DNA of 64,000 nt from Enterocloster clostridioformis (GTDB lineage: Bacteria > Bacillota > Clostridia > Lachnospirales > Lachnospiraceae). This document shows positions 1 to 64,000 of the stretch, piece by piece; position 1 is the first letter of the stretch; the number at the start of each line of letters is the position of its first letter. The notes under the pieces are model-generated. The model searched no databases, was not told the DNA's origin, and was given only the letters and a program-made list of their open reading frames with translations. The translations under genes and the position numbers were made by a program. The stretch is from contig NZ_JAIWZC010000001.1 of assembly GCF_020297485.1 (NCBI RefSeq), positions 3,038,001-3,102,000 on the forward strand, in the 5' to 3' direction.

Positions 1-682
1 TTTTTCTCTTTGTCAGAGCTAAATGTTGCAATCAGAGAAAAACTGGATGCCTATAACGCTCGTAAGTTCCAGAAAAAGGAATGCAGCAGGCTGAGTTTAT
101 TTCTTGGGGAAGAAATGCCATTACTGGCTCCGCTGCCTGCTACACCCTTTGAACTTGCCGAGTGGAAACAAGCCACCGTGCAGTTCAGCTATCACATCGC
201 AGTAGAGAAGATGTTCTACTCCGTGCCTTATCAGTATATCAAAAATAAGGTCGATGTGCGTATAACAGATACAACGATTGAAATTTTTCATAATCACAAT
301 AGGATCGCCTCCCACCGCAGGCTCTATGGCCGAAGCGGTCAGTATTCTACTATTACGGAACATATACCGCAGGATCACCAGATACACAAGTAAGGTTGTC
401 GATGGAATCCTTACCTCCGGCAGGGTTGAACAGCAGTCCTACAGAAGCTGTATGGGACTGTTAAGGTTGGCTGAAAAGTATTCGCCGGCAAAACTGGAAC
501 AGGCATGCACAAAGGCACTTGCCTATTCTGGAAAGCCCAGCTATAAAAGTATAAATAACCTGCTTGCTACCATGAAGGGCGAACCTGATCTCACAGCAGA
601 TGATACCGCTGCATCTAAGGCAGAAGCAAAACCGCATGGCATTACCAGAGGAGCCAGATACTATGGAGGTAAAAAATCATGA
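1..682 (+). pseudogene. istA: IS21-family transposase IstA, 3' fragment with internal deletion
   Basis: This is the C-terminal part of an IS21 IstA integrase. The reading frame is open from base 1, so the gene continues upstream of the window. It aligns well with the IstA copy at 9261-10388. After the PQDHQ motif near 380, about 50-55 bp present in the other copy are missing and the frame changes. The rest (from about 390 to the stop at 682) matches the other copy's C-terminus, ending in an HGITRGARYY-type motif. The stop overlaps the istB start, as in intact IS21 operons. The deletion plus frame change makes it non-functional. Confidence 0.85.
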
Positions 683-1454
683 CAAATCAAAGTACACTCG
701 ACAAACTTATTGAAATGCGTCTTACTTCTATGGCAGATGCATTTCGTATCCAGATGGATGACAGCAGCATGAAGGATGTTCCTTTTGAAGACCGTTTCGG
801 TATGCTGGTCGATGTTGAATACAGCAGCCGAAAGAATAACCGTCTGAAAAGGCTGATTCGTTCAGCAGAACTGGAACAGCGCGATGCCAGTATTGCAGCA
901 ATCGACTATCAGTCCGGACGCAAGCTGAATAAAGCACTTATCAGCAGACTGGCAACCTGTGAATACATCACAGAATACCGGAACATCTTTATTACCGGAG
1001 CAACCGGAAGCGGCAAAACTTACATTGCCTGTGCCTTTGGCATGGAAGCCTGCAAGCATTATTATTCAGTAAAGTATGTGCGCCTCCCGGATTTATTACT
1101 GGACTTACAGGCGGCCAGGGATAACAGCACATTTGGTGCTGTTCTGAAAAAATACACCAAGCCAGCATTACTGATTTTGGATGAATGGCTGCTGCTGAAA
1201 CTGACTGAAGCTGAAGCCAGAAACCTGTTTGAACTGATACATAAGAGGCGCAAAAATCCTCTACGATCTTTTGCTCTCAGTTCCGTGAGAACGAATGGTA
1301 TCAGCAGATCTGCAGCGGTGAAAGTACACTTGCAGATGCCATCATGGATCGTATACCCTACGATTCATACAAAATCGATATTGAAAGCATCGATCCGACC
1401 AAAGATCTCTCAATGAGAAAAGTATATGGCCTGGATCCGGCACAAGCTAAGTAA
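679..1454 (+). pseudogene. istB: IS21-family helper ATPase IstB, frameshifted near the C-terminus
   Basis: IstB is the AAA+ ATPase that assists IstA in IS21 transposition. The Walker A motif (GATGSGKT) and Walker B region (LLILDEW) are present. The start is ATG 679, overlapping the istA stop. Compared with the intact copy at 10395-11171, one A is missing from the A-run near 1252-1256, so the product reads a wrong tail and stops at 1416. Restoring the base recovers the normal C-terminus (SMRKVYGLDP...) up to a TAA at 1452-1454. A programmed frameshift is unlikely because the sister copy needs none. Confidence 0.85.
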
Positions 1455-1573
1455 CAAAAGCAGGGGGCTCCGTTAGTCCGGACAGGTGGCTCTCGCCACT
1501 CCGGACTGGCGGCTCCGCCGCACCGTAATATTCATAATTTACTTTGTGATCTTGGAGCGCTATTTTATTTCTA

Positions 1574-2961
1574 GTATAAATGTTTTTAAATAACTTTATG
1601 TTATTCCTCTTTTATGGTATACTCTTATTTATACCAAATCCGGAGGAAAGAACTTATGCCTAAAAACGCAAATTCAATTTCGCTTACTGATGACGAGTTG
1701 CGATATCTGACATCAGTCACTCAAAAAGGAACGGTTCAGGCCAGAGTTTATAAAAGAGCAAAAATACTTCTCTTAAAATCCCAGAGGCTTTCCAATGAGT
1801 TTATTGCGGAGAAACTGGACATCACAGTTCCTACGGTTCGCCTCTGCCTGCAAAAATTTATGGAATCCGGGGTAGCGGCAGCTCTGGAAGATTCCCACGG
1901 GCGGGGACGAAAAGCGGAAATATTTGATGATTCCAAAGCCTGGGTAGTAAATATTGCCTGCCAAAAACCAACCGCTTTTGGCCTTGCCGCCGAACTATGG
2001 TATCCTGCCAGCCTGACAAAGTATGTAAATTCCGTTGCCCAAGCCCAGGGATATCCGCGTATGGCGACAGCGTCCGTAAGCAGTATAAGAAAGATTCTCC
2101 GGGAGGCACAGCTCAATCCCCATAAGATTACCTATTACTGTGAAAAACCGGATCCTGACTTTGACAAAAAAATGCATGATGTCCTTGTTATCTATAAGCA
2201 ATTGGAACTCTGTTTTGACAAAACTGGCAATTTTATCCCATTTGCGGAGGGAGAGACAGCTGTCCATACATTATCTTATGATGAAAAGCCAGGGATTCAG
2301 GCAATCGCAACCACTTCAGAAGACAGGCCGCCTGTCCCGGAGGGAGAAAATTTGTCTACAGTTATGAGGGACTACGAATATAAGCGTTTAGGGACATTGT
2401 CCTTGCTGGCGGCCATTGACCTACTTACAGGAGAAGCGGTTCCGCTGGTGAGTGAAACGCATAAAAGCAGTGATTTTGTGTCATTTTTAAAACTCCTGGA
2501 TGAAAAATACCCCAAAGGGGACAAAATCCGTCTTATATTGGACAACCATTCCGCCCATACCTCCAGGGAGACCCAGGAATATCTGAATGGGATACACAAC
2601 CGATTTGAGTTTGTATTTACCCCAACTCATAGATCATGGCTGAACATGGTGGAAGGATTTTTCAGCAAAATGACACGCCAAATGCTGTCAGGAATCCGTG
2701 TAGACTCCAAGGATATGTTGAAGGAGCGGATCTATCAATACTTTAATGAGGTCAACGCGGTGCCGGTGCCATACAAATGGAAATACAAAATGGACACGAT
2801 TCATCTTGAGAATGAGGACATAAACGCGATCATATATGAAGTTGTAAACGCAAAAGCCGCAAGTCCAGAGAATCAAGGTAAGCGTGCGCCTATTCCAACA
2901 AAACGAAAAAGGAAAGGCCAAAAACAAGCTGAATCATAAAGCTATTTAATGTTAACTATAC
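1574..2961 (+). mobile_element. IS630-family insertion sequence, copy 1
   Basis: A 1388-bp element is bounded by TA dinucleotides at 1572-1573 and 2962-2963, the TA duplication expected of the IS630/Tc1 superfamily. The ends are imperfect inverted repeats, both starting GTATA. It carries one transposase gene (1656-2939). The right TA is also the left TA of the 138-bp MITE at 2964-3101, so the two elements abut exactly. Confidence 0.8.
1656..2939 (+). CDS. IS630-family transposase, intact
   Basis: This is a DDE transposase of the IS630 family with an N-terminal helix-turn-helix region and a C-terminal catalytic domain. The core motifs are visible: an aspartate in LSYDEKPGIQAI, the second in LILDNHSAHTSRE, and the glutamate in SWLNMVEGFFSKM. 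The start is ATG 1656, placed after a GGAGGAAAG ribosome site; the in-frame upstream codons lack one. The product is about 427 residues, matching the paralogue at 25368-26651, to which it is clearly similar along its whole length. No frameshift is seen, so the gene may be functional. Confidence 0.92.
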   Translation: MPKNANSISLTDDELRYLTSVTQKGTVQARVYKRAKILLLKSQRLSNEFIAEKLDITVPTVRLCLQKFMESGVAAALEDSHGRGRKAEIFDDSKAWVVNIACQKPTAFGLAAELWYPASLTKYVNSVAQAQGYPRMATASVSSIRKILREAQLNPHKITYYCEKPDPDFDKKMHDVLVIYKQLELCFDKTGNFIPFAEGETAVHTLSYDEKPGIQAIATTSEDRPPVPEGENLSTVMRDYEYKRLGTLSLLAAIDLLTGEAVPLVSETHKSSDFVSFLKLLDEKYPKGDKIRLILDNHSAHTSRETQEYLNGIHNRFEFVFTPTHRSWLNMVEGFFSKMTRQMLSGIRVDSKDMLKERIYQYFNEVNAVPVPYKWKYKMDTIHLENEDINAIIYEVVNAKAASPENQGKRAPIPTKRKRKGQKQAES

Positions 2962-2963
2962 TA

Positions 2964-3101
2964 GTATAACTCGATTTTAATAAGTTTACATTATTATCCT
3001 GAAAACCAAGGGAAACGTGCGCCCAAAGCACGAACACGTAAGCCAAGAAATCAGATTACTACCAACGCTTAAATTGTAAGCTTATTTAAATCGAGTTATA
3101 C
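2964..3101 (+). mobile_element. 138-bp MITE derived from IS630, copy 1
   Basis: The element has terminal inverted repeats GTATAACTCGA / TCGAGTTATAC and TA at both sides (2962-2963 and 3102-3103). It has no coding capacity. It reads identically to the copies at 6313-6450 and 31651-31788 (both inverted relative to this one). It equals the first 41 bp and last 97 bp of the full IS630 element at 25289-26680, apart from a few substitutions. Confidence 0.95.
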
Positions 3102-3163
3102 TAGGTATACTCAAAACATGCAAAAAAGCCCATAAATCTCGAAATATACAAGTTTTTAAAATT

Positions 3164-6100
3164 TTAAACTATTTTATTTTTGGATTTTAAGATGTTTAAA
3201 AATTTATTAATAATTTTTTTGCACCCAGAATCTAACCTAAAAAATGAAGAACCTTTCAACTTGTTTATTTCTTTTTTCATTTGTTCTATGTCGTTATCAC
3301 ACATTTGCTCTGTTTGTGTTGCCAGAAAATTATATCTTTTCTGCATACATTCAATTTCATGTTGCATTTGATTCAAACGTTCATCTTGTGCCTTTTCCCA
3401 ATCAAATAATATTGGAAATTCGTCTCTCATTTGATTTAAACGCTCATCTTGTGCCGTTTGCCATTCATATAATATTTTTATATCAGATTGTACTTGTCTT
3501 ATCTCTTCTTCTATTTTATCATATTTGTCATGAAAAAGCCGTTCTTGCTCCAAGACAATGTCATATAACGTATACTCCTCTTTAAAACCATTAACACCAG
3601 CCAATGATTTTTCTAACCACTGAATACTTTCTTCCCTTTTTGCTGCTAAAATATAATTTAATTCATTATAATTAATAGGTTCTTTAAAAAATTCGTTGGA
3701 TAATAAATCATTTTTATTTTCAATCATTCGATGTTCTAGTCCAAGCAATTTAAGTATAGAAAGTATTCTTGTTGCACCTCTCCATTGCCACTTATTATAA
3801 ACAACGCAGAATTGTCTCTGGAATATTAAAGCAAAGCATACCCCATGAAATGAATCTGTAATAAAGAAATCAGAGTTTGCTATTGTTGCTAACCATTCTT
3901 CATTTTTAACATTTTTCAATGTCTCTATTGACCATTGAAAATCCCCATTAGGATAACCATCTGTATCTATTACTGCCAATGCATTTCCGGAACACTTTTT
4001 TTCGGCCAATTCTTTAATTAAATCCGCTCTGTCTTGAGTTGGATCTAATATATAAGCACCAACATAGTGTTCATTTGGCAAACGAAGTTTCCCTATTCGC
4101 GCCATATTTTCGTAGAGACTTTTATCGCAAAGAAAAACGGGATCTAAAACCCATTTTGCGTCGATATCAAAAACATCTTTAGCTAAAGAAACTCCCGACT
4201 CTTCCCGCACTGAAAATTTTTGAAATCGTTTTAAAAAAAATTTTGCTTTCTCACATAATTCTTTATTTCCCTCAAACTGCTCTGTTCCAAAGGAAGCAGC
4301 ATAAGCGATTTTATACTTATTGGATTTCACCCAATCCAAACAAGAATAAAAATTCATATTTTCTATAAAATGAGCTCTTACTAACTGATCCGAAGCCAAT
4401 ACAAAACATCCACATTTATCATTCAGGTCCACCATTGCATATTTATCTTTATACACAGGAGCAATATCGCATCTTTGATATGGGTTCTTCAAAAAGAGCT
4501 CTAGCCTATCATCATATTTACAAAAATTACAATCACCAGCTTTATCAATCATTAAAACCGTAAAGCCTCTATCTGTTAAATATTGATACAAGGCATAATT
4601 AGTTAAATTATTTCCAATATTGTGATTGAACAAACATACAATTCCAATATCGTGCTCTCCAGATAAGGCTAACTTAACAGATTCGTTAAAAGTCTTCTTC
4701 TGCAACAGTCTAAGAAAATATGAATAATTTTTATTCCTATTTCTACCTTCACCATGAAATCTGTTTCCTTTATTTAATGCCCATTCCAATGGAACATTTT
4801 CATATCTTGCAAATAATCTGCATGCTTGCGTCCAATATGTTTGTGCCTTAATACTGTTAACCAAGACAATACTTGTCCCCATTTTGTCATTCCATGAAGA
4901 ATCATGCATATCAATTCCCCAGAAATCACCAATTGTGAAATCCCCCTGCCTAGGGAAGTCAGCATATCTACAATTTTCGCATGTATCATTTCTTCCCAGA
5001 ATATTCTGGAAGGCTTGTTGATACCAATCTTTCTCATATGACGGATACAATACCTCTCCACATTTTAGTTCTACTCTATATCCAGTGGAAGACCATCCTT
5101 GTTTTTTATCTCTAAATATAATATTACTTACATTATCAATTCCATAATTTTCATCTAAGTAATTTCTAAATAAAACATTTGACGGTGCATAAAAACAGAG
5201 AAGATCAATGGTTAACAGCTTATCATTCAAATAACTTTCGCCCAAATACGACTTCAGTCCAGCAACCTGGCATGGAAAGCCAAAAAAGGCCACCTGTATA
5301 TTCTGTTCTAATAATGCCTTAACCTGGCTATACGACTTCTTTATATTACTTTGTACGTATTTAGAATTTCTCAATATTTCAATATCGTTTAAATTGTTAG
5401 TGCCGACATATTCACAATAAAAATCCTCGCTCCACTTCGCACCAAATACCCATCCACCTTTTTCTATAATATCTTGAGCAATTATTGAAAAAAAGCCACC
5501 TGACGAAGAAATCATTCTTGTTTTTTCATCCGCCCATACTGCATAACATTCCGGATTAGTAAAATGATTATTTTTCTTTACTGTTACTGCCGGGCATACA
5601 CCAACGCACTTATTACATTTAATACACGTATCTCTATTTACAAATGGTTTCAAGAATCCGTTTGAATCATAGCACATTTTAATGGCATTAGATGGACAAA
5701 TATTATAACATGCCCCACATCCTGTACAATTAATATTTTCTTTCAAAACAGAAGGTTCTACTTTTTCGAAGCATGCTATCAAGGTCCAATTATCCGCAAA
5801 TGCATTGCTTCTCTTGGTCATTATAAATCCTAATTTACCAAGTTCATTTATTATATCAACAGAATAGAAACGCGATTGTTTAAATTTTTCTTTACCTTTA
5901 TAGGAAATTATTATCTTTCTGTAATGTATTGACAATTGCTCCAAAAACCATAATGGATTATTCAAATTTTCCATAACATCTGTACATACAGCAATTTCCG
6001 CATCGTAATCCGGAAACTGATATTCATTCATATCAGCTATTATATCAGTATTCCCATGGACAATTGAATAGTAATGAATTACATTAGGTAAGATGCGATT

Positions 6101-6274
6101 AAGCCGCCTGTCCTTAATGCTGAAATCCACAATTAATCTATTATTATTATTATCTATAAGCCCTAATATTGCAATAATTTGTTTATACCACATTTGTTCT
6201 TCTGTAGCTAAAGATAATTGACCATCTCCCCCATTAATTACTTCATAACTTTTTTTTTCCATATTTGTTTCCAT
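3164..6274 (-). CDS. Fusion: 4Fe-4S/FrhB-like domain + polysaccharide pyruvyltransferase
   Basis: This protein of about 1036 residues probably modifies a surface glycan. Residues 1-175 resemble a degenerate methyltransferase-type domain. Two 4Fe-4S cysteine motifs follow at about 186-196 (CTGCGACYNIC) and 220-230 (CIKCNKCVGVC). Next comes a coenzyme F420 hydrogenase beta-subunit-like domain (about 240-530) and then a polysaccharide pyruvyltransferase domain (about 550-880) containing the ITDSFHGVCFALIF motif. The C-terminus is predicted coiled coil with two copies of an about 23-residue unit holding AQDERLNQM. FrhB-like and pyruvyltransferase genes are often neighbours in glycan loci; here they are one gene. 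The start is uncertain (ATG 6274, or GTG 6283), with no strong ribosome site at either. It is last in the operon remnant. Confidence 0.85.
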   Translation of the reverse strand: METNMEKKSYEVINGGDGQLSLATEEQMWYKQIIAILGLIDNNNNRLIVDFSIKDRRLNRILPNVIHYYSIVHGNTDIIADMNEYQFPDYDAEIAVCTDVMENLNNPLWFLEQLSIHYRKIIISYKGKEKFKQSRFYSVDIINELGKLGFIMTKRSNAFADNWTLIACFEKVEPSVLKENINCTGCGACYNICPSNAIKMCYDSNGFLKPFVNRDTCIKCNKCVGVCPAVTVKKNNHFTNPECYAVWADEKTRMISSSGGFFSIIAQDIIEKGGWVFGAKWSEDFYCEYVGTNNLNDIEILRNSKYVQSNIKKSYSQVKALLEQNIQVAFFGFPCQVAGLKSYLGESYLNDKLLTIDLLCFYAPSNVLFRNYLDENYGIDNVSNIIFRDKKQGWSSTGYRVELKCGEVLYPSYEKDWYQQAFQNILGRNDTCENCRYADFPRQGDFTIGDFWGIDMHDSSWNDKMGTSIVLVNSIKAQTYWTQACRLFARYENVPLEWALNKGNRFHGEGRNRNKNYSYFLRLLQKKTFNESVKLALSGEHDIGIVCLFNHNIGNNLTNYALYQYLTDRGFTVLMIDKAGDCNFCKYDDRLELFLKNPYQRCDIAPVYKDKYAMVDLNDKCGCFVLASDQLVRAHFIENMNFYSCLDWVKSNKYKIAYAASFGTEQFEGNKELCEKAKFFLKRFQKFSVREESGVSLAKDVFDIDAKWVLDPVFLCDKSLYENMARIGKLRLPNEHYVGAYILDPTQDRADLIKELAEKKCSGNALAVIDTDGYPNGDFQWSIETLKNVKNEEWLATIANSDFFITDSFHGVCFALIFQRQFCVVYNKWQWRGATRILSILKLLGLEHRMIENKNDLLSNEFFKEPINYNELNYILAAKREESIQWLEKSLAGVNGFKEEYTLYDIVLEQERLFHDKYDKIEEEIRQVQSDIKILYEWQTAQDERLNQMRDEFPILFDWEKAQDERLNQMQHEIECMQKRYNFLATQTEQMCDNDIEQMKKEINKLKGSSFFRLDSGCKKIINKFLNILKSKNKIV

Positions 6275-6312
6275 CACTTTCACTTATTGCCCAAAATTTA
6301 AAAAAGGTACTA

Positions 6313-6450
6313 GTATAACTCGATTTAAATAAGCTTACAATTTAAGCGTTGGTAGTAATCTGATTTCTTGGCTTACGTGTTCGTGCTTTGGGCGCACGTT
6401 TCCCTTGGTTTTCAGGATAATAATGTAAACTTATTAAAATCGAGTTATAC
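6313..6450 (-). mobile_element. 138-bp MITE derived from IS630, copy 2
   Basis: This copy reads as the exact reverse complement of copy 1 and is identical to copy 3. It is flanked by TA at 6311-6312 and 6451-6452. It sits in the gap between the pyruvyltransferase fusion gene and the upstream glycosyltransferase gene, so it may lie within their shared transcript. Confidence 0.95.
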
Positions 6451-6560
6451 TAGCATTGAACAATCCTCATCAAAAACTCTTATAATAAAAATACACAATG
6501 CATAATAAAACAATGGAAAGTTAAACGGATATAATATGTCTCCGTTTAGGCTATAACATA

Positions 6561-8663
6561 TTATATTGCTTCACATATCTCATCTATTATCTCATCACTA
6601 TTTCCCTGTGTTATAAGAAATTCTAATGCCCCAGATGTCAATCCCATATCATTTAAACTAAGGTAATCCATAGCAACTCCATCCGGCCAAAACATTGAAT
6701 GTTCTGTATAAAAAACTACTTTCTTGCATTTTGATGAAGAAATAATATCGCTTAAACCGCTTCTTATACCTATGTATGCTCCTGCTTTATCTAAAAATTG
6801 AATTATAGAGGAATAGGGAATAAAAATGCCTTGAGTGCCAACTACCGGAATCTCATCTTTCCCACAATTGGTACATATAGTATATCCCTTCTTTTGTAAC
6901 CTATCCACTATGTTCTCCCAAAAATTGGCCGGGAAACTGTCTACGCAAGTAGCATACGGTGCTAAAAGAACAGTTTTTCCACATTTCAAATTATATTTTT
7001 TAAATAATATTTCTACCTCATCTGCTTTATCCGCAAGACAAGGTCCAATCAATTTGGCATCTTCAGGAAGATTCATACCCTTAAATCTATAAAAATCCAT
7101 CATATTCCATCCGTGCCGTCCTTGAATAGCCCAGGTAATCTGCAAATAATCTGACATATTATCAAAATGGCAAAAATAATAGAAATCAATATTTTCTTTA
7201 CCTACAAATGTACGAAGTTTTCTCAAACGTTCGTGTGTTGACATATCAATCTGGAGAATATGTCCTTCATATATTTGTGGAAATAAAGATTCTGCGACTT
7301 TTTTTTCATTTTTTCCTACCACTAAAAAACAATAATCTTTAACTTCATTCCTTTCAATCCATTCCTTGAGCAAAAGTGAGACTTGGTATATATCACCGGT
7401 TCCCAATGCTGCGCATGATACTAAAACAGTTTTTTCTCCAACTTGTTTTTTTATTTTTTTGTAGTCTGAATACCCTTTAAAAATATATTTGTAATAAAAA
7501 TATATCATTCTACAGAATGTTGAATGTTCTTTCCAGTATTCCCATTTTATTATCCTGCAAATACTCTTCTTAAGCCATCTATTTATCCGTTTAACTGTTT
7601 TTCTTAACCCAAAACACTCATAATATTCTTTTATGGAATGAATTCTGTTTGGAATATAGTATATTTTTCTTCCGACTTTATATTCTTTATGTTCAAAGAC
7701 TTGGCTTGTGTCAATAGAACTCAATGAATACTCTAAATATTCAATAAAATTCTCTCCTAAAAAATCATTAACATTTTTGATATACTCTTCATAAGTCTTC
7801 CTATCATATCGTATTGTCATCGCACTGTCATATAATAAAGAACAATAGCGCTTAAGATATTCATATGTATATTCAGGAAATAATTCTAACTTTCTCCAAT
7901 ATCCCTCAATTATCTGAGCCATTCTTAAATTTTGATTAGCTCGTTTAACATATTGCCTCACAATTTTATCTGTCGCACTACTCGGCCTATTCCTTTGATA
8001 ATGATATAATTTATTTGGAATATAAGAGATTGTCTGTGCTAAGGGATAGATATAAAACAAAAAGGCCTCATCTTCCCCTAATGCCAATGATTCCTCATAT
8101 TTTATATCATTTGATACAATAAGTTCTTTCTTATAAACTTTATTCCATATTAATGGATAACTCCCCGTCTCATACATTAAAGCATTAATACTTTTTCCTT
8201 CATAAAAGGCTTTTCTAGTATTTAAATTTTGCTTAAAATAAATAAATGCATTATCCAGATACTCATCTTCTTCATGCCAATCTTTACTCATAAAAACATT
8301 GCCGCCAAAAACAATTATATCACTTGCATTTTTTTTGATTTCCTCAGAAAGTATGCTACATGCATCTTTATCAATCCAATCGTCTGAATCAATGAACCAG
8401 ATATAATCACCCTTAGCCAATTCTATTCCCTTATTCCGAGTATATGACACACCATGGTTCTCATGGCTATAGCATTTTACTCTGGAATCCTTTTTTTCAT
8501 AGGATTTCACTACGTTTAAGCTATCGTCTTTAGAACCATCATTTATACATATAACTTCAAAATCATCATATGTCTGAGCTAATATACTATCCAAACATAA
8601 TGGAATATCTTTCTCGACATTATATATAGGTACTATAATAGAAAATAAAACATTATTGTTCAT
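6561..8663 (-). CDS. Two-domain glycosyltransferase (GT2 + GT9-like)
   Basis: The N-terminal 250 or so residues form a GT-A family 2 glycosyltransferase: FSIIVPIYNVEKDIPLCLDS start, INDGSKDDS nucleotide region, and a DSDDW metal-binding motif near residue 95. After a linker, residues about 400-690 resemble a family 9 (heptosyltransferase-like) GT-B domain, with LLAPYATCVDSFPANFWENI and a GIRSGLSDIIS motif typical of GT9 donor sites. The protein of 700 residues could add two sugars, or the C-terminal half could be a binding domain. The start ATG 8663 follows a GGAG site. It lies 9 bp after the upstream 147-residue gene, so the two are co-transcribed. The donor sugars cannot be told from sequence. 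Confidence 0.85.
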   Translation of the reverse strand: MNNNVLFSIIVPIYNVEKDIPLCLDSILAQTYDDFEVICINDGSKDDSLNVVKSYEKKDSRVKCYSHENHGVSYTRNKGIELAKGDYIWFIDSDDWIDKDACSILSEEIKKNASDIIVFGGNVFMSKDWHEEDEYLDNAFIYFKQNLNTRKAFYEGKSINALMYETGSYPLIWNKVYKKELIVSNDIKYEESLALGEDEAFLFYIYPLAQTISYIPNKLYHYQRNRPSSATDKIVRQYVKRANQNLRMAQIIEGYWRKLELFPEYTYEYLKRYCSLLYDSAMTIRYDRKTYEEYIKNVNDFLGENFIEYLEYSLSSIDTSQVFEHKEYKVGRKIYYIPNRIHSIKEYYECFGLRKTVKRINRWLKKSICRIIKWEYWKEHSTFCRMIYFYYKYIFKGYSDYKKIKKQVGEKTVLVSCAALGTGDIYQVSLLLKEWIERNEVKDYCFLVVGKNEKKVAESLFPQIYEGHILQIDMSTHERLRKLRTFVGKENIDFYYFCHFDNMSDYLQITWAIQGRHGWNMMDFYRFKGMNLPEDAKLIGPCLADKADEVEILFKKYNLKCGKTVLLAPYATCVDSFPANFWENIVDRLQKKGYTICTNCGKDEIPVVGTQGIFIPYSSIIQFLDKAGAYIGIRSGLSDIISSSKCKKVVFYTEHSMFWPDGVAMDYLSLNDMGLTSGALEFLITQGNSDEIIDEICEAI

Positions 8664-8672
8664 CTCATACTC

Positions 8673-9116
8673 CTAATCATCAATTCCATATACTCCACTT
8701 AAAAAGAGTTCCTTTTCTGTAGTTCCATTTTTTCCTATCATAGTTTCCCCAGCTCTTACGCTAGGTTGATAGATAGAAGCCACAACAATATTGTAATAAA
8801 ACGGAAACAATGAGTATAATTTGACAATATTCTCTATCTGTTTATCTGGACAATATATAACATCAATGATATATTCATTTTTTTCTATTTTCACAGACTC
8901 ACTCTTCGTGACAACAAAAACAGCATTTGATTGGTGCCGACTATCTAACAAAGCTTTAATATAATCTCGGGCATATGCTGTACAATTACCATTGTCCCCT
9001 GGGCAAAAAACGAACATTGTTTGAGGTGTGATTACACCCTTCCTCTTAATATTTTTCCAACATTTCCATCCTACCACACATTGGCAGAAATCTTTTAATA
9101 AATTTATTTTTTCCAT
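8673..9116 (-). CDS. Unrecognised 147-residue protein of the glycan cluster
   Basis: I do not recognise this family with confidence. The protein is soluble in appearance, with no signal peptide or membrane segment. It contains a segment (FVFCPGDNGNCTAYARDYIKA) like the first strand-loop of a GT-B fold, and ends in a conserved-looking YNIVVASIYQPSVRAGE region. It may be a short glycan-locus accessory protein or the remnant of a larger enzyme. It is co-directional with, and 9 bp upstream of, the GT2/GT9 gene. A transposon block begins just upstream, so its native promoter may be lost. Confidence 0.5.
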   Translation of the reverse strand: MEKINLLKDFCQCVVGWKCWKNIKRKGVITPQTMFVFCPGDNGNCTAYARDYIKALLDSRHQSNAVFVVTKSESVKIEKNEYIIDVIYCPDKQIENIVKLYSLFPFYYNIVVASIYQPSVRAGETMIGKNGTTEKELFLSGVYGIDD

Positions 9117-9260
9117 TTTTCTTTTCCATTCATATAATAGATAAATTATGTCTTTATCTGTATTATATTTCTTATTAAAAGTATCCCGATTTTTCTGGCT
9201 AAATTAATTGTACCAAGCCGCTAGCGCGGCGGCTAGCCCTAAGTACGTGAAACCACGACT

Positions 9261-10388
9261 TTGTTCATAAAATGGGCAGGAGATCCTGCCACCGTCATTG
9301 ATCCGGATACGGGCGAGATACTGAAAGCCTATATCTTTGTCGGAGTCATGACGTACAGCCAGTATGCATACGTCGAAGCGTTCCTTGACATGAAGCAGAA
9401 ATCATGGATCAATGCCCATGTCCATATGTACGAATACTTCGGCGGCGTTGCCAAAATCTTAGTGCCGGATAACTGCAAGACTGCCGTTATCCACAATGGC
9501 GGCTGGAAAGGCCAGCAGATCAACGAAACGTATCAGGAAATGGCAGAGCATTATGGGATTGCGATTATTCCCGCACGTGTCAGAGCTCCCAAGGACAAGC
9601 CGAATGCGGAAGGAACCGTAGGTATGATATCTACATGGATCACTGCAGCACTTCGGGATGAACAGTTCTTCTCCCTCGCTGAATTGAACCGTGCTATCAG
9701 TGATAAGCTTACACTGTTTAACCGGAAGCTCTTTCAAAAGAAAGAGGGCAGCCGGCTCAGCTTGTTTCTTGAGGAAGAAAAACCATTGTTGTCGCCATTG
9801 CCCGCTACCCGCTTTGAACTGGCAGACTGGAAACAGGCTACCGTCCAGTTCAATTATCACATAAGTATAGAAAAAATGCTATACTCTGTGCCGTATGAAT
9901 ACATCAAAAAAACGGTTGATGTACGGGTAACGGAACATACGATTGAAATTTTCTACAACCATAAACGCATTGCTTCCCACCGCCGCCTTACGGGGCGTCC
10001 CGGGCAGTACAGCACCATCACGGAGCATATGCCGCAGGATCACCAGAAATATCTGGAATGGAACGGCGACCGCTTCCGTCAGTGGGCTGAGCGGATTGGC
10101 ATAAACACGTACACTGTGGTAAATGCGATACTTACCTCCAAAAGTGTGGAACAACAGACCTACCGGGGCTGTATGGGGCTTCTGAAACTGGCTGAGAAAT
10201 ATTCAGCCCGTCGTCTGGAAGCGGCCTGCCAAAAGGCTCTATCCTATACGGCATCCCCAAGTTACAAGAGCATCAAAAACATTCTCGTAACAGGTTCCGA
10301 CCAGACCGGCTCATCCGGCGAGGATTCCACAACCACTCAACCAAAAGCACACGGCATTACGCGTGGTGCCGACTACTACAGGAGGTAA
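9261..10388 (+). pseudogene. istA: IS21-family transposase IstA, 5'-truncated
   Basis: The open frame starts at the DDE catalytic domain (KWAGDPATVIDPDTGE...), so the N-terminal helix-turn-helix part (roughly 130-150 residues in full IstA proteins) is absent. Catalytic-region motifs such as VPDNCKTAV and the PKDKPNAEGTVG segment are present, and the C-terminus is complete. The sequence upstream of about 9250 is unrelated, so the element lost its left end here. The frame otherwise has no lesion. It is followed 6 bp later by an intact istB. Confidence 0.85.
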
Positions 10389-10394
10389 AACTAT

Positions 10395-11171
10395 ATGACC
10401 AATCAGAGTACGATTGATAAATTAATGGAAATGCGCCTTACCGCAATGGCAGATGCATTCCGCAGCCAACAGGATGATCCCAAGCTAAAAACAGTACCGT
10501 TTGAGGATCGTTTCGGCATGCTGGTTGATATCGAATTCAGCAGCCGGAAGAACAACCGCTTAAAGAGGCTGATCAAAAATGCCGGATTCGACCAGCCGGA
10601 TGCAAGTATCATGGATATCAATTACACATCCGGGCGCAAGTTGAACAAGGAGCTCATACGCCGTCTTGCCACCTGCGAATATATCACTGAACACCGGAAC
10701 CTGTTCATCACCGGTGCAACAGGCTGCGGCAAGACCTACATGGCTTGTGCGTTCGGCATGGAGGCCTGTAAGCAGTACTTCAATACCCGATACGTCCGCC
10801 TCCCCGATCTGCTCATCGACTTGGAGCTGGCTCGGACTGACGGCACTTATAAGAAGGTAATGGCAAAATATGCCACCCCCTTGGTATTGATCCTTGATGA
10901 GTGGCTCCTGCTGAAGCCGACGGAGGCAGAACAACGTGATATCTTCGAACTCCTGCACAGGAGGCGGAAGAAATCATCCACCATCTTCTGCTCCCAGTAT
11001 GAGCGTTCCGAGTGGTATGACCAGCTTGGTGGGGATGCAAGCCCTCTTGCCGATGCCATCATAGACCGTATTGCTCACGACAGCTATGTTATCAACATCA
11101 CCAGCATCGATCCTGAAAAAGACAGATCAATGCGTGAGGTGTATGGATTAGATAAGAACCTACGCGAGTAA
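10395..11171 (+). CDS. istB: IS21-family helper ATPase IstB, intact
   Basis: This complete AAA+ ATPase of 258 residues has Walker A GATGCGKT and Walker B VLILDEW, followed by LLKPTEAEQRDIFELLHRR, typical of IstB. The ATG 10395 follows an AGGAGG site 6 bp after the istA stop. It normally stimulates IstA strand transfer and target choice. With a truncated IstA partner it is unlikely to mobilise its own element, although it could act in trans. Confidence 0.9.
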   Translation: MTNQSTIDKLMEMRLTAMADAFRSQQDDPKLKTVPFEDRFGMLVDIEFSSRKNNRLKRLIKNAGFDQPDASIMDINYTSGRKLNKELIRRLATCEYITEHRNLFITGATGCGKTYMACAFGMEACKQYFNTRYVRLPDLLIDLELARTDGTYKKVMAKYATPLVLILDEWLLLKPTEAEQRDIFELLHRRRKKSSTIFCSQYERSEWYDQLGGDASPLADAIIDRIAHDSYVINITSIDPEKDRSMREVYGLDKNLRE

Positions 11172-11391
11172 ACTCGCAAGAGATGATTTCCGTCTTCCGG
11201 TTATCTGATTTCCAGATTTCCGGAAGCGCGATTTCATCGCGCAAGAATAATCAACCGCCAACTGCTATGATTAGTTTACCATGGTTTTTTAATCTCAACA
11301 ACTACATATCAAAAAATTTTTATCGTCCGCCTCCTGAGAAAAGATTGTTTTCATGTCTTTCCATCATTTATTACGAAGGAGGTCCCACATT

Positions 11392-12251
11392 ATGGACGAT
11401 TATTTAAAGCAATTCAGGGAGATGATCTCCCTCCGCGGTCTTACCGACCACACGGTTATGTCTTATTCTACCTACATCCGTGTCTATCTGGACTATCTTG
11501 CTAACATTCTCCACAAACTGCCGGAAGATGTTTCCTGGGTGGAGCTACGCGATTTTATCCGCTGGCTCCAGAAAGAGAAAAATCTTTCTGACCGAACGAT
11601 AAACGCTGCCATCTCCCAGCTCCGTTTCTTTACCATTTACGTATTACATAAGCCCTGGGACAGCTCCCATCGCGCAGGTTTGATACGTATCTCCCATTTG
11701 TCCCTTCGCAGGAGGATGTCTGGAAATTTATATCTACCATGCCCGACCTGAAACAGAAGACTATGACTGCCGTCATGTATTCCTCCGGCCTGCGTATCGG
11801 GGAAGTCTGCCATCTCCGTTATGAGGATATCGACCGGAAAAATATGCGCATCCATATCTGCCATTCCAAAGCCCGTCAGGACCGTTTCGCGATCCTTTCC
11901 AAAGTTGCGCTGGATCTGCTCACACAGTACTGGTTTGCTTATGGGAAGCCGATGGGCTGGCTTTTTCCAAAACAGCGTGGCGCAGATAAGCCAATCGACA
12001 CTTTTTATCTCTCCTGGCATATCCATGAGCACGAGCGCAGGCTTGGATGGGAGGAGCGCCTCACCTGCCATTCCTTCCGACACGCTTTTGGCACCCACCT
12101 TTACGAGAACGGCACGGATCTTCTGACCATAAAAGCCCTCCTTGGACACAGGTCCCTGAATTCCACCACGATTTATGTGCACCTCGCCTCTAACGGCACA
12201 GTTCATGCCGTCAGCCCCCTTGACCGGATGGGAGGTGGCACCCTTGGGTGA
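11392..12251 (+). pseudogene. XerC/D-like tyrosine recombinase associated with IS91, frameshifted
   Basis: The start ATG 11392 follows an AGGAGG site. The N-terminal SAM-like DNA-binding domain reads in one frame to about 11690. The catalytic domain then continues in another frame: SSGLRIGEVCHLRYEDID (first Arg), TCHSFRHAFGTHL (His-x-x-Arg), LLGHRSLNSTTIYVHL (His and Tyr nucleophile). The frame changes near 11680-11690, after which the intact sequence would read TYLPFVPSQEDVWKF. The pairing with an IS91 transposase directly downstream suggests one mobile unit. Confidence 0.8.
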
Positions 12252-13692
12252 TCTCAATGTCCAGAAAATCTGGCAGTTTTCATATGGCAGTTACTGTGAT
12301 TCCGGACAGCCCCAGTCGGATGTCCAGCGCAAGGCTTCCCTTGCCATCCTGAACTGCAAATCCGGAAGGCTCGGCGTCAATGTCTCCATCTGCCCTGACT
12401 GCGGGCATATGGAGTTCCACAACTGTTCCTGCCGCAACCGTAACTGCCCCAACTGCCAGGCTGTGCAAAAAGAGCTCTGGGTGGACAAACGCCGGGCCGA
12501 GGTGATCGATGCTCCCTACTTCCATGTGGTATTCACACTGCCGCATGAACTCAATCCCCTCATTTACTGCAACCAGGAGCGCCTTTATGGGCTCCTCCAC
12601 AAATGCTGTGCGCAGACGCTCTTGGAATTGTCCGCTGATAAAAAGTACCTTGGCGCAACACCCGGGATCATCCAGATCCTTCATACCTGGAACCAGGAGA
12701 TCGGTTACCATGTGCATATGCATAATGACAAGCGGAATATTATGACAAGGAAAGTAGTATTTTCCTGATAAACAGGGACTTTTTCAGTTGCTTTCCTTTA
12801 CATAATTTAATGTTTCAAAGAGTTTAACCAGTTCGTGAGATCCCTTTTCGTTTCATCTTAGCACTTGTTTTGAATAAATTTGTGTCACTTTGCAACTAAA
12901 ATAGTCAGAAACAATACCAGTATGTCATAGCTATCATGGAAATATTGCAACAGAGAACAGCGAATAATTACTTACTTGTCATTATGGATGTAATGTAAAG
13001 CTTTACATTATATGCACTGTATTGTCTCCGGCGGCGGCCTTACCCCTGACCATAAGATACGGAAGGCAAAAGACCGTTTTTTCATACCGGTAAAGGTACT
13101 CCGTGACAAGTTCAAAGGGAAATATCTTGCCTGCCTGGATTCGCTTTATAAAAACGGCAGACTGAACGTTTCCTCTTCCTGTGAAAAACTCCGCAATTCT
13201 TATGAATGGTCTGCGTTCCGCGATGCCCTTTATGAGAAGGACTGGTGTCCATACATAAAAGAAACCTTCAACGGGTTCGGCAATGCCATTGAATACCTTG
13301 GCAGGTATACTCATAAGATTGCCATTTCCTACAGCCGTATCTTGTCCGTTGATGAAAAGCAGGTCTCCTTCTCTGCCAGGGGGAAGAAGCCTGGCGGGCC
13401 GCGCAGGACAATTACTCTGGAAAACACGGAATTTATACGCCGCTACCTGATGCATGTGCTCCCATCCGGGTTCCAGAAGATCCGGTATTACGGGTTCCTG
13501 AATAACCGGGGCAAAAGCAAAAACCTGAAGCTGATCTTCACCCTCCAGGGGCACCAGCGTTTCCGGGCAAGGTACAGCAATCTTTCCATGGCTGAGCTTG
13601 TCAAGGAGGTATGGAAGTTCGATATCCGTGTCTGCCCGGAATGCGGATGCTGCCGGATGCAGAGTCTTGGAAGGTTGCATGGGACTTCCTGA
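12235..13692 (+). pseudogene. IS91-family (HUH-type) transposase split by a 287-bp insertion
   Basis: The N-terminal zinc-binding region is clear (CPDCGHMEFHNCSCRNRNCP), followed by FHVVFTLPHELNPL and the WNQEIGYHVHMH metal-binding segment. There the frame is broken by foreign DNA (12723-13009) and resumes at CIVSGGGL, continuing through YLGRYTHKIAIS (Tyr region) and a C-terminal CPECG. Removing the insert and one 7-bp repeat (294 bp) restores the frame exactly. The true start is uncertain (ATG 12175 or 12204, GTG 12235 or TTG 12244), overlapping the recombinase end. Confidence 0.82.
12723..13009. mobile_element. 287-bp non-coding insertion in the IS91 transposase gene
   Basis: The insert is bracketed by a 7-bp direct repeat ATATGCA (12716-12722 and 13010-13016), read as a target-site duplication. 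Its ends are weakly inverted (AATGACAAGC at the left, AATGTAAAGC read inward from the right, 8 of 10 matching). A longer inner match, CATAATGACAAG, also occurs inverted near 12976-12986. No open frame of note is present, so it looks like a small non-autonomous element of unknown family. Confidence 0.65.
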
Positions 13693-13910
13693 CAAAAGCT
13701 CCTTCTCACTGAATACATTTTTTAAAGGCCTCCGCGAGAAGGTCTGTTTCGCATGCCCTTTTATCAGCCGCTTTCGTAAATCTGCACGAAGACCGCCACT
13801 TAATATCAAAAATATCTTTCAGAACTTCAGCATTTTCGCCAGAATGAAAAGATACTTTCCCCATACACTGACCGGCTGACCCATCCGCGGATTGGTACAA
13901 TTCCTTATAT

Positions 13911-14282
13911 CTATAAAGCATTCAAGATATCTATTCTGATACCCACAGCTTCATCCCTTGCTTTATTTACAGACATCCCCATTTTCAATCCTGATGGTTT
14001 ATTGTCATTAATTAAAATCCGCTCACCAACCGGCATATTATAAAGTATTAAATCATACCTCAAGCCATTTTCGTCAAGGAATTTCTCTGTCAGCAATTTA
14101 TAATCTTCTTTCCTTGCTGTTAAAATAAGAACATAATCCTCATCTGGAATCTGCGCAAAAAAATCTCTAACCCCAGGCAGCAATCTATCTTTTCCATAAA
14201 TCTTATAACCATTATGCTCCACAAGAGTCCCATCCAAATCTAAAATCCATGTATGCGGCAATGAAGATAAAGTCAGGTTCAT
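13911..14282 (-). CDS. HAD-superfamily phosphatase of the glycan cluster
   Basis: This small HAD hydrolase (123 residues) has motif I DLDGTLV (residues 15-21), motif II ILTARK, and a motif III/IV segment ILINDNKPSG. There is no large cap domain, similar in size to KdsC- or GmhB-type phosphatases acting on sugar phosphates. Its start overlaps the stop of the SIS isomerase gene by 4 bp (ATGA), indicating translational coupling. With the isomerase and the nucleotidyltransferase-kinase upstream it probably forms a short pathway making an activated sugar. The substrate is not known. Confidence 0.8.
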   Translation of the reverse strand: MNLTLSSLPHTWILDLDGTLVEHNGYKIYGKDRLLPGVRDFFAQIPDEDYVLILTARKEDYKLLTEKFLDENGLRYDLILYNMPVGERILINDNKPSGLKMGMSVNKARDEAVGIRIDILNAL

Positions 14283-14869
14283 AACATTTCCCCTCTCAAC
14301 TTAGCGCCAATCCCACCACCTGGATGATTTACTTTGAAGTCATCTAATGTAACCCCTCTATTTTTACATATCTGCATTGCTAATCCCTGCAATAGTATCA
14401 GGTACACTGTGGTTGAATTATTGGGGACAATATCCCATTCATCACCCTCATTTTTAAGCTCCAATATAATGTGTTCTTTCAGAATTGATATTAATTTAGA
14501 CTCCTTATTAAAACTTAACAGCCACGTTTCCGTTCCTCGTTCCTGAAGATAATGGGCAAGCATTATCGACTCTTCTGTATTTCCACTTTTAGAAAGCAGC
14601 AAGACAATATCATCTTTTTCCACCATTCCTAAATCTCCATGCACCGCTGTATTCGTATGCAAGAATCTGGCATCCATCCCCAGCGAGTTCATAGTTCCAA
14701 CAAATTTCTCGCATATAGGCACATTTTTTCCCAATCCGCTCGCCACAATCTTGCCACCATTATTAATGCACTCACTGCAATGGTCTACTAAACGTCTAAA
14801 TTGATTTTCATCCAAAGAATTTAGTGATTCTTTAACTGTTGCCATAATTTCATTAAAATAATTAATCAT
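14279..14869 (-). CDS. SIS-domain sugar-phosphate isomerase (KpsF/KdsD-like, no CBS domains)
   Basis: The SIS fold shows the KpsF/GutQ hallmarks: ASGLGKN, TAVHGDLGMV, LLSKSGNTEE, a PNNSTT segment, and VNHPGGGIGAKL at the end. These proteins interconvert ribulose 5-phosphate and arabinose 5-phosphate in KDO synthesis. Here the protein is about 196 residues and lacks the C-terminal CBS pair, as some capsule-linked versions do. The ATG 14869 was chosen because an AAAGGAG site lies upstream; an earlier in-frame start would run into the kinase gene. It overlaps the HAD gene by 4 bp. In a Gram-positive host the product need not be KDO. Confidence 0.8.
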   Translation of the reverse strand: MINYFNEIMATVKESLNSLDENQFRRLVDHCSECINNGGKIVASGLGKNVPICEKFVGTMNSLGMDARFLHTNTAVHGDLGMVEKDDIVLLLSKSGNTEESIMLAHYLQERGTETWLLSFNKESKLISILKEHIILELKNEGDEWDIVPNNSTTVYLILLQGLAMQICKNRGVTLDDFKVNHPGGGIGAKLRGEML

Positions 14870-14894
14870 TTTTCCATTTTCTCCTTTAATAGAT

Positions 14895-16400
14895 TCACAA
14901 TACTTCTTCAAGTAAATACGTCCCATTATAGAACGCTCCACAAATGGAATCATAGTCCTCCCAAGCATATGTAGTTAAGGACAACCAGATAATTGCGTGT
15001 AAAAATTTAATTTTCATCGGATTGCAATCTTTAATTCTACTCAAAAAATAATCCCCTAAATCTTTCCAGCCATTGGTGCCAATATCTAAAATTATTTCGT
15101 TTTCTTTTATCAGAAGTTCAAAATGCTTATTATTAAATTGATCATAATCCCCATTGATAGAATAGTACACCTTGGCCCAGTCATAATATTCATCGCCGTA
15201 TAATTCCTGAAAACCAAAGTATCCTCTGGGGTCCAAAAATATAATGTTTAAATCTGAATCTACCATAGTATTAGAGAATGTGCAGTCCCCATGAATCAAT
15301 GCGAATTCATTTGTATCGCATAGTAGTTCTTTCACTTTCTTTCTGAAATTCTCTTTGTAAAAATACGGGTTTCTGCAGTTCCTGCCGTTAATACGGATAT
15401 ATCGTTGGTTTGCAAACGGAATAAGATCACGCACACTTTCCAATCGCTTGATTGTTTTATGATAATATGCCTCCATTATACTGAATAAATCTGCCGACGT
15501 CCGCTTTAAATCATGCAGTCTTTCAAGGGAAGATACCAGATTATCAATAACAACCTGCTTCTGCTCCAGTGTCAAATCTGTTTTAAAAATATTTTTTCCA
15601 TCTATCTTTTCCATTGTCAACGGTTCAAACTCATAGAGCTTGGGAATTTGCTCAAATTTATACTTTTGCACTTCACGATACCAGTTCACTTCACGTACTG
15701 CCAACTTCCGCCCTTGCTCATCAATTGGTCTTTTTACAATTATATTACCCTTAATTTCCATGCTATTGAATGGACGGCAGCGATACTCATCGTTTTCTGT
15801 TTCCTGAAGAGCTATCATGGTCCCTACTTCCCTGGTACCATAAAGTCCAATTTCTTTAAATGTCCTTGCGTTTTCCCCCATCCATCGAACGAGTTCACCT
15901 TCTTGAGGGATACCTACCAATTGTTCTTTATCTTTGAACACAAACATGCCAGCCACACCATATTCATAAGAAGGCTGCTCTACAAACTTATCTTCTTTAT
16001 ACGACCATCTGCACTCAAAGTCCTTTGATATTCCTATGTAATTCTCTTCGCCCAATCCGTTAATATCCGTATCAGCCCCCAGAATCAAATCCGACCATAT
16101 CAGCATAAACGGAAAACCATCCGGAATATATTTCAGTGCGTCGCCAATTCCGGCGCATGTCCCTGTCCCTTTTGCCTTTACTGTCACATACTTTACTTTG
16201 CAAAAGGACTCCAGGTATTCCTCCAGAACTTCATGCTTATAATCGCCTATAATAATGAATTTTTTCTGTGGGTATTTATTAAACAAATGAAATATTATTG
16301 GCAGATTATTAACTGGCACAATGCCCTTTGGCTTATTCTGCGTTAATCTTTTTAATCGTGTTCCTTTACCGCCTGCCTGAATTATTACATATTCTATCAT
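14895..16400 (-). CDS. Sugar nucleotidyltransferase fused to APH-type kinase
   Basis: Residues 1-230 form a nucleotidyltransferase domain (IIQAGGKGTRLKRLTQNKPK signature loop, IWSDLILGAD metal site). Residues about 250-500 form an aminoglycoside-phosphotransferase/choline-kinase-like domain with catalytic IHGDCTFSNT and metal-binding FLDPRG. The fusion would phosphorylate a sugar or alcohol and then couple it to a nucleotide. Next to a KpsF-like isomerase and a HAD phosphatase this suggests a nucleotide-sugar supply module. A LicC-LicA-like choline role was considered, but the kinase motif is not choline-kinase-like. The start overlaps the upstream GT9-like stop (TAATG). Confidence 0.82.
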   Translation of the reverse strand: MIEYVIIQAGGKGTRLKRLTQNKPKGIVPVNNLPIIFHLFNKYPQKKFIIIGDYKHEVLEEYLESFCKVKYVTVKAKGTGTCAGIGDALKYIPDGFPFMLIWSDLILGADTDINGLGEENYIGISKDFECRWSYKEDKFVEQPSYEYGVAGMFVFKDKEQLVGIPQEGELVRWMGENARTFKEIGLYGTREVGTMIALQETENDEYRCRPFNSMEIKGNIIVKRPIDEQGRKLAVREVNWYREVQKYKFEQIPKLYEFEPLTMEKIDGKNIFKTDLTLEQKQVVIDNLVSSLERLHDLKRTSADLFSIMEAYYHKTIKRLESVRDLIPFANQRYIRINGRNCRNPYFYKENFRKKVKELLCDTNEFALIHGDCTFSNTMVDSDLNIIFLDPRGYFGFQELYGDEYYDWAKVYYSINGDYDQFNNKHFELLIKENEIILDIGTNGWKDLGDYFLSRIKDCNPMKIKFLHAIIWLSLTTYAWEDYDSICGAFYNGTYLLEEVL

Positions 16401-17374
16401 TATATTCCTCTCCCTTGCTCCACGTAATTTACTATATATGTTAAATCATCATTTTCATTTTTTAGCCGATACTCTATGACATCCGCACTTACATCCTCTA
16501 ATGCTGCCAATCTAAAAAAGTTCGTATAAAGATTGTCGGATGGATACAATGCAATAAGCTTACACTCTGCATAACACAGCAAATCCAGCAAACCGCTCCT
16601 CAGTCCTATTACATAACCACAATATTCTGCTACCATAGCTACATCACCTATATTGCAGAGTAAGGGCAGACTTCCTTCTGCTATTGGTTGATTAATATCT
16701 GTAATATTTGTCATGACCTGAAACCCTTTATTCAAAAAAAGTTGGGCAAGTCTATCAAAAAAAGAAAATGAAATTTGATTTGTTACCGATGCGTACGGCG
16801 CTAAAATGATGGTGCATCCTTTCTTTACCTTCATGTTTCCTAAAACTTCCGAAATATCAGCAACTTTATAAGTCGGAACATCAAATGCCACATTTTCTTT
16901 CAATCCCAATTCACCATACCTAATGCAATCTTTCAATGACAGCATAGGGAAACGCGCTGGATACAAAAAGAACTCATCAACAAATGCATTTTCCGGATTA
17001 ATAATAGTAATATTTTTAATTTTTTTTAATACATGGATGCCAAAATTAGTTTTTCCTGAATCCAAAATCAGTCTTAATCCCTTTCCACGTATAATCATTA
17101 CATAATCCAAAGTTTGTTTATAGCATTCTGTAAGAGGCTCCATTCCCTTAGTTGTAACGAATGTCATATGTTTAATGTTATTTTTTTCTTTGTACGCCTT
17201 AAGATACCCTAAAGATAATAATGTATCACCAATATGATTACATACAACCACATAATGTGTATACTTATTTCTAAAATTATATATGATATAAAAAATTGAT
17301 ATAGGAACTCTAATTAATGAAATATATAAATTGCGTATTATAACTACTATTGTTTTTTTTAATAGGTTAAGCAT
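16400..17374 (-). CDS. GT9-family (heptosyltransferase-like) glycosyltransferase
   Basis: The N-terminus has a hydrophobic or amphipathic stretch and then VVVCNHIGDTLLSLGYLKAY, the usual GT9 opening motif. The C-terminal half has ILAPYASVTNQISFSFFDRL and IGLRSGLLDLLC, the donor-site region shared with the C-terminal domain of the protein at 6561-8663. Length (324 residues) fits GT9. ATG 17374 follows an AAAGGAG site at good spacing; a GTG lies two codons upstream. The stop overlaps the next gene's ATG. Which sugar it transfers is unknown. Confidence 0.82.
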   Translation of the reverse strand: MLNLLKKTIVVIIRNLYISLIRVPISIFYIIYNFRNKYTHYVVVCNHIGDTLLSLGYLKAYKEKNNIKHMTFVTTKGMEPLTECYKQTLDYVMIIRGKGLRLILDSGKTNFGIHVLKKIKNITIINPENAFVDEFFLYPARFPMLSLKDCIRYGELGLKENVAFDVPTYKVADISEVLGNMKVKKGCTIILAPYASVTNQISFSFFDRLAQLFLNKGFQVMTNITDINQPIAEGSLPLLCNIGDVAMVAEYCGYVIGLRSGLLDLLCYAECKLIALYPSDNLYTNFFRLAALEDVSADVIEYRLKNENDDLTYIVNYVEQGRGI

Positions 17375-17390
17375 ACACACTCCTTTAATG

Positions 17391-18131
17391 TCAAAAGCTC
17401 TCCATATACCTTTGACTTACTTCCATCACATCGCCACTCATTTTTACATTCCCCTTATCTATCCACAGTGCTTTCGTGCATAAATTTCTAACAGACTCAA
17501 TTGAATGAGAAACATATAGTAATGTCGTTCCCTGATTAAGCATACTTTGCATACGTGTCTCACATTTCTGCTGGAAAGCATAGTCCCCTACAGCCAAAAC
17601 TTCATCCACAATTAATATATCCGGTTGTACTACTGTCGCAATAGAAAATCCTAATCTAGCCGCCATCCCCGATGAATAATTCTTAATAGGCATATCCAAA
17701 AAATCTCTCAGCTCTGCAAAATCTACAATTTCATCAAATTTCTCTTTCATGAACCGTTCGCTATGTCCCAATACGGCCCCATTCAGAAATATATTTTCCC
17801 GGGCTGTGAGTTCACTGTCAAATCCTGCGCCCAACTCAATCAAAGGTGCAATGGTGCCCCTGATTGCCACATATCCTTTATAGGGTTTAAGTATTCCGCA
17901 TATAAGCTTTAGGAGTGTTGACTTCCCAGAGCCATTTGTCCCGATAATACCCCACGCCTCTCCCCTTTTCACCTTTAAATCAACCTGTTTTAAAGCCAAA
18001 AACTCCTGGAACATAAGCTGTCCATTCATAAGCTTGATAAAGTATTCCTTTAAATTATCCAATCGCTCCGTTGACATGTTAAATCTAACAGTTGCATCCG
18101 TAACTTCTATTATATACTCATTATTTTCCAT
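17391..18131 (-). CDS. Polysaccharide ABC transporter, ATP-binding subunit (Wzt/TagH-like)
   Basis: An ABC ATPase of 246 residues with Walker A GTNGSGKST (about residues 64-72), signature NYSSGMAARLGF, Walker B ILIVDEVLAVGD, and an H-loop VSHS. The sequence is typical of teichoic-acid/O-antigen exporters. It lacks the C-terminal carbohydrate-binding extension of some Wzt proteins. With the permease 13 bp upstream it would flip or export the lipid-linked glycan across the membrane. Confidence 0.93.
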   Translation of the reverse strand: MENNEYIIEVTDATVRFNMSTERLDNLKEYFIKLMNGQLMFQEFLALKQVDLKVKRGEAWGIIGTNGSGKSTLLKLICGILKPYKGYVAIRGTIAPLIELGAGFDSELTARENIFLNGAVLGHSERFMKEKFDEIVDFAELRDFLDMPIKNYSSGMAARLGFSIATVVQPDILIVDEVLAVGDYAFQQKCETRMQSMLNQGTTLLYVSHSIESVRNLCTKALWIDKGNVKMSGDVMEVSQRYMESF

Positions 18132-18144
18132 GTTATATCTCCAA

Positions 18145-18933
18145 TTATATATACAATATAAATTTGTTCTGTGTTTTTAAGAATGACCAAGTGCCCAACA
18201 GCATCCAAAATAGCCCCACTGCAAAACCTATTAAAATCATTCTCCCTCCTGGCATTTGCCCATCCAATACAATCATACGAAATTGTTGAATATATCCATA
18301 CATTGGATTAAACATAACTACAGATGTTCGCAGCCAATCCGGAAGCATAGTTACAGGATAGAAAATAGGAGTAAGATACATCCACGCCATGGTAAAGGCA
18401 CTATAAAGATGTCGGATATCTCGGAAAAAAACAGTGCTCTGCGCTAAAAAAAGCCCCAACCCCAAGCTAAACAGGTATACCTGAAGTATAATCACTGGTA
18501 TAAACAGCATAAAAATATTCCAGTTTACTCCGCAGACAATAAATACAACAAGCATGGCTCCCAATGAAAATATCATATTTACCAGTGAACTCGTAACACG
18601 AGCCATGGTAAATATATATTTTGGAACGTATGTCTTCTTTAGTAATGCTGCATTCTCAGTAATCGAACCCAGGGCCATATTTGTAGCCTCTATCATGAAA
18701 TTAAATAAGGTCTGTCCCACAATTAAATATACAGGAAAATTCTGAATATCGCCTCTAAATATATTCGAAAAAACGGCAACCATAATAGCCATGGTCAAAA
18801 GTGGATTTAAAATACTCCACAGATATCCCAAAAAACTTCTCCTGTACTTCAGCTTTATATCTTTTTGGACCAACTGCTTTAACAAATGTCTGTAACAATA
18901 AAAACCGTTAAGACGAGCCATCATCTTACCCAT
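18145..18933 (-). CDS. Polysaccharide ABC transporter, permease subunit (Wzm/TagG-like)
   Basis: An ABC-2 type integral membrane protein with about six predicted membrane segments and the N-terminal KDIKLKYRRSFLGYLWSILNPL motif of the Wzm/TagG group. It pairs with the ATPase at 17391-18131. The ATG 18933 is preceded by a GGAGG site; the upstream TTG at 18951 overlaps that site and is unlikely. Export substrate is presumably the cluster's polysaccharide. Confidence 0.93.
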   Translation of the reverse strand: MGKMMARLNGFYCYRHLLKQLVQKDIKLKYRRSFLGYLWSILNPLLTMAIMVAVFSNIFRGDIQNFPVYLIVGQTLFNFMIEATNMALGSITENAALLKKTYVPKYIFTMARVTSSLVNMIFSLGAMLVVFIVCGVNWNIFMLFIPVIILQVYLFSLGLGLFLAQSTVFFRDIRHLYSAFTMAWMYLTPIFYPVTMLPDWLRTSVVMFNPMYGYIQQFRMIVLDGQMPGGRMILIGFAVGLFWMLLGTWSFLKTQNKFILYI

Positions 18934-19032
18934 TCTTTTTCCTCCAGCCAATTAAATCTAAATCAGTATAACATCTTACCATGTCTTTTGCAACCAAGCA
19001 GCTATGCGTAATACTATGAAAAACTGTACTTT

Positions 19033-20154
19033 TTATCCTATCATTCCAAATATTGTAGAAAATGGCACATACGCATCATAACTGCCCACATAAACCATCA
19101 ACCTGGACAAAGCATAGATTCCATATACTCCAAATATAATCTTAGATTTCCAATTACCACTATTTTCTCTAAACAGATATTCAAATTGGTACAGACTCAC
19201 CATACAGTACGGAGTTGCAAATCTTGCATAGACATTACTGGTAAATAAAGCTCCTATTGTAATTGCAAATCCAAATGAATACAGATTAAGACATCCCAGA
19301 AAATCCTCATCCCCTCGATATCTATTATAGAGGATAAACATAACCCCCACAATAAGAACCGAATTTGCCATCCTTTTTAGTATCATAAACAATATGCTAT
19401 AATTTGCTCCATATGCACTATTTCCTTCATTAAGATATTCCCAAATACGGTACCCCAATTCTCCTCCCACCATCTGGCTTATCATTAAAAACAATGGCTT
19501 AATCATAAATGCTGCAAATACCGTAAATGTTACAAGCATCACCAGAATCCATCTTCTGCTTAACGAAATATGATAAATAGGATAGGCCAATATCCACGCC
19601 AGCGCTGCTTTGTGGAACATTATAGCAGCCAAAAGACAAACTAAAAAACCTGCCCCGTTTTTCTTTCTTATATATATAATACTGAAGAGACAGATTACTG
19701 AAGCTATGGTCTGACGCACTACAAATACTCCCCACAGCCCCATAGCCCATGTTCCAAACATAAACAATAAAATATACCTTTGTTCTTTATCACTTTCCAT
19801 CTTCCAGATAAACAACGCAAATAATCCATTTACCAGAAGCCCCTGAACAAAAAGTAAAACAGTGAAGTTTCCTCCACTCACACGATTTATCAGAATCAAA
19901 AGAATGTTAAACAATGGCTCCGTATCAAACTTTTCAAATCCACCATGGAGCACCATCCCCCACTGCATATTATCATACATTCTTTTATAATTGAAGAAAT
20001 CTCCCGGGCCTCCCCAACGTATGGCTGATATGCAGGTAATTAGAAGCACAATGCTAATAAGGAAATTTCTCTGCATTTTTCTGCTGGGCTTTCCAAATAC
20101 TTCCCATCCAGACAATACTAGCAGAAAAAGAAAAACAAATACATAAACCATCAT
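19033..20154 (-). CDS. EpsG-family membrane protein, probable polysaccharide polymerase
   Basis: This protein of 373 residues has about ten hydrophobic segments and the EpsG-type N-terminal region (ISAIRWGGPGDFFNYKRMYD). EpsG proteins are thought to polymerise repeat units at the membrane. A Wzy-like polymerase together with an ABC exporter is a mixed arrangement. The start overlaps the upstream GT4 stop by 4 bp (ATGA). Confidence 0.8.
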   Translation of the reverse strand: MMVYVFVFLFLLVLSGWEVFGKPSRKMQRNFLISIVLLITCISAIRWGGPGDFFNYKRMYDNMQWGMVLHGGFEKFDTEPLFNILLILINRVSGGNFTVLLFVQGLLVNGLFALFIWKMESDKEQRYILLFMFGTWAMGLWGVFVVRQTIASVICLFSIIYIRKKNGAGFLVCLLAAIMFHKAALAWILAYPIYHISLSRRWILVMLVTFTVFAAFMIKPLFLMISQMVGGELGYRIWEYLNEGNSAYGANYSILFMILKRMANSVLIVGVMFILYNRYRGDEDFLGCLNLYSFGFAITIGALFTSNVYARFATPYCMVSLYQFEYLFRENSGNWKSKIIFGVYGIYALSRLMVYVGSYDAYVPFSTIFGMIG

Positions 20155-21344
20155 ACGCCTATCTTCTCACTTTCATACAGTCGCATTAAAACCCGTTCAC
20201 TTCTTTCCCATCCAAAATGTGTTTTAGCATATTCTTGCCCATTCCTACATAATTCACAGTATTCCTTCTCTCCCATGTTTATAATATCTATTATTGTCTG
20301 TACAAACTCTAATTCTGTTTTTGCCAGCAAAAGAATATTGCCTTCCTCATCAATTCCTTCTGCTCCTATATTCGTTGTCACAACCGGTGTTCCAAGAGCT
20401 AGGCTTCGCAAAACTTTCAGCTTAATTCCTGCACCTAATGTTAATGGAAATACAGCAATACCAGACATCAATACATACTCGTCCACATCTTCAACAAATC
20501 CAGTAATATAAACCGTGTCACTTTCTAACCGTCTTAACTCAGGTGGAGGATTATTTCCAACAATATAAATATTCACCAGATAACCTGCATTTTTTAGCTG
20601 TTCTCCTAAACGAATCAAGCTCATTGCCGCTGCAGCATTTTCCTCTCTTCCCATCTGTCCCAAAAAGCATAGCGTGTTTCGTTCTTTTTCCTGGTATTTC
20701 GGTTCTTCCATCATACCATCTTCAATTCCAAAATATGGGTTGAGCACATAAATCCCAGATAATCCATACTGTTTTTCCAAAAGCACTTTATCTTTGTGAC
20801 TAAATGTCATAACTGCATCAGCACGGCGACAATAAATCTTCTCATAATGATATAGTCTGCGTATCTGATAAGAAAGATATCTTTTTTTCAATCCCTGCTC
20901 TTGCTTTGCCCTACGCTCATAAGATTGCGTTGTCACATCATGTTCTGTCATATAATAACGTAATCTTGGAAATAATCGACATATCCACTGATATTGTGCC
21001 ATTGATGCATATTCACCATGAATAGCATCTATACGATAACGCCACACACACCAAACAAGCAGTGCTGAAAATCGAAATGAAGATCTTGCTGCAAAATATG
21101 CTGGAAACCATGGTTCAAATAAAACATGTAATGCTTTGCTCCATTTATACAATTTCACAAAATGATATCTTGCATCTTTTTTTAATTTGTTGGCAAGTAC
21201 CTGATCAAAGTCCGACGCAATAAATGTTAAGACATACACCTCATTCCATGTTCTTAGCGTTTCTATTTGACGTCCCATGCAGACACCACCTGCGTGATTC
21301 GTTTCTAGAGAAGGAAGATATGGCGATATATGCAGTATATTCAT
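20151..21344 (-). CDS. GT4-family glycosyltransferase
   Basis: A GT-B glycosyltransferase of 397 residues. The N-terminal domain opens MNILHISPYLPSLETNHAGG, with an HGEYASMAQ and TEHDV region. The C-terminal donor domain has LCFLGQMGREENAAA and an FPLTLGAGIKLKVLRSLALG motif with the GT4 glutamate/lysine region partly altered (IKLKVLRSLALGTPVVTTNIGAEGID). It overlaps both neighbours by 4 bp, indicating coupled translation. The linkage formed is unknown. Confidence 0.88.
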   Translation of the reverse strand: MNILHISPYLPSLETNHAGGVCMGRQIETLRTWNEVYVLTFIASDFDQVLANKLKKDARYHFVKLYKWSKALHVLFEPWFPAYFAARSSFRFSALLVWCVWRYRIDAIHGEYASMAQYQWICRLFPRLRYYMTEHDVTTQSYERRAKQEQGLKKRYLSYQIRRLYHYEKIYCRRADAVMTFSHKDKVLLEKQYGLSGIYVLNPYFGIEDGMMEEPKYQEKERNTLCFLGQMGREENAAAAMSLIRLGEQLKNAGYLVNIYIVGNNPPPELRRLESDTVYITGFVEDVDEYVLMSGIAVFPLTLGAGIKLKVLRSLALGTPVVTTNIGAEGIDEEGNILLLAKTELEFVQTIIDIINMGEKEYCELCRNGQEYAKTHFGWERSERVLMRLYESEKIGV

Positions 21345-22492
21345 TTTTCAATTCCTCTCTGTATTTCCAGTTGACTCCAGGCTTTTTCCATTTGAATATA
21401 AAAAGCAGGCACGGAAAATTTTTCTTCGTATACATGTCTTATATGAGCACGCATCTTGACAGTATCTTCAGCCAAGTGAATCATATTATTTATCTGCTCG
21501 TCATTCATTGATGGATAGCAGTTGAATCCGACTTTCTCCTCTTCCACTAAGCGCCAGGTATCGCCTAATATGTTATTAAGAATTGGTAGCCCATATGCAA
21601 AGTATTCAACTGACTTCATAGTCAATCCCACACACACCTCAGGTTTCATAATATTCAATCCATAATGACATTGTTGAATAATACTACCCTTAACATCCCC
21701 ATCGTAAATTACTCCCTCATCAATTACCTCAATTCCCGCTTTCTCCAGTGCTCTAATAAATTGCGTTTTATTTTCACCTTTTCCAATTATATGGCATATT
21801 ACCTTCTTTTTCCTATTTAAGCGCTCCATAATACTTACAATTGTTTCTATATCGATAATATGATTAACTGTACCCAAATAACAGATATGAATAAGGTCTA
21901 AATCTGGTACTTTCATCCACTTTGGCTTTTTTATATCCTTAGGCCAATATACAGTTTGAGGAGTATATCCTAAGTTTTTCTTAAGCATTTCAGAAAACAC
22001 ACCACATTCTGTTACTACCAAATCTGCCTTTTTTAAATTATTGTCTCTCATTTTTCTCCAAACAGAAAAAGGCCAGAATGCCTTTCCCAATCGGAAAGGC
22101 AGAGACTCCGGCCACATATCTAAAATATCATAAATCAGAATTCCTTCACACTTTTTTTTGACTTCAGAGGTAAACTTCGCTAAAGAATTGGCTGGGAGCA
22201 ACACATAAAGCACCTCTGGCTCTTCGTCGATGGCTATTTGAGATACTCGTTTTGCATAATCGTACAAAGAATACACTCGTTTTAAAGAAAGATTCTTTTG
22301 ATATGCCAGCATAGGAATATATCTGTGATTCTTCTTTTTGTAATATCTTTTTTGCTTCAAATGATGATCAAATTCCGGTTCAAATACCAGGATATTATAC
22401 CCTTTTGAAGAAAGAAACTCCTCGATAGCATTTACCCTGCTTTCATAAGTGGACGAACTCGTAATTATAACCGCCTTATTTTTTCGTACCAT
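21341..22492 (-). CDS. GT4-type glycosyltransferase
   Basis: A GT-B fold protein of 383 residues. It includes IYDILDMWPESL and DLVVTECGVFSEML in the acceptor half, and HICYLGTVNHIIDIETIV, GLTMKSVEYFAYGLPILNNI in the donor half, the latter being the usual EX7E-like region. Its 5' end overlaps the sugar transferase gene by 17 bp and its 3' end overlaps the next GT4 gene by 4 bp. It acts early in repeat-unit assembly, judging from position just after the initiating enzyme. Confidence 0.85.
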   Translation of the reverse strand: MVRKNKAVIITSSSTYESRVNAIEEFLSSKGYNILVFEPEFDHHLKQKRYYKKKNHRYIPMLAYQKNLSLKRVYSLYDYAKRVSQIAIDEEPEVLYVLLPANSLAKFTSEVKKKCEGILIYDILDMWPESLPFRLGKAFWPFSVWRKMRDNNLKKADLVVTECGVFSEMLKKNLGYTPQTVYWPKDIKKPKWMKVPDLDLIHICYLGTVNHIIDIETIVSIMERLNRKKKVICHIIGKGENKTQFIRALEKAGIEVIDEGVIYDGDVKGSIIQQCHYGLNIMKPEVCVGLTMKSVEYFAYGLPILNNILGDTWRLVEEEKVGFNCYPSMNDEQINNMIHLAEDTVKMRAHIRHVYEEKFSVPAFYIQMEKAWSQLEIQRGIEK

Positions 22493-23858
22493 TCTTTGCT
22501 TCCTCTATATCCAGTGTTGCACACTGCTCCTCTGTAAAGCCTTCTGTACTGTCCTTCATAAAGAGGATCTTGACTGTAAGAAATATTATCTCCATGTCCA
22601 TCAGCCATGAATAATTCTGAATATACATCAAATCAAGCTTCAGCTTATCATATGGAGTCGTGTTATATTTACCATGTACCTGAGCATATCCGGTCAGCCC
22701 GCTTTTCACCTTCAAACGATATTTAAACTCTGGTATATCCCGAACATAAGCATCTGTGAGTTTGACACTTTCCGCTCTTGGACCTATCAGACTCATTTCT
22801 CCTTTTAAGATATTAAAAAACTGGGGCATTTCATCAATCCGCAACTGACGTATGACCTTCCCCACCGGGGTGACCCTCGGGTCATCCTCCATAGTTGGAA
22901 CATACTTAATAGAATCCGAATTAATCTTCATACTGCGAAATTTGTAAATCATAAACTTCTGTTCGCCTTTAGTATATCGCTCCTGCAAAAAGAGTACCGG
23001 TCCTCTGTCATAAAGTTTTATAGCTAAAGCCGTTACAATCATAATAGGAGAAAACACAAAAAGCAACGCTAATGTAAGTACAATGTCTACAGCCCGTTTA
23101 AAGAATCGTTGTTCAAAGGTGAACCCATTATTACGAGATAATAATAAAGGACTGTCAATAAGATGGGAATCCTCTGCACTTCTGATAATAATATCCGACA
23201 ATTTAGGAGTAACATAAACACGTATTGATTGAGAATAACAAAATTTCAGTATTGTATTTCGTATTTCTGATGGGAGGTCACACAAAATAACTGCTTCCGA
23301 TTGCTTGGCGCAATTTACAACCACATCGACCCCCTCTCTATAATCTATCTTTTTAGTAATAATAAAACGATCATTCCTTGTATTCGCCTTACCCACAAAC
23401 CCATCAACAGTCCGTTCCCCATATACTAAAAGCGCTTTTCTTGCAGGGTATAGAAATCTATACAACCGTGTAAATATAATCCCCCAAGGTACAATTACCA
23501 GCAATTGTAATACCGTCATATATACCAAGGGAACAATCGATGTGAAGTGCTTTATCAATAAAGTAATCTGAAGATAAATCAATGCATTGGCAGATATTGT
23601 TGTCAAAAATTGAGAATAAATAATATTAAAAGTCTTTAAATAACCTATCTTAAGTCCACCATACATTTTACTGAAAATAAGGAGAATCAAACAATAGACA
23701 GCTACAATCATCCAATTTCCAGTTCTATTATATGGAATCTCCATTTCAATATTATAATGCCTTAGCCATACTGTCCAATATATTGCCATCTCACATACTA
23801 CAAGTGTAATTATAGAAGTAAAACGCACAATACGTTTATACTGCTCAAAATTCTTCAT
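22476..23858 (-). CDS. Polyprenyl glycosylphosphotransferase (initiating sugar transferase)
   Basis: The N-terminal half has four or five membrane segments and a nucleotide-fold domain. The C-terminal half is the bacterial sugar transferase domain: FKRAVDIVLTLALLFVFSP (membrane re-entrant helix), LFLQERYTKGEQKFMIYKFRSMK, and QFFNILKGEMSLIGPRAE. It transfers a sugar-1-phosphate onto undecaprenyl phosphate to start each repeat unit. It is the first gene of the operon. ATG 23858 is favoured because AGAAGG lies upstream; ATG 23882 is in frame and also possible. Confidence 0.9.
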   Translation of the reverse strand: MKNFEQYKRIVRFTSIITLVVCEMAIYWTVWLRHYNIEMEIPYNRTGNWMIVAVYCLILLIFSKMYGGLKIGYLKTFNIIYSQFLTTISANALIYLQITLLIKHFTSIVPLVYMTVLQLLVIVPWGIIFTRLYRFLYPARKALLVYGERTVDGFVGKANTRNDRFIITKKIDYREGVDVVVNCAKQSEAVILCDLPSEIRNTILKFCYSQSIRVYVTPKLSDIIIRSAEDSHLIDSPLLLSRNNGFTFEQRFFKRAVDIVLTLALLFVFSPIMIVTALAIKLYDRGPVLFLQERYTKGEQKFMIYKFRSMKINSDSIKYVPTMEDDPRVTPVGKVIRQLRIDEMPQFFNILKGEMSLIGPRAESVKLTDAYVRDIPEFKYRLKVKSGLTGYAQVHGKYNTTPYDKLKLDLMYIQNYSWLMDMEIIFLTVKILFMKDSTEGFTEEQCATLDIEEAKNGTKK

Positions 23859-23938
23859 CGGATAAACACCTTCTAAATCCATCCTTCTTCATTCATACGC
23901 CGGTTTTTAACTATTTTCTTCTCCTAAATCCTCAATAC

Positions 23939-23967
23939 ATTATATCATTCCCTTTATATTTTAGCAA
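23939..23967 (-). promoter_or_regulatory. Promoter of the surface polysaccharide operon
   Basis: On the minus strand the -35 is TTGCTA (23962-23967) and the -10 is TATAAT (23939-23944) with a 17-bp spacer. It lies about 80 bp upstream of the first glycan gene. Confidence 0.7.
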
Positions 23968-24080
23968 CTTACGTACTTATAAAAAAGCTGGAAATTGTTT
24001 AATCTTTTATTAATGTTTGTTTTAATACTTTTTGTTCTCTTTTATTGTCCTTAAGTTTTAACTTGTAACAATTTTCCATA

Positions 24081-25262
24081 TAATGCTATTGCACCTGTAT
24101 TTACAGATGACGAAGATCAGACCCATTGGTTCTACTTCAAATCTAATGGTAAAAAAGTAAAATCTGATGGTGCTGAAGAGCTTAAGGAAAAGACTATCAA
24201 TGGTAAGAAGTACGGCTATGACCAGTATGGCGCAATGGTAGCTGAATGGTCTGCTGATGTTAAGAGAGCTTCTGATAACCATGTTGATATTGTAGCCAGC
24301 AAGAGTGATTCTGCAAATAAGAAGTCTGTTTCTGCTAAGTACGCTCAGCAGTGGAGATATTTTAATGATGTAGAAAATGGCGCTAAGGTAAGCAAGGGTT
24401 GATTCAAGGTTGTATCTGCTGAGTATCTGAATGACGAAAAAATATAATGATGAGGATGATGCTTGGTACTATGCAGAAGGCAACGGCGATATTTATGCTG
24501 GTGAGTTCAAGACCATCAAAGGCAAGAAATATGCATTTAGGAATGATGGACGAATGATTAATGGACTTAAGTTTATCGCTGATAACGGATCTGGTCTATC
24601 TGTAATCGCAGATGATGATGACTATCCATTTGATACAGAAGATGGATTCAATGATAATGCTCCATATTGGGAAGCTAAGGGCTATAAGTGCTATTACTTC
24701 GGCGATGGCGATGATGGCGCTATGAGAACTAATAAGACTACTATTACCATTGATGGCGATAACTTTAACTTCTTATTCGAAAAATCTGGTAGCAAGAAGG
24801 GCGCTGGTAAGACTGGTGAGGATGATAAGAAACTGTATCAGTCCGGTATGCTTCTTAGAGCGGGTAAAGACGAGAAATATCAGGTAGTAAAGGCTCTTGA
24901 CAAAGACAAAGATACCAATGATGATGGAAAAAGCCTTGAGGGTTATAAAAAACTTGAGGATGTTTAAGGAATTCGTGAAATACTTTAAGAATGCTGATGG
25001 CAGCGAGGGTCTGAACACTGTTGATCCACACTCTGTATCCTCTTTATCTAGCCTTGGAATCAGTAAAAAGGCGGATGATATTGATGAGTTATATGTGATT
25101 CCTGCTACTGATAAAGATGGCAAAGCTACGAAAAACACGTATTCTCTCGTTAATACTGCTGGTAAAGTTATAAAGAGCAAATCAAAGAATAAGGACGGAA
25201 ATGATTACTACTATTCTGTTGATAGTAATGGTCTTATTATGGCAGTTTACACAGAGAAATAA
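24081..25262 (+). pseudogene. Cell-wall-repeat surface protein, 5'-truncated degenerate copy
   Basis: Translation matches the proteins at 36455-38179 and 49431-51236 from about residue 205 to the C-terminus, so signal peptide, leader and promoter are missing. Three lesions are visible: TGA at 24400-24402 where both paralogues have Trp, an extra A in the A-run at 24437-24442, and an extra T at 24963-24965. Cell-wall-binding type repeats (DDAWYYAEGNGDIYAGEFKT and similar) are recognisable throughout. It ends at 25262, 25 bp before an IS630 element. It may be a simple relic or a silent donor for gene conversion. Confidence 0.88.
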
Positions 25263-25288
25263 TAGTTATCTGTAATAGTAAAAAGCTA

Positions 25289-26680
25289 GTATGACTCTAT
25301 TTTAATAAGTTTACATTATTATCCTGAAATGGTATAATACTTATAGACCATTTCAGGAGGTAAAATGATGCCAAAGAGTGCTACGCCTATTTTTCTTTCC
25401 AATGATGATAAGTCATATTTAAAGTCCATTCTACAGAAGGGGACTGTTGAAGCCAGAGTCCACAGGAGAGCCAAAATCCTCTTATTAAAATCAGATGGCA
25501 TGGCAGATGAAGCCATTGCTGGCAAACTCGATATTTCGAGACCGACGGTAAAGCTCTGCCTGAAAAAATATATGGAATCAGGCGTAAAAGCTGCCATGGA
25601 AGACAGTAAAGGCCGTGGCCGCAGGATTGAAATTACCGATGATGCAAAGGCATGGGTAATCAATATTGCCTGCCAAAAGCCTTCCGCATTCGGCCTCCCG
25701 GCAGAGTTATGGTATCCATTGAGCCTTACCCGCTACATCAATTCCGTTGCTGAACAGGAAGGATATCCCCGTATGGCGACAGCATCTGAGTTTTCTATCC
25801 GGAAGATACTTAGGAAAGCAATGCTTAATCCCCATAAGGTCACCTATTATTGTGAAAAACGGGATCCTGACTTTGAAAAGAAGATGCATGATGTGCTGGT
25901 CATTTACAAACAGGTTGAACTCCGCTTTGATGAAAATGGAAGTTTGATTCCGTTTGCCGGTGATGAAGAGCCGGTACATACATTATCCTATGATGAAAAG
26001 CCCGGGATCCAAGCGATTGCCACCACAACCGGGGACAGGCCCCCGGCTGCCAGTACGGAAAAAATGTCCACCGTACAGCGTGATTATGAGTATAAACGTC
26101 TGGGGACGCTCTCCCTATTGGCAGCGATTGACCTGTTGACCGGGGAAGCTATCCCACTGGTAAGCAATACTCATAAAAGCAGCGATTTTGTAACATTCCT
26201 TAAAATATTGGATGAGAAATACCCAAAAGGGGACAAAATACGGCTTATACTGGATAACCACTCCGCCCATACATCCAGGGAGACACAGGAATATCTGAAT
26301 ACAGTTCCTGGAAGGTTTGAATTTGTGTTCACACCCACACATGGCTCCTGGCTGAATATGGTGGAAGGCTTTTTCAGCAAAATGACCCGCCAGATGTTGT
26401 CCGGGATTCGTGTAGGCTCGAAAGAGGAACTAAAGGAACGGATTTTGAAATACTTTGAAGAAATCAATGAGGTTCCCGTCCCCTACAAATGGAAATACCG
26501 CTTGGACACGATTGATCTTTCGGAAGAGGATGTGGGCACAATCGTCTATGAAGTTGTAAATGCGAAAGCAGCAAGTCCTGAAAACCAAGGGAAACGTGCG
26601 CCCAAAGCACGGACACGTAAGCCAAGAAATCAGATTACTACCAATGCTTAAATTGTAAGCTTATTTAAATCGAGTTATAC
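25289..26680 (+). mobile_element. IS630-family insertion sequence, copy 2 (parent type of the MITEs)
   Basis: A 1392-bp element flanked by TA at 25287-25288 and 26681-26682. The right terminal repeat TCGAGTTATAC is matched at the left by GTATGACTCTA with two mismatches. It contains an 8-bp direct repeat, TCCTGAAA, at 25322-25329 and 26576-26583. Deleting from one to the other leaves exactly the 138-bp MITE structure found three times in this window. Confidence 0.92.
25368..26651 (+). CDS. IS630-family transposase, intact
   Basis: A DDE transposase of 427 residues, colinear with the copy at 1656-2939. The catalytic motifs are LSYDEKPGIQAI, LILDNHSAHTSRE and GSWLNMVEGFFSKM. The start is ATG 25368 (or the ATG 3 bp earlier), after AGGAGG. 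It is the likely source of transposase able to move the MITEs, since their ends match this element's ends closely. Confidence 0.93.
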   Translation: MPKSATPIFLSNDDKSYLKSILQKGTVEARVHRRAKILLLKSDGMADEAIAGKLDISRPTVKLCLKKYMESGVKAAMEDSKGRGRRIEITDDAKAWVINIACQKPSAFGLPAELWYPLSLTRYINSVAEQEGYPRMATASEFSIRKILRKAMLNPHKVTYYCEKRDPDFEKKMHDVLVIYKQVELRFDENGSLIPFAGDEEPVHTLSYDEKPGIQAIATTTGDRPPAASTEKMSTVQRDYEYKRLGTLSLLAAIDLLTGEAIPLVSNTHKSSDFVTFLKILDEKYPKGDKIRLILDNHSAHTSRETQEYLNTVPGRFEFVFTPTHGSWLNMVEGFFSKMTRQMLSGIRVGSKEELKERILKYFEEINEVPVPYKWKYRLDTIDLSEEDVGTIVYEVVNAKAASPENQGKRAPKARTRKPRNQITTNA

Positions 26681-26685
26681 TAGTA

Positions 26686-27986
26686 CAGCATTGCCAAAAT
26701 AATAATGAATAGACGCTGCTTTTTTATTGTAGTCGGTGCATAATAATTCTATCACTAAAGAATGGATGTGTTATTATGCGAAGGAAAACAATTGATACTA
26801 TCCCGGTTTTATCTGATGCCATGAAAAACATATTATCTGCTTTTTCAAAAAGCCGCTCCCTTCCGTCAGGACTGGTCAAAAGAGCCAGCATTGTCCTGCC
26901 TGCGTCACAGGGGGAACTCAACCAGAATATTGCGCCACAGGCCGGGCTTCATTATAATAATGCTGCCGCCTGGCGCAGTCGGTTCCTCGCGGCGCTCCCA
27001 GCCTTGCGGAGGATTGAAATGGACGACCCGGAAAAGCTTGAAGATGAGATACGGGCAGTCCTGTCCGATAAAAAACTCCCCGGTGCCACGTCTGTTTTTA
27101 CGCCGGACCAGATCATGCGGATCATCGGCCTTGCCTGCAGCAGCCCAAATGATTTTGGGTACGAAGTAAGCCAGTGGAGCCTCCCGCTGTTAGCGGCAGA
27201 AATTAAAAAGCAGGGGATCGCTGAACAGATTTCTGAGAAATCTGTCAGCCGTTTTTTAAAAGTGAGGTAGATTTATATCCCCACAGAATCCGTTACTGGC
27301 TTCATTCTTCGGAAAAGACGGAAGCCCCGGAATCTTTTGCGCGGAAAGTAAACGAAATCTGCGGCCTGTACCAGAGCGCCCAGGAACAAAGCCGGGAAGG
27401 TGCACACATTGTTTCCACGGATGAAATGACTGGGGTACAAGCGCTGGAACATAAATATACTGACAAGCTCATCGGGTTCTTTGATGTTGCAACGGGCCGT
27501 ATGGAAATGCCGTATTTAAACTCCACACGCACAGAAGAGGATTTTGTGGAAGCCGTGAAAGCATTGGCAGGGACAGACCCGCAAGCCCCATGGACATTTA
27601 TATGCGATGGCCTAAACACCCATAAGTCGGAAGCCCTTGTCCGCTATGTGGCAGAAGCCTGTGCCCCTGGCGTGGAACTGGGCAAAAAAGGGAAAACAGG
27701 GATCCTTAAAAGTATGGAAAGCCAAGCGGATTTCCTGCATGACCCTTCCCACCGGATCCGCTTTGTCTATACTCCGAAACACAGTTCCTGGATGAACCAG
27801 ATTGAGATATGGTTTGGCATCATTAACCGGAAGCTGCTGAAGCGGAAAAGCTGCCTGTCACATAGAAGAACTGGAAGCAAGCATCCTGCGCTTTATTGAA
27901 CAATACAATCTTACAGCACACCCATTTAAGTGGACATATGCCGGGATACCATTAGTAATTTTATCACTGATATTTAAGCAATGCTG
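26686..27986 (+). mobile_element. IS630-superfamily element of a second type
   Basis: A 1301-bp element flanked by TA (26684-26685, 27987-27988). The terminal inverted repeats begin CAGCATTGC at both ends. It starts 5 bp after the previous IS630 copy and carries one disrupted transposase gene. Confidence 0.82.
26776..27986 (+). pseudogene. IS630-like transposase with two frameshifts
   Basis: The N-terminal helix-turn-helix part reads from 26776 to a stop at 27268-27270. A missing A in the A-run near 27256-27260 breaks the frame, after which the sequence reads EVDLYPHRIRYWLHSSEK and on into the catalytic domain: VSTDEMTGVQAL, FICDGLNTHKSE, SSWMNQIEIWFGII. A second frameshift near 27850 shifts the normal end (HIEELEASILRFIEQYN...HPFKWTYAG). 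The shift site lacks the classic slippery A6G, so I read it as decay rather than programmed frameshifting. Confidence 0.82.
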
Positions 27987-28070
27987 TACTAGGTTGCGTA
28001 TCCACCTTTTGGAAATGGATGCCTGCCGGAAAGGATAAACTTACATGAAATACCAAGGAAACTGCATAAT

Positions 28071-28724
28071 GACATATTTGATTCCAAAAAGGCCGCGAAG
28101 GTCGGGCTTGATGTTTCCCTCAAGACATCCATCATCCCGGAGGACGCGATCGTTGACCTGCGTAACCTTGTCAGGGATTACTATTATATCAAGGACCTGC
28201 AGTCCTCCATCGTGCTGAAGCTGAATGCGGAACTCAAGGTGTCCTTCCCCGCATATCTGGGCGTCTTCAGCAAGATTACCACCCAGACATCCCTGAAGCT
28301 TCTGGAGGATTACCCTCTCGCTTCCGATATGCTCAATGCGCCAAAGGAGGAGCTTGTGAAAATCATCCGCACCACCGCACTCTTTGGCGAAAAGTATGCC
28401 ATGGCAAAGTACAACGCCCTGTGCAGCGCCGCAAGGGATGCGGCGGTCTTTGGCCGCGCCCTGCCCAGCAATGCCGTCAGGATAAGGCTTTACATAGACA
28501 GCTACAGGGAATACCAGAAACACCTTGACACCATTCTGGAAACCCTCCACGAATCTGTGGGCAAGCTGCTGGGGACGGCGGTTTATAACCGCATCCGCCT
28601 CCTCCAGCCACTGCGCGGGGCAGGTTTCCTGAGCGCCGTTGTCCTGATTGCGGAGATGGGCTCCTTTGACCTTTTGTTAAGGGGCTTTTTTCACATCCCC
28701 TTTATTAAGCATACCCTTTTTTAG
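28071..28724 (+). pseudogene. IS110-family transposase, internal fragment
   Basis: The translation shows the middle of an IS110-type transposase: the linker helices and the start of the C-terminal domain (LLQPLRGAGFLSAVVLIAEMGSFD). Both the N-terminal RuvC-like DEDD domain and the serine-containing C-terminal end are missing, and the last 20 or so codons are unrelated sequence. It is a different subtype from the IS110 copy at 30284-33703. Confidence 0.72.
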
Positions 28725-28975
28725 GGAACGGCTTCCAACAAATTTTTTTTCATAATTTTCAAATCACCCCTTGACATTTCTTAGCTGGACTTTAAAGTAT
28801 CACCAGCTTTGGAAAAATATTTATATTTTTTGGTTTTATTACACACACGACTTTACAACTTTTTAAGAAAAAAATATCGTACAGGACACTTTGGTGTATA
28901 ATTAGTTTGCCAACAAAATATACAAAGGAAAGTGACCCTGTACGACAAACTCATTATACAACGAAAAGAACCTGA

Positions 28976-30197
28976 TTGGTAGACTTCATCAATATTTTTC
29001 CATCTATTTTTAAAACCTTTTCTTCCCCTGCCGCGGAGACTTTATTTCTACTGGCTTTATCCATACTTGCCATGGAGTCGGCGGATTCCATCCGTTCCCT
29101 CTACCGACATTTTTTGTCTGCCATCACCCAAAAGTCACTGACTGCTTTTTATTATGCCTGTTCCTGCTCCAAAGCAGATTATTCCAGATTCATGAATGTA
29201 ACGGCATCCCTGGCTTTAAAACTCATTCCTGACTCCCTGAAGTCACAGCCGGTCTTCTTCTGCATTGATGATACCATGATTTCTAAATATTGGAAGGAAA
29301 TTTGAAGATGTTTCAAAACTTTTTGACCATGCAGCACACAATGGCTCCAACTATCTGAACGGCCATTGCTTTGTCAGCCTCATGCTTTGTGTCCCCATAT
29401 GGAGCAACCGCCGGATTGCTTATCTGGCGGTCCCTCTCGGTTACCGCATGTGGCAGAAAAAAGAATCGAAACTGGAGCTTGCCGCAGCCATGGTGCGTCA
29501 GGTCATGCCCTCTTTTGCTTCTCAGAAGAATGTCATAATCCTTTGTGACAGCTGGTACGCCAAGAAAAATCCCGCCTGTATTGTTGATGAATATCCAAAT
29601 CTGGATTTGATCTGTAATGCCAGGGCTGACTCTGTTATTTATGACCTTGCCCCACAGCCAACCGGCAGAAGAGGCAGGCCCGCAAAGCATGGGGAACGCC
29701 TTTCTATTAAAGAGGACTTCACTCTTTCTGCTGAAAAGATAGGGGATTACTACATGGGTGTACGCCGGGTCCTTACCAATATCTTCGGGCAAAGGGAGGT
29801 TCCCGCCTATTTAACTTTTACAGAGAAAACCGGCGGCTCCAGACGCCTGTTTTTCAGTACGATTATTCCAGAGCAGATGCAGATATTCTGCGCATGGCAG
29901 GAAAAGGCGCCGCTAAACCAGACCGGGAGTGAGCGTATGCAGTTCATCCCATTATTGTGTTACACATTTCGCTGGAATACCGAGGTGAGTTATTATGAAC
30001 AGAAAACGTTCTGGTCGTTATGCAGCTATATGTTACGCAGTCGGAAGGGAATCGAAATGTTGGTTAACCTGATCAACATCTCGTATTGTGCCATGAAGAT
30101 ACTGCCATATCAGGAAGAATCATTTTCAAAGTACCGTACAGAAAGTGTGCAGGAATTTCGGTTTGCCCTTAGTGAGCAAATCCGGCAGCAGGTATAG
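28976..30197 (+). pseudogene. IS4/IS701-type DDE transposase, one frameshift
   Basis: The first frame (to 29305) contains FCIDDTMISK with the first catalytic Asp. An extra T near 29290 shifts the frame; correcting it gives KFEDVSKLFDHAAHNGSNYLNGH and continues to 30197. The second frame holds IILCDSWYAKK (second Asp) and the RWNTEVSYYEQKTFW glutamate segment. Short inverted matches (ACGACTTT near 28847 and AAAGTCGT near 30218) may mark the element ends. The single lesion suggests recent inactivation. Confidence 0.75.
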
Positions 30198-31387
30198 GTT
30201 GAAAGAAAAAATCAAAAAAAGTCGTAACTTAATAAGAGCACCAGTAAACTGCCGCCCCAAAGGAGCCTATGGAATAAAGGGTATCAGGCCATAGCAGGAG
30301 GAGTAATCACATAGCCTCGTTTCTCTAAACGTTTGATGGCATTTCTGTCATACTGTTCCTGAAATTTCCGGTACATTTCTTCAGGAATAGCGGAATAATC
30401 CGTATCGGCAGGATTAAATACCTCCTGCTTTTGGAACATGTGGTAAATGCAAGTCAACACCATGCGTGCAATGGCAATGATTGCCCGTTTATGACCACGA
30501 CGTTTTTTTATACGGTCATATTTGTATCTGAAGTAAGGGTTTTTACTCTTGATGGCAGCATTTGCACACTGAACCAGCAGAGGCTTTAAGTACACCCCGG
30601 CTCTTGAAACATGGACGCTCTTCTTTTTACCGGCACTTTCGTTATTTTCAGGAGCCGGCCCAGCCCAGGAGCACAAACGTTTTGAGGATTTGAATACCGC
30701 CATATCCACCCCGATTTCAGCAATGATAAAGGTGGCAGACTGCTCTGTAATTCCAGGAATTGTAGTAGCCAATTCGATAAATTTATGGTAAGGTTCAGCC
30801 AGGTCGGAAATCGTTTCTTCGAGAGTGGAGACGCACTCATTGATTTCATCGAAATACTTTCTGCGGACCTTAATCTTAACGGATTGGTCACGGCGCGGTT
30901 CATAACCGATTATGGAGGTTACAACATCATCTGCCTTGTCCTTTGCTTTTTTAAGAAGCAGGGATTTACAGTATTCGGGGCCAAATACCTCACAGGTCAG
31001 GATATAGTCAACGATGGCGGTCGCTGATTTTCCAAAGGAATCTGAGAGGACGGATGCAAGGGCAATGTTGGAAACCGTAAGAGCATTCTGTAACCGGTTT
31101 TTCTCACTGCTGCGGTGGCCAGTCAGTTTCTGCCGGTATCGGAACAATTCCCGAAGCATGCGAATTTGCTTACAGGGGATATAACTGGAAGGAACAATAT
31201 CAAATTTAAACAGATCCGCAATCCAGGCGGAGTCTTTGTCATCGGTTTTCTGTCCTTTGATAGCCCTGACATACTTGGGGTTAGCAACGACAACGTGACA
31301 GGAATCCTCCAGGATATTAAAAATTGGAATCCGTAGGCTAAGCACACAACGCCTTGCCCAAAGGCAAGTTTTTGCGTGCTTGCCCCC

Positions 31388-31421
31388 GAACCGTACGTGC
31401 ACCTTTCAATGCATACGGCTC
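31388..31421 (-). ncRNA. Group II intron domain V
   Basis: Read on the minus strand, this 34-nt segment begins GAGCCGTATG, has a GAAA tetraloop region, and ends CGTACGGTTC, the strongly conserved catalytic hairpin of bacterial group II introns. It lies about 55 nt before the intron 3' end. Confidence 0.9.
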
Positions 31422-31436
31422 TCCATTTGTGTTGAC

Positions 31437-32973
31437 TTAAAATCCACTTACTATTTTGCTATAACAAGTTTCGCATACAACCAGGGTTTTCCGGTTCATT
31501 TCAAGCATTTTTCGTTCCCAGTCGGTGACTCCGGATAGTTCTGACAGCTTTCTTACATGGTGGACTATTGTTCCAGGTTTTGTTTCACCGCAAAGTTCAC
31601 AACAGTCTTTTGAGAAGCGTGTGAGCAACTCCTTGGATTGTTTTTTACTAGTATAACTCGATTTAAATAAGCTTACAATTTAAGCGTTGGTAGTAATCTG
31701 ATTTCTTGGCTTACGTGTTCGTGCTTTGGGCGCACGTTTCCCTTGGTTTTCAGGATAATAATGTAAACTTATTAAAATCGAGTTATACTAGCATGGTTTG
31801 TGATGATGGGTTGTTTTTTGAAACCATAGTCATATAAGTATACTGTTTTGAAGCCATTATGGGTTTGGTAACGTGTCTGCATGCGTCCTTCCCTGAAATA
31901 TTTCCTCATTATTTTGTGCACTGAACTTTTGTGTTTTCCTGCGAGTGTTTTAGCAAGGCTGTATTTCATGATGTAATAATAATCATTGAGCGCCGATGCA
32001 TTGTCCGCAAACCTGTAGTATTGGTATAAACCGACGATTTCCCAGTTGTATATACGGAAGATTTCATGGTCGGGGAGATAGAGCAGGTTATTTCTTGTTT
32101 TCGGTTTCCAGATTTCCTTTCCATCAGCGTTGTGTTCGATTTTTATTGCCTCAGACTGTATTAATTTCTTTAACCACGCTTGCTTGGGGAGGTAAAGCCT
32201 GACTCTTCCATGGTGACGGTCTGACAGTTTTCCCAGCTTATCCCTGGACGGGACGCCTTTTCGGCCAATGGTTATTTCGCAACCGAGGAATTGTGCTTTT
32301 TCATATCCATGGGTAACCAGTGTTTTTTCTTCGGACAGCTCCAGATGTAATTCCTTAAGCAGGAATGACTGGATTACCTGTTTGGTTGCTATAGCGTCCT
32401 GTTTGCTGCCGATTATTCCGATAAGGAAGTCGTCCGCGTACCTTTGGTAGAAAATCCTTCTGAATGAAGAATCCATTGGCTGGGAGCAGGACATAGATAC
32501 CCGTTGGTTGCGCAACGCTTTAAGTTCTTTTAGTTTTTGGGTTCTCTCTCTGGAATTCCCAGCAAGCCCGGAGATGGACTTCCTCAACCGTTGTTCTTTA
32601 TTTTGGACAGAAATGTATTCTTTGGACAGCTGTCGTTTTGTCCCCTTATCAAAGGAGGTTTTGTATGTCGCCATAAAACAGTCAAGTTCGTTCAGGTAAA
32701 TATTGGCAAGGATAGGACTGATAATTGAACCCTGGTGCAGTCCTCTGTCCGGTCTGTGTAATTGTCCGTTTTCCAGGTGCCCGGCTCTTAGAAATTTCCA
32801 GATTAGGCTGATAAAGGCTTCGTCCTTTATCCTTTTGCGGAGAATGCTTATCAACACGTGATGGTCTCCCATATCAAAGTAGGAATGGATATCACCTTCG
32901 ATAAACCATCTGACCCCGGTGAAGTTGATTTTAATCTGGCTAAGGGCTGAATGACAGCTTCGGGACTTCTCAT
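31437..32973 (-). pseudogene. ltrA: Group II intron-encoded reverse transcriptase/maturase, deleted and MITE-split
   Basis: The expected start ATG (32973) encodes MRSPEAV, typical of this class. It is then joined out of frame to RSCHSALSQIKINFTGVRWFIEGDI, so about 130 residues of the RT N-terminus are gone. The rest reads well: QGSIISPILANIYLNELD, RYADDFLIGI (RT active site), maturase domain, TNHA. There the 138-bp MITE (31651-31788) inserts and adds a stop at 31772. Beyond it the frame resumes as KKQSKELLTRFSKDCCELCG...HHVRKL...CETCYSKI, the HNH endonuclease end. Confidence 0.88.
31651..31788 (-). mobile_element. 138-bp MITE derived from IS630, copy 3
   Basis: The sequence is identical to copy 2 and is flanked by TA at 31649-31650 and 31789-31790. 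It interrupts the intron-encoded maturase gene; removing it with one TA restores an open frame (NHA-SKKQSK). It is therefore younger than the intron insertion. Confidence 0.95.
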
Positions 32974-33703
32974 GATGTCTCGCACATCCTTCCTTTAGGT
33001 ATTGAAATCACAAACTGTCCCCCTTCGCCATGTACAGCGCTTTCCGCTGCCCGGACTACTATGGGGACTCCGTTGCCATGGCGGTATAACCGCTTTAGGC
33101 AATCCACATTTCATGCGCATAACATAGCGTGTACCGTTTCAGACAGGATTTTCGCCCGTTTCCGCTTACTGCGGATGGCTGGCAGTGGGTATATATACCG
33201 GAACAATACTGGGATTCCGTTATCACTGCCACCCAGCGTTACAATTGCCATTCGCTGGTGACCCGGCTAAGACTCCTTGGGCTATCCTTCAGGCAGTGTA
33301 GCTTTTGTCTTTGTCGATACGTTCATCTTGCCGTTCAGCCGCAACTTGGCAATTTCATTGGCTTACGGCGTTGCCGGCATGCGTTTGTCCCTGTTGTGGT
33401 TTCCCTTGCAGGTCAGCCGGTTGATGGCGGCATTTTTATACCAATGCCTTCCTCCTGCTTGCGGAGGATTTGTTATGTGCACCATATGTGCGCGCAGTAT
33501 TTACCAGTGGATTCGAGGCAGATCTCAGTGCAATTGAAAGAAAGAAGCCATTTTTTCAAAGAATTAAGATCGGAATTGAAGGTGGCGAACCGCTTTTTAA
33601 CATAAGAAGTAACGCCCCTGTAGTCTGTCAGAGCAATGGTAGCGACAACAAATTTCTTGTGAACGTCCATGCCACAGCAGACAAAGTGTTTGATAGATAA
33701 CAT

Positions 33704-33930
33704 AGAACAGCCCTCCTAAGTAAAATAGACAGACATTGACTGGCTGTCCAGCAAAGAAAGACCTAAGGAATTGCTTTGACAATGATTAGGTTACGAGCTC
33801 AAGGCGTCACTGGTTTGTGCTTGAGAAGACAGCCGGCACATGTTTTTATGCGGACTTGATCCCAAATGGAGGAACCGATTCTACTTCCTCCTCCGTGCTC
33901 TGTAGTGTATCTGTCTGAGGAGAGTTTAAC
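33704..33930 (-). other. Non-coding upstream end of the IS110 element (bridge-RNA candidate)
   Basis: About 225 bp upstream of the transposase start contain no credible gene. IS110-family elements are known to encode a structured bridge RNA in a non-coding end. Position and size fit, but I could not define the element boundary or fold the RNA here. An inverted hexamer-rich stretch (GGAGGAGGAAG region near 33885) could form part of a stem. Confidence 0.35.
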
Positions 33931-34342
33931 ATCAAAAATAAAATAGCGGAAGCACAAACTTGCTATTTCATAACTGTTTTGTGCCTAAGCGAAGCGAAAG
34001 GAATGAGAGTTTTTATGCCACTTTCGTGAGAAATATCGAAACCAGCATAAAATCCAGTGTTGTTATGAAAGCTTTAAAACAGTTAATTCGGCAATAGTGC
34101 TGGCATTTATAGAAGCTGTAAAGTCGTGTTACATACTAAACAGGAGTTAGCAGTTTTTCTAGACCGTGAGCTCTGCCTACTCCCTACCTCATGAATAAGG
34201 CTGGACATTTCTGTTAATCCTACGAATGCCGGAAGAATAGGGTGGCCGGGATTTATAGTTTACACTGTCCCGGCCATTCTTTATCTACAGATAGTTGCTC
34301 TGCCGTTCCCTATACAGGGCAAGCTATTGATTCAGTACCTGA
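33931..34342. other. Non-coding spacer between IS110 and IS256 remnants
   Basis: I see no gene here. A hairpin with arms TGGCCGGGA and TCCCGGCCA (34232-34276 region) lies next to the IS256 remnant and may be part of its decayed end. The rest is unassigned. Confidence 0.4.
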
Positions 34343-35001
34343 TCACAGCCATGGTATCTCTGGTTCCACTTCTTTCTTATATTTCCACTTGCTAGATATA
34401 CGCATCTTTTCAAGGGCGGCATTACCGAAAATACGTTTTTGGTTTTTTATTACTTTTCGGTACTGGTAGTTCAGCCCTTCAATGATATTTGCCGTGTACA
34501 TAATCCGTCTGATTTCCTCAGAAAACTGAAAAAAGAGTTTACATCCTGCCAGTTGTTCTCCCAATTACTGATTGCATGAGGGTCTTTCTTTCCCCATTTG
34601 TCCTGGATATCCTCCTGCTCTGCCCGTGCTGCGTTCTCATTTAGCGCGTTATAAACAGACTCGAAATCGGTTAAGAACTTCCTCCAATCATTATAGTTGA
34701 TATATTTAAAGGGATTCCAAAGCATGTGGATGACACAGCGCTGAATCTTTGACTGGGGGAATATTGCCCGGATTACCTCTTTGAAGTAGGGGAGCTCATC
34801 CACGCAAAAGAACAAGACACACTGCATCCCACGGTTCTTCAAATCATTTAACATGATAAGCCAAAACTTCGAGGTTTCGTTTACACCTACTGTGATGCTC
34901 AGGATATCCTTATACCCATCCAGCGTAACACCCAGGACAACATAAGCAACCCGGCTTAGAACCTGCCCATCTTTACGGACCTTATAATGGATGCAGTCCA
35001 T
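34343..35001 (-). pseudogene. IS256 (Mutator-type) transposase fragment
   Basis: The reading from 35001 matches the central catalytic region of IS256 transposases (MDCIHYKVRKDGQV, YVVLGVTLDGYKDILSI, LNDLKNRG, CVIHMLWN). A frameshift near 34530 moves to a frame with RRIMYTANIIEGLNYQYRKVIKNQKRIFGN, the usual family C-terminal signature. The N-terminal 160 or so residues are absent and the extreme C-terminus is altered. It is clearly non-functional. Confidence 0.82.
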
Positions 35002-35050
35002 AAATCCTACCCCAACTATTGATAAAGATCCAATTTTCTATGACAATAAA

Positions 35051-35103
35051 GTACCCTGACAGTAAAATGCAGCTCTTTTCTCTGTATTTTACTGTTAGGG
35101 TAC
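35051..35103 (-). terminator. Terminator of the locus A downstream gene
   Basis: Long inverted repeat: GTACCCTGACAGTAAAAT pairs with ATTTTACTGTTAGGGTAC across a 17-nt loop. On the minus strand it follows the stop of the 35152-36306 gene by about 50 bp. Confidence 0.7.
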
Positions 35104-35151
35104 AACCTACTTATCTAAATCATTTAAACATATCAATAAAAACTTCCATAT

Positions 35152-36306
35152 TTATTCATTCCCGCTCCATGCGCCGTCTGCACCTACATAATATCCGTCC
35201 GGCGTAGTCTGACTGGTGACCATGAGAGAATCCCCACCGAAATAATACCATTTCCCGTCCGTATCCTGTTTCCAGGCATTGGTGACATAGCTTCCGTCCG
35301 ACAATTTATATTTCCAAGTGTCTCCGAATTGCTCCCAACCTTCCTGAGAGGTATTGGATGCACTGTTTTCGCCAGGCCCGCCGCTCTTTTGATTCACGAT
35401 TGTGGAGGCATTTCCATCCCAAACGCCGTCAGCATTTACATAATAACCATCAGGAGTTTCCTTATCGGTTACCATATATCCTCCTATATTGAAGTAATAC
35501 CATTTTCCGTCTGCATCTTTGAACCATGTATTCGCGGCATAATTGCCCGTGCCCATGAGATAGCGCCAACCTTTTTCGTCCTGTTTCCATCCCGGCATAT
35601 AATTAGTCTTTTCGCCCTTTGCATTTACGTAAATCCCGTCAGGAGTGACGGTATCTGCCAGCATGATACCCTCATCATTCATATAATAGGATTCACCATC
35701 AACCCTGAGCCATCCGCCTGCCACAAAATTGCCGTCCGGTTTACGGTATTTCCGCTGATTGCCCTCGGTTATCCATCCTGAAGTTATGGTTCCGTCATAT
35801 GCTCCTGCATCTGATCCGTCCACATTAATAAGATATTTTCTGACCTCAGGAGGCAGCTCAGAAGCAGAAACTCCGTTTGGCAAATGCACAACATCAACAT
35901 AACGCTCATTGCTTGAATAATTTTTATTGTTCGTAAGCAAAACAATACGGGTGGTCGGTTGTATTCCTTCAGGAAGAGATGACCAGTTATCCGGTATTGC
36001 CCAGACACCGCCTGCATTGACCAAATCAGGAACCTGTCCCCATGGGCGTGAATACTTGTTTGGCTGGAATGTATAACCATAATCGTAGCCACGGTTCAAG
36101 ATGACATCACTTTCGTTAATGGTATTACCTCCTACAAGGATTGCGAATGACTGACCATTTCCATAATCTACCGGACGCCATGTAAAAAGGTAGGCCCCGC
36201 TGTTTTCCATTGTTATAGACGGAGCCGTTTCTGCCAATGTTGGAATCGTGCTTGACAGACCTATTAACATTGCGGTCCCCAATATAAGGATTCTTTTTCT
36301 TATCAT
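35152..36306 (-). CDS. Secreted cell-wall-repeat protein, locus A second gene
   Basis: A 384-residue secreted protein. The signal peptide is visible (MIRKRILILGTAMLIGLSSTIPTLAE). An N-terminal domain of about 165 residues of unknown function follows, ending VRKYLINVDGSDAG. The rest is a set of cell-wall-binding/choline-binding type repeats (GWKQDEKGWRY..., DADGKWYYFNIGGYMVTD, TPDGYYVNADGVW). ATG 36306 is preceded by GGAGG; the upstream in-frame ATG 36363 is not. It is a clear paralogue of 51364-52350 and occupies the same position after a large repeat protein. The ligand of the repeats is not known. Confidence 0.88.
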   Translation of the reverse strand: MIRKRILILGTAMLIGLSSTIPTLAETAPSITMENSGAYLFTWRPVDYGNGQSFAILVGGNTINESDVILNRGYDYGYTFQPNKYSRPWGQVPDLVNAGGVWAIPDNWSSLPEGIQPTTRIVLLTNNKNYSSNERYVDVVHLPNGVSASELPPEVRKYLINVDGSDAGAYDGTITSGWITEGNQRKYRKPDGNFVAGGWLRVDGESYYMNDEGIMLADTVTPDGIYVNAKGEKTNYMPGWKQDEKGWRYLMGTGNYAANTWFKDADGKWYYFNIGGYMVTDKETPDGYYVNADGVWDGNASTIVNQKSGGPGENSASNTSQEGWEQFGDTWKYKLSDGSYVTNAWKQDTDGKWYYFGGDSLMVTSQTTPDGYYVGADGAWSGNE

Positions 36307-36371
36307 AAATACCTCCAGGAAAATCTTTCTATGTATTATATTTTGCGGTAATATGTCCTTCATATAAAAAA

Positions 36372-36417
36372 GAGAAAGCGCTATGACTAATACAATAGAT
36401 CAGTCACAACGCCTTCC
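36372..36417 (-). terminator. Terminator or attenuator between the two locus A genes
   Basis: On the minus strand GAAGGCGTTGTGACTGA pairs imperfectly with TTAGTCATAGCGCTTTC, followed by TCTTTTTT. A homologous hairpin sits at the same place in locus B (51278-51325). Confidence 0.75.
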
Positions 36418-36454
36418 CCCTTATAGCCAGACTACACCGACTTATTATTTATAA

Positions 36455-38179
36455 TTAATCTTCTACGTAGATACCAATAATCTTACCGCCCTTAGCTACT
36501 ACGTACTGGAAGTCATTGCCATCCTTGTTCTTGGACTTGCTGTCAATCACTTTACCAGATGTATTTACCAGGAAGTACTTATCAGTACCCATACCATTAC
36601 CGTCGTTGATAATATACAGTTCCTTAATGTCGGTTGTCTTCTTGTTAAGACCAAGTTTAGAAATATTCTCTTTGGTAACTGCTGTAGATGTTACCTTATT
36701 GCCAAGATCCTTAACAAAATCGTCTGCATCATCCAGCTTTACGTAACCCAGAGAATCATCATCATTAACAGCCTTAACCACCTGATACTTCTCATCAGAT
36801 CCAGCTCTTAAGAGCTTACCAGACTGATAGAACTTATCATCCTTCTCTCCTGTACGTCCAGCACCCTTGCTTCCGCCGGACTTCTCGAAGTAGAAGCTGA
36901 AGTTATCGCCATCAATAGAAACAGTGGCCTTGTTTGTTCTCATAGCGCCATCATTTCCATCACCGAAGTAATAGCACTTGTAACCAAGCTTATTAAGCTT
37001 AGGTGCGTTCTCATCGAATCTGTCTTCATCATCGAATGGATAGCTGCCATTATCGTCGGCTTTTACGTCTAAACTGCCGACGTCATCCTTGATAAACTTA
37101 AGTCCGTCAACCATACGGCCGTCATTACGGAACGCATACTTCTTGCCCTTGATGGTCTTGAACTCGCCTGCATACAGGTTGCCGCTTCCGTCTGCATAGT
37201 ACCAAGCATCTTCATCATCATTATACTTATCGTAGTTCAGATACTCAGCTGCTACTACCTTGAACCAGCCCTTGCTTACACGGGAACCATCCTCAACGCT
37301 GTTGAAGTATCTCCACTGCTCAGCATACTTAGCAGATACACTGTTGGTAGCTGATGTGCTGTAGCCGTCTCTTGTACCATTCTTAGAAGCTGCCTCAACA
37401 TCCAGAGACCACTCTGCTGTCATAGCGCCATACTGGTCGAACTCATATTTCTTGCCATTGATGGTCTTGCTCTTCTGGAGATCGCCATCTTTAGCCTGAA
37501 CCTTCTTACCATTTGACTGGAAGTAGAACCAACGGCTCTGATCCTCATCATCGTTGAATACAGGAGCAATCTCATTATCATTAGTTGCTTCATCGTATGT
37601 GATATCCATCTGCAGCCAGCCAACAGTCATAGCACCATCATCTTCGCCGCCGAAGTAGTAGGTACCTTCCTTGAAGCCGTCGCCGTCTGTATCATCTACG
37701 CGCTCTGCATTGTCCTCAGAAACCCAACCGTACAGCATCTTGCCTTCGTCATCAAAAGCATACTTCTTGCCGTTAATTGTCTTCAGAGCAACCTTAGCAT
37801 TGTCGCCATTCTTTAAAGCCTTACCATTTGCCTGGAAGTAATACCAGTAATGATCCGGCTCATTGTCCTGTCCTGCATCTTCGTTGTCGATAGCTACCCA
37901 CTGGTTAGCTGCCATAACACCGTTGATGTCTACATAATAATAGTTGTCGCCGTCCTCAATCAGCTGATCGATAGCCATTTCGCCATCGCTGTTTAACCAA
38001 TACCAGTTGTTACCGGATTTCTTCCACTGATCAGTTGCTCTCTCGCCGTCTCTGTTGTAATATACCCAAGTACCGTCTTCCTCAGCCCATCCTGTAGCTG
38101 CGAAAGAAGTCATGGATGCACCAATAGCGAGCAGTGCTGCTGTTGATAATACAGCAACTAACTTTGTCTGCTTTCTCAT
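36455..38179 (-). CDS. Cell-wall-repeat surface protein, locus A
   Basis: A 574-residue exported protein. The signal peptide (MRKQTKLVAVLSTAALLAIG...TSFAA) leads into GWAEEDGTWVYYNRDGERAT and then a whole-length array of glucan/choline-binding type repeats (Trp/Tyr-Tyr/Gly pattern). Many are Asp-rich, for example DTDGDGFKEGTYYFGGEDDGAMT. No enzymatic domain is seen, so it looks like a structural coat or adhesin. The first 150 residues are almost identical to the locus B protein; the centre (about 205-300) and the C-terminal third diverge. It has a near-consensus promoter with leader (38180-38275). Confidence 0.92.
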   Translation of the reverse strand: MRKQTKLVAVLSTAALLAIGASMTSFAATGWAEEDGTWVYYNRDGERATDQWKKSGNNWYWLNSDGEMAIDQLIEDGDNYYYVDINGVMAANQWVAIDNEDAGQDNEPDHYWYYFQANGKALKNGDNAKVALKTINGKKYAFDDEGKMLYGWVSEDNAERVDDTDGDGFKEGTYYFGGEDDGAMTVGWLQMDITYDEATNDNEIAPVFNDDEDQSRWFYFQSNGKKVQAKDGDLQKSKTINGKKYEFDQYGAMTAEWSLDVEAASKNGTRDGYSTSATNSVSAKYAEQWRYFNSVEDGSRVSKGWFKVVAAEYLNYDKYNDDEDAWYYADGSGNLYAGEFKTIKGKKYAFRNDGRMVDGLKFIKDDVGSLDVKADDNGSYPFDDEDRFDENAPKLNKLGYKCYYFGDGNDGAMRTNKATVSIDGDNFSFYFEKSGGSKGAGRTGEKDDKFYQSGKLLRAGSDEKYQVVKAVNDDDSLGYVKLDDADDFVKDLGNKVTSTAVTKENISKLGLNKKTTDIKELYIINDGNGMGTDKYFLVNTSGKVIDSKSKNKDGNDFQYVVAKGGKIIGIYVED

Positions 38180-38268
38180 AATTAATGCACTCTCCTTTTT
38201 CTTTTTGAAATACTTTTTGAAATTCCTTTTTTTGCATTACGAGTTGATTATACTTCGGATAAGGAAAA
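38180..38268 (-). repeat. Leader inverted repeat, copy A
   Basis: This 89-bp untranslated leader reads identically to 49342-49430 on the opposite strand. It includes the -10 box TATAAT and the AAAAGGAGAG ribosome site, and identity continues into the signal-peptide codons. The identity stops at 38268, one base short of the -35 hexamer. Confidence 0.93.
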
Positions 38269-38275
38269 TTATCAA
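38247..38275 (-). promoter_or_regulatory. Promoter of locus A surface protein (strong form)
   Basis: On the minus strand -35 is TTGATA (38270-38275) and -10 is TATAAT (38247-38252), spacer 17 bp. Both boxes are close to the sigma-A consensus. The -35 lies just outside the leader repeat shared with locus B. Confidence 0.85.
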
Positions 38276-38647
38276 TAGTTTTTTTGCATTTTTTGCATTT
38301 TCTACAAAATTATGTAATATCGACAATTCCATCCGTCGAAAGCTAACCAGCTCCATCACACGCACTTAGTATATTATAAATTCCGCAAAAATACCATAAC
38401 TTTTACCTGTGCATTTTCTTACATAATTATTACAAAGATGTTATACAACCCGCAAATTGCACTTATATATGTACATGTCCTCATATTTCAGCAAAAAACA
38501 GAATTAATACATTATGATTTTGTTATCTTTATATCCCATAATAACTTACGAGCATCATTACCCGGGAATTATTCCAGGGATGATGCTCGTTTATATAACT
38601 CCAGATATACTGTTCCGTCAAATCATAATTATGATAATCCTGATTTA
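38276..38647. other. Intergenic region between locus A promoter and uxaB
   Basis: This region of about 370 bp is AT-rich and has no credible gene. It holds the hairpin at 38548-38590 and, near 38283-38300, two TTTTTTGCATTT direct repeats upstream of the locus A -35 box. Confidence 0.5.
38548..38590 (-). terminator. Probable terminator of uxaB
   Basis: A strong hairpin with 11-bp outer arms ACGAGCATCAT / ATGATGCTCGT and a further paired inner part lies 58 bp beyond the uxaB stop. The T-run is short, so termination is inferred. Confidence 0.6.
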
Positions 38648-39985
38648 CTATCTCAATACAACCTCATAAGCCCCGGCCATGCCCTTGCACTGTATCAACT
38701 CATAATATTCCTCTATCATCGGAATCATCTCAGAAAGATCGGTATGCCAATAATCCTGACGCTTCATAATTTCTTCTACAGAGGCCTTTTTCATGAACTG
38801 CATTATCTCATCTCCATCATTAGCCTTATCCGTACGGTAGAAGGCTATTAATGCTGCCATAGAAAACGTAAGCGCCTTTGGGTAACGACCAAACTTTTCT
38901 TTATACTCCAATATAGTAGGAAGAACTCTAACCTGGAACTTGCTTACTGAATTTAATGCAATGCTCAGCAGCTGATGCTTGATAAATGGATTAGAGAAAC
39001 GCTCCAGAACAGCCGCACCGAATTTGCGATTATCCTCTGTGTCTCCAATTGTAGGAATGATTTCTTCAAATATACACTTCTTAAGGAATGCAGACACCTT
39101 CTCATCCTTCATGCATTCTCCAACTGTCTCAAGTCCGTACAGATACGCCCCCAATACCATGGAAGTGTGTCCTCCATTCAGAATGCGCACCTTCCTTTTT
39201 TTATACGGATGAACATCGTCTGTCCAGACAATATTATAGCCGGCCTTCTGGAATGGAAGTTCGTCTTCATGATGACCGCCGATAACCCACAGATGAAATA
39301 TCTCGGCCGTATCTATAAGCTTATCCTCATAACCAATCTGCTTCGTCAGCTCCTCAACCTCGTCACGTGGGTAACCTGTCACAATACGGTCTACCAGTGT
39401 GCTGCAGAAATCATTTTCATTTTCCAGCCAGGTTTTAAATCCGTCCTCCAGCTCCCATAACTCTGCATACTGCAGAACACATTTTTTCAAATTGTCCCCG
39501 TTATCATCAATCAGTTCACACGGGAGTAAAATAAGTCCTTTTAAACCGGCTTTGAACCTTTTATATAAAAACTGAGTAAGTTTAGCCGGATATGATTTTG
39601 GCGGCATATCAGTCAGCTTCTCTGTACCCAGGTATTCAATTCCTGCCTCGGTAGTATTGGAGACAAGAACCCTTAAATCCGGATTCTCTGCCAATGCAAT
39701 ATATTCTTCATATTGGGTATATGGATTCAACGCCCTGGATATAGATGTTACATGGGTATGCTCATTAACTACCTGTCCATTATCAATTCCCCGCAGGAAT
39801 AGATTATATTCACAATTTTGCTCCGAAAGCATCTGGCACATCCCTTTTTCGATAGGTTGAACCACGACTATCTTTCCATCATACAGACCTTTCTCCTGGA
39901 GCTTGTGAAAGAAATAGTCTACAAAGCCCCGCAGAAATCCTCCTTCTCCAAATTGAATCACAGTTTCTTTTACACATTTACTCAT
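38648..39985 (-). CDS. uxaB: Tagaturonate reductase (altronate oxidoreductase)
   Basis: UxaB reduces D-tagaturonate to D-altronate with NADH in galacturonate breakdown (cytosol). The protein (445 residues) belongs to the mannitol dehydrogenase superfamily: an N-terminal Rossmann part starting VIQFGEGGFLRGFVDYF, and a C-terminal catalytic part with VRILNGGHTSMVLGAYLYG, where the Lys/Asn/His catalytic set of the family is expected. The ATG 39985 follows a GGAGG-like site. No uxaA or uxaC lies nearby in the window, so it is a stand-alone unit with its own promoter and two palindromic sites, suggesting carbon-source control. Confidence 0.9.
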   Translation of the reverse strand: MSKCVKETVIQFGEGGFLRGFVDYFFHKLQEKGLYDGKIVVVQPIEKGMCQMLSEQNCEYNLFLRGIDNGQVVNEHTHVTSISRALNPYTQYEEYIALAENPDLRVLVSNTTEAGIEYLGTEKLTDMPPKSYPAKLTQFLYKRFKAGLKGLILLPCELIDDNGDNLKKCVLQYAELWELEDGFKTWLENENDFCSTLVDRIVTGYPRDEVEELTKQIGYEDKLIDTAEIFHLWVIGGHHEDELPFQKAGYNIVWTDDVHPYKKRKVRILNGGHTSMVLGAYLYGLETVGECMKDEKVSAFLKKCIFEEIIPTIGDTEDNRKFGAAVLERFSNPFIKHQLLSIALNSVSKFQVRVLPTILEYKEKFGRYPKALTFSMAALIAFYRTDKANDGDEIMQFMKKASVEEIMKRQDYWHTDLSEMIPMIEEYYELIQCKGMAGAYEVVLR

Positions 39986-40010
39986 TTTTGCTACCTCCGC
40001 TGTTGTTTTT

Positions 40011-40024
40011 TGTAAGTGCTTACA
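40011..40024. promoter_or_regulatory. Operator-like palindrome downstream of the uxaB promoter
   Basis: TGTAAGTGCTTACA is a perfect 14-bp palindrome of the LacI/CcpA (cre-like) type, placed between the promoter and the gene, where binding would block transcription. Confidence 0.65.
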
Positions 40025-40061
40025 TTTTTAACTTCAACATTTTTCTTTTGTTTATGTGATT

Positions 40062-40090
40062 ACTATACATCATATTTTTACTTTTTGCAA
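40062..40090 (-). promoter_or_regulatory. uxaB promoter
   Basis: Minus strand: -35 TTGCAA (40085-40090), -10 TATAGT (40062-40067), 17-bp spacer. Confidence 0.65.
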
Positions 40091-40108
40091 TAGTTTATAC
40101 TATTTTTT

Positions 40109-40122
40109 TGTAAGCATTTACA
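40109..40122. promoter_or_regulatory. Second operator-like palindrome upstream of the uxaB promoter
   Basis: TGTAAGCATTTACA is a near-palindrome sharing TGTAAG...TTACA with the site at 40011-40024. The two sites are 98 bp apart and flank the promoter, an arrangement compatible with DNA looping by one LacI-family regulator. Confidence 0.55.
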
Positions 40123-40183
40123 TATATCTTCCTAATAACATTGACTTTCCTGCAAAATTATGAATATAAAAGGAGGAGCAGGT

Positions 40184-40414
40184 ATGAGAAAGCACACAAA
40201 AGCACTTGCAACAATTATGGCAGCAGCTGCACTAGCAATGGTGACTAACAGCCGGATTCCGATTACAAACATCTGGTACTATGTTGGCCAGGACGGCAAG
40301 TGGTATTGCTTTGACAGGAACAATGGAGATATGAAGCGAGGCACTACAATTGACGGCTATACTGTTGATTTTATATTAGCGGGATTTAGGGAAAAAGAGC
40401 TATGTGCCGATTAG
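40184..40414 (+). CDS. Short exported protein with one cell-wall-type repeat (remnant of surface-protein family)
   Basis: This 76-residue product starts MRKHTKALATIMAAAALAMV, similar to the signal peptides of the two large surface proteins (MRKQTKLVAVLSTAALL). It then has one recognisable repeat (IWYYVGQDGKWYCFDRNNGDM) and an unrelated tail. The ATG 40184 follows GGAGGAGCAGGT. The stop lies inside a terminator hairpin. It is probably a decayed or internally deleted family member; whether it is expressed is unknown. Confidence 0.5.
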   Translation: MRKHTKALATIMAAAALAMVTNSRIPITNIWYYVGQDGKWYCFDRNNGDMKRGTTIDGYTVDFILAGFREKELCAD

Positions 40415-40434
40415 CCGGCACATAGCTCTTTTAA
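40393..40434 (+). terminator. Rho-independent terminator after the short exported protein
   Basis: Arms AAAGAGCTATGTGCCG and CGGCACATAGCTCTTT with a short loop containing the TAG stop, flanked by A- and T-runs, so it could act in both directions. Confidence 0.8.
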
Positions 40435-40457
40435 TATACACAACAAACCTTCCCGTC

Positions 40458-40505
40458 AGAAAACCGCCGCGCCTCAACATGTCTCCACATCTCAGCACGG
40501 CGGTC
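40458..40505 (-). terminator. Terminator of rplJ-rplL
   Basis: On the minus strand GACCGCCGTGC pairs with GCGCGGCGGTT, followed by TTCTG. It lies about 75 bp after the rplL stop and indicates that transcription is not meant to continue into an rpoB gene here. Confidence 0.65.
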
Positions 40506-40578
40506 TGCGCATCTAAATCAAGCTCAGCCTCATCAACTGAATCCCGATTATATGACTTATATCAGCCCTGGTCCAAAA

Positions 40579-40953
40579 TTACTTTAATGTAACCTTAGCG
40601 CCCTCAGCCTCTAATTTAGCCTTAACATCCTCAGCCTCATCCTTGGATGCGCCCTGCTTAACTACCTTAGGAGCTCCGTCAACTACGTCCTTAGCTTCCT
40701 TCAGGCCTAAGCCGGTAACTTCGCGAACAACCTTGATAACCTTAACCTTGTTAGGACCAACCTCAGTCAGCTCTACATCAAATTCGGTCTTCTCTTCAGC
40801 TGCCGCTGCGCCAGCGCCTGCTGCTGCAACTACAACACCTGCTGCTGCGGATACGCCAAACTCTTCCTCACATGCTTTTACTAATTCATTCAGTTCTAAT
40901 ACGGATAATTCCTTGATAGCTTCGATAAACTCAGCGGTTGTTAACTTTGCCAT
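40579..40953 (-). CDS. rplL: Ribosomal protein bL12 (L7/L12)
   Basis: This 124-residue stalk protein has the N-terminal dimerisation segment ([20 protein letters not shown]), an Ala/Gly-rich hinge ([19 protein letters not shown]) and the conserved C-terminal domain ending [14 protein letters not shown]. It recruits translation factors to the ribosome. The ATG follows a GGAGG site. It is co-transcribed with rplJ 75 bp upstream. Unusually, rpoB does not follow. Confidence 0.98.
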
Positions 40954-41028
40954 TTTATGTTCCTCCTGTTTAATATTTAATAATTAGTGTTTCAAGCCAC
41001 GGCCTTTGCCGCGCTTGTGTCAGTAAAA

Positions 41029-41529
41029 TTATGCCTCTGCGGCTCCACCCTGCTGCTCTGCGATCTGATTGAGTACACGAGCCAGGTTGGTAATCGGTGA
41101 CTGGATGCTTCCAAGCAGCTTGCCAAGAAGCTCCTCTCTGGAAGGAATGGTTGCGATAACCTGGGTTCCTGCCTGGTCATAGTAGGTTCCTTCAACTACA
41201 GATGCCTTCAGTTCCAGCTTTGGAGCTGTCTTAGCGAAGTTAGCTAAGATGCGTGCCGGAGCAGTAGCGTCTTCTTTGGAAACCGCTAATGCGGTAGGTC
41301 CTTCCAGCTGTGGTGCAAGTGCCGCAAAATCTGTTCCTTCTGCCGCACGCTTAATCAAAGTATTCTTATATACCTTGTAAGCAACCCCAGCTTCCCTTAA
41401 CTGCTTACGCAGCTGAGTATCCTGCTCTACTGTCAGGCCGCGGTAGTCTACGATGACTGCACCGGCAGCGCCTTCCAGCATAGCCTTGATCTCATCTACG
41501 ACTGGCTGTTTTAATTCAACTTTTGCCAT
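41029..41529 (-). CDS. rplJ: Ribosomal protein uL10
   Basis: The protein has 166 residues, the usual size, with the conserved start MAKVELKQPVVDEIKAMLEGA and DYRGLTVEQDTQLRKQLREA. It anchors the L7/L12 stalk to 23S rRNA. A GGAGG-type site precedes ATG 41529. Its long leader (41530-41836) holds a hairpin with T-run, so L10(L12)4 feedback on the leader is likely, as known in other bacteria. Confidence 0.98.
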   Translation of the reverse strand: MAKVELKQPVVDEIKAMLEGAAGAVIVDYRGLTVEQDTQLRKQLREAGVAYKVYKNTLIKRAAEGTDFAALAPQLEGPTALAVSKEDATAPARILANFAKTAPKLELKASVVEGTYYDQAGTQVIATIPSREELLGKLLGSIQSPITNLARVLNQIAEQQGGAAEA

Positions 41530-41800
41530 GAATGGTTTACCTCCTTATATAGTTTCGCATTGAAAACCGTCATAGCATGGAACGATTCATAATCCGGGTT
41601 CCAAGATTCCGCGCCGGACATGCCGGACGCACCGGATATACCAGGTACGGACATCTGCCGGAACCAGACAAAAAACCTCTCTGCCATAAAGACAGAGAGG
41701 TTCGCAAAATCTCATCATAAATAATCAGAGTTTTGTATGTTCCTCGGCAGGCGTTTTTGCCTTACACCTTACGGTACCTGCTGTCTCAGGGCATTCAATA
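41530..41800 (-). promoter_or_regulatory. rplJ leader region (L10 leader)
   Basis: A long untranslated leader runs from the promoter at 41808-41836 to rplJ. It contains a terminator-like hairpin (41669-41702) followed by about 140 nt before the gene. The L10 leader is a known autoregulatory RNA in Firmicutes; I infer the role from position and the hairpin. Confidence 0.65.
41669..41702 (-). terminator. Attenuator hairpin in the rplJ leader
   Basis: Minus strand: AACCTCTCTG pairs with CAGAGAGGTT, followed by a T-run. It lies between the promoter and rplJ, so it should end part of the transcripts early. Confidence 0.8.
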
Positions 41801-41807
41801 CTGTGGT

Positions 41808-41836
41808 ATCATATCATATTGTATGAATGATGTCAA
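41808..41836 (-). promoter_or_regulatory. rplJ-rplL promoter
   Basis: Minus strand: -35 TTGACA (41831-41836, perfect), -10 TATGAT (41808-41813), 17-bp spacer. Confidence 0.85.
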
Positions 41837-41973
41837 GCCCCATTCAGGCTTATCCACGGTTTCTATCCACGGTTTATCCACGATGTTTAACCACGGCATA
41901 CGCATAAATGCGTAAAATAAACCTTCAGATGAATGGGGTTCTGTGCTTAAAAGCACTATATTATAACAATCAA

Positions 41974-42669
41974 TTAGTTCACAAGCTTTGCAACGTTCAG
42001 CTTAACGCCGGGACCCATGGTAGAGGTCAGGGCAACGCTCTTAAGGTATGCGCCCTTAACGGTGCTTGGCTTAGCCTTCATGATCGCATCAATAAGCGTC
42101 TGGAAGTTGTCCGCTAACTGCTCCTCTGTGAAAGAAGCTTTTCCTACTGGCACGTGAATAATATTTGTCTTGTCGAGTCTGTATTCAATCTTACCAGCTT
42201 TGATGTCGTTGATAGCCTTGGTTACGTCCATGGTTACGGTTCCGGCCTTTGGGTTCGGCATTAAGCCCTTTGGTCCCAGTACACGGCCCAGACGGCCTAC
42301 AACGCCCATCATATCAGGGGTAGCTACCACAACGTCAAAATCCAGCCAGCCGTCGTTCTGAATCCTCGGGATCAGTTCCTCTGCTCCTACGTAATCAGCA
42401 CCCGCCGCCTGAGCCTCATCGGCCTTTGGTCCCTTTGCAAATACTAAGATACGTACAGTCTTGCCTGTTCCGTGTGGAAGAACAACAGCGCCACGAATCT
42501 GCTGGTCAGCATGACGTCCGTCACATCCTGTTCTGATATGAAGCTCTACAGTCTCATCAAATTTTGCGGATGCGTTCTTCTTCACTAATGTGATAGCATC
42601 AGCAATGTCATAAAGTGCAGCACGGTCTACGTTTTTCATAGCCTCTGCATATCTTTTTCCTGATTTCAT
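41974..42669 (-). CDS. rplA: Ribosomal protein uL1
   Basis: A 231-residue protein starting [15 protein letters not shown], with the conserved [17 protein letters not shown] segment and the C-terminal [10 protein letters not shown] region. ATG 42669 follows a TAGGAGG site; the longer in-frame start at 42777 lacks one and would exceed the family's normal length. L1 binds 23S rRNA at the E-site stalk and usually represses its own operon. It lies about 160 bp after rplK. Confidence 0.97.
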
Positions 42670-42828
42670 TCTAAATAACCTCCTAGTGGTATTGACGGGG
42701 AATCTCCCTCCCACGTTCATATAACGGGTAAATGCCTTAGCAACCCGGAAACCTTGCTCGGGTGTCTCCGGATTCATGCACCAATTGTATTATTCCTCGG
42801 TATAATTTCCAGATATGATTCTTTGAAA

Positions 42829-43254
42829 TTATTCCTCGATGGTAACGCCCATGCTTCTTGCAGTGCCGGCAATCATGCTCATGGCAGCCTCTAAGCTGGC
42901 AGCATTTAAGTCTGGCATCTTAGTCTCTGCAATCTTCTGAAGATCAGCCTTCTTAAGAACAGCTACCTTTGTCTTGTTAGGAACGCCGGAACCGCTCTTG
43001 ATGTTGCAGGCCTTCTTAATCAGAACAGCTGCCGGCGGGGTCTTGGTGATGAAGCTGAAGCTTCTGTCCGCATATACGGTAATGACAACAGGGATGATCA
43101 TGTCGCCCTGATCTGCTGTCCTTGCGTTGAATTCCTTGGTAAACTGAACGATGTTGACACCGTGCTGACCAAGTGCTGGTCCAACTGGTGGCGCTGGTGT
43201 TGCTTTGCCAGCCGGAATCTGTAATTTAATATATCCTGTTACTTTCTTTGCCAT
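42829..43254 (-). CDS. rplK: Ribosomal protein uL11
   Basis: A 141-residue protein, the usual length, when started at ATG 43254 ([33 protein letters not shown]). It forms the GTPase-associated centre with 23S rRNA. The C-terminal domain ends SMGVTIEE. The ATG follows an AGGAGG site. Confidence 0.98.
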
Positions 43255-43351
43255 CTTAGGCACCTCCTAAAATTATGTGGTATTGTCGGGAATGTCCCTC
43301 CCACCAGCCCCTGCCCTGCAGAAGCTGATTCCTTGTGTTACAAACGGACGC

Positions 43352-43870
43352 CTACATCTTCTTGACTTCGGCAAATCCAAGTTCAACCGGTGTTTCACGG
43401 CCGAACATCTCAACGTGCATGGTAATGGTCTTCTTACTGTCATTGATGGCCTTGATGGCCCCTACAGTATCCTTCCATGCGCCGGAGATAACAACTACCA
43501 TATCTCCTACTTCAAAGTCGACTAAGACATCTTCTTCCCTATGGAATCCCAGGCTGGCCATCTCTTCTTCTGTCAGAGGAACCGGTTTGGAGCCCGGACC
43601 CACAAAGCCCGTGACACCGCGGGTATTCCGCACTACATACCATGTGTCGTCGTTCATGACCATGTTGATGAGCACATACCCCGGGAACATCTTCTTGTCC
43701 GCCTTTTTCTCCACGCCGTTCTTAAGCTCAACCACAGGGAGCATGGGGACGGACACCTCTAAGATCTGGTCCTGAAGGTTCCTGTTTTCAATTGTTTTCT
43801 CAATGTCGACCTTGACTTTGTTCTCATATCCTGAGTAGGTATGGACTACATACCAATGTGCTTCTGACAT
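43352..43870 (-). CDS. nusG: Transcription termination/antitermination factor NusG
   Basis: A 172-residue protein with an N-terminal NGN domain (WYVVHTYSGYENKVKVDIEKTIENR; MFPGYVLINM) and a C-terminal KOW domain (FEVGDMVVVISGAWKDTVGAI). It binds RNA polymerase and couples it to Rho or the ribosome. It lies between secE and rplK, the standard order. Confidence 0.98.
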   Translation of the reverse strand: MSEAHWYVVHTYSGYENKVKVDIEKTIENRNLQDQILEVSVPMLPVVELKNGVEKKADKKMFPGYVLINMVMNDDTWYVVRNTRGVTGFVGPGSKPVPLTEEEMASLGFHREEDVLVDFEVGDMVVVISGAWKDTVGAIKAINDSKKTITMHVEMFGRETPVELGFAEVKKM

Positions 43871-43915
43871 ACAATCACCCTCGCCTTTATTTCAATCCGC
43901 ATTCGTTTGCTTAAA

Positions 43916-44176
43916 TTAAAGAATAAAGCTCAAACCAAACTTCATAACGAAGTCCAGGACAGCAATCATCACGCCAATCGCAATTGACATGAAAAGCACT
44001 GCCACGGTCTGTTTTGCCACGGTTTCCTTGTCAGCAAAGACGATTTTCTTGTACTCTTTCTTCAGCCCGTGAAAAAAGCCAGGCTTTTTGTCCTTCTTAG
44101 CTGCCTTCTTCTCAACCTTGTCAGCCTTGGCCGTTTTCTCTGTGGTTTCTACAGCGTTAACTGTATTCTCTTCCAT
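43916..44176 (-). CDS. secE: Preprotein translocase subunit SecE
   Basis: An 86-residue protein with a lysine-rich cytosolic N-terminus, the conserved FFHGLKKEYKKIVFADKETV amphipathic segment and one C-terminal membrane helix. It stabilises SecY in the plasma membrane. Position between rpmG and nusG is standard. Confidence 0.96.
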   Translation of the reverse strand: MEENTVNAVETTEKTAKADKVEKKAAKKDKKPGFFHGLKKEYKKIVFADKETVAKQTVAVLFMSIAIGVMIAVLDFVMKFGLSFIL

Positions 44177-44202
44177 AATTTCACGTCCTTTACTGAGCAG
44201 GA

Positions 44203-44352
44203 TTACTTTGTTTCCTTATGCATGGTATGCTTCTTGCAGAATCTGCAGTACTTCTTTGTTTCCATACGGTCCGGATGAGTTTTCTTGTCCTTAGTCATGT
44301 TGTAGTTGCGTTGTTTGCATTCTGTACATGCCAGTGTAATTTTTGTGCGCAC
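44203..44352 (-). CDS. rpmG: Ribosomal protein bL33
   Basis: A 49-residue protein read from GTG 44352 ([23 protein letters not shown]...), with two Cys pairs (CTEC and CRFC) of the zinc-binding L33 form. An AGGTGG-type site precedes the GTG start. It is first in the rpmG-secE-nusG-rplK-rplA operon, 26 bp before secE. Confidence 0.95.
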
Positions 44353-44452
44353 GACTTCCACCTCCACTTATATTATCGTAGTTCACATTTGCCGCTCAGG
44401 TACTTATTTTTGAGCATAAAAAAAAGACCTAAGCTCTTCCATTCGCCCGTTT

Positions 44453-44481
44453 ACTATACCATAGAAATATCCATACGTCAA
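44453..44481 (-). promoter_or_regulatory. Promoter of the rpmG-secE-nusG-rplKA operon
   Basis: Minus strand: -35 TTGACG (44476-44481), -10 TATAGT (44453-44458), 17-bp spacer, about 100 bp upstream of rpmG. Confidence 0.8.
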
Positions 44482-44509
44482 GGAATTTTTGCGGATTTAT
44501 GGGATGGCA

Positions 44510-45286
44510 TCATTGTCCATGGCCGATAAATATGGTGACAAAATATACGTGCTCCGCACCGGCTTTTCTGAGGACCCGGGCGCACGCCTCTATGGTACTG
44601 CCTGTTGTGTAGATATCATCCACCAATATAACTTTTTGCATGGCGGACGGCAGGGCAGCCGCCGTGAAGGCCTGCTCCAGATTCTTTAACCGGCCGCTGG
44701 AATCCAGGTTTTTCTGCGGAGCTGTCTTTCGTTCCCTTTTCAGAACGGATGTGTTTACAGGAATTCCCAGCGGGCCGGAAAGACGGCGGGCTAATTCCTC
44801 CGCCTGGTTGAATCCTCTTTCCCGAAGGCGGGACGGATGGACCGGCACAGGAATAAGGGCATCCCCATCCATGGAACGGATGCGTTTTCCCATTTTCCTG
44901 ACCATGGCTTCGCTGTAGAAATCCAGATATTCTCTCCTATTATTGTACTTAATCCGGGCCATGGAACGGCTGGCCGTGTCATCGTAATTAATAAGGCTCA
45001 GTCCATAATCAAAGCTGCGTTTATGTCTGGCGCAGTCACGGCAGTATTCGATGGTCTCATCCAACACTTCCTTTCCGCACTTTTTGCAGACAGGACGCCG
45101 TACCCAGGACAGCTTTGCCATGCAGCCCGGACATATGAGATTTCCTTTGGGCAGGACAATATCGCCGCACACAGGGCAGCGGCGGGGAAACAGGATATCT
45201 GTCAGGAAATCACTGCCTTCCTGAATTATCTTGAACGGCACCTTAAATGGTGTCTTAATTGGCGTCTTAGTCCGTATCTCCACCAC
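44510..45286 (-). CDS. comFC: ComF-family phosphoribosyltransferase-like protein
   Basis: A 258-residue protein with an N-terminal zinc-ribbon set of cysteines (CPVCGD, CPGC, CKKCG, CRDC) and a C-terminal type I phosphoribosyltransferase domain with VILVDDIYTTGSTIEACARVL, the PRPP-binding motif. ComFC acts in natural transformation in related bacteria. It lies 41 bp after recD2 and may share its transcript. Confidence 0.9.
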   Translation of the reverse strand: MVEIRTKTPIKTPFKVPFKIIQEGSDFLTDILFPRRCPVCGDIVLPKGNLICPGCMAKLSWVRRPVCKKCGKEVLDETIEYCRDCARHKRSFDYGLSLINYDDTASRSMARIKYNNRREYLDFYSEAMVRKMGKRIRSMDGDALIPVPVHPSRLRERGFNQAEELARRLSGPLGIPVNTSVLKRERKTAPQKNLDSSGRLKNLEQAFTAAALPSAMQKVILVDDIYTTGSTIEACARVLRKAGAEHVYFVTIFIGHGQ

Positions 45287-45327
45287 CTCCTGAATTCCTT
45301 TTTAACTCACAATGCATCTTCGGATTC

Positions 45328-47619
45328 TCAGCCAATGGAATCCGGCTGCGCATATATCTCCCCGATCCTGCTTTTAAGCCCGGAATACCGCTTCTGTTCC
45401 ACGCAGTTTGCCGCCATGGTGTAAAATGCATCCGGCTGTCCCACCAGACATACGCACGCGCGGGCGCGGGTCACGGCCGTGTATATGAGATTGCGGGTCA
45501 TAAGCATGCGGGGACCGTTGTACATGGGGATGATAACTGCCGGGTATTCGCTTCCCTGTGACTTGTGGATGGTGATGGCATAGGCTAATTCCAGCTCCTC
45601 CAGCTGCTTGAAGCTGTACTCTATCATCTTGCCCTCATCAAATTCAACGGTGAGCAGCTCCGCAAATTCATTGATTTCCCGGATAATTCCAACGTCGCCG
45701 TTGAAAATTCCGGCTCCCTTGTCCACGGGTATACCGTACTTGTTGCGGACCTCCCACTCCATCTGATAGTTGTTCTTTATCTGCATGACCTTGTCGCCCA
45801 CCCGGTAGATGGTACCGCCCGCCTCTTTTTCCTTCTTTGTCTTGTCCGGCGGATTCAGGTAATTCTGCATAATCTGGTTCAGGCGCTCCACGCCCAGGGC
45901 GCCCTTTCGCATGGGCGTCATGACCTGGATATCAAAGGCATTGGCGTGTACGTAGTCAGGCAGCTTCTTCTGAATCAGGGTGATGGCTGCGCTTATGACA
46001 GCGTCGGGATTGTCCCTTCGGATAAAGAGGAAGTCCTGGCTGCGTTTTGCCAGGTCAACAGGCTCTCCTGCATTGATTTTGTGGGCGTTGACCACAATGT
46101 CGCTCTGGGCGGCCTGGCGGAAGATGTGGGTCAGCTTCACCACATTGAAGCTGCCGGATTCGATAATATCCCGCAGTACATTTCCCGGCCCCACGCTGGG
46201 GAGCTGGTCCACATCCCCCACCAGGATGAGCCGGGTGCCCACATTCACCGCCCTCAGCAGGGAATGCATGAGGCTGATATCCACCATTGACATCTCATCT
46301 ATGATGATGACATCGGCATCCAGAGGATTCTCCTCATTTCTGTCAAAATGCATCCCCATGCTCTGGGCTCCCCTGCCTGACCTTGGAACGCCGGGAATCA
46401 CAGGGGCATCATTGCCGGACATTCCCACCGGGACCAGCTCCAGCATACGGTGGATGGTCCTGGCCTCATATCCTGTTGCCTCCGTCATCCGCTTGGCTGC
46501 CCGGCCCGTGGGCGCTGCCAGAAGGATTTCCATTCCCTCCATCTCAAAATACCGGATGATTGTATTGATGGTGGTTGTCTTGCCGGTACCGGGACCACCG
46601 GTGATAACCAGCAGGCCGCTGTTCACAGCTTCGTATACCGCCTTTTCCTGCAGTTCATCCAGGTGAATGGACTCCTGCTGCTGTATTTTAAGGAGATTGG
46701 CCTTGATTTCGGCCTGGGGAATATCCCCCTTGATGTTCAGGTCATGCAGCATACGGGCTGCATTGAGCTCCAGATAATAGTAGTGGGAGGAGTAGACCAG
46801 GGCGCCCTGGGCAGATGGCTTTACCACCACCTTTCGGTCTATTTGCATATCCATCAGGTGCTTTTCCATGGCGGACGGCTCTACTTTTAAAAGCTCTGAT
46901 GCCTGGACAAACAGCTCTGCCTGGGGAAGATAGGTATGGCCGTTGGCGGTAGCCAGAAGAAGAGTGTACAGAATACCTGCCTTGATACGGTAATCGGAAT
47001 CCGTGAAGATTCCCACCCGCTCCGCTATCTCGTCAGCCATCTTAAAGCCCACTCCCGGAATATCATCTGCCAGGCGGTAGGGATTCTCCCGGATAATCCC
47101 GTACAGGGCGGGACCGTACTCCTGATATATCTTGGCTGCCAGATTTATGGTAATGCCGTAATTCTGGAGGAACATCATGGCCTGACGCATGTCCTTCTTG
47201 TCCTCTACCTGCTCGGCTATGGCCATGGCCATCTTCTCGCTGACTCCCTTTACTTCGGACAGGCGCTCCGGCTCCTCCTCCATGACCCGGAAGGTGTCTG
47301 CCTTGAAATGGCGCACGATTCGGGCAGCCAAAGCGGCCCCGATGCCTTTGATGGCGCCGGAGCCAAGATAGCGTTCCATGGACAGTTCATCCTGGGGTGT
47401 CTTCATCTCATAGCTTTCTATCTGAAGCTGCTCCCCGTACACCGGATGCTGGGTCATATGGCCGCTGGCTTCTATCATATCGCCCTCTGCGGCATAAGCC
47501 AGATTGCCTACCATGATGACTTCTTCCCCGTCGCTCTGATCCGTGACACTCATTACTGTGTAGCCGTTTTCTTCGTTGCGGAACTTGATCCGCTCTATAA
47601 ATCCTGTTATTGTCGCCAT
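45328..47619 (-). CDS. recD2: RecD2-type ATP-dependent DNA helicase
   Basis: A 763-residue protein, typical for RecD2. Its N-terminal region has tandem helix-hairpin-helix segments (YLGSGAIKGIGAALAARIV; PGVGFKMADEIAERVG). The helicase core has Walker A GGPGTGKTTT, Walker B VIIIDEMSMVD, LVGDVDQLPSVGPGNVL, and a C-terminal ITIHKSQGSEYPAVI motif. It unwinds DNA 5'-3' and works outside RecBCD. It sits between mreB and comFC. Confidence 0.95.
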   Translation of the reverse strand: MATITGFIERIKFRNEENGYTVMSVTDQSDGEEVIMVGNLAYAAEGDMIEASGHMTQHPVYGEQLQIESYEMKTPQDELSMERYLGSGAIKGIGAALAARIVRHFKADTFRVMEEEPERLSEVKGVSEKMAMAIAEQVEDKKDMRQAMMFLQNYGITINLAAKIYQEYGPALYGIIRENPYRLADDIPGVGFKMADEIAERVGIFTDSDYRIKAGILYTLLLATANGHTYLPQAELFVQASELLKVEPSAMEKHLMDMQIDRKVVVKPSAQGALVYSSHYYYLELNAARMLHDLNIKGDIPQAEIKANLLKIQQQESIHLDELQEKAVYEAVNSGLLVITGGPGTGKTTTINTIIRYFEMEGMEILLAAPTGRAAKRMTEATGYEARTIHRMLELVPVGMSGNDAPVIPGVPRSGRGAQSMGMHFDRNEENPLDADVIIIDEMSMVDISLMHSLLRAVNVGTRLILVGDVDQLPSVGPGNVLRDIIESGSFNVVKLTHIFRQAAQSDIVVNAHKINAGEPVDLAKRSQDFLFIRRDNPDAVISAAITLIQKKLPDYVHANAFDIQVMTPMRKGALGVERLNQIMQNYLNPPDKTKKEKEAGGTIYRVGDKVMQIKNNYQMEWEVRNKYGIPVDKGAGIFNGDVGIIREINEFAELLTVEFDEGKMIEYSFKQLEELELAYAITIHKSQGSEYPAVIIPMYNGPRMLMTRNLIYTAVTRARACVCLVGQPDAFYTMAANCVEQKRYSGLKSRIGEIYAQPDSIG

Positions 47620-47703
47620 CGTTTCATCAAAAGTTTAAAAGAACCCGGTGCCAGGGCGTGTCCGGAGTGCTCCAGTCTATCACGCTGTGCCGGGTTCTGA
47701 TTT

Positions 47704-48747
47704 TTAGTAATCTTCTCTTCCGCCGCCTACTCCCATGGATGCCTCCATAGCCATATTCATGCCGTGGGCAAACTCAATAAACTTGCCGGTACCAATGGCC
47801 ACCGCGGTCAGCGGGTCCTCCGCAATCATGGTGGTGATGCCCGTCTTTTCCTCAATCAGGGCATCCAGGCCGCTGAGCAGGGAACCGCCTCCTGTCATCA
47901 CGATACCTCTGTCAAAAATATCGGCAGCCAGTTCCGGCGGGGTGCGCTCCAATACATTGTGTACGGCATCCACAATCTGCAGAGCCGGCTCTCTGAGTGC
48001 CTCCAGAGTCTCGTCTGAGGTAACCACGATGGTCTTTGGAAGACCGGTCACCAGATTACGTCCTCTGACCTCCATGGTCAGGACTTCCGGCCTGCGGTAC
48101 GCCGCTCCGATGTTAATCTTTATCTCCTCCGCCGTGCGCTCGCCAATCAGAAGGTTATGCTTCTTCCTCATATAGCGCACCAGAGCCTCGTCAAAGTCAT
48201 CACCCGCAATTTTGATGGATGTGCTGACAACAGGACCTCCCAGGGAAATAACCGCAATGTCAGCTGTACCGCCTCCGATGTCCACGATCATATTGCCGCA
48301 GGCCTTGCCGATATCAATGCCTGCGCCGATGGCAGCCGCAACCGGCTCCTCGATAATGGCCACTTCCCTGGCTCCTGCCTGGTAGGTGGCGTCCTCCACT
48401 GCCTTTTTCTCAACCTCTGTGGCACCGCTGGGAATACATACGCTGATTCTTGGCTTGCGCAGCGTCTTCTTGCCCACTGCCTTGCTGATGAAATATTTGA
48501 GCATCTTCTCTGTAATGGTATAATCTGAAATAACGCCCTGACGCAGAGGACGGACAGCAACAATATTGCCCGGGGTACGTCCTATCATAAGACGGGCTTC
48601 CTCACCGATGGCCATGATTTTGTTGGTATCGCGGTCAATGGCCACAACGGACGGTTCTTTTAACACAACGCCTTTTCCCTTGATATATACAAGGATGCTG
48701 GCAGTTCCTAAGTCAATTCCAATATCATTGGACATCATCGAAAACAT
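47704..48747 (-). CDS. mreB: Rod shape-determining protein MreB family
   Basis: A 347-residue actin-like ATPase with phosphate 1 motif IGIDLGTASILVY, connect/phosphate 2 VDIGGGTADIAVISLGG and adenosine motif IVMTGGGSLLSGLD. It polymerises under the membrane and guides lateral wall synthesis. No mreC/mreD follow, so it may be the Mbl/MreB paralogue outside the mre operon. It has its own promoter (48901-48928). Confidence 0.93.
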   Translation of the reverse strand: MFSMMSNDIGIDLGTASILVYIKGKGVVLKEPSVVAIDRDTNKIMAIGEEARLMIGRTPGNIVAVRPLRQGVISDYTITEKMLKYFISKAVGKKTLRKPRISVCIPSGATEVEKKAVEDATYQAGAREVAIIEEPVAAAIGAGIDIGKACGNMIVDIGGGTADIAVISLGGPVVSTSIKIAGDDFDEALVRYMRKKHNLLIGERTAEEIKINIGAAYRRPEVLTMEVRGRNLVTGLPKTIVVTSDETLEALREPALQIVDAVHNVLERTPPELAADIFDRGIVMTGGGSLLSGLDALIEEKTGITTMIAEDPLTAVAIGTGKFIEFAHGMNMAMEASMGVGGGREDY

Positions 48748-48900
48748 ATAAATAGTTCCTCCTCAATGACTGAACCGGACCGGACGCACACGCTGGTGGC
48801 TTCCATGCCTGTCCCCCTATGGGGACCAGACGCCGGGACAGACCGCATCAATTGCTTAAATATAAATGGTTGCATTGCATTACTTCTATGCATTGCTTCT

Positions 48901-48928
48901 ATTATATACAATATTGTAAAGTTTTCAA
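48901..48928 (-). promoter_or_regulatory. mreB promoter
   Basis: Minus strand: -35 TTGAAA (48923-48928), -10 TATAAT (48901-48906), 16-bp spacer, about 155 bp upstream of the gene. Confidence 0.65.
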
Positions 48929-49086
48929 AGGGTTTTTTTCTTTTTTATTTTCTTTATGTTTTTTTCATGCCAAGGACATATTTTCGTCACAATTATTGCT
49001 TATTATAATAACAAGTTCATCGAGAGGTGGACGAGGCCTTTGTTTCAAGTGATTACTTGAAATTACAAAGCTTTTTCATACTCATA

Positions 49087-49108
49087 CCGGACGGAGTAAT
49101 CCGTCCGG
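49087..49108. terminator. Compact hairpin upstream of locus B
   Basis: A perfect 9-bp stem with a 4-nt loop (CCGGACGGA GTAA TCCGTCCGG), followed by a C-run and not a T-run. It may be a weak terminator or an RNA stability element. Confidence 0.4.
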
Positions 49109-49181
49109 CCCCCCTATAACATTTTCTTTTATATATACCTACCATTCCCACGCAGGCAATGAGCTATGCGAAAAAAAGCAG

Positions 49182-49223
49182 AAAAAGAACTGGCGACGTA
49201 TTTTACGGACGCCGGTTCTTTTT
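49182..49223 (+). terminator. Rho-independent terminator upstream of locus B
   Basis: Arms AAAGAACTGGCG and CGCCGGTTCTTT followed by TTTT. It would shield locus B from read-through. Confidence 0.75.
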
Positions 49224-49334
49224 TGCCGTATCACATAAATTTTCTGCCTGCATGATATCACAAGCCTGAATCACAGGCATGGTCTGCGCAGTTCTCTATC
49301 CCTTTACCCCCCGCTATATCTGAACTAAAGACTG

Positions 49335-49363
49335 TCTATACTTTTCCTTATCCGAAGTATAAT
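49335..49363 (+). promoter_or_regulatory. Promoter of locus B surface protein (weak -35 form)
   Basis: The -10 TATAAT (49358-49363) and the whole 16-bp proximal spacer equal locus A. The hexamer at the -35 position is TCTATA (49335-49340), which matches TTGACA at only three positions, whereas locus A has TTGATA. Expression should be weaker unless an activator helps. Confidence 0.6.
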
Positions 49364-49430
49364 CAACTCGTAATGCAAAAAAAGGAATTTCAAAAAGTAT
49401 TTCAAAAAGAAAAAGGAGAGTGCATTAATT
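49342..49430 (+). repeat. Leader inverted repeat, copy B
   Basis: An 89-bp leader reading identically to locus A (38268-38180, opposite strand). It starts just inside the -35 hexamer and runs through the -10 and ribosome site into the gene. The two copies face each other across about 11 kb. Confidence 0.93.
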
Positions 49431-51236
49431 ATGAGAAAGCAGACAAAGTTAGTTGCTGTATTATCAACAGCAGCACTGCTCGCTATTGGTGCATCCATGA
49501 CTTCTTTCGCAGCTACAGGATGGGCTGAGGAAGACGGTACTTGGGTATATTACAACAGAGATGGCGAGAGAGCAACTGATCAGTGGAAGAAATCCGGTAA
49601 CAACTGGTATTGGTTAGATAGTGATGGCGAAATGGCTATCGATCAGCTGATTGAGGATGGCGACAACTATTATTATGTAGACATCAACGGTGTTATGGCA
49701 GCTAACCAGTGGGTAGCGATTGACAACGAGGATGCGGGCGAGGATGACGAGCCGGATCATTACTGGTATTACTTCCAGGCTAATGGTAAGGCATTAACCA
49801 ACGGAGACAATGACAAAGTTTCTTTAAAGACGGTAAACGGCAAAAAGTATGCTTTTGATGACGAAGGCAAGATGTTGTTTGGCTGGGTAGATGAGAACAG
49901 TGCTGAGCGTGTAGACAATACAGACGGTGACGGCTTTAAGGAAGGTATCTACTACTTCGGCGGCGAGGATGACGGTGCTATGACCGTTGGCTGGCTGCAG
50001 CTTGACATCACATACGATGAAGCCACCAATGACGACTATAAGTATACCGCAGCAGCATTTAACGATGATGAGGATCAGACACGTTGGTTTTATTTTAAGT
50101 CCAATGGTAAGAAGATTTATGCTGAAGACGGAGACCGTACCAAAGATAAAACTATTAACGGCAGGAAGTATGCATTTGATCAGTATGGTGCAATGGTAGC
50201 TGAATGGTCTATTGATGAGGATGACCTCGGCAACGGTGGTATTGCTTCCTTTAGCTCTGCAATTGCGTCAACTAGTGAAGTTGTTACTGGTAAGGCAGCT
50301 GATTCTAAATATACCCAGGCATGGAAATACTTCAACAGCGTTGAAGATGGTTCCCGCGTAAGCAAGGGTTGGTTCAAAGTAGTATCTGCTGAATATATTA
50401 ATGAAGAGAAATATAACGACGATGAGGATGCATGGTACTACGCAGATGGTAGTGGCAATCTGTATGCCGGTGAGTTCAAGACCATCAAAGGTAAGAAGTA
50501 TGCATTCCGCAATGATGGTCGTATGCTGAGCGGCTTGAAGTTCATCTTGGATAACGGTAATGATAACTTAACCGTATATGCGGATGATGACAGCACATAT
50601 GGTTTTGATAACGAGGATGATTTCCTGGATAATGCTGTTGATTTCTATGAGCCAAATGGCTATAAGTGCTACTATTTCGGTGGCGATGATGATGGTGCCA
50701 TGAGAACAAATAAGACAACCGTTCCATTTGACGGCGATAATTATAACTTCTACTTCGAGAAATCAGGTGGCAGCAAGGGCGCTGGTGTAACCGGCGAAAA
50801 GGATAATAAGCTGTACCAGTCTGGTATGCTTTTGAAGGCGGACTCCGATGATAAATATATTGTAGTTGAAAAGGTTACAACAACCGAGAATGGCAAGACT
50901 ACAACAACTTACACTAAATTAGACGATGCGAAAGATTTCCTGAATGCTGCAGGTGTAGTTTCTACGGATGAGTTAACTGGCAAGGCCTCAGATGCTTCCG
51001 TAGCTATCGGTAATGGCAATACCAAAAAGGCTGAAGATTTGTCCGAGGCTTACTCCATTACGTATAAGGAGGCATCTGCAACCGATAATGTTAAGTATGA
51101 GTATATTCTTGTAAATACATCCGGCAAGGTAGTTGATGGAAAAACAAAGAGCAAGGACGGAAATGATTACTACTATGTAACCAAGAAGAAGGCCGATGGA
51201 ACCAACAGCATTGTAGCTGTATATGTTGAGGATTAA
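49431..51236 (+). CDS. Cell-wall-repeat surface protein, locus B
   Basis: A 601-residue exported protein and paralogue of 36455-38179. The signal peptide and first 150 residues are nearly identical. The repeats then drift: a variable centre (about residues 265-295, FSSAIASTSEVVTGKAADS) and a longer, Thr-rich C-terminal part (VEKVTTTENGKTTTTYTKLDD). The end again reads GKVVDGKTKSKDGNDYYYV...VYVED. Only cell-wall-binding type repeats are seen, with no enzyme domain. The start ATG follows AAAAGGAGAG. Confidence 0.92.
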   Translation: MRKQTKLVAVLSTAALLAIGASMTSFAATGWAEEDGTWVYYNRDGERATDQWKKSGNNWYWLDSDGEMAIDQLIEDGDNYYYVDINGVMAANQWVAIDNEDAGEDDEPDHYWYYFQANGKALTNGDNDKVSLKTVNGKKYAFDDEGKMLFGWVDENSAERVDNTDGDGFKEGIYYFGGEDDGAMTVGWLQLDITYDEATNDDYKYTAAAFNDDEDQTRWFYFKSNGKKIYAEDGDRTKDKTINGRKYAFDQYGAMVAEWSIDEDDLGNGGIASFSSAIASTSEVVTGKAADSKYTQAWKYFNSVEDGSRVSKGWFKVVSAEYINEEKYNDDEDAWYYADGSGNLYAGEFKTIKGKKYAFRNDGRMLSGLKFILDNGNDNLTVYADDDSTYGFDNEDDFLDNAVDFYEPNGYKCYYFGGDDDGAMRTNKTTVPFDGDNYNFYFEKSGGSKGAGVTGEKDNKLYQSGMLLKADSDDKYIVVEKVTTTENGKTTTTYTKLDDAKDFLNAAGVVSTDELTGKASDASVAIGNGNTKKAEDLSEAYSITYKEASATDNVKYEYILVNTSGKVVDGKTKSKDGNDYYYVTKKKADGTNSIVAVYVED

Positions 51237-51277
51237 TCTCTGGGAACGATTCTATTGTTTTAATATGAATTAAGGGG

Positions 51278-51325
51278 GAAGCGTTGTGACTGATTGACTG
51301 ACAGTTAGCCACAGCGCTTCTTTTT
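51278..51325 (+). terminator. Terminator or attenuator between the two locus B genes
   Basis: Arms GAAGCGTTGTG and CACAGCGCTTC followed by TTTTT; homologous to 36372-36417 in locus A. Confidence 0.85.
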
Positions 51326-51363
51326 GTCATAATAAACTTTAAACCAGAAAGGAACAGGATGAT

Positions 51364-52350
51364 ATGATTAAGAAAACATTTTTTGCCGCATTCTCTCTTG
51401 CGTTTTCTCTTGCGGTCTCTCTTGCGGCGGCCACTCCGATTTCCGTTTTGGCGGATACCTCCTCCAATACAATTATAATGGAAAACTGTGGAGCGTATCT
51501 CTTTGAATGGCGCCCTGTTGACTGTGGCAATGGGCGGGCATTTGCCATTCTTGTGGGAGGAAATACGATTTCAGAAAGCAATGTAATCTTAAACAGAGGA
51601 TATGATTATGCCTATACTTTTAATCCCATGACCTATTCAAGACCATGGGGCAGCGTTCCTGATTTAGTAAATATTGACGGCGTATGGGCCATTCCAGAAA
51701 ACGAGGGGACATTGCCAGAAGGAAGCCAGACTTATACGCGTATTGTGCTGCTTACCAATAATACAAACATGGATACGAAGGAGCGATATGTAGATGTAGT
51801 CCATCTTCCTAATGGTGTGGATACATCTACTCTCCCGCCTGAGGTACGTAAATATCTTATCAATGTAGACGGCTCAGATGCAGGTGCCTTCGAAGGGACC
51901 ATTACATCCGGATGGGTTCAGGAGGGTGATATCTGGAAATATCGCACAACAGATGGTACCTTTATAACAAACAGTTGGGTACAGGTAGATGAAAAATCTT
52001 ATTATATGAATGAAGAAGGAATCATGCTGGCCGACACCATTACCCCCGATGGATATTATGTAAATACAAAGGGTGAGAAGACCAGCTACATACCTGGCTG
52101 GCTCCAGGACGGCGCAAGCTGGAAATATGTGAGAAAAAACGGATATTATGCAGCCAATCAATGGATTCAGGACGCAGATGGGAAGTGGTACTATTTTGAC
52201 ATGGCGGCCGTCATGCTGGCCAATGCCACCACTCCTGACGGCTATTACGTGGATGCCAACGGCGTATGGGATGGACAGCCTGCCTCTGCTGTTACAGGAG
52301 GTGAAAATCCCGGACCAGGAGTTACCACAGCTTCTGATACTGAAGGATAA
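51364..52350 (+). CDS. Secreted cell-wall-repeat protein, locus B second gene
   Basis: A 328-residue secreted protein and paralogue of 35152-36306. It has a signal peptide (MIKKTFFAAFSLAFSLAVSLAAA), the same N-terminal domain (NCGAYLFEWRPVDCGNGRAFAILVGG to VRKYLINVDGSDAG), then fewer cell-wall-type repeats (GWLQDGASWKYVRKNGYYAANQW, DADGKWYYFDMAAVML, TPDGYYVDANGVWDG). It lacks the last repeat block of the locus A protein. AGGAACAGG precedes the ATG. Confidence 0.88.
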   Translation: MIKKTFFAAFSLAFSLAVSLAAATPISVLADTSSNTIIMENCGAYLFEWRPVDCGNGRAFAILVGGNTISESNVILNRGYDYAYTFNPMTYSRPWGSVPDLVNIDGVWAIPENEGTLPEGSQTYTRIVLLTNNTNMDTKERYVDVVHLPNGVDTSTLPPEVRKYLINVDGSDAGAFEGTITSGWVQEGDIWKYRTTDGTFITNSWVQVDEKSYYMNEEGIMLADTITPDGYYVNTKGEKTSYIPGWLQDGASWKYVRKNGYYAANQWIQDADGKWYYFDMAAVMLANATTPDGYYVDANGVWDGQPASAVTGGENPGPGVTTASDTEG

Positions 52351-52373
52351 TCCGGCCGTTCTTGCAACGGCAC

Positions 52374-52423
52374 TGATAAGCGGCAATCGGGGTACCATTC
52401 AGGTACTCCCCTGCCGCTTATCA
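52374..52423 (+). terminator. Terminator of locus B
   Basis: A long hairpin with arms TGATAAGCGGCA and TGCCGCTTATCA and an inner GGGGTACC/GGTACTCCCC stem, followed by TTTTA. Confidence 0.8.
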
Positions 52424-52604
52424 TTTTATCCGGAAGTTAGACATTCTCCTTCTATTTGTCTATATATTTGCGTTTATCGCCCGATTTTTGTGAATAATCT
52501 GCGGGGATTTGTTCATCAATAGACAAATAAATGAAACTGTATATTTATTTTTGAGGAATCCTGAGCTAATATATTTGTTAAAAAATGAAAGGAGCAAAAT
52601 TATA

Positions 52605-53474
52605 ATGGAACTTATGGAGTCCCCGAATTTCTTGGATCATGCTGAACTTCTTGATGACAATACCCCTCAATGTCTCAATGCTTTTCACAAATATCTAATC
52701 CAGCATAACATGTCCTCTAATACAATCACTGCCTACATCTATAGCGTAAGGCATTTTTACACCTGTTTTGATCATCTTAATTCCAATAATGTCAGCCTTT
52801 ACAAAGCATACCTTTTAGATCACTATCAGCCACAGACAGTCAATATGCGCATCCGCGCCCTGAACTGTTTCTTAAAATTCCAGGGCATCAGTGATTATAA
52901 AATACGTGCCCTCCGGCTGCAGCAGAAAAAATATACGGACTACATTATAAGCCAGGCTGACTATGAGTATCTGAAACGCCGGCTTCGTGAGGATGAACAA
53001 TATACCTTCTATTTTATCATACGCTTTATCACCGCTACCGGGGTCCGTGTCAGTGAATTGGTTTCTTTTCAGATAGAGGATGTGATAAACGGCTATAAAG
53101 ACATCTATTCAAAGGGAAATAAGATGAGACGCGTCTATATCCCCACCGCTTTGCAGGAGGATACACTCCAGTGGCTGGAATCTGAATGCAGAAAAAAAGG
53201 CCCTCTGTTTCTGAGCCACCTCAAACGAGGTATTTCTGTCTCTGGCATCCGCTCCCAGTTAAAGACATTTGCATACCGCTACCATCTTGATCCGAAGGTA
53301 GTATATCCTCACTCATTCCGGCATCGTTTCGCTAAAAATTTCATTGAAAATGGCGGAGACATCGCTTTCCTGTCCAACCTTCTGGGCCACACCAGCATCG
53401 AAACCACCCGTATCTATCTGAGACGGAGCAGCACGGAACAGTCCCTTATTGTGAATCAGATTGTTGACTGGTAA
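52605..53474 (+). CDS. Tyrosine recombinase, first of tandem set
   Basis: A 289-residue XerC/D-type recombinase. The N-terminal SAM-like core-binding domain (FHKYLIQHNMSSNTITAYIYS) is followed by the catalytic domain with all key residues: Arg in ATGVRVSELV, Lys in SKGNKMRR, HSFRHRFAKNF (His-x-x-Arg), LLGHTSIETTRIYL (His, Tyr). ATG 52605 has an AAAGGAG site; the track upstream to 52509 has none. It lies 250 bp after the locus B surface genes, so it is a candidate for rearranging that locus. Targets are unknown. Confidence 0.88.
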   Translation: MELMESPNFLDHAELLDDNTPQCLNAFHKYLIQHNMSSNTITAYIYSVRHFYTCFDHLNSNNVSLYKAYLLDHYQPQTVNMRIRALNCFLKFQGISDYKIRALRLQQKKYTDYIISQADYEYLKRRLREDEQYTFYFIIRFITATGVRVSELVSFQIEDVINGYKDIYSKGNKMRRVYIPTALQEDTLQWLESECRKKGPLFLSHLKRGISVSGIRSQLKTFAYRYHLDPKVVYPHSFRHRFAKNFIENGGDIAFLSNLLGHTSIETTRIYLRRSSTEQSLIVNQIVDW

Positions 53475-53496
53475 TGGAATGAAAGGTGCGCTCAGC

Positions 53497-54342
53497 ATGA
53501 ATACAACTATACAAGAAAAAAATGAACCTGCCTTTCATGCATACCTGAAAAAAGCCCAGGCTTCTCCCAATACGATCCGCAGCTGCATGGCAGCCTGCAG
53601 GCTTTATTATTCCCTGTATGATGACCTGACTGTCAATCATCTGATTTGCTTTAAGGATTATCTTATTAATCACTACAAAGCAGCCACGGTAAACAATCGA
53701 ATATACGGAATCAACCGGTACCTGGACTGCCTTGAAGAGCTTTGCGGCGGCCAAATGCTTCACTTCAGGCTGACTGTCATCCGTACCCAGCAGGCAGCCT
53801 TTCTGGATAATGTCATTTCCCAGGAAGATTATGAGACATTTAAGAAAATGCTTAAGGACGACGGAAATCTGCTGTGGTATTTTGTTGTTCGGTTTCTGGC
53901 ATGTACCGGAGCCAGGGTCAGTGAACTGATACAGATTAAAGCAGAGCATCTGCATCTCGGCTATATTGACCTCTATACAAAGGGCGGGAAAGTGCGCCGT
54001 CTCCATTTTCCTGATGCCCTGTGCCGTGAAGCCCTGGAATGGCTGGCTGCGAAGGGACAGGCTTCCGGATTTTTATTTGTCAACCGGAATGGAAACCAGA
54101 TCACCTCCCGCGGAATCAGCAGTCAGCTTAAGACGCTGGCCATACGCTGTCAGATTCCGCCTGAAACAGTCTATCCTCACTCCTTCCGGCACAGGTTTGC
54201 TAAAAATTTCCTTGAAAAGTTTAATGATATCTCCCTTCTTGCCGATTTGATGGGCCACGAAAGCATTGAAACCACCCGCATTTACCTTACAAAATCAACG
54301 CAGGAGCAGCGTGAACTGATTGACAAAATAGTTACCTGGTAA
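53497..54342 (+). CDS. Tyrosine recombinase, second of tandem set
   Basis: A 281-residue paralogue of the previous gene, with CTGARVSELI (Arg), YTKGGKVRR (Lys), HSFRHRFAKNF and LMGHESIETTRIYL (His, Tyr). It starts 22 bp after the first recombinase stop (an in-frame ATG at 53479 is also possible), so the two are co-transcribed. Two adjacent, different recombinases could act as a heterodimeric pair like XerC/XerD or recognise separate sites. Confidence 0.88.
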   Translation: MNTTIQEKNEPAFHAYLKKAQASPNTIRSCMAACRLYYSLYDDLTVNHLICFKDYLINHYKAATVNNRIYGINRYLDCLEELCGGQMLHFRLTVIRTQQAAFLDNVISQEDYETFKKMLKDDGNLLWYFVVRFLACTGARVSELIQIKAEHLHLGYIDLYTKGGKVRRLHFPDALCREALEWLAAKGQASGFLFVNRNGNQITSRGISSQLKTLAIRCQIPPETVYPHSFRHRFAKNFLEKFNDISLLADLMGHESIETTRIYLTKSTQEQRELIDKIVTW

Positions 54343-54809
54343 TGTTTGCCGGCATTATGACGCCGCGGATATCGGGAATCCGGCAGTCACAGCAGGCCGC
54401 CTCATATCGCCCGCCTCCTCCGGGGAAGACCAAGGGCAATAAGATGAGGCGTGCCTATATTCCCCGCGGACTGATTCATGAACTGCAGGAATGGCTGGCC
54501 GCCGCCCACCGAAGCACCGGTCCCCTGTTCCTCAGCCGTTTTCACACTCCCATCTCCCCATCGGGCATACGTGCTCAGTTCAAGGTATTCGCGGTCCGGT
54601 ACGGCCTGGACCCAGAGGTCGTCTATCCCCACTCCTCCCGGCACCGTTTTGCCAAAAACCTTCTGACAAATTTCAATGCTATTTCCCTTTTGGCCAACCT
54701 TATGGGCCATGAGAGCATTGAGACCACACGAATCTATCTGACCCGTTCTTCCGATGAGCAGAGAGAGCTTATTGACAGAATTGTCACATGGCGGATTGCA
54801 TTTTTGTGA
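54342..54809 (+). pseudogene. Tyrosine recombinase, third copy, N-terminally truncated
   Basis: Only the C-terminal catalytic part remains (KGNKMRRAYIPRGLIHELQEW..., HSSRHRFAKN, LMGHESIETTRIYL). The core-binding domain and the first catalytic Arg are absent, and the usual HSFRHRF is HSSRHRF. The first 25 or so codons are unrelated. It overlaps the stop of the second recombinase gene by one base. It is likely a relic of triplication and inactive alone. Confidence 0.8.
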
Positions 54810-54851
54810 AAAAAACAGTATCATAGAAGAAACTCGGAAAGGATGGTTTAT

Positions 54852-55997
54852 ATGTACGAATATACCTGGTATCAATGGCTTACGTTCTTTTTTATATACT
54901 GCTTTTTCGGATGGATTTTTGAATCCACCTATGTTTCCGCGAAAACAGGCCGCTTTGTGAACCGCGGTTTCCTGCGCCTTCCCCTGCTTCCCCTTTACGG
55001 AACAGGCGCCGTTATGATGTTGTGGGTATCCCTTCCTGTAAAGGATAACCTGCTCCTGGTGTACCTGACAGGCGTCATCGCCGCCACCCTTCTGGAATAC
55101 GTCACCGGCTGGGGCATGGAGAGGCTGTTTAAGATGAAATACTGGGATTACAGCAGCCAGCGATTTAACGTGAAAGGATATATCTGCCTCAGCTCCTCCA
55201 TTGCCTGGGGTTTTCTGACCATCTTTCTTACAGAGGTGGTTCACCGCCCCATCGAGCATTACGTCCTGGGCCTGCCTGTCATGGTCAACATTGTTTTTGT
55301 ACTGATAACAACCCTGCTGTTTGCAGCGGATACGGCTGAGTCCGTAAAAACCGCCCTGGATTTGGCCAAGGTGCTGGATGCCATGACAGACATGCGGGCT
55401 GAACTGGACGATATACAGGTACAGATGGCTCTGTTAAAGGCAGAAACCAGCGAGCGCGTTGCCGAGGCCAGAGAGGAAGCGGCTGCCAGGCTCAGCCGGA
55501 TGAAGTCAGGAGCTGCCAGCCATGCGGCTGCGTTTAAGGATGACACGGCCGAACGCCTGAATGAGCTGGTTGAGAACACCATGGAGAAAATGAGCGGATT
55601 CGTGGAGGGTACCGCCGAAAAGATGGGCGGTCTGGTGGAAAACACAGCCGAAAAGGTGGCCCGGACAGCGGAACGGCTGTCAGAGCTTACGGAGGACGCG
55701 GCTGCCAGGGTGTCCGGTACGCTGGCCCAGCGCGCGGAGGGAGCCCAGCAGGCAATACAGCGTGACGAGCTTAACAAAGGTGTTGTCCAGGAGCGCAGGG
55801 ACAAACTGGCCGCCCTGTCGCAGCGCCTTGTATCCATTTCCGAAAAACGCCATATGCTTTCAAGCCATATGGACTTCTACCGCAGAGGCATACTGAAGGG
55901 CAATCCCACCGCCTCCTCTTCCCGGTTCGCAGAAGCGCTGAAGGAACTGCGTGAAGTTGCGGACAGGAAGGACCCGGATGAACGTCATATAAAATAG
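54852..55997 (+). CDS. CmpB-family putative ABC-transporter membrane protein with long coiled coil
   Basis: A 381-residue protein. The N-terminal 175 residues have five to six membrane segments and the CmpB-like motifs FFGWIFESTYVSAKTGRFVNRGFL and LLPLYGTGAVMM and LEYVTGWGMERLF. The C-terminal 200 residues are a soluble, Ala/Glu-rich heptad region with repeated short units (NTMEKMSGFVEGTAEKMGGL, NTAEKVARTAERLSEL) resembling an apolipoprotein-like coil. Start ATG 54852 or 54843. No ATPase gene is nearby, so a transporter role is doubtful. Confidence 0.72.
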   Translation: MYEYTWYQWLTFFFIYCFFGWIFESTYVSAKTGRFVNRGFLRLPLLPLYGTGAVMMLWVSLPVKDNLLLVYLTGVIAATLLEYVTGWGMERLFKMKYWDYSSQRFNVKGYICLSSSIAWGFLTIFLTEVVHRPIEHYVLGLPVMVNIVFVLITTLLFAADTAESVKTALDLAKVLDAMTDMRAELDDIQVQMALLKAETSERVAEAREEAAARLSRMKSGAASHAAAFKDDTAERLNELVENTMEKMSGFVEGTAEKMGGLVENTAEKVARTAERLSELTEDAAARVSGTLAQRAEGAQQAIQRDELNKGVVQERRDKLAALSQRLVSISEKRHMLSSHMDFYRRGILKGNPTASSSRFAEALKELREVADRKDPDERHIK

Positions 55998-56018
55998 TAT
56001 TCTGTTTTTTAACCAAAA

Positions 56019-56075
56019 ATACCCTAATAGTTTGACACAGCTTTATTTTCTGCGTCCTGCTATTAGGGTATGTTT
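56019..56075 (-). terminator. Bidirectional terminator between the CmpB-like gene and pgm
   Basis: Arms ATACCCTAATAG and CTATTAGGGTAT with a 29-nt loop, with T-rich flanks on both strands. Confidence 0.75.
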
Positions 56076-56088
56076 TATTCCATAATTA

Positions 56089-57825
56089 TTACATCATCTT
56101 ATCCACCATAGCCATCACGGCTGCGCCCAGTGCCTCAGACCTGGCGTCGGCATCCTCCATGGAGCTGCCCTTGATACCATAGTAGAACTTAATCTTAGGC
56201 TCTGTTCCGGAAGGTCTCACACAAATCCATGCTCCGTCGTTTAAATCATAGTACAGCACGTTGGAGGAAGGAAGGCCTGTGGGCTTTACTTCACCGGCAG
56301 CCATATCCTTTATGGTGTCCAGCTTGTAATCTCTGGCGGACACTACCTTGTAGCCGCCCACCTCTTTTGGCGTATTATTCCTGAGCGTCTCCATGATTGA
56401 CTGAATCTTAGCCAGGCCCTCGATGCCGGATAAGCCGATAGACTTGACAGCATCCTTGTAATAGCCGTACTTCTCATACATGGCAACCATGGTATCCCAC
56501 AGGGTCATGCCCTTCTGCTTATAGTAAGCGGCCGCCTCGCAAAGGGCCGCTGTCGCGGAAATGGCGTCCTTGTCACGGGCATAGGTGCCAATGAGGCATC
56601 CGTAGCTCTCCTCCATACCAAAGAGGTAAGTCCCGTGGCCCGTCTTTTCATTCTTTAATACCTGCTGCCCTATCCACTTGAAACCGGTCAGCACTTCAAT
56701 CAGTTCACAGCCGTACTCCCTTGCAACCGCATCAATCAGGTTGGTGGAGACAATGGACTTGATAACCTGCCCGTCCTCCGGAATCTTGCCTGCTGCTTTT
56801 TTCTGGCTCAGAACATACTCGCACAGAAGGGAGCCGGACATGTTGCCTGTCAGAGGGATGTACTCTCCCGATACAGCGTCCTTCACGTATACGCCCAGAC
56901 GGTCTGCATCCGGATCCGTAGCCAGAACCAGGTCCGCATCCTTCTCCCTGGCCAGCTTAAGGCCCAGGGCAAATGCTTCCGCAGCCTCCGGGTTCGGATA
57001 GCTTACCGTAGGGAAGTCCCCGTCTGGCAGTTCCTGCTCAGGTACTACATATACATGGGTGAATCCCAGTTCCTTCATCACTCTTCTGGCCGGAATGTTG
57101 CCTGTGCCGTGAAGTGGTGTGTACACGATGCTGATCTGGTCCTGCATCTCGTCAATGGCCTTCTGGTTCACGACCTGGGCCTTGACCTGGGCAATATACT
57201 TGTCGTCGATTTCTCTGCCGATAACCTCGTACTTGCCTGCAGCCGCGGCAGAAGCCTCGTCCGTGGTCTTTACCGTGGACAGGTCCTCTATGGCCAGTAC
57301 CTCCTCTGTCACGCCCTTGTCATGAGGCGGCGTAAACTGGGCGCCGTCCTCCCAGTATACCTTGTATCCGTTGTACTCAGGCGGGTTATGGCTGGCCGTG
57401 ATGTTAATACCGGCTATGCATCCCAGTTCCCGCACCGCAAAGGACAGTTCAGGAGTTGGACGCAGGGACTCGAACTTGTATGCCTTGATTCCGTTGGCCG
57501 CCAGTGTCATGGCTGCCTCCATGGCAAATTCCGGAGACATATGGCGGGAGTCGTATGCAATGGCCACGCCCTTATCTGCTCCGCCCTGCTTGATGATGTA
57601 GTTTGCAAGGCCCTGGGTGGCACGTCTCACCACATAAATATTCATCCGGTTAATGCCAGCGCCAATGACACCGCGCAGTCCTGCTGTTCCGAACTCCAGG
57701 TCCATATAAAAACGCTCTTTAATCTCGTTTTCGTCACCTTCAATGGCGCGAAGCTCTGCTTTTGTGTCCTCATCAAAATAGGGGTTTGATAACCATTCCT
57801 GGTATATCTTCATGTAATCTTTCAT
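56089..57825 (-). CDS. pgcA: Phospho-sugar mutase (phosphoglucomutase/phosphomannomutase)
   Basis: A 578-residue alpha-D-phosphohexomutase. It has the active-site phosphoserine loop TASHNPPEYNGYKVYW, metal-binding ATDPDADRLGV, sugar-binding GMEESYG and phosphate-binding RPSGTEPKIKFYYG. It interconverts glucose 6-phosphate and glucose 1-phosphate, feeding glycan nucleotide sugars. ATG 57825 is preceded by AGGAGGGAG; the longer frame to 57894 lacks a site and codes an atypical Ala-rich start. It is a single-gene unit. Confidence 0.93.
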   Translation of the reverse strand: MKDYMKIYQEWLSNPYFDEDTKAELRAIEGDENEIKERFYMDLEFGTAGLRGVIGAGINRMNIYVVRRATQGLANYIIKQGGADKGVAIAYDSRHMSPEFAMEAAMTLAANGIKAYKFESLRPTPELSFAVRELGCIAGINITASHNPPEYNGYKVYWEDGAQFTPPHDKGVTEEVLAIEDLSTVKTTDEASAAAAGKYEVIGREIDDKYIAQVKAQVVNQKAIDEMQDQISIVYTPLHGTGNIPARRVMKELGFTHVYVVPEQELPDGDFPTVSYPNPEAAEAFALGLKLAREKDADLVLATDPDADRLGVYVKDAVSGEYIPLTGNMSGSLLCEYVLSQKKAAGKIPEDGQVIKSIVSTNLIDAVAREYGCELIEVLTGFKWIGQQVLKNEKTGHGTYLFGMEESYGCLIGTYARDKDAISATAALCEAAAYYKQKGMTLWDTMVAMYEKYGYYKDAVKSIGLSGIEGLAKIQSIMETLRNNTPKEVGGYKVVSARDYKLDTIKDMAAGEVKPTGLPSSNVLYYDLNDGAWICVRPSGTEPKIKFYYGIKGSSMEDADARSEALGAAVMAMVDKMM

Positions 57826-57977
57826 TTTATACTCCCTCCTGAATGTGATATTCCCTGCATGACCTGCCGGCATTCCCGCTGCAGCGCAGGCCAAAGGGCC
57901 GGTCCGCAGCGTATTTTCTGATTAAGATTATACTATATCAAACCAGAAAAAGGAAGTACAACCCTTATTATTTTTCG

Positions 57978-59096
57978 TCAAACACAGCCTTCACAGTCCG
58001 CTTTCAGGCGCTTCAGGAAGCTGTTCCTGGCCTGCTGCTGTTCCTCCAGGCCCCGCAGTTTGTCGGTGTTGCGGGCCGGTATCCAGGCCTTGTTGGCGTT
58101 GTAGTAAAAGTTCAGCTGCTTCCAGTATTTTTCAGGATAAAGAAACAGGTAGTACAGGCATCCCCTTTCCTTCGGCTCCATGGGCAGCACCCTTTCATAT
58201 GAATCCAGCATGGACAGGCCCAGGTCCAGGTTCCATCCGTGCTTTTCCATGACCTTGCGCATGAAACGGTACAGGTCCGATATCTGTATTCCAAGATGCA
58301 TCCGGTTGTACTCAATGATAGCTGTGTAGCTGCCTCCCATGAGCACATGGTGCTGGTCCAGATCCCCATGGCACAGGTACAGGGGCTTCCTGTCCTTTTG
58401 GCCTGGGGGCTGGACCTCCGCTGCTTCCAGGGCATCCTGGTCATCCTGGTACAGCCCCAGCTTCAGGCATTTTCCGCTGCCGCACATTCCGTTTCCTGCT
58501 GCCGGCTGCCGGCGGGGTTCGGGCCATAATTCCCGTATACCCTGTACCGCTTCCAGGGCCTGGTCGTAAAACATCTGATAGCTGCCAATGACGCACAGCT
58601 CAAATTCCGACTTCTTGCGTTTGGATCTTATATAATTGCGGGCCCGCTGCATTTCCCGGTTGTGCCGCTCCAGCTCTTCCTCCAGAGGACCTGAGAGGAT
58701 GGAGCCCATGCTCCACTCCTCCTTAAACTCAATCTCTCGCAGCTGGCTGTGCAGCATAGCCAGCCGGGACAGTGCCTGGCGTATTTCATAGCCGTCCTTT
58801 ATATTGCATTCCCGGTCCAAAAACCAATCCTTTAATATGTATCTGGTGCCGTCGCTGGTCACGGTCATCAGGTCGCCTTCCCTGTTTCTCAAGTACCGGT
58901 CAGCCCTCAGACTTCCCCTGGTATCAAGCCGCCCCAGGACCTCGTCCTCAAACTCCAGACGCCTGGCTGTCCCGCGGTATTCCTTCAAAAGCCTGCAGCC
59001 CTGGTCTGTCTCACATATCCAGGAGCCGCGTCCCTTTCTCACGGTTCTGACTTCCATATCATACTGTTCTAAGGCTTCCACGTACTTCTCGTTCAT
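57978..59096 (-). CDS. CotS-like spore-coat kinase-fold protein
   Basis: A 372-residue protein with the aminoglycoside-phosphotransferase fold as in CotS/YutH. A catalytic-loop-like LCHGDLDQHHVLM is present and IIEYNRMHLG takes the place of the metal DFD/DWE region, where the usual Asp is Glu. CotS proteins are spore-coat components, so this supports a spore-forming host. Start ATG 59096 (MNEKYVEALEQYDMEV). An Arg/Lys-rich helix and an about 40-residue insert (PRRQPAAGNGMCGSGK) precede the catalytic loop. Confidence 0.8.
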   Translation of the reverse strand: MNEKYVEALEQYDMEVRTVRKGRGSWICETDQGCRLLKEYRGTARRLEFEDEVLGRLDTRGSLRADRYLRNREGDLMTVTSDGTRYILKDWFLDRECNIKDGYEIRQALSRLAMLHSQLREIEFKEEWSMGSILSGPLEEELERHNREMQRARNYIRSKRKKSEFELCVIGSYQMFYDQALEAVQGIRELWPEPRRQPAAGNGMCGSGKCLKLGLYQDDQDALEAAEVQPPGQKDRKPLYLCHGDLDQHHVLMGGSYTAIIEYNRMHLGIQISDLYRFMRKVMEKHGWNLDLGLSMLDSYERVLPMEPKERGCLYYLFLYPEKYWKQLNFYYNANKAWIPARNTDKLRGLEEQQQARNSFLKRLKADCEGCV

Positions 59097-59385
59097 CCAC
59101 AACCCCTCCACACTCTTATCCCATCACATTTAGTCGAAACGGGAAGCTGCCGTTTCAGCTACTTCTAGGGTATGTAAAGATTTGGTTGTTTATGACAGGA
59201 GAAATGGAGGACCGGGTTCAATTCCCATTTTGTGTATAGTGTACAAACCATTCCCGCCGTATTGCCCACATCATGCCGAAATGTCCTGATATGACAGTAA
59301 AGAAATGTGAAAATGACAACAATTCCTCTGAAAAAGCAATATAATAATTCTGTAAATATTTACAAGGCACACAAAGGAATGAATC

Positions 59386-60316
59386 ATGAGCTCATATATT
59401 TTTGAAACAGTGGAATTTGAAAAGAAATATCCGGTTAATGCGTTTGTGGCTTCTATCCAGAGCAGCAGTTTCCATTGGCACTACGAATACGAACTGCTGG
59501 CAGTACTGAAAGGAAGCATTACGGTCAGAGTCAGCTCCAGGGTACTGGTCCTTAAAAAGAACGATATCATATTAATCAATTCCAAAAGCGTGCATGAAAT
59601 TCAATGCGAGCAGGGAGACAACCTGTGCATGGTTCTGCAGCTGGACCCGGCGTTGTTTAAGAATGAAAAGGGGGAGACCATCTTCTACCGCTTCTATATT
59701 AAACAGTGTGACCGATGAACTGCCTGTGAGAGGCGGATATCTGCATTTTGTAAGGAGGGCTGCCAGAATCGTACTGGGCTCCCTTAAAAAGGAGGAGGAA
59801 AAATCATACTACCGCGTCTGCGCCGAGGTATATACCCTGATTGCCGATCTGTTTGAATATGTGGAGTATGACATGAGCATGCAGACAGGACAGTCTGACC
59901 ATGATATCACTCTTCTGATGGAGATCATCGATTATATCAGGGACCACGTGGAGGACCGGGACGTCTTAAAGCACCTGTGCAGGGAAATCGGCATGAGCAG
60001 CAAGACCGTGTACCGGTATCTTAAAAATCATGTGGGCATGTCGGTTAAGGATATGGTTGACACGCTGAAGGTGGATAAGGCCAAAAAGCTTCTCAATCAC
60101 ACGGAGAAAAACATGAACTGCATCATTGACGAATGCGGATTTGGTTCTGAAAACACATTTTACCGGATTTTCAGACAGAGCACCGGACTGACCCCCAGGG
60201 AGTACCGGCAGAAGGGACTTGAACAGAAGGACAACGGCATCCTGAAGGGCTATCTGGATTTTGAAGAATGTGAGGCTGAAACAATCATACTGGAAATATT
60301 GGAGGAACAGAAATAA
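59386..60316 (+). pseudogene. AraC-family regulator of the GH3 operon, single-base frameshift
   Basis: The N-terminal cupin domain (FHWHYEYELLAVLKGSITV, ILINSKSVHEIQ) reads to 59718 and stops early. The rest reads in another frame: after FYI, removing one T near 59699 joins it to NSVTDELPVRGGYLHFV and then to the two-helix AraC DNA-binding domain (LKHLCREIGMSSKTVYRYLKNHVGMS; NCIIDECGFGSENTFYRIFRQSTGLTPREYR). The stop overlaps the GH3 start (TAATG). It may be a true inactivation, a phase-variable site or a sequence error. Confidence 0.85.
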
Positions 60317-62379
60317 TGGATTACAGCAAGGAAAACAGGCTGTCCTATACAGAAAGGGCCCGCCGTATCGTGGATTCCCTAACCCTGGAAGAAAGGGTCT
60401 CCTTAATGAGCGGTTCCATGACGTTCGAGGAAGTAAGGGGAGCCATCAAGAAGAAAACAAAGGAACACTATAATCATTTTCCCTACCCCGCAGGAGGAAT
60501 CCCGGAAAAAGGAATCCCCGCCGTCCTTTTCTGCGACGGTCCAAGGGGCGTTGTCTGCGGCAATGGAAAAAGCACCTGCTTTCCGGTGTCCATGCTGCGC
60601 GGGGCTTCCTTCGATACGGACCTGGAAGAAGAAATCGGGGAGGCCATGGCAGAGGAGGTACTGGCCTACGGAGGGAATCTGTCTGCCGGCGTATGTATCA
60701 ATCTTCCCTACAATCCCGGATGGGGAAGAAGCCAGGAAACATACGGCGAAGACTCCTTCCATCTGGGCGAGATGGGCGCCGCCCTTGTGCGGGGCATACA
60801 GAAAAAGGGCGTCATTGCGTGTGTCAAGCATTTTGCCTTCAATCAAATGGAAAATGCCCGTTTCAAAGTAAATGTGGACTGCACCAGGAGAACGGAGCGC
60901 GAAGTATTCCTTCCCCACTTCAAGAAATGTATTGACCAGGGGGCCGGAGCCGTTATGAGTTCCTATAACCTTTACAAGGGGGTCATGTGCGGCCATAACG
61001 GATATCTGCTGGACCAGGTTCTTAAGGATGAGTGGGGGTTTGACGGTTTCGTCATGAGCGACTTTGTATGGGGTGTGAAGGATACGGCGGCGGCTGCCAA
61101 CGGCGGACAAACCATGGAGATGTGTGTCACCAAATACTTTGGCCAGAATCTGGTAAACGCGGTTAAGGAGGGGCTGGTGGATGCGAGCAGGATTAACGAT
61201 GCCGCCCTGCGTATCGTGCGCACACTTCTGGCATTTGAGGATAAAAAAGAACATGTAAGACCTAATGTGATTGGGTGCAAAAAACACACAATGCTTGCTC
61301 TGGAATCAGCCAGGGAGGGCATCACCCTGATCAAAAACCAAAACCAGGTGCTTCCCCTTGACAAGAAATCCACCAGGCAGGTGGTGGTCCTGGGACGGCT
61401 GGCACAAAAGGAAAATACAGGTGACAGAGGTTCCAGCCAGGTGTACCCTCCCTATGTGGTGACCGCAGTCAAGGGAATTGCCGCGGCATCCCCCAAAACA
61501 GAGGTTATCTATTATGAGGGCAGCAATCCGGAGCACAGCCGGCACCTGGCCCAGGAGGCCGACGCGGTCATATTTGTTGTTGGTTATGATTATAACGACG
61601 AAGGCGAGTATGTGGCTGAGGACAGAAAGGATGTCTACACCGGCGCAGTGGGCGGCGACAGAAGAAACGGACTGGGCCTTCACGGCGCGGACAGGAAATT
61701 GATTGAGGCGGCCGGTCCTGCCAACAAAAACTCCATCGTGGTCCTCATCGGAGGCAACATGATTATGCTGGAAGGCTGGAAAGACCAGGTGGCGTCCATT
61801 CTCATGGGATACTATCCGGGTATGGAAGGCGGGACAGCCCTGGGGGAAATCATTTACGGCGACGTGAATCCCAGCGGAAAGCTGCCCTTTGTGATTCCCA
61901 ATAGGGAGGACCAGCTTCCGTCCGTGGACTGGAACGGAACCACCCAGTATTACGATTATTACCATGGATACAGGAAGCTGGACAAGGAGGAAATCCGCCC
62001 CGCAGTACCTTACGGCTTTGGACTGTCCTATACCACATTTTCAGTGGAATGCATGAAGGCCTGGACAGCAGACGGTCTGGTATATGCCTGCTGCGATGTA
62101 AAAAACACCGGCGGCAGGGAGGGGACAGAAGTCTTACAGATGTATGTGGGTTTCCCCCAGTCAAAGGTAGACCGTCCCGTCCGAACATTGAAGGGATTTA
62201 AGCGGAGCAGTCTCCAGCCAGGCGAAAAGAGGACTGTCGTTATCTCCTGTCCTGTGGAGGAACTGGCCTGGTTTAATGAGGAAACCGGTTCCTTCGAGAC
62301 AGAGCATATGGAATATGAGATTTACATGGGCACCAGCAGCGCGCCGGAAGACCTGCTCATGACAACTATTACAATATAG
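60316..62379 (+). CDS. Glycoside hydrolase family 3 enzyme (beta-glycosidase)
   Basis: A 687-residue cytosolic GH3 enzyme with no signal peptide. The N-terminal barrel has CDGPRGV, CVKHFAFNQME and the nucleophile motif FDGFVMSDFVWG. The middle alpha/beta domain has DRGSSQVYPPYVVTAVKG and VGYDYNDEGEYVAEDR. The C-terminal fibronectin III-like domain has VKNTGGREGTEVLQMYV. It would cleave beta-glucosides or beta-xylosides taken up by the neighbouring symporter. The specificity cannot be read from sequence. The ATG overlaps the AraC stop; GGAGG lies upstream. Confidence 0.92.
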   Translation: MDYSKENRLSYTERARRIVDSLTLEERVSLMSGSMTFEEVRGAIKKKTKEHYNHFPYPAGGIPEKGIPAVLFCDGPRGVVCGNGKSTCFPVSMLRGASFDTDLEEEIGEAMAEEVLAYGGNLSAGVCINLPYNPGWGRSQETYGEDSFHLGEMGAALVRGIQKKGVIACVKHFAFNQMENARFKVNVDCTRRTEREVFLPHFKKCIDQGAGAVMSSYNLYKGVMCGHNGYLLDQVLKDEWGFDGFVMSDFVWGVKDTAAAANGGQTMEMCVTKYFGQNLVNAVKEGLVDASRINDAALRIVRTLLAFEDKKEHVRPNVIGCKKHTMLALESAREGITLIKNQNQVLPLDKKSTRQVVVLGRLAQKENTGDRGSSQVYPPYVVTAVKGIAAASPKTEVIYYEGSNPEHSRHLAQEADAVIFVVGYDYNDEGEYVAEDRKDVYTGAVGGDRRNGLGLHGADRKLIEAAGPANKNSIVVLIGGNMIMLEGWKDQVASILMGYYPGMEGGTALGEIIYGDVNPSGKLPFVIPNREDQLPSVDWNGTTQYYDYYHGYRKLDKEEIRPAVPYGFGLSYTTFSVECMKAWTADGLVYACCDVKNTGGREGTEVLQMYVGFPQSKVDRPVRTLKGFKRSSLQPGEKRTVVISCPVEELAWFNEETGSFETEHMEYEIYMGTSSAPEDLLMTTITI

Positions 62380-62391
62380 GGGGAAATCAAG

Positions 62392-63735
62392 ATGGAAAAC
62401 AAACCATCCTTATGGGAGAAACTTGCCTTTGCCGTTGGCGACGGAGGCTGCAATTTCGTTTGGACCACCATTGGTTCATTCCTGACATTATATTACACGG
62501 ACAGCGTGGGGATCAGCGCCGCTGTCATAGGCACCATTATGCTGCTGACAAGACTTCTTGACGGGGTAACGGATCTGGGTATGGGGGCCCTCATAGACAG
62601 GACCCGCACACGCTGGGGCAAAGCCCGCCCGTGGGTCCTCTGGTCCGCCGTACCCATGGGGCTGGGGCTGGTTCTTCTGTTCAATGTTCCTGCCTCCCTG
62701 GGAAGCAGCGGAAAGATTGCATATGCAGCCATTACATACACCCTAATGGCGGCTGTCATCTACACGGCCTGCAATCTTTCCTACAACACCCTTCTGTCAC
62801 TGACAGCGCCCAACCCAAAGGACAGGGTTCTCATGAGCTCCCTGCGATTCTTCTGCACCATGGGTGTTGTTCTTATCATCAACTACAATACCATGAACCT
62901 GGTGGAACGTTTTGGCTGGAATGGGATGGCTTTCGCCTTCGGAGTCATTGCGGTAGTCCTGCTGCTCATTACCTTCTTCTTTACAAAGGAACGCTCCATC
63001 GCGGGAATATCGGGAAAGAGTGAGAAAAAGATTCCCGTGGGCCAGTCTTTCAGGTTATTGTTCAAGAATAAATACTTTATATTTGTCACCCTGATTTTTG
63101 TCATAAATTATACAGCCCTTGGTGTCAACAACGGTCTGCGCATCTTCTATGCCAGGGATGTCCTTGGCAATGCAGGGCTGATGGGAACGCTCACCTTATG
63201 TTTTATCCTGCCCAAAATGATTGGCAACCTTCTCTATCCCCAAATTACAAGGATAATGGGAAAATGGAAAAGTCTGGTTCTGGGATACATCCTGGAAATG
63301 GCAGGAGTAGCCGTCATGGCCCTCACACCTTCCTCCCTGGGCACTGCCGTGGCGGGCCTGGTACTGCTGGGAATCGGAGGCATCCCCCATACGGCGGGCC
63401 TGTTTGCCCTGGTAGCTGACGTAATTGATTACGGCGAATGGAAAACCGGGGTCCGCATTGACGGCCTCACCAATTCCGCCACCAGCTTCGGCATGAAGGT
63501 AGGAGCCGGCCTGGGCTCTGCCATCGTGGGATGGGGACTGGCCTGGGGAAATTACAACGGCAGGCTGGCTGCCCAGACAGCAGAAACCGTGTCAGCCATC
63601 AAAATCCTGTTTACGGCAGTTCCCTTTGCCCTGTTTTCAGCGGGGCTGATAATCATTATGTTTACCAATATTGACAAAATATACCCTCAGATTTCCAGGG
63701 ATTTGGCGGCGGGAAGGTCTGAGGCCGGACAATAG
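62392..63735 (+). CDS. GPH-family sugar:cation symporter (MelB/XynB-like)
   Basis: A 447-residue membrane protein with about 12 helices. The N-terminal motif GVTDLGMGALIDRTRTRWGKARPWVLW is typical of the glycoside-pentoside-hexuronide:cation symporter family, and LVADVIDYGEWKTGVRIDGL is the family's second conserved region. It would import the oligosaccharide or glycoside cleaved by the GH3 enzyme. It follows the GH3 stop by 12 bp after a GGGGGAAA site, so it is in the same operon. Confidence 0.93.
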   Translation: MENKPSLWEKLAFAVGDGGCNFVWTTIGSFLTLYYTDSVGISAAVIGTIMLLTRLLDGVTDLGMGALIDRTRTRWGKARPWVLWSAVPMGLGLVLLFNVPASLGSSGKIAYAAITYTLMAAVIYTACNLSYNTLLSLTAPNPKDRVLMSSLRFFCTMGVVLIINYNTMNLVERFGWNGMAFAFGVIAVVLLLITFFFTKERSIAGISGKSEKKIPVGQSFRLLFKNKYFIFVTLIFVINYTALGVNNGLRIFYARDVLGNAGLMGTLTLCFILPKMIGNLLYPQITRIMGKWKSLVLGYILEMAGVAVMALTPSSLGTAVAGLVLLGIGGIPHTAGLFALVADVIDYGEWKTGVRIDGLTNSATSFGMKVGAGLGSAIVGWGLAWGNYNGRLAAQTAETVSAIKILFTAVPFALFSAGLIIIMFTNIDKIYPQISRDLAAGRSEAGQ

Positions 63736-63747
63736 GCTTCCCGCCCG

Positions 63748-63808
63748 AAAACACCCCCGGAGCAGTGTGAATTATCGTAATATAATTCACACGTTCCGGG
63801 GGTGTTTC
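63748..63808 (+). terminator. Terminator of the GH3-symporter operon
   Basis: Arms AAACACCCCCGGA and TCCGGGGGTGTTT with an inner GTGTGAATTAT/ATAATTCACAC stem, so the whole 60 nt folds as one long hairpin. Confidence 0.85.
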
Positions 63809-63838
63809 ACTTATCTTTTTATTTATCTGTTTGTCTGT

Positions 63839-64000
63839 CTATTCATCCTTCCAGTGCAGGTGGTGAAGCTGACCGTTCAGCTCCAGCTTGCCGAATCCAT
63901 TCTGTCTCAACGCCTCGTACAGCACGATGGCCGCGGAATTGGACAGGTTCAGGGAACGGATATCGCCCCACATGGGAATCCGGATGCAATGGTCCTCATT
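63839..64000 (-). CDS. trmL: SpoU-family RNA 2'-O-methyltransferase, 3' end (TrmL-like)
   Basis: The last 53 codons of a gene that begins beyond the window. The sequence RIPMWGDIRSLNLSNSAAIVLYEALRQNGF is the SAM-binding trefoil-knot end typical of TrmL and its relatives, which methylate the wobble nucleotide of leucine tRNAs. The stop TAG is at 63841-63839. Confidence 0.85.
   Translation of the reverse strand, partial: NEDHCIRIPMWGDIRSLNLSNSAAIVLYEALRQNGFGKLELNGQLHHLHWKDE

Follow-up and report, generated by a model that had tools for sequence, protein, structure and literature searches.

The 64,000-nucleotide stretch of the Enterocloster clostridioformis genome analyzed here (the window) very probably contains one locus of a site-specific DNA-inversion switch that splits a promoter, a reading that is based on sequence comparison. 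In the proposed mechanism, an A-tract and a −35 box would be carried by one flank per genome, and the −10 box, the leader, and the gene would be carried by every surface-protein cassette. The recombination site would be situated between the −35 and −10 boxes, so that inversion between two inverted copies would separate the single −35 flank from its present cassette and hand it to another. A promoter cut at this point, with only one promoter half available, would ensure that one gene is chosen. In the assembly, the promoter half is joined to locus A and not to locus B, a state that an inversion of ~11.06 kb would reverse. Catalysis may be attributed to Rec1/Rec2 on the basis of association and adjacency, linkage to the −35 box would correspond to expression, and the probable outcome is surface variation.

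As a mechanism for the family, this proposal is well supported, because of the single −35 copy in each genome, the exchanges in a Lacrimispora-group genome (G444) and in Hungatella, and the association of tyrosine recombinases with the leaders. Evidence pointing the other way comprises the constant orientation of the ribosomal-protein block, the separate clade of most Enterocloster B-side cassettes, the mild clustering of promoter-linked and silent labels, leader genomes with a missing or remote Rec2 relative, the bases that vary between the conserved arms, the EPS-side cassette body of G444, and the second promoter-flank fragment of G438, all described below. Whether this species actually flips its 11-kb block is judged about evenly balanced. 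A family-wide Lachnospiraceae system is somewhat favored, in which a tyrosine-recombinase site in the −35/−10 gap would deal a single half-promoter to several, even distant, cassettes through inversions of a few kb to >1 Mb, including that of the ribosomal-protein block.

Organization of Loci A and B

The features of the window are collected in Table 1. The 89-bp leaders of the two loci are identical and inverted and, as the preliminary description had pointed out, they run into near-identical signal-peptide codons: the first 100 nt of the A and B coding sequences are identical, and identity is 94–98% at 100–300 nt and then decays, with the ungapped inverted pair covering 706 nt at 92%. The further claim that the −10 box TATAAT is located inside the common leader and the −35 box beyond it was likewise upheld, with TTGATA at A separated from TATAAT by a 17-nt spacer (11/12 match) and TCTATA occupying the −35 place at B.

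A promoter scan of 49000–49460 detected no promoter-like site at B (0 sites vs 1.2 in shuffles), and the idea that B possesses a promoter of its own was dropped; insulating terminators upstream of silent copies, which had been seen by eye, gained no support from the scan at B. The scan of 38150–38660 returned 2 sites vs 3.8 in shuffles. Since shuffled sequence yields this many sites at both loci, the scan alone is little proof, and the promoter reading at A is upheld by conservation across genera. Allowing ≤3 mismatches, the window has two occurrences of the core AATTTTCCNTATNNGAAGTATAAT vs 0.01 expected, and a chance origin was rejected.

Downstream of both surface genes lies a further choline-binding paralogue (A2 and B2). 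The recombinase genes that had been placed next to locus B are tyrosine-recombinase genes (PF00589) at 52509–54809, downstream of B.

Table 1. Features of loci A and B, the enclosed segment, and the neighboring cassette remnant (window coordinates)
Feature	Position	Strand	Basis or remark
A2, choline-binding gene after A1 in cassette A	35152–36363	−	PF19085; paralogue of 51364–52350
A1, secreted choline-binding-repeat protein, promoter-linked in assembly	36455–38179	−	PF19127, PF01473
89-bp leader, copy A	38180–38268	−	Identical to copy B
−10 box TATAAT, locus A	38247–38252	−	Sequence
Putative crossover zone GATAATTTTCC at A	38263–38273	−	Homology to 11-bp zone of G444
−35 box TTGATA, locus A	38270–38275	−	Sequence; one TTG copy/genome in 22 genomes
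A-tract region upstream of −35, promoter-linked site A	38276–38300	−	A columns fixed in promoter-linked copies
Segment that an A–B inversion would flip, about 11.06 kb	38274–49336		One orientation in 10/10 Enterocloster genomes
TCTATA at −35 place, locus B	49335–49340	+	Sequence
Putative crossover zone TATACTTTTCC at B	49337–49347	+	Homology to G444 zone; core match
89-bp leader, copy B, with TATAAT at 49358–49363	49342–49430	+	Identical to copy A
B1, A1 paralogue, without −35 in assembly	49431–51236	+	PF19127, PF19085, PF01473
B2, choline-binding gene after B1 in cassette B	51364–52350	+	PF19085
Rec1, XerC/D-like tyrosine recombinase	52509–53474	+	PF00589; under XerC and XerD cut-offs
Rec2, XerC/D-like tyrosine recombinase	53461–54342	+	PF00589
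Rec3, C-terminal fragment of third recombinase	54342–54809	+	155 aa; profile positions 60–168 of 172
Third-cassette remnant, pointing towards A	24068–25262	+	tblastn pieces from A1 residue 202 onward

One Promoter-Linked Copy per Genome

The split-promoter design recurs across Lachnospiraceae. Exactly one copy with an A-tract and a TTG −35 box per genome was found in 22/22 genomes having a promoter-linked copy (8 + 14), a count that covers the stretches read and the genomes where a promoter-linked copy was read; the remaining copies have the same border, followed by unrelated upstream DNA. The −35 readings left out six of the 23 strong-leader genomes (G088, G151, G233, G308, G322, and G401) and 27 weaker matches, and G035 was read as two short loci, one promoter-linked and one silent. 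Within the Lacrimispora group, a promoter-linked copy is present in 24/25 genomes, and one genome (G438) has an ambiguous second fragment of the promoter flank. The weak match at G211:21668 was set aside as not being a leader.

Distinct copies were aligned, omitting those with N or <45 bases upstream (32 promoter-linked and 38 silent). The five A columns from −28 to −24 are fixed in 32/32 promoter-linked copies and almost unconserved in silent ones, whose flanks are near-random upstream of −16 and are then followed by a near-fixed TA-TTT. The sequence of the crossover zone is near-fixed in silent copies also, and its left part, AATTTYC, is conserved in them, where it has no promoter role. The border and conserved core common to the 70 distinct copies form a short putative recombination site 5′ of each gene, and the bases between the conserved arms vary between copies within G011, G015, G188, G267, and G073.

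Association with Tyrosine Recombinases

Relatives of Rec2 (E ≤ 1e-50) were identified in 18/23 strong-leader genomes vs 16/374 others, with five strong-leader genomes lacking a relative at this threshold; in 11 of the 18 positive leader genomes, the match is >5 kb from a leader or on a different contig. The leader count behind these figures excludes the second match of G408 (22 bp) and includes the coreless second matches of G005 and G233; without the latter two, the table reads 15/15 vs 3/8 (raw counts). The Rec2 family had been expected to mark the system alone, but in the 10 inspected of the 16 Rec2-positive genomes without a leader, the 11–20 kb around the match contained just one Rec2 gene and lacked the core. 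At the loci of the Lacrimispora group, Rec1 and Rec2 are divergent and adjoin the silent-type flank in 8/8 cases, compared with 0/9 promoter-flank loci.

Cassette Exchange in Related Genomes

An inversion changing the promoter-linked gene was seen between species, in the comparison of G444, a single-contig genome of the Lacrimispora group, with six relatives. In G444 the two flanks have changed places, the promoter flank adjoining the cassette that is silent in the relatives: the cassette at the promoter flank is 77–89% identical to silent bodies and is followed by silent-type downstream DNA, and the recombinase flank is found at the EPS-side cassette, whose body (56–71% and 61–62%) sides clearly with neither type. 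The ~1.1 Mb between the two cassettes is inverted, the segment being collinear at four places, and the crossover falls within 11 bp (GATAATTTCCA) between the −35 and −10 boxes, between positions −18 and −6. Judged from these sequences, G444 looks as if it had been caught in the flipped state. Misassembly as the origin of the swap was dropped: the exchanged words have 11 bp in common, and an assembler overlap is considered unlikely because a common word of this length is too short. Ordinary repeats also recombine in the region of the inversion.

An apparent cassette swap is seen in sequence identities between two Hungatella species, where the promoter-linked cassette of H. hathewayi is 93% identical to a silent one of its sister H. 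effluvii, compared with 43% between the two promoter-linked cassettes. Most Enterocloster B-side cassettes form their own clade, in a protein comparison that omitted proteins of <400 aa and identical ones. The promoter-linked and silent labels had been expected to be distributed freely over the cassette tree; they show mild clustering instead (19 changes, with 38/1000 shuffles as low; a duplicate and a further copy lying behind a gap omitted). The closest match lies within the same genome for the 5′ ends of 23/38 cassettes vs the bodies of 14/38.

The Enclosed Block and the Third Cassette

The enclosed segment contains tagaturonate reductase, rplL, rplJ, rplA, rplK, nusG, secE, comF-like, recD2, and mreB genes; the ribosomal-protein, nusG, secE, and comF names were assigned by reading translations, in line with the ribosomal-protein genes described earlier for this segment. 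The preliminary description had also proposed that inversion trades the −35 box between the two surface genes. Relatives strongly support such a trade through the 22/22 genomes with one −35 copy, G444, and Hungatella, but they do not show flipping of the 11-kb block with its ribosomal-protein genes, the orientation being the same in 10/10 informative Enterocloster genomes. A truncated remnant of a third cassette is located on the far side of A, at about 24082–25262; this cassette is broken in the window, and a possible half-site AATTTTCCATATA was recognized by eye at the start of the remnant (sequence 24060–24120). As judged from the sequences of several relatives, a further cassette outside A, in inverted orientation, would permit a swap with the block staying put.

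Alternative Explanations

A more restricted version of the favored model falls slightly short of an even chance: the working switch of Enterocloster would operate between A and an outer third cassette, with the ribosomal block unmoved and B serving as a rarely exchanging reservoir. As the third cassette is broken in the window, A would then be effectively locked on, and A–B inversion would be rare or not viable. Inverted cassettes located outside A in G010, G011, and G014, and also in G007, with assembly gaps, are consistent with this arrangement, as are the remnant in the window and the constant orientation of the block. It is opposed by the identity of the A and B leaders in the window, by the B site of G012, which is occupied by an A-type cassette, by a B-type cassette (83% to B1) beside the promoter flank of G007, behind an assembly gap, and by the head-to-head inversion that the Lacrimispora group underwent; moreover, the nearest outer cassette of G014 is itself broken (51-aa frame).

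RecA-type homologous recombination with gene conversion between the long 5′ ends, which would keep the leaders alike and at times invert DNA, involving no dedicated site and adjacent recombinases that serve otherwise, would be compatible with homology extending over hundreds of bases, with the greater within-genome likeness of 5′ ends than of bodies, with the differing bases just left of GAAG in some copies, and with a large G444 inversion in a place where ordinary repeats recombine too. This explanation is improbable, since the sole placeable crossover falls at the very edge of the homology, within its outermost 11 bp, silent copies retain AATTTYC, and leaders are associated with tyrosine recombinases. 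The conservation of this left part of the core also argues against a static inverted duplication, in which the untranslated region and the signal peptide would account for the conservation of the leader, B would be a promoterless spare, and no switching would occur in this species. The single orientation in the assembly and a B locus without a promoter-like match agree with such a duplication, which is nonetheless unlikely given identical leaders next to diverged bodies, exchanges in Hungatella and G444, and recombinases retained in the locus.

Relation to Known Inversion Systems

Common human gut bacteria are found among Enterocloster and Hungatella, for which, to our knowledge, no multi-gene surface switch has been described, and no account of such a switch was found in the literature searched. 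In the sap system of Campylobacter fetus, surface-protein genes with a common 5′ end face away from an invertible segment that carries a complete promoter, and the inversion requires RecA. Loci A and B similarly have a common 5′ end and face away from the enclosed segment, but here the locus includes tyrosine recombinases and has a split promoter; the homology is long, and the one placed crossover lies at its 11-bp border. In the R64-type shufflon, inverted sites are distributed among cassettes, and the 3′ portion of a coding sequence is exchanged behind a constant 5′ part; here, several inverted sites among cassettes would also allow gene swaps, but entire genes are linked to half of a promoter, with the crossover upstream of the coding sequence.

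In Mycoplasma agalactiae, according to PMC5634654, the vpma family of variable surface-protein genes has a unique promoter, and inversion by the Xer1 tyrosine recombinase picks the gene after the promoter. A surface-gene family, one promoter-linked copy per genome, a short putative site 5′ of the genes, and inversion that changes the promoter-linked gene, seen here between species, are features shared with that system, which differs in phylum, in the two adjacent recombinase genes found here, and in cassettes that may be far apart on the chromosome. The crossover here lies between −35 and −10 and so splits the promoter itself.

Invertons of the PhaseFinder type in gut bacteria, Clostridia included, are described in the consulted part of PMC11892184 as having inverted repeats, nearby surface genes, and links to tyrosine recombinases, all of which are also found here in Clostridia. 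The examples given there with coordinates measure about 250–670 bp, unlike the present segments of kilobases or more (PMC11892184). The PhaseFinder-type arrangement of a whole promoter in a short segment between short repeats was not found here, as the −10 box is in the repeat, the −35 box is outside it, and the A–B segment is 11 kb. The names asparagiforme, hathewayi, and bolteae are absent from the main text of that paper (PMC11892184).

If the proposed system is real, some large chromosome inversions in Lachnospiraceae would be a by-product of surface variation. Its long repeats would hide it from short reads, and short-read surveys may well miss it, since several assemblies end or are gapped at the leader: breaks at or within the leader comprise the gap at L097, the contig ends behind L016, L017, L018, and L019, and both G319 contigs.

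Loci A and B in the window

The N-termini encoded by the surface-protein genes A1 and B1 are read as signal peptides, and each gene is followed downstream by a second choline-binding paralogue. In agreement with the preliminary description, pairwise alignment of the inverted 89-bp leaders revealed no difference between copies, and the identity continues through coding nucleotides 1-100, with 94-98% for nucleotides 100-300 and falling values beyond, while alignment of A and B to the left of the leader gave nothing good. The proposed -35 contrast was also read in the sequence, with TTGATA-17-TATAAT (11/12) and A-tracts on the upstream side at A, and TCTATA in the corresponding place at B. A promoter scan at B returned zero promoter-like matches, which by itself is weak evidence, as the A region gave 2 sites versus 3.8 in shuffles. 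Recombinase genes do lie beside B, where three tyrosine-recombinase ORFs are found, the third a fragment only. In the host genome (5.87 Mb, two contigs), the leader is present in full twice, and one further match is weak and partial.

Coordinates of features in the window
Feature	Position	Strand	Description
A1	36455-38179	-	choline-binding-repeat protein, paralogue of B1
A leader	38268-38180	-	
B leader	49342-49430	+	
B1	49431-51236	+	choline-binding-repeat protein, paralogue of A1
Third cassette	24060-25262		remnant from about 24082, pointing towards A
Exopolysaccharide-type gene cluster	13911-23882		adjoins third cassette
Short choline-binding ORF	40160-40414		between tagaturonate reductase gene and rplL
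Ribosomal protein L10 leader RNA	41661-41808	-	RF00557
Repeats	2954-3104, 6307-6456, 26576-26686, 31646-31798		near-identical, 110-150 bp
Transposase-like ORFs	1614-2939, 25365-26651		surrounded by the repeats

One promoter-linked copy per genome

Leader matches were found in 15 of 17 Enterocloster genomes, the window's own counted, in a genus set that includes clostridioforme AGR2157, citroniae, asparagiforme, and alcoholdehydrogenati; one match (G009) is a promoter flank alone, at a contig end. Exactly one copy joined to an A-tract and TTGATA, referred to as promoter-linked, occurs in all eight genomes in which such a copy was read (leader copies read: two in G000, G002, G005, G006, and G015, three in G010, four in G011, and six in G014), and it adjoins that end of the 11-kb block between A and B which carries the tagaturonate reductase gene or rplL. 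The remaining copies, referred to as silent, share the same border with unrelated DNA upstream, except for one truncated G005 copy. Four further genomes (G003, G007, G012, and G013) have one copy each in the stretches read, which either lacks a -35 or lies beyond a gap. A search of 397 family genomes gave leader matches in 50 with a cut-off of E <= 1e-3, of which 23 remain at E < 1e-10, and the 14 non-Enterocloster genomes read each have exactly one promoter-linked copy, with TTGATA or TTGCTA.

The comparison across genera covered 70 distinct copies, of which 32 are promoter-linked and 38 are silent. The promoter flank is invariant for A at -28 to -24 and TATTG at -21 to -17, and silent flanks hold little information upstream of -16, save T-21 (30/38) and C-18 (27/38). 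Silent copies are near-fixed for T-15, A-14, T-12, T-11, and T-10, with A or C at -13, variable at -9, -7, -6, -2, and -1, and mostly retain TAT (-5 to -3); GAAGTATAAT is near-fixed too. Since the left conserved part serves no promoter purpose in a silent copy, this part is read as half of a recombination site. At least four matches to TTGACA at legal spacing occur in 3 of 38 silent flanks versus about 6.8 in shuffles; this scarcity and the T-21/C-18 preference may mean either that the site extends farther outwards or that a -35 is selected against.

Exchange of cassettes

In the Lacrimispora group (genus g345, with Lacrimispora amygdalina src4 and Clostridium sp. 12(A)), 24 of 25 genomes have one promoter-linked copy, 14 with a silent copy as well. 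A second promoter-flank match, a 47-base fragment, was observed in G438 (contigs C11, C99), whose two matching stretches may be separate promoter flanks or redundant ends of contigs. Where both copies share a contig (seven genomes), they are inverted and head-to-head, as A and B are in the window, with 1.1-1.7 Mb between.

One member of this group, G444, carries the swapped arrangement when compared with G440, G443, G453, G454, G455, and G456 at both sites and three more genomes at the promoter site. Its promoter flank aligns with theirs over 4.2-8.1 kb, and the cassette joined to it has 77-89% identity to their silent cassettes, together with their downstream DNA. The recombinase-side flank is joined to the cassette adjoining the EPS genes, whose body favours neither type (56-71% and 61-62%) and whose downstream DNA is that of the comparators' promoter-linked site. 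Segment pieces of G453 at four places match G444 at near-equal distance from the corresponding flank. Left of -17, the 12 diagnostic columns follow the flank (promoter copy promoter-type in 12; silent-flank copy silent-type in 10, neither in 2), and right of -7 three (-6, -2, and -1) go with the cassette, which places the crossover within GATAATTTCCA. Of 10 silent copies examined, 9 have the AATATTA variant, versus a single one among 24 promoter-linked copies, and G444 accounts for both exceptions.

Hungatella hathewayi DSM 13479 and H. effluvii (G086 and G400) have four copies apiece, one promoter-linked. The two promoter-linked bodies are 43% identical, versus 93% (447 aa) between that of H. 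hathewayi and one silent H. effluvii body and 74% between that of H. effluvii and one silent H. hathewayi body; the other 13 pairs range from 38-51%. Among multi-copy genomes, the nearest relative lies in the same genome for the 5' end of 23/38 cassettes and the body of 14/38, as would be expected from within-genome 5'-end recombination. On a cassette-body tree (71 rows used), promoter-linked/silent labels need 19 changes versus 23.6 (sd 2.2) in shuffles, 38 of 1000 being as low; therefore, the labels switch often, yet not freely.

The 11-kb block and the third cassette

Inversion between A and B had been proposed as a switch, and it would turn the gene for tagaturonate reductase along with four genes for ribosomal proteins (the preliminary description already placed ribosomal-protein genes there), nusG, secE, a comF-like gene, recD2, and mreB. 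The leaders and -35 contrast behind this proposal hold, but the block flip was not seen in relatives: all 10 Enterocloster genomes in which it is visible, the window's own included, agree in its orientation against the outer neighbours, an outcome that free flipping would give with probability 0.002 (two-sided). Extra inverted cassettes outside A in G010, G011, G014, and, with gaps, G007 could permit a swap without moving the block. Exchange with the B side seems to occur over time, because G012 has an A-type cassette at the B site, a G007 cassette 83% identical to B1 adjoins the promoter flank beyond an assembly gap, and the A and B leaders are identical here. For the window's species, the chances for and against an 11-kb flip are about evenly balanced.

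In the window, such an outer cassette survives as a remnant, the third cassette, which is preceded by AATTTTCCATATA and then runs into approximately codon 200 of a cassette body. AATTTTCCATATA is perhaps half a site, and the start looks like the result of a deletion of the 5' part from a point inside the site.

Inversion switches with one promoter are already known, as in the case of vpma (PMC5634654). A literature search, confined to main texts outside subscription, found no description of the present system. To our knowledge, what is new in it is that the promoter is divided between -35 and -10, together with the size of the segments.

Recombinases

Rec1 and Rec2, downstream of B, are XerC/D-like, with scores far under the cut-offs for XerC and XerD; by sequence, Rec2 best matches the PDB entries of an XerC-like protein, XerD, XerA, and XerH, and catalytic R, K, HxxR, H, and Y were seen by eye in both translations. 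Among the 397 family genomes, 34 have Rec2 relatives (E <= 1e-50), comprising 18/23 strong-leader genomes versus 16/374 others (Fisher p 1e-17, genomes taken as independent). They are present in 17/17 genomes counted as having two leader matches, in two of which the second match lacks the conserved core, versus 1/6 with one (p 2e-4, again taking genomes as independent). In 7/18 (G000, G035, G073, G088, G188, G233, and G256), no more than about 5 kb separates a Rec2 match from a leader; in the remainder, the match is more distant or on another contig. In the Lacrimispora group, divergent Rec1 and Rec2 adjoin the silent-type flank at 8/8 loci read and the promoter flank at 0/9. Ten leader-less genomes (L298-L307) have a lone Rec2-like gene, with no Rec1 partner or core nearby.

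Other features of the window

The short choline-binding ORF looks truncated, because longer matches occupy the same position in G005, G010, and G015. Homologues of the exopolysaccharide-type genes flank leader sites in many family genomes read. The near-identical repeats and the transposase-like ORFs lie on the side of the broken third cassette.
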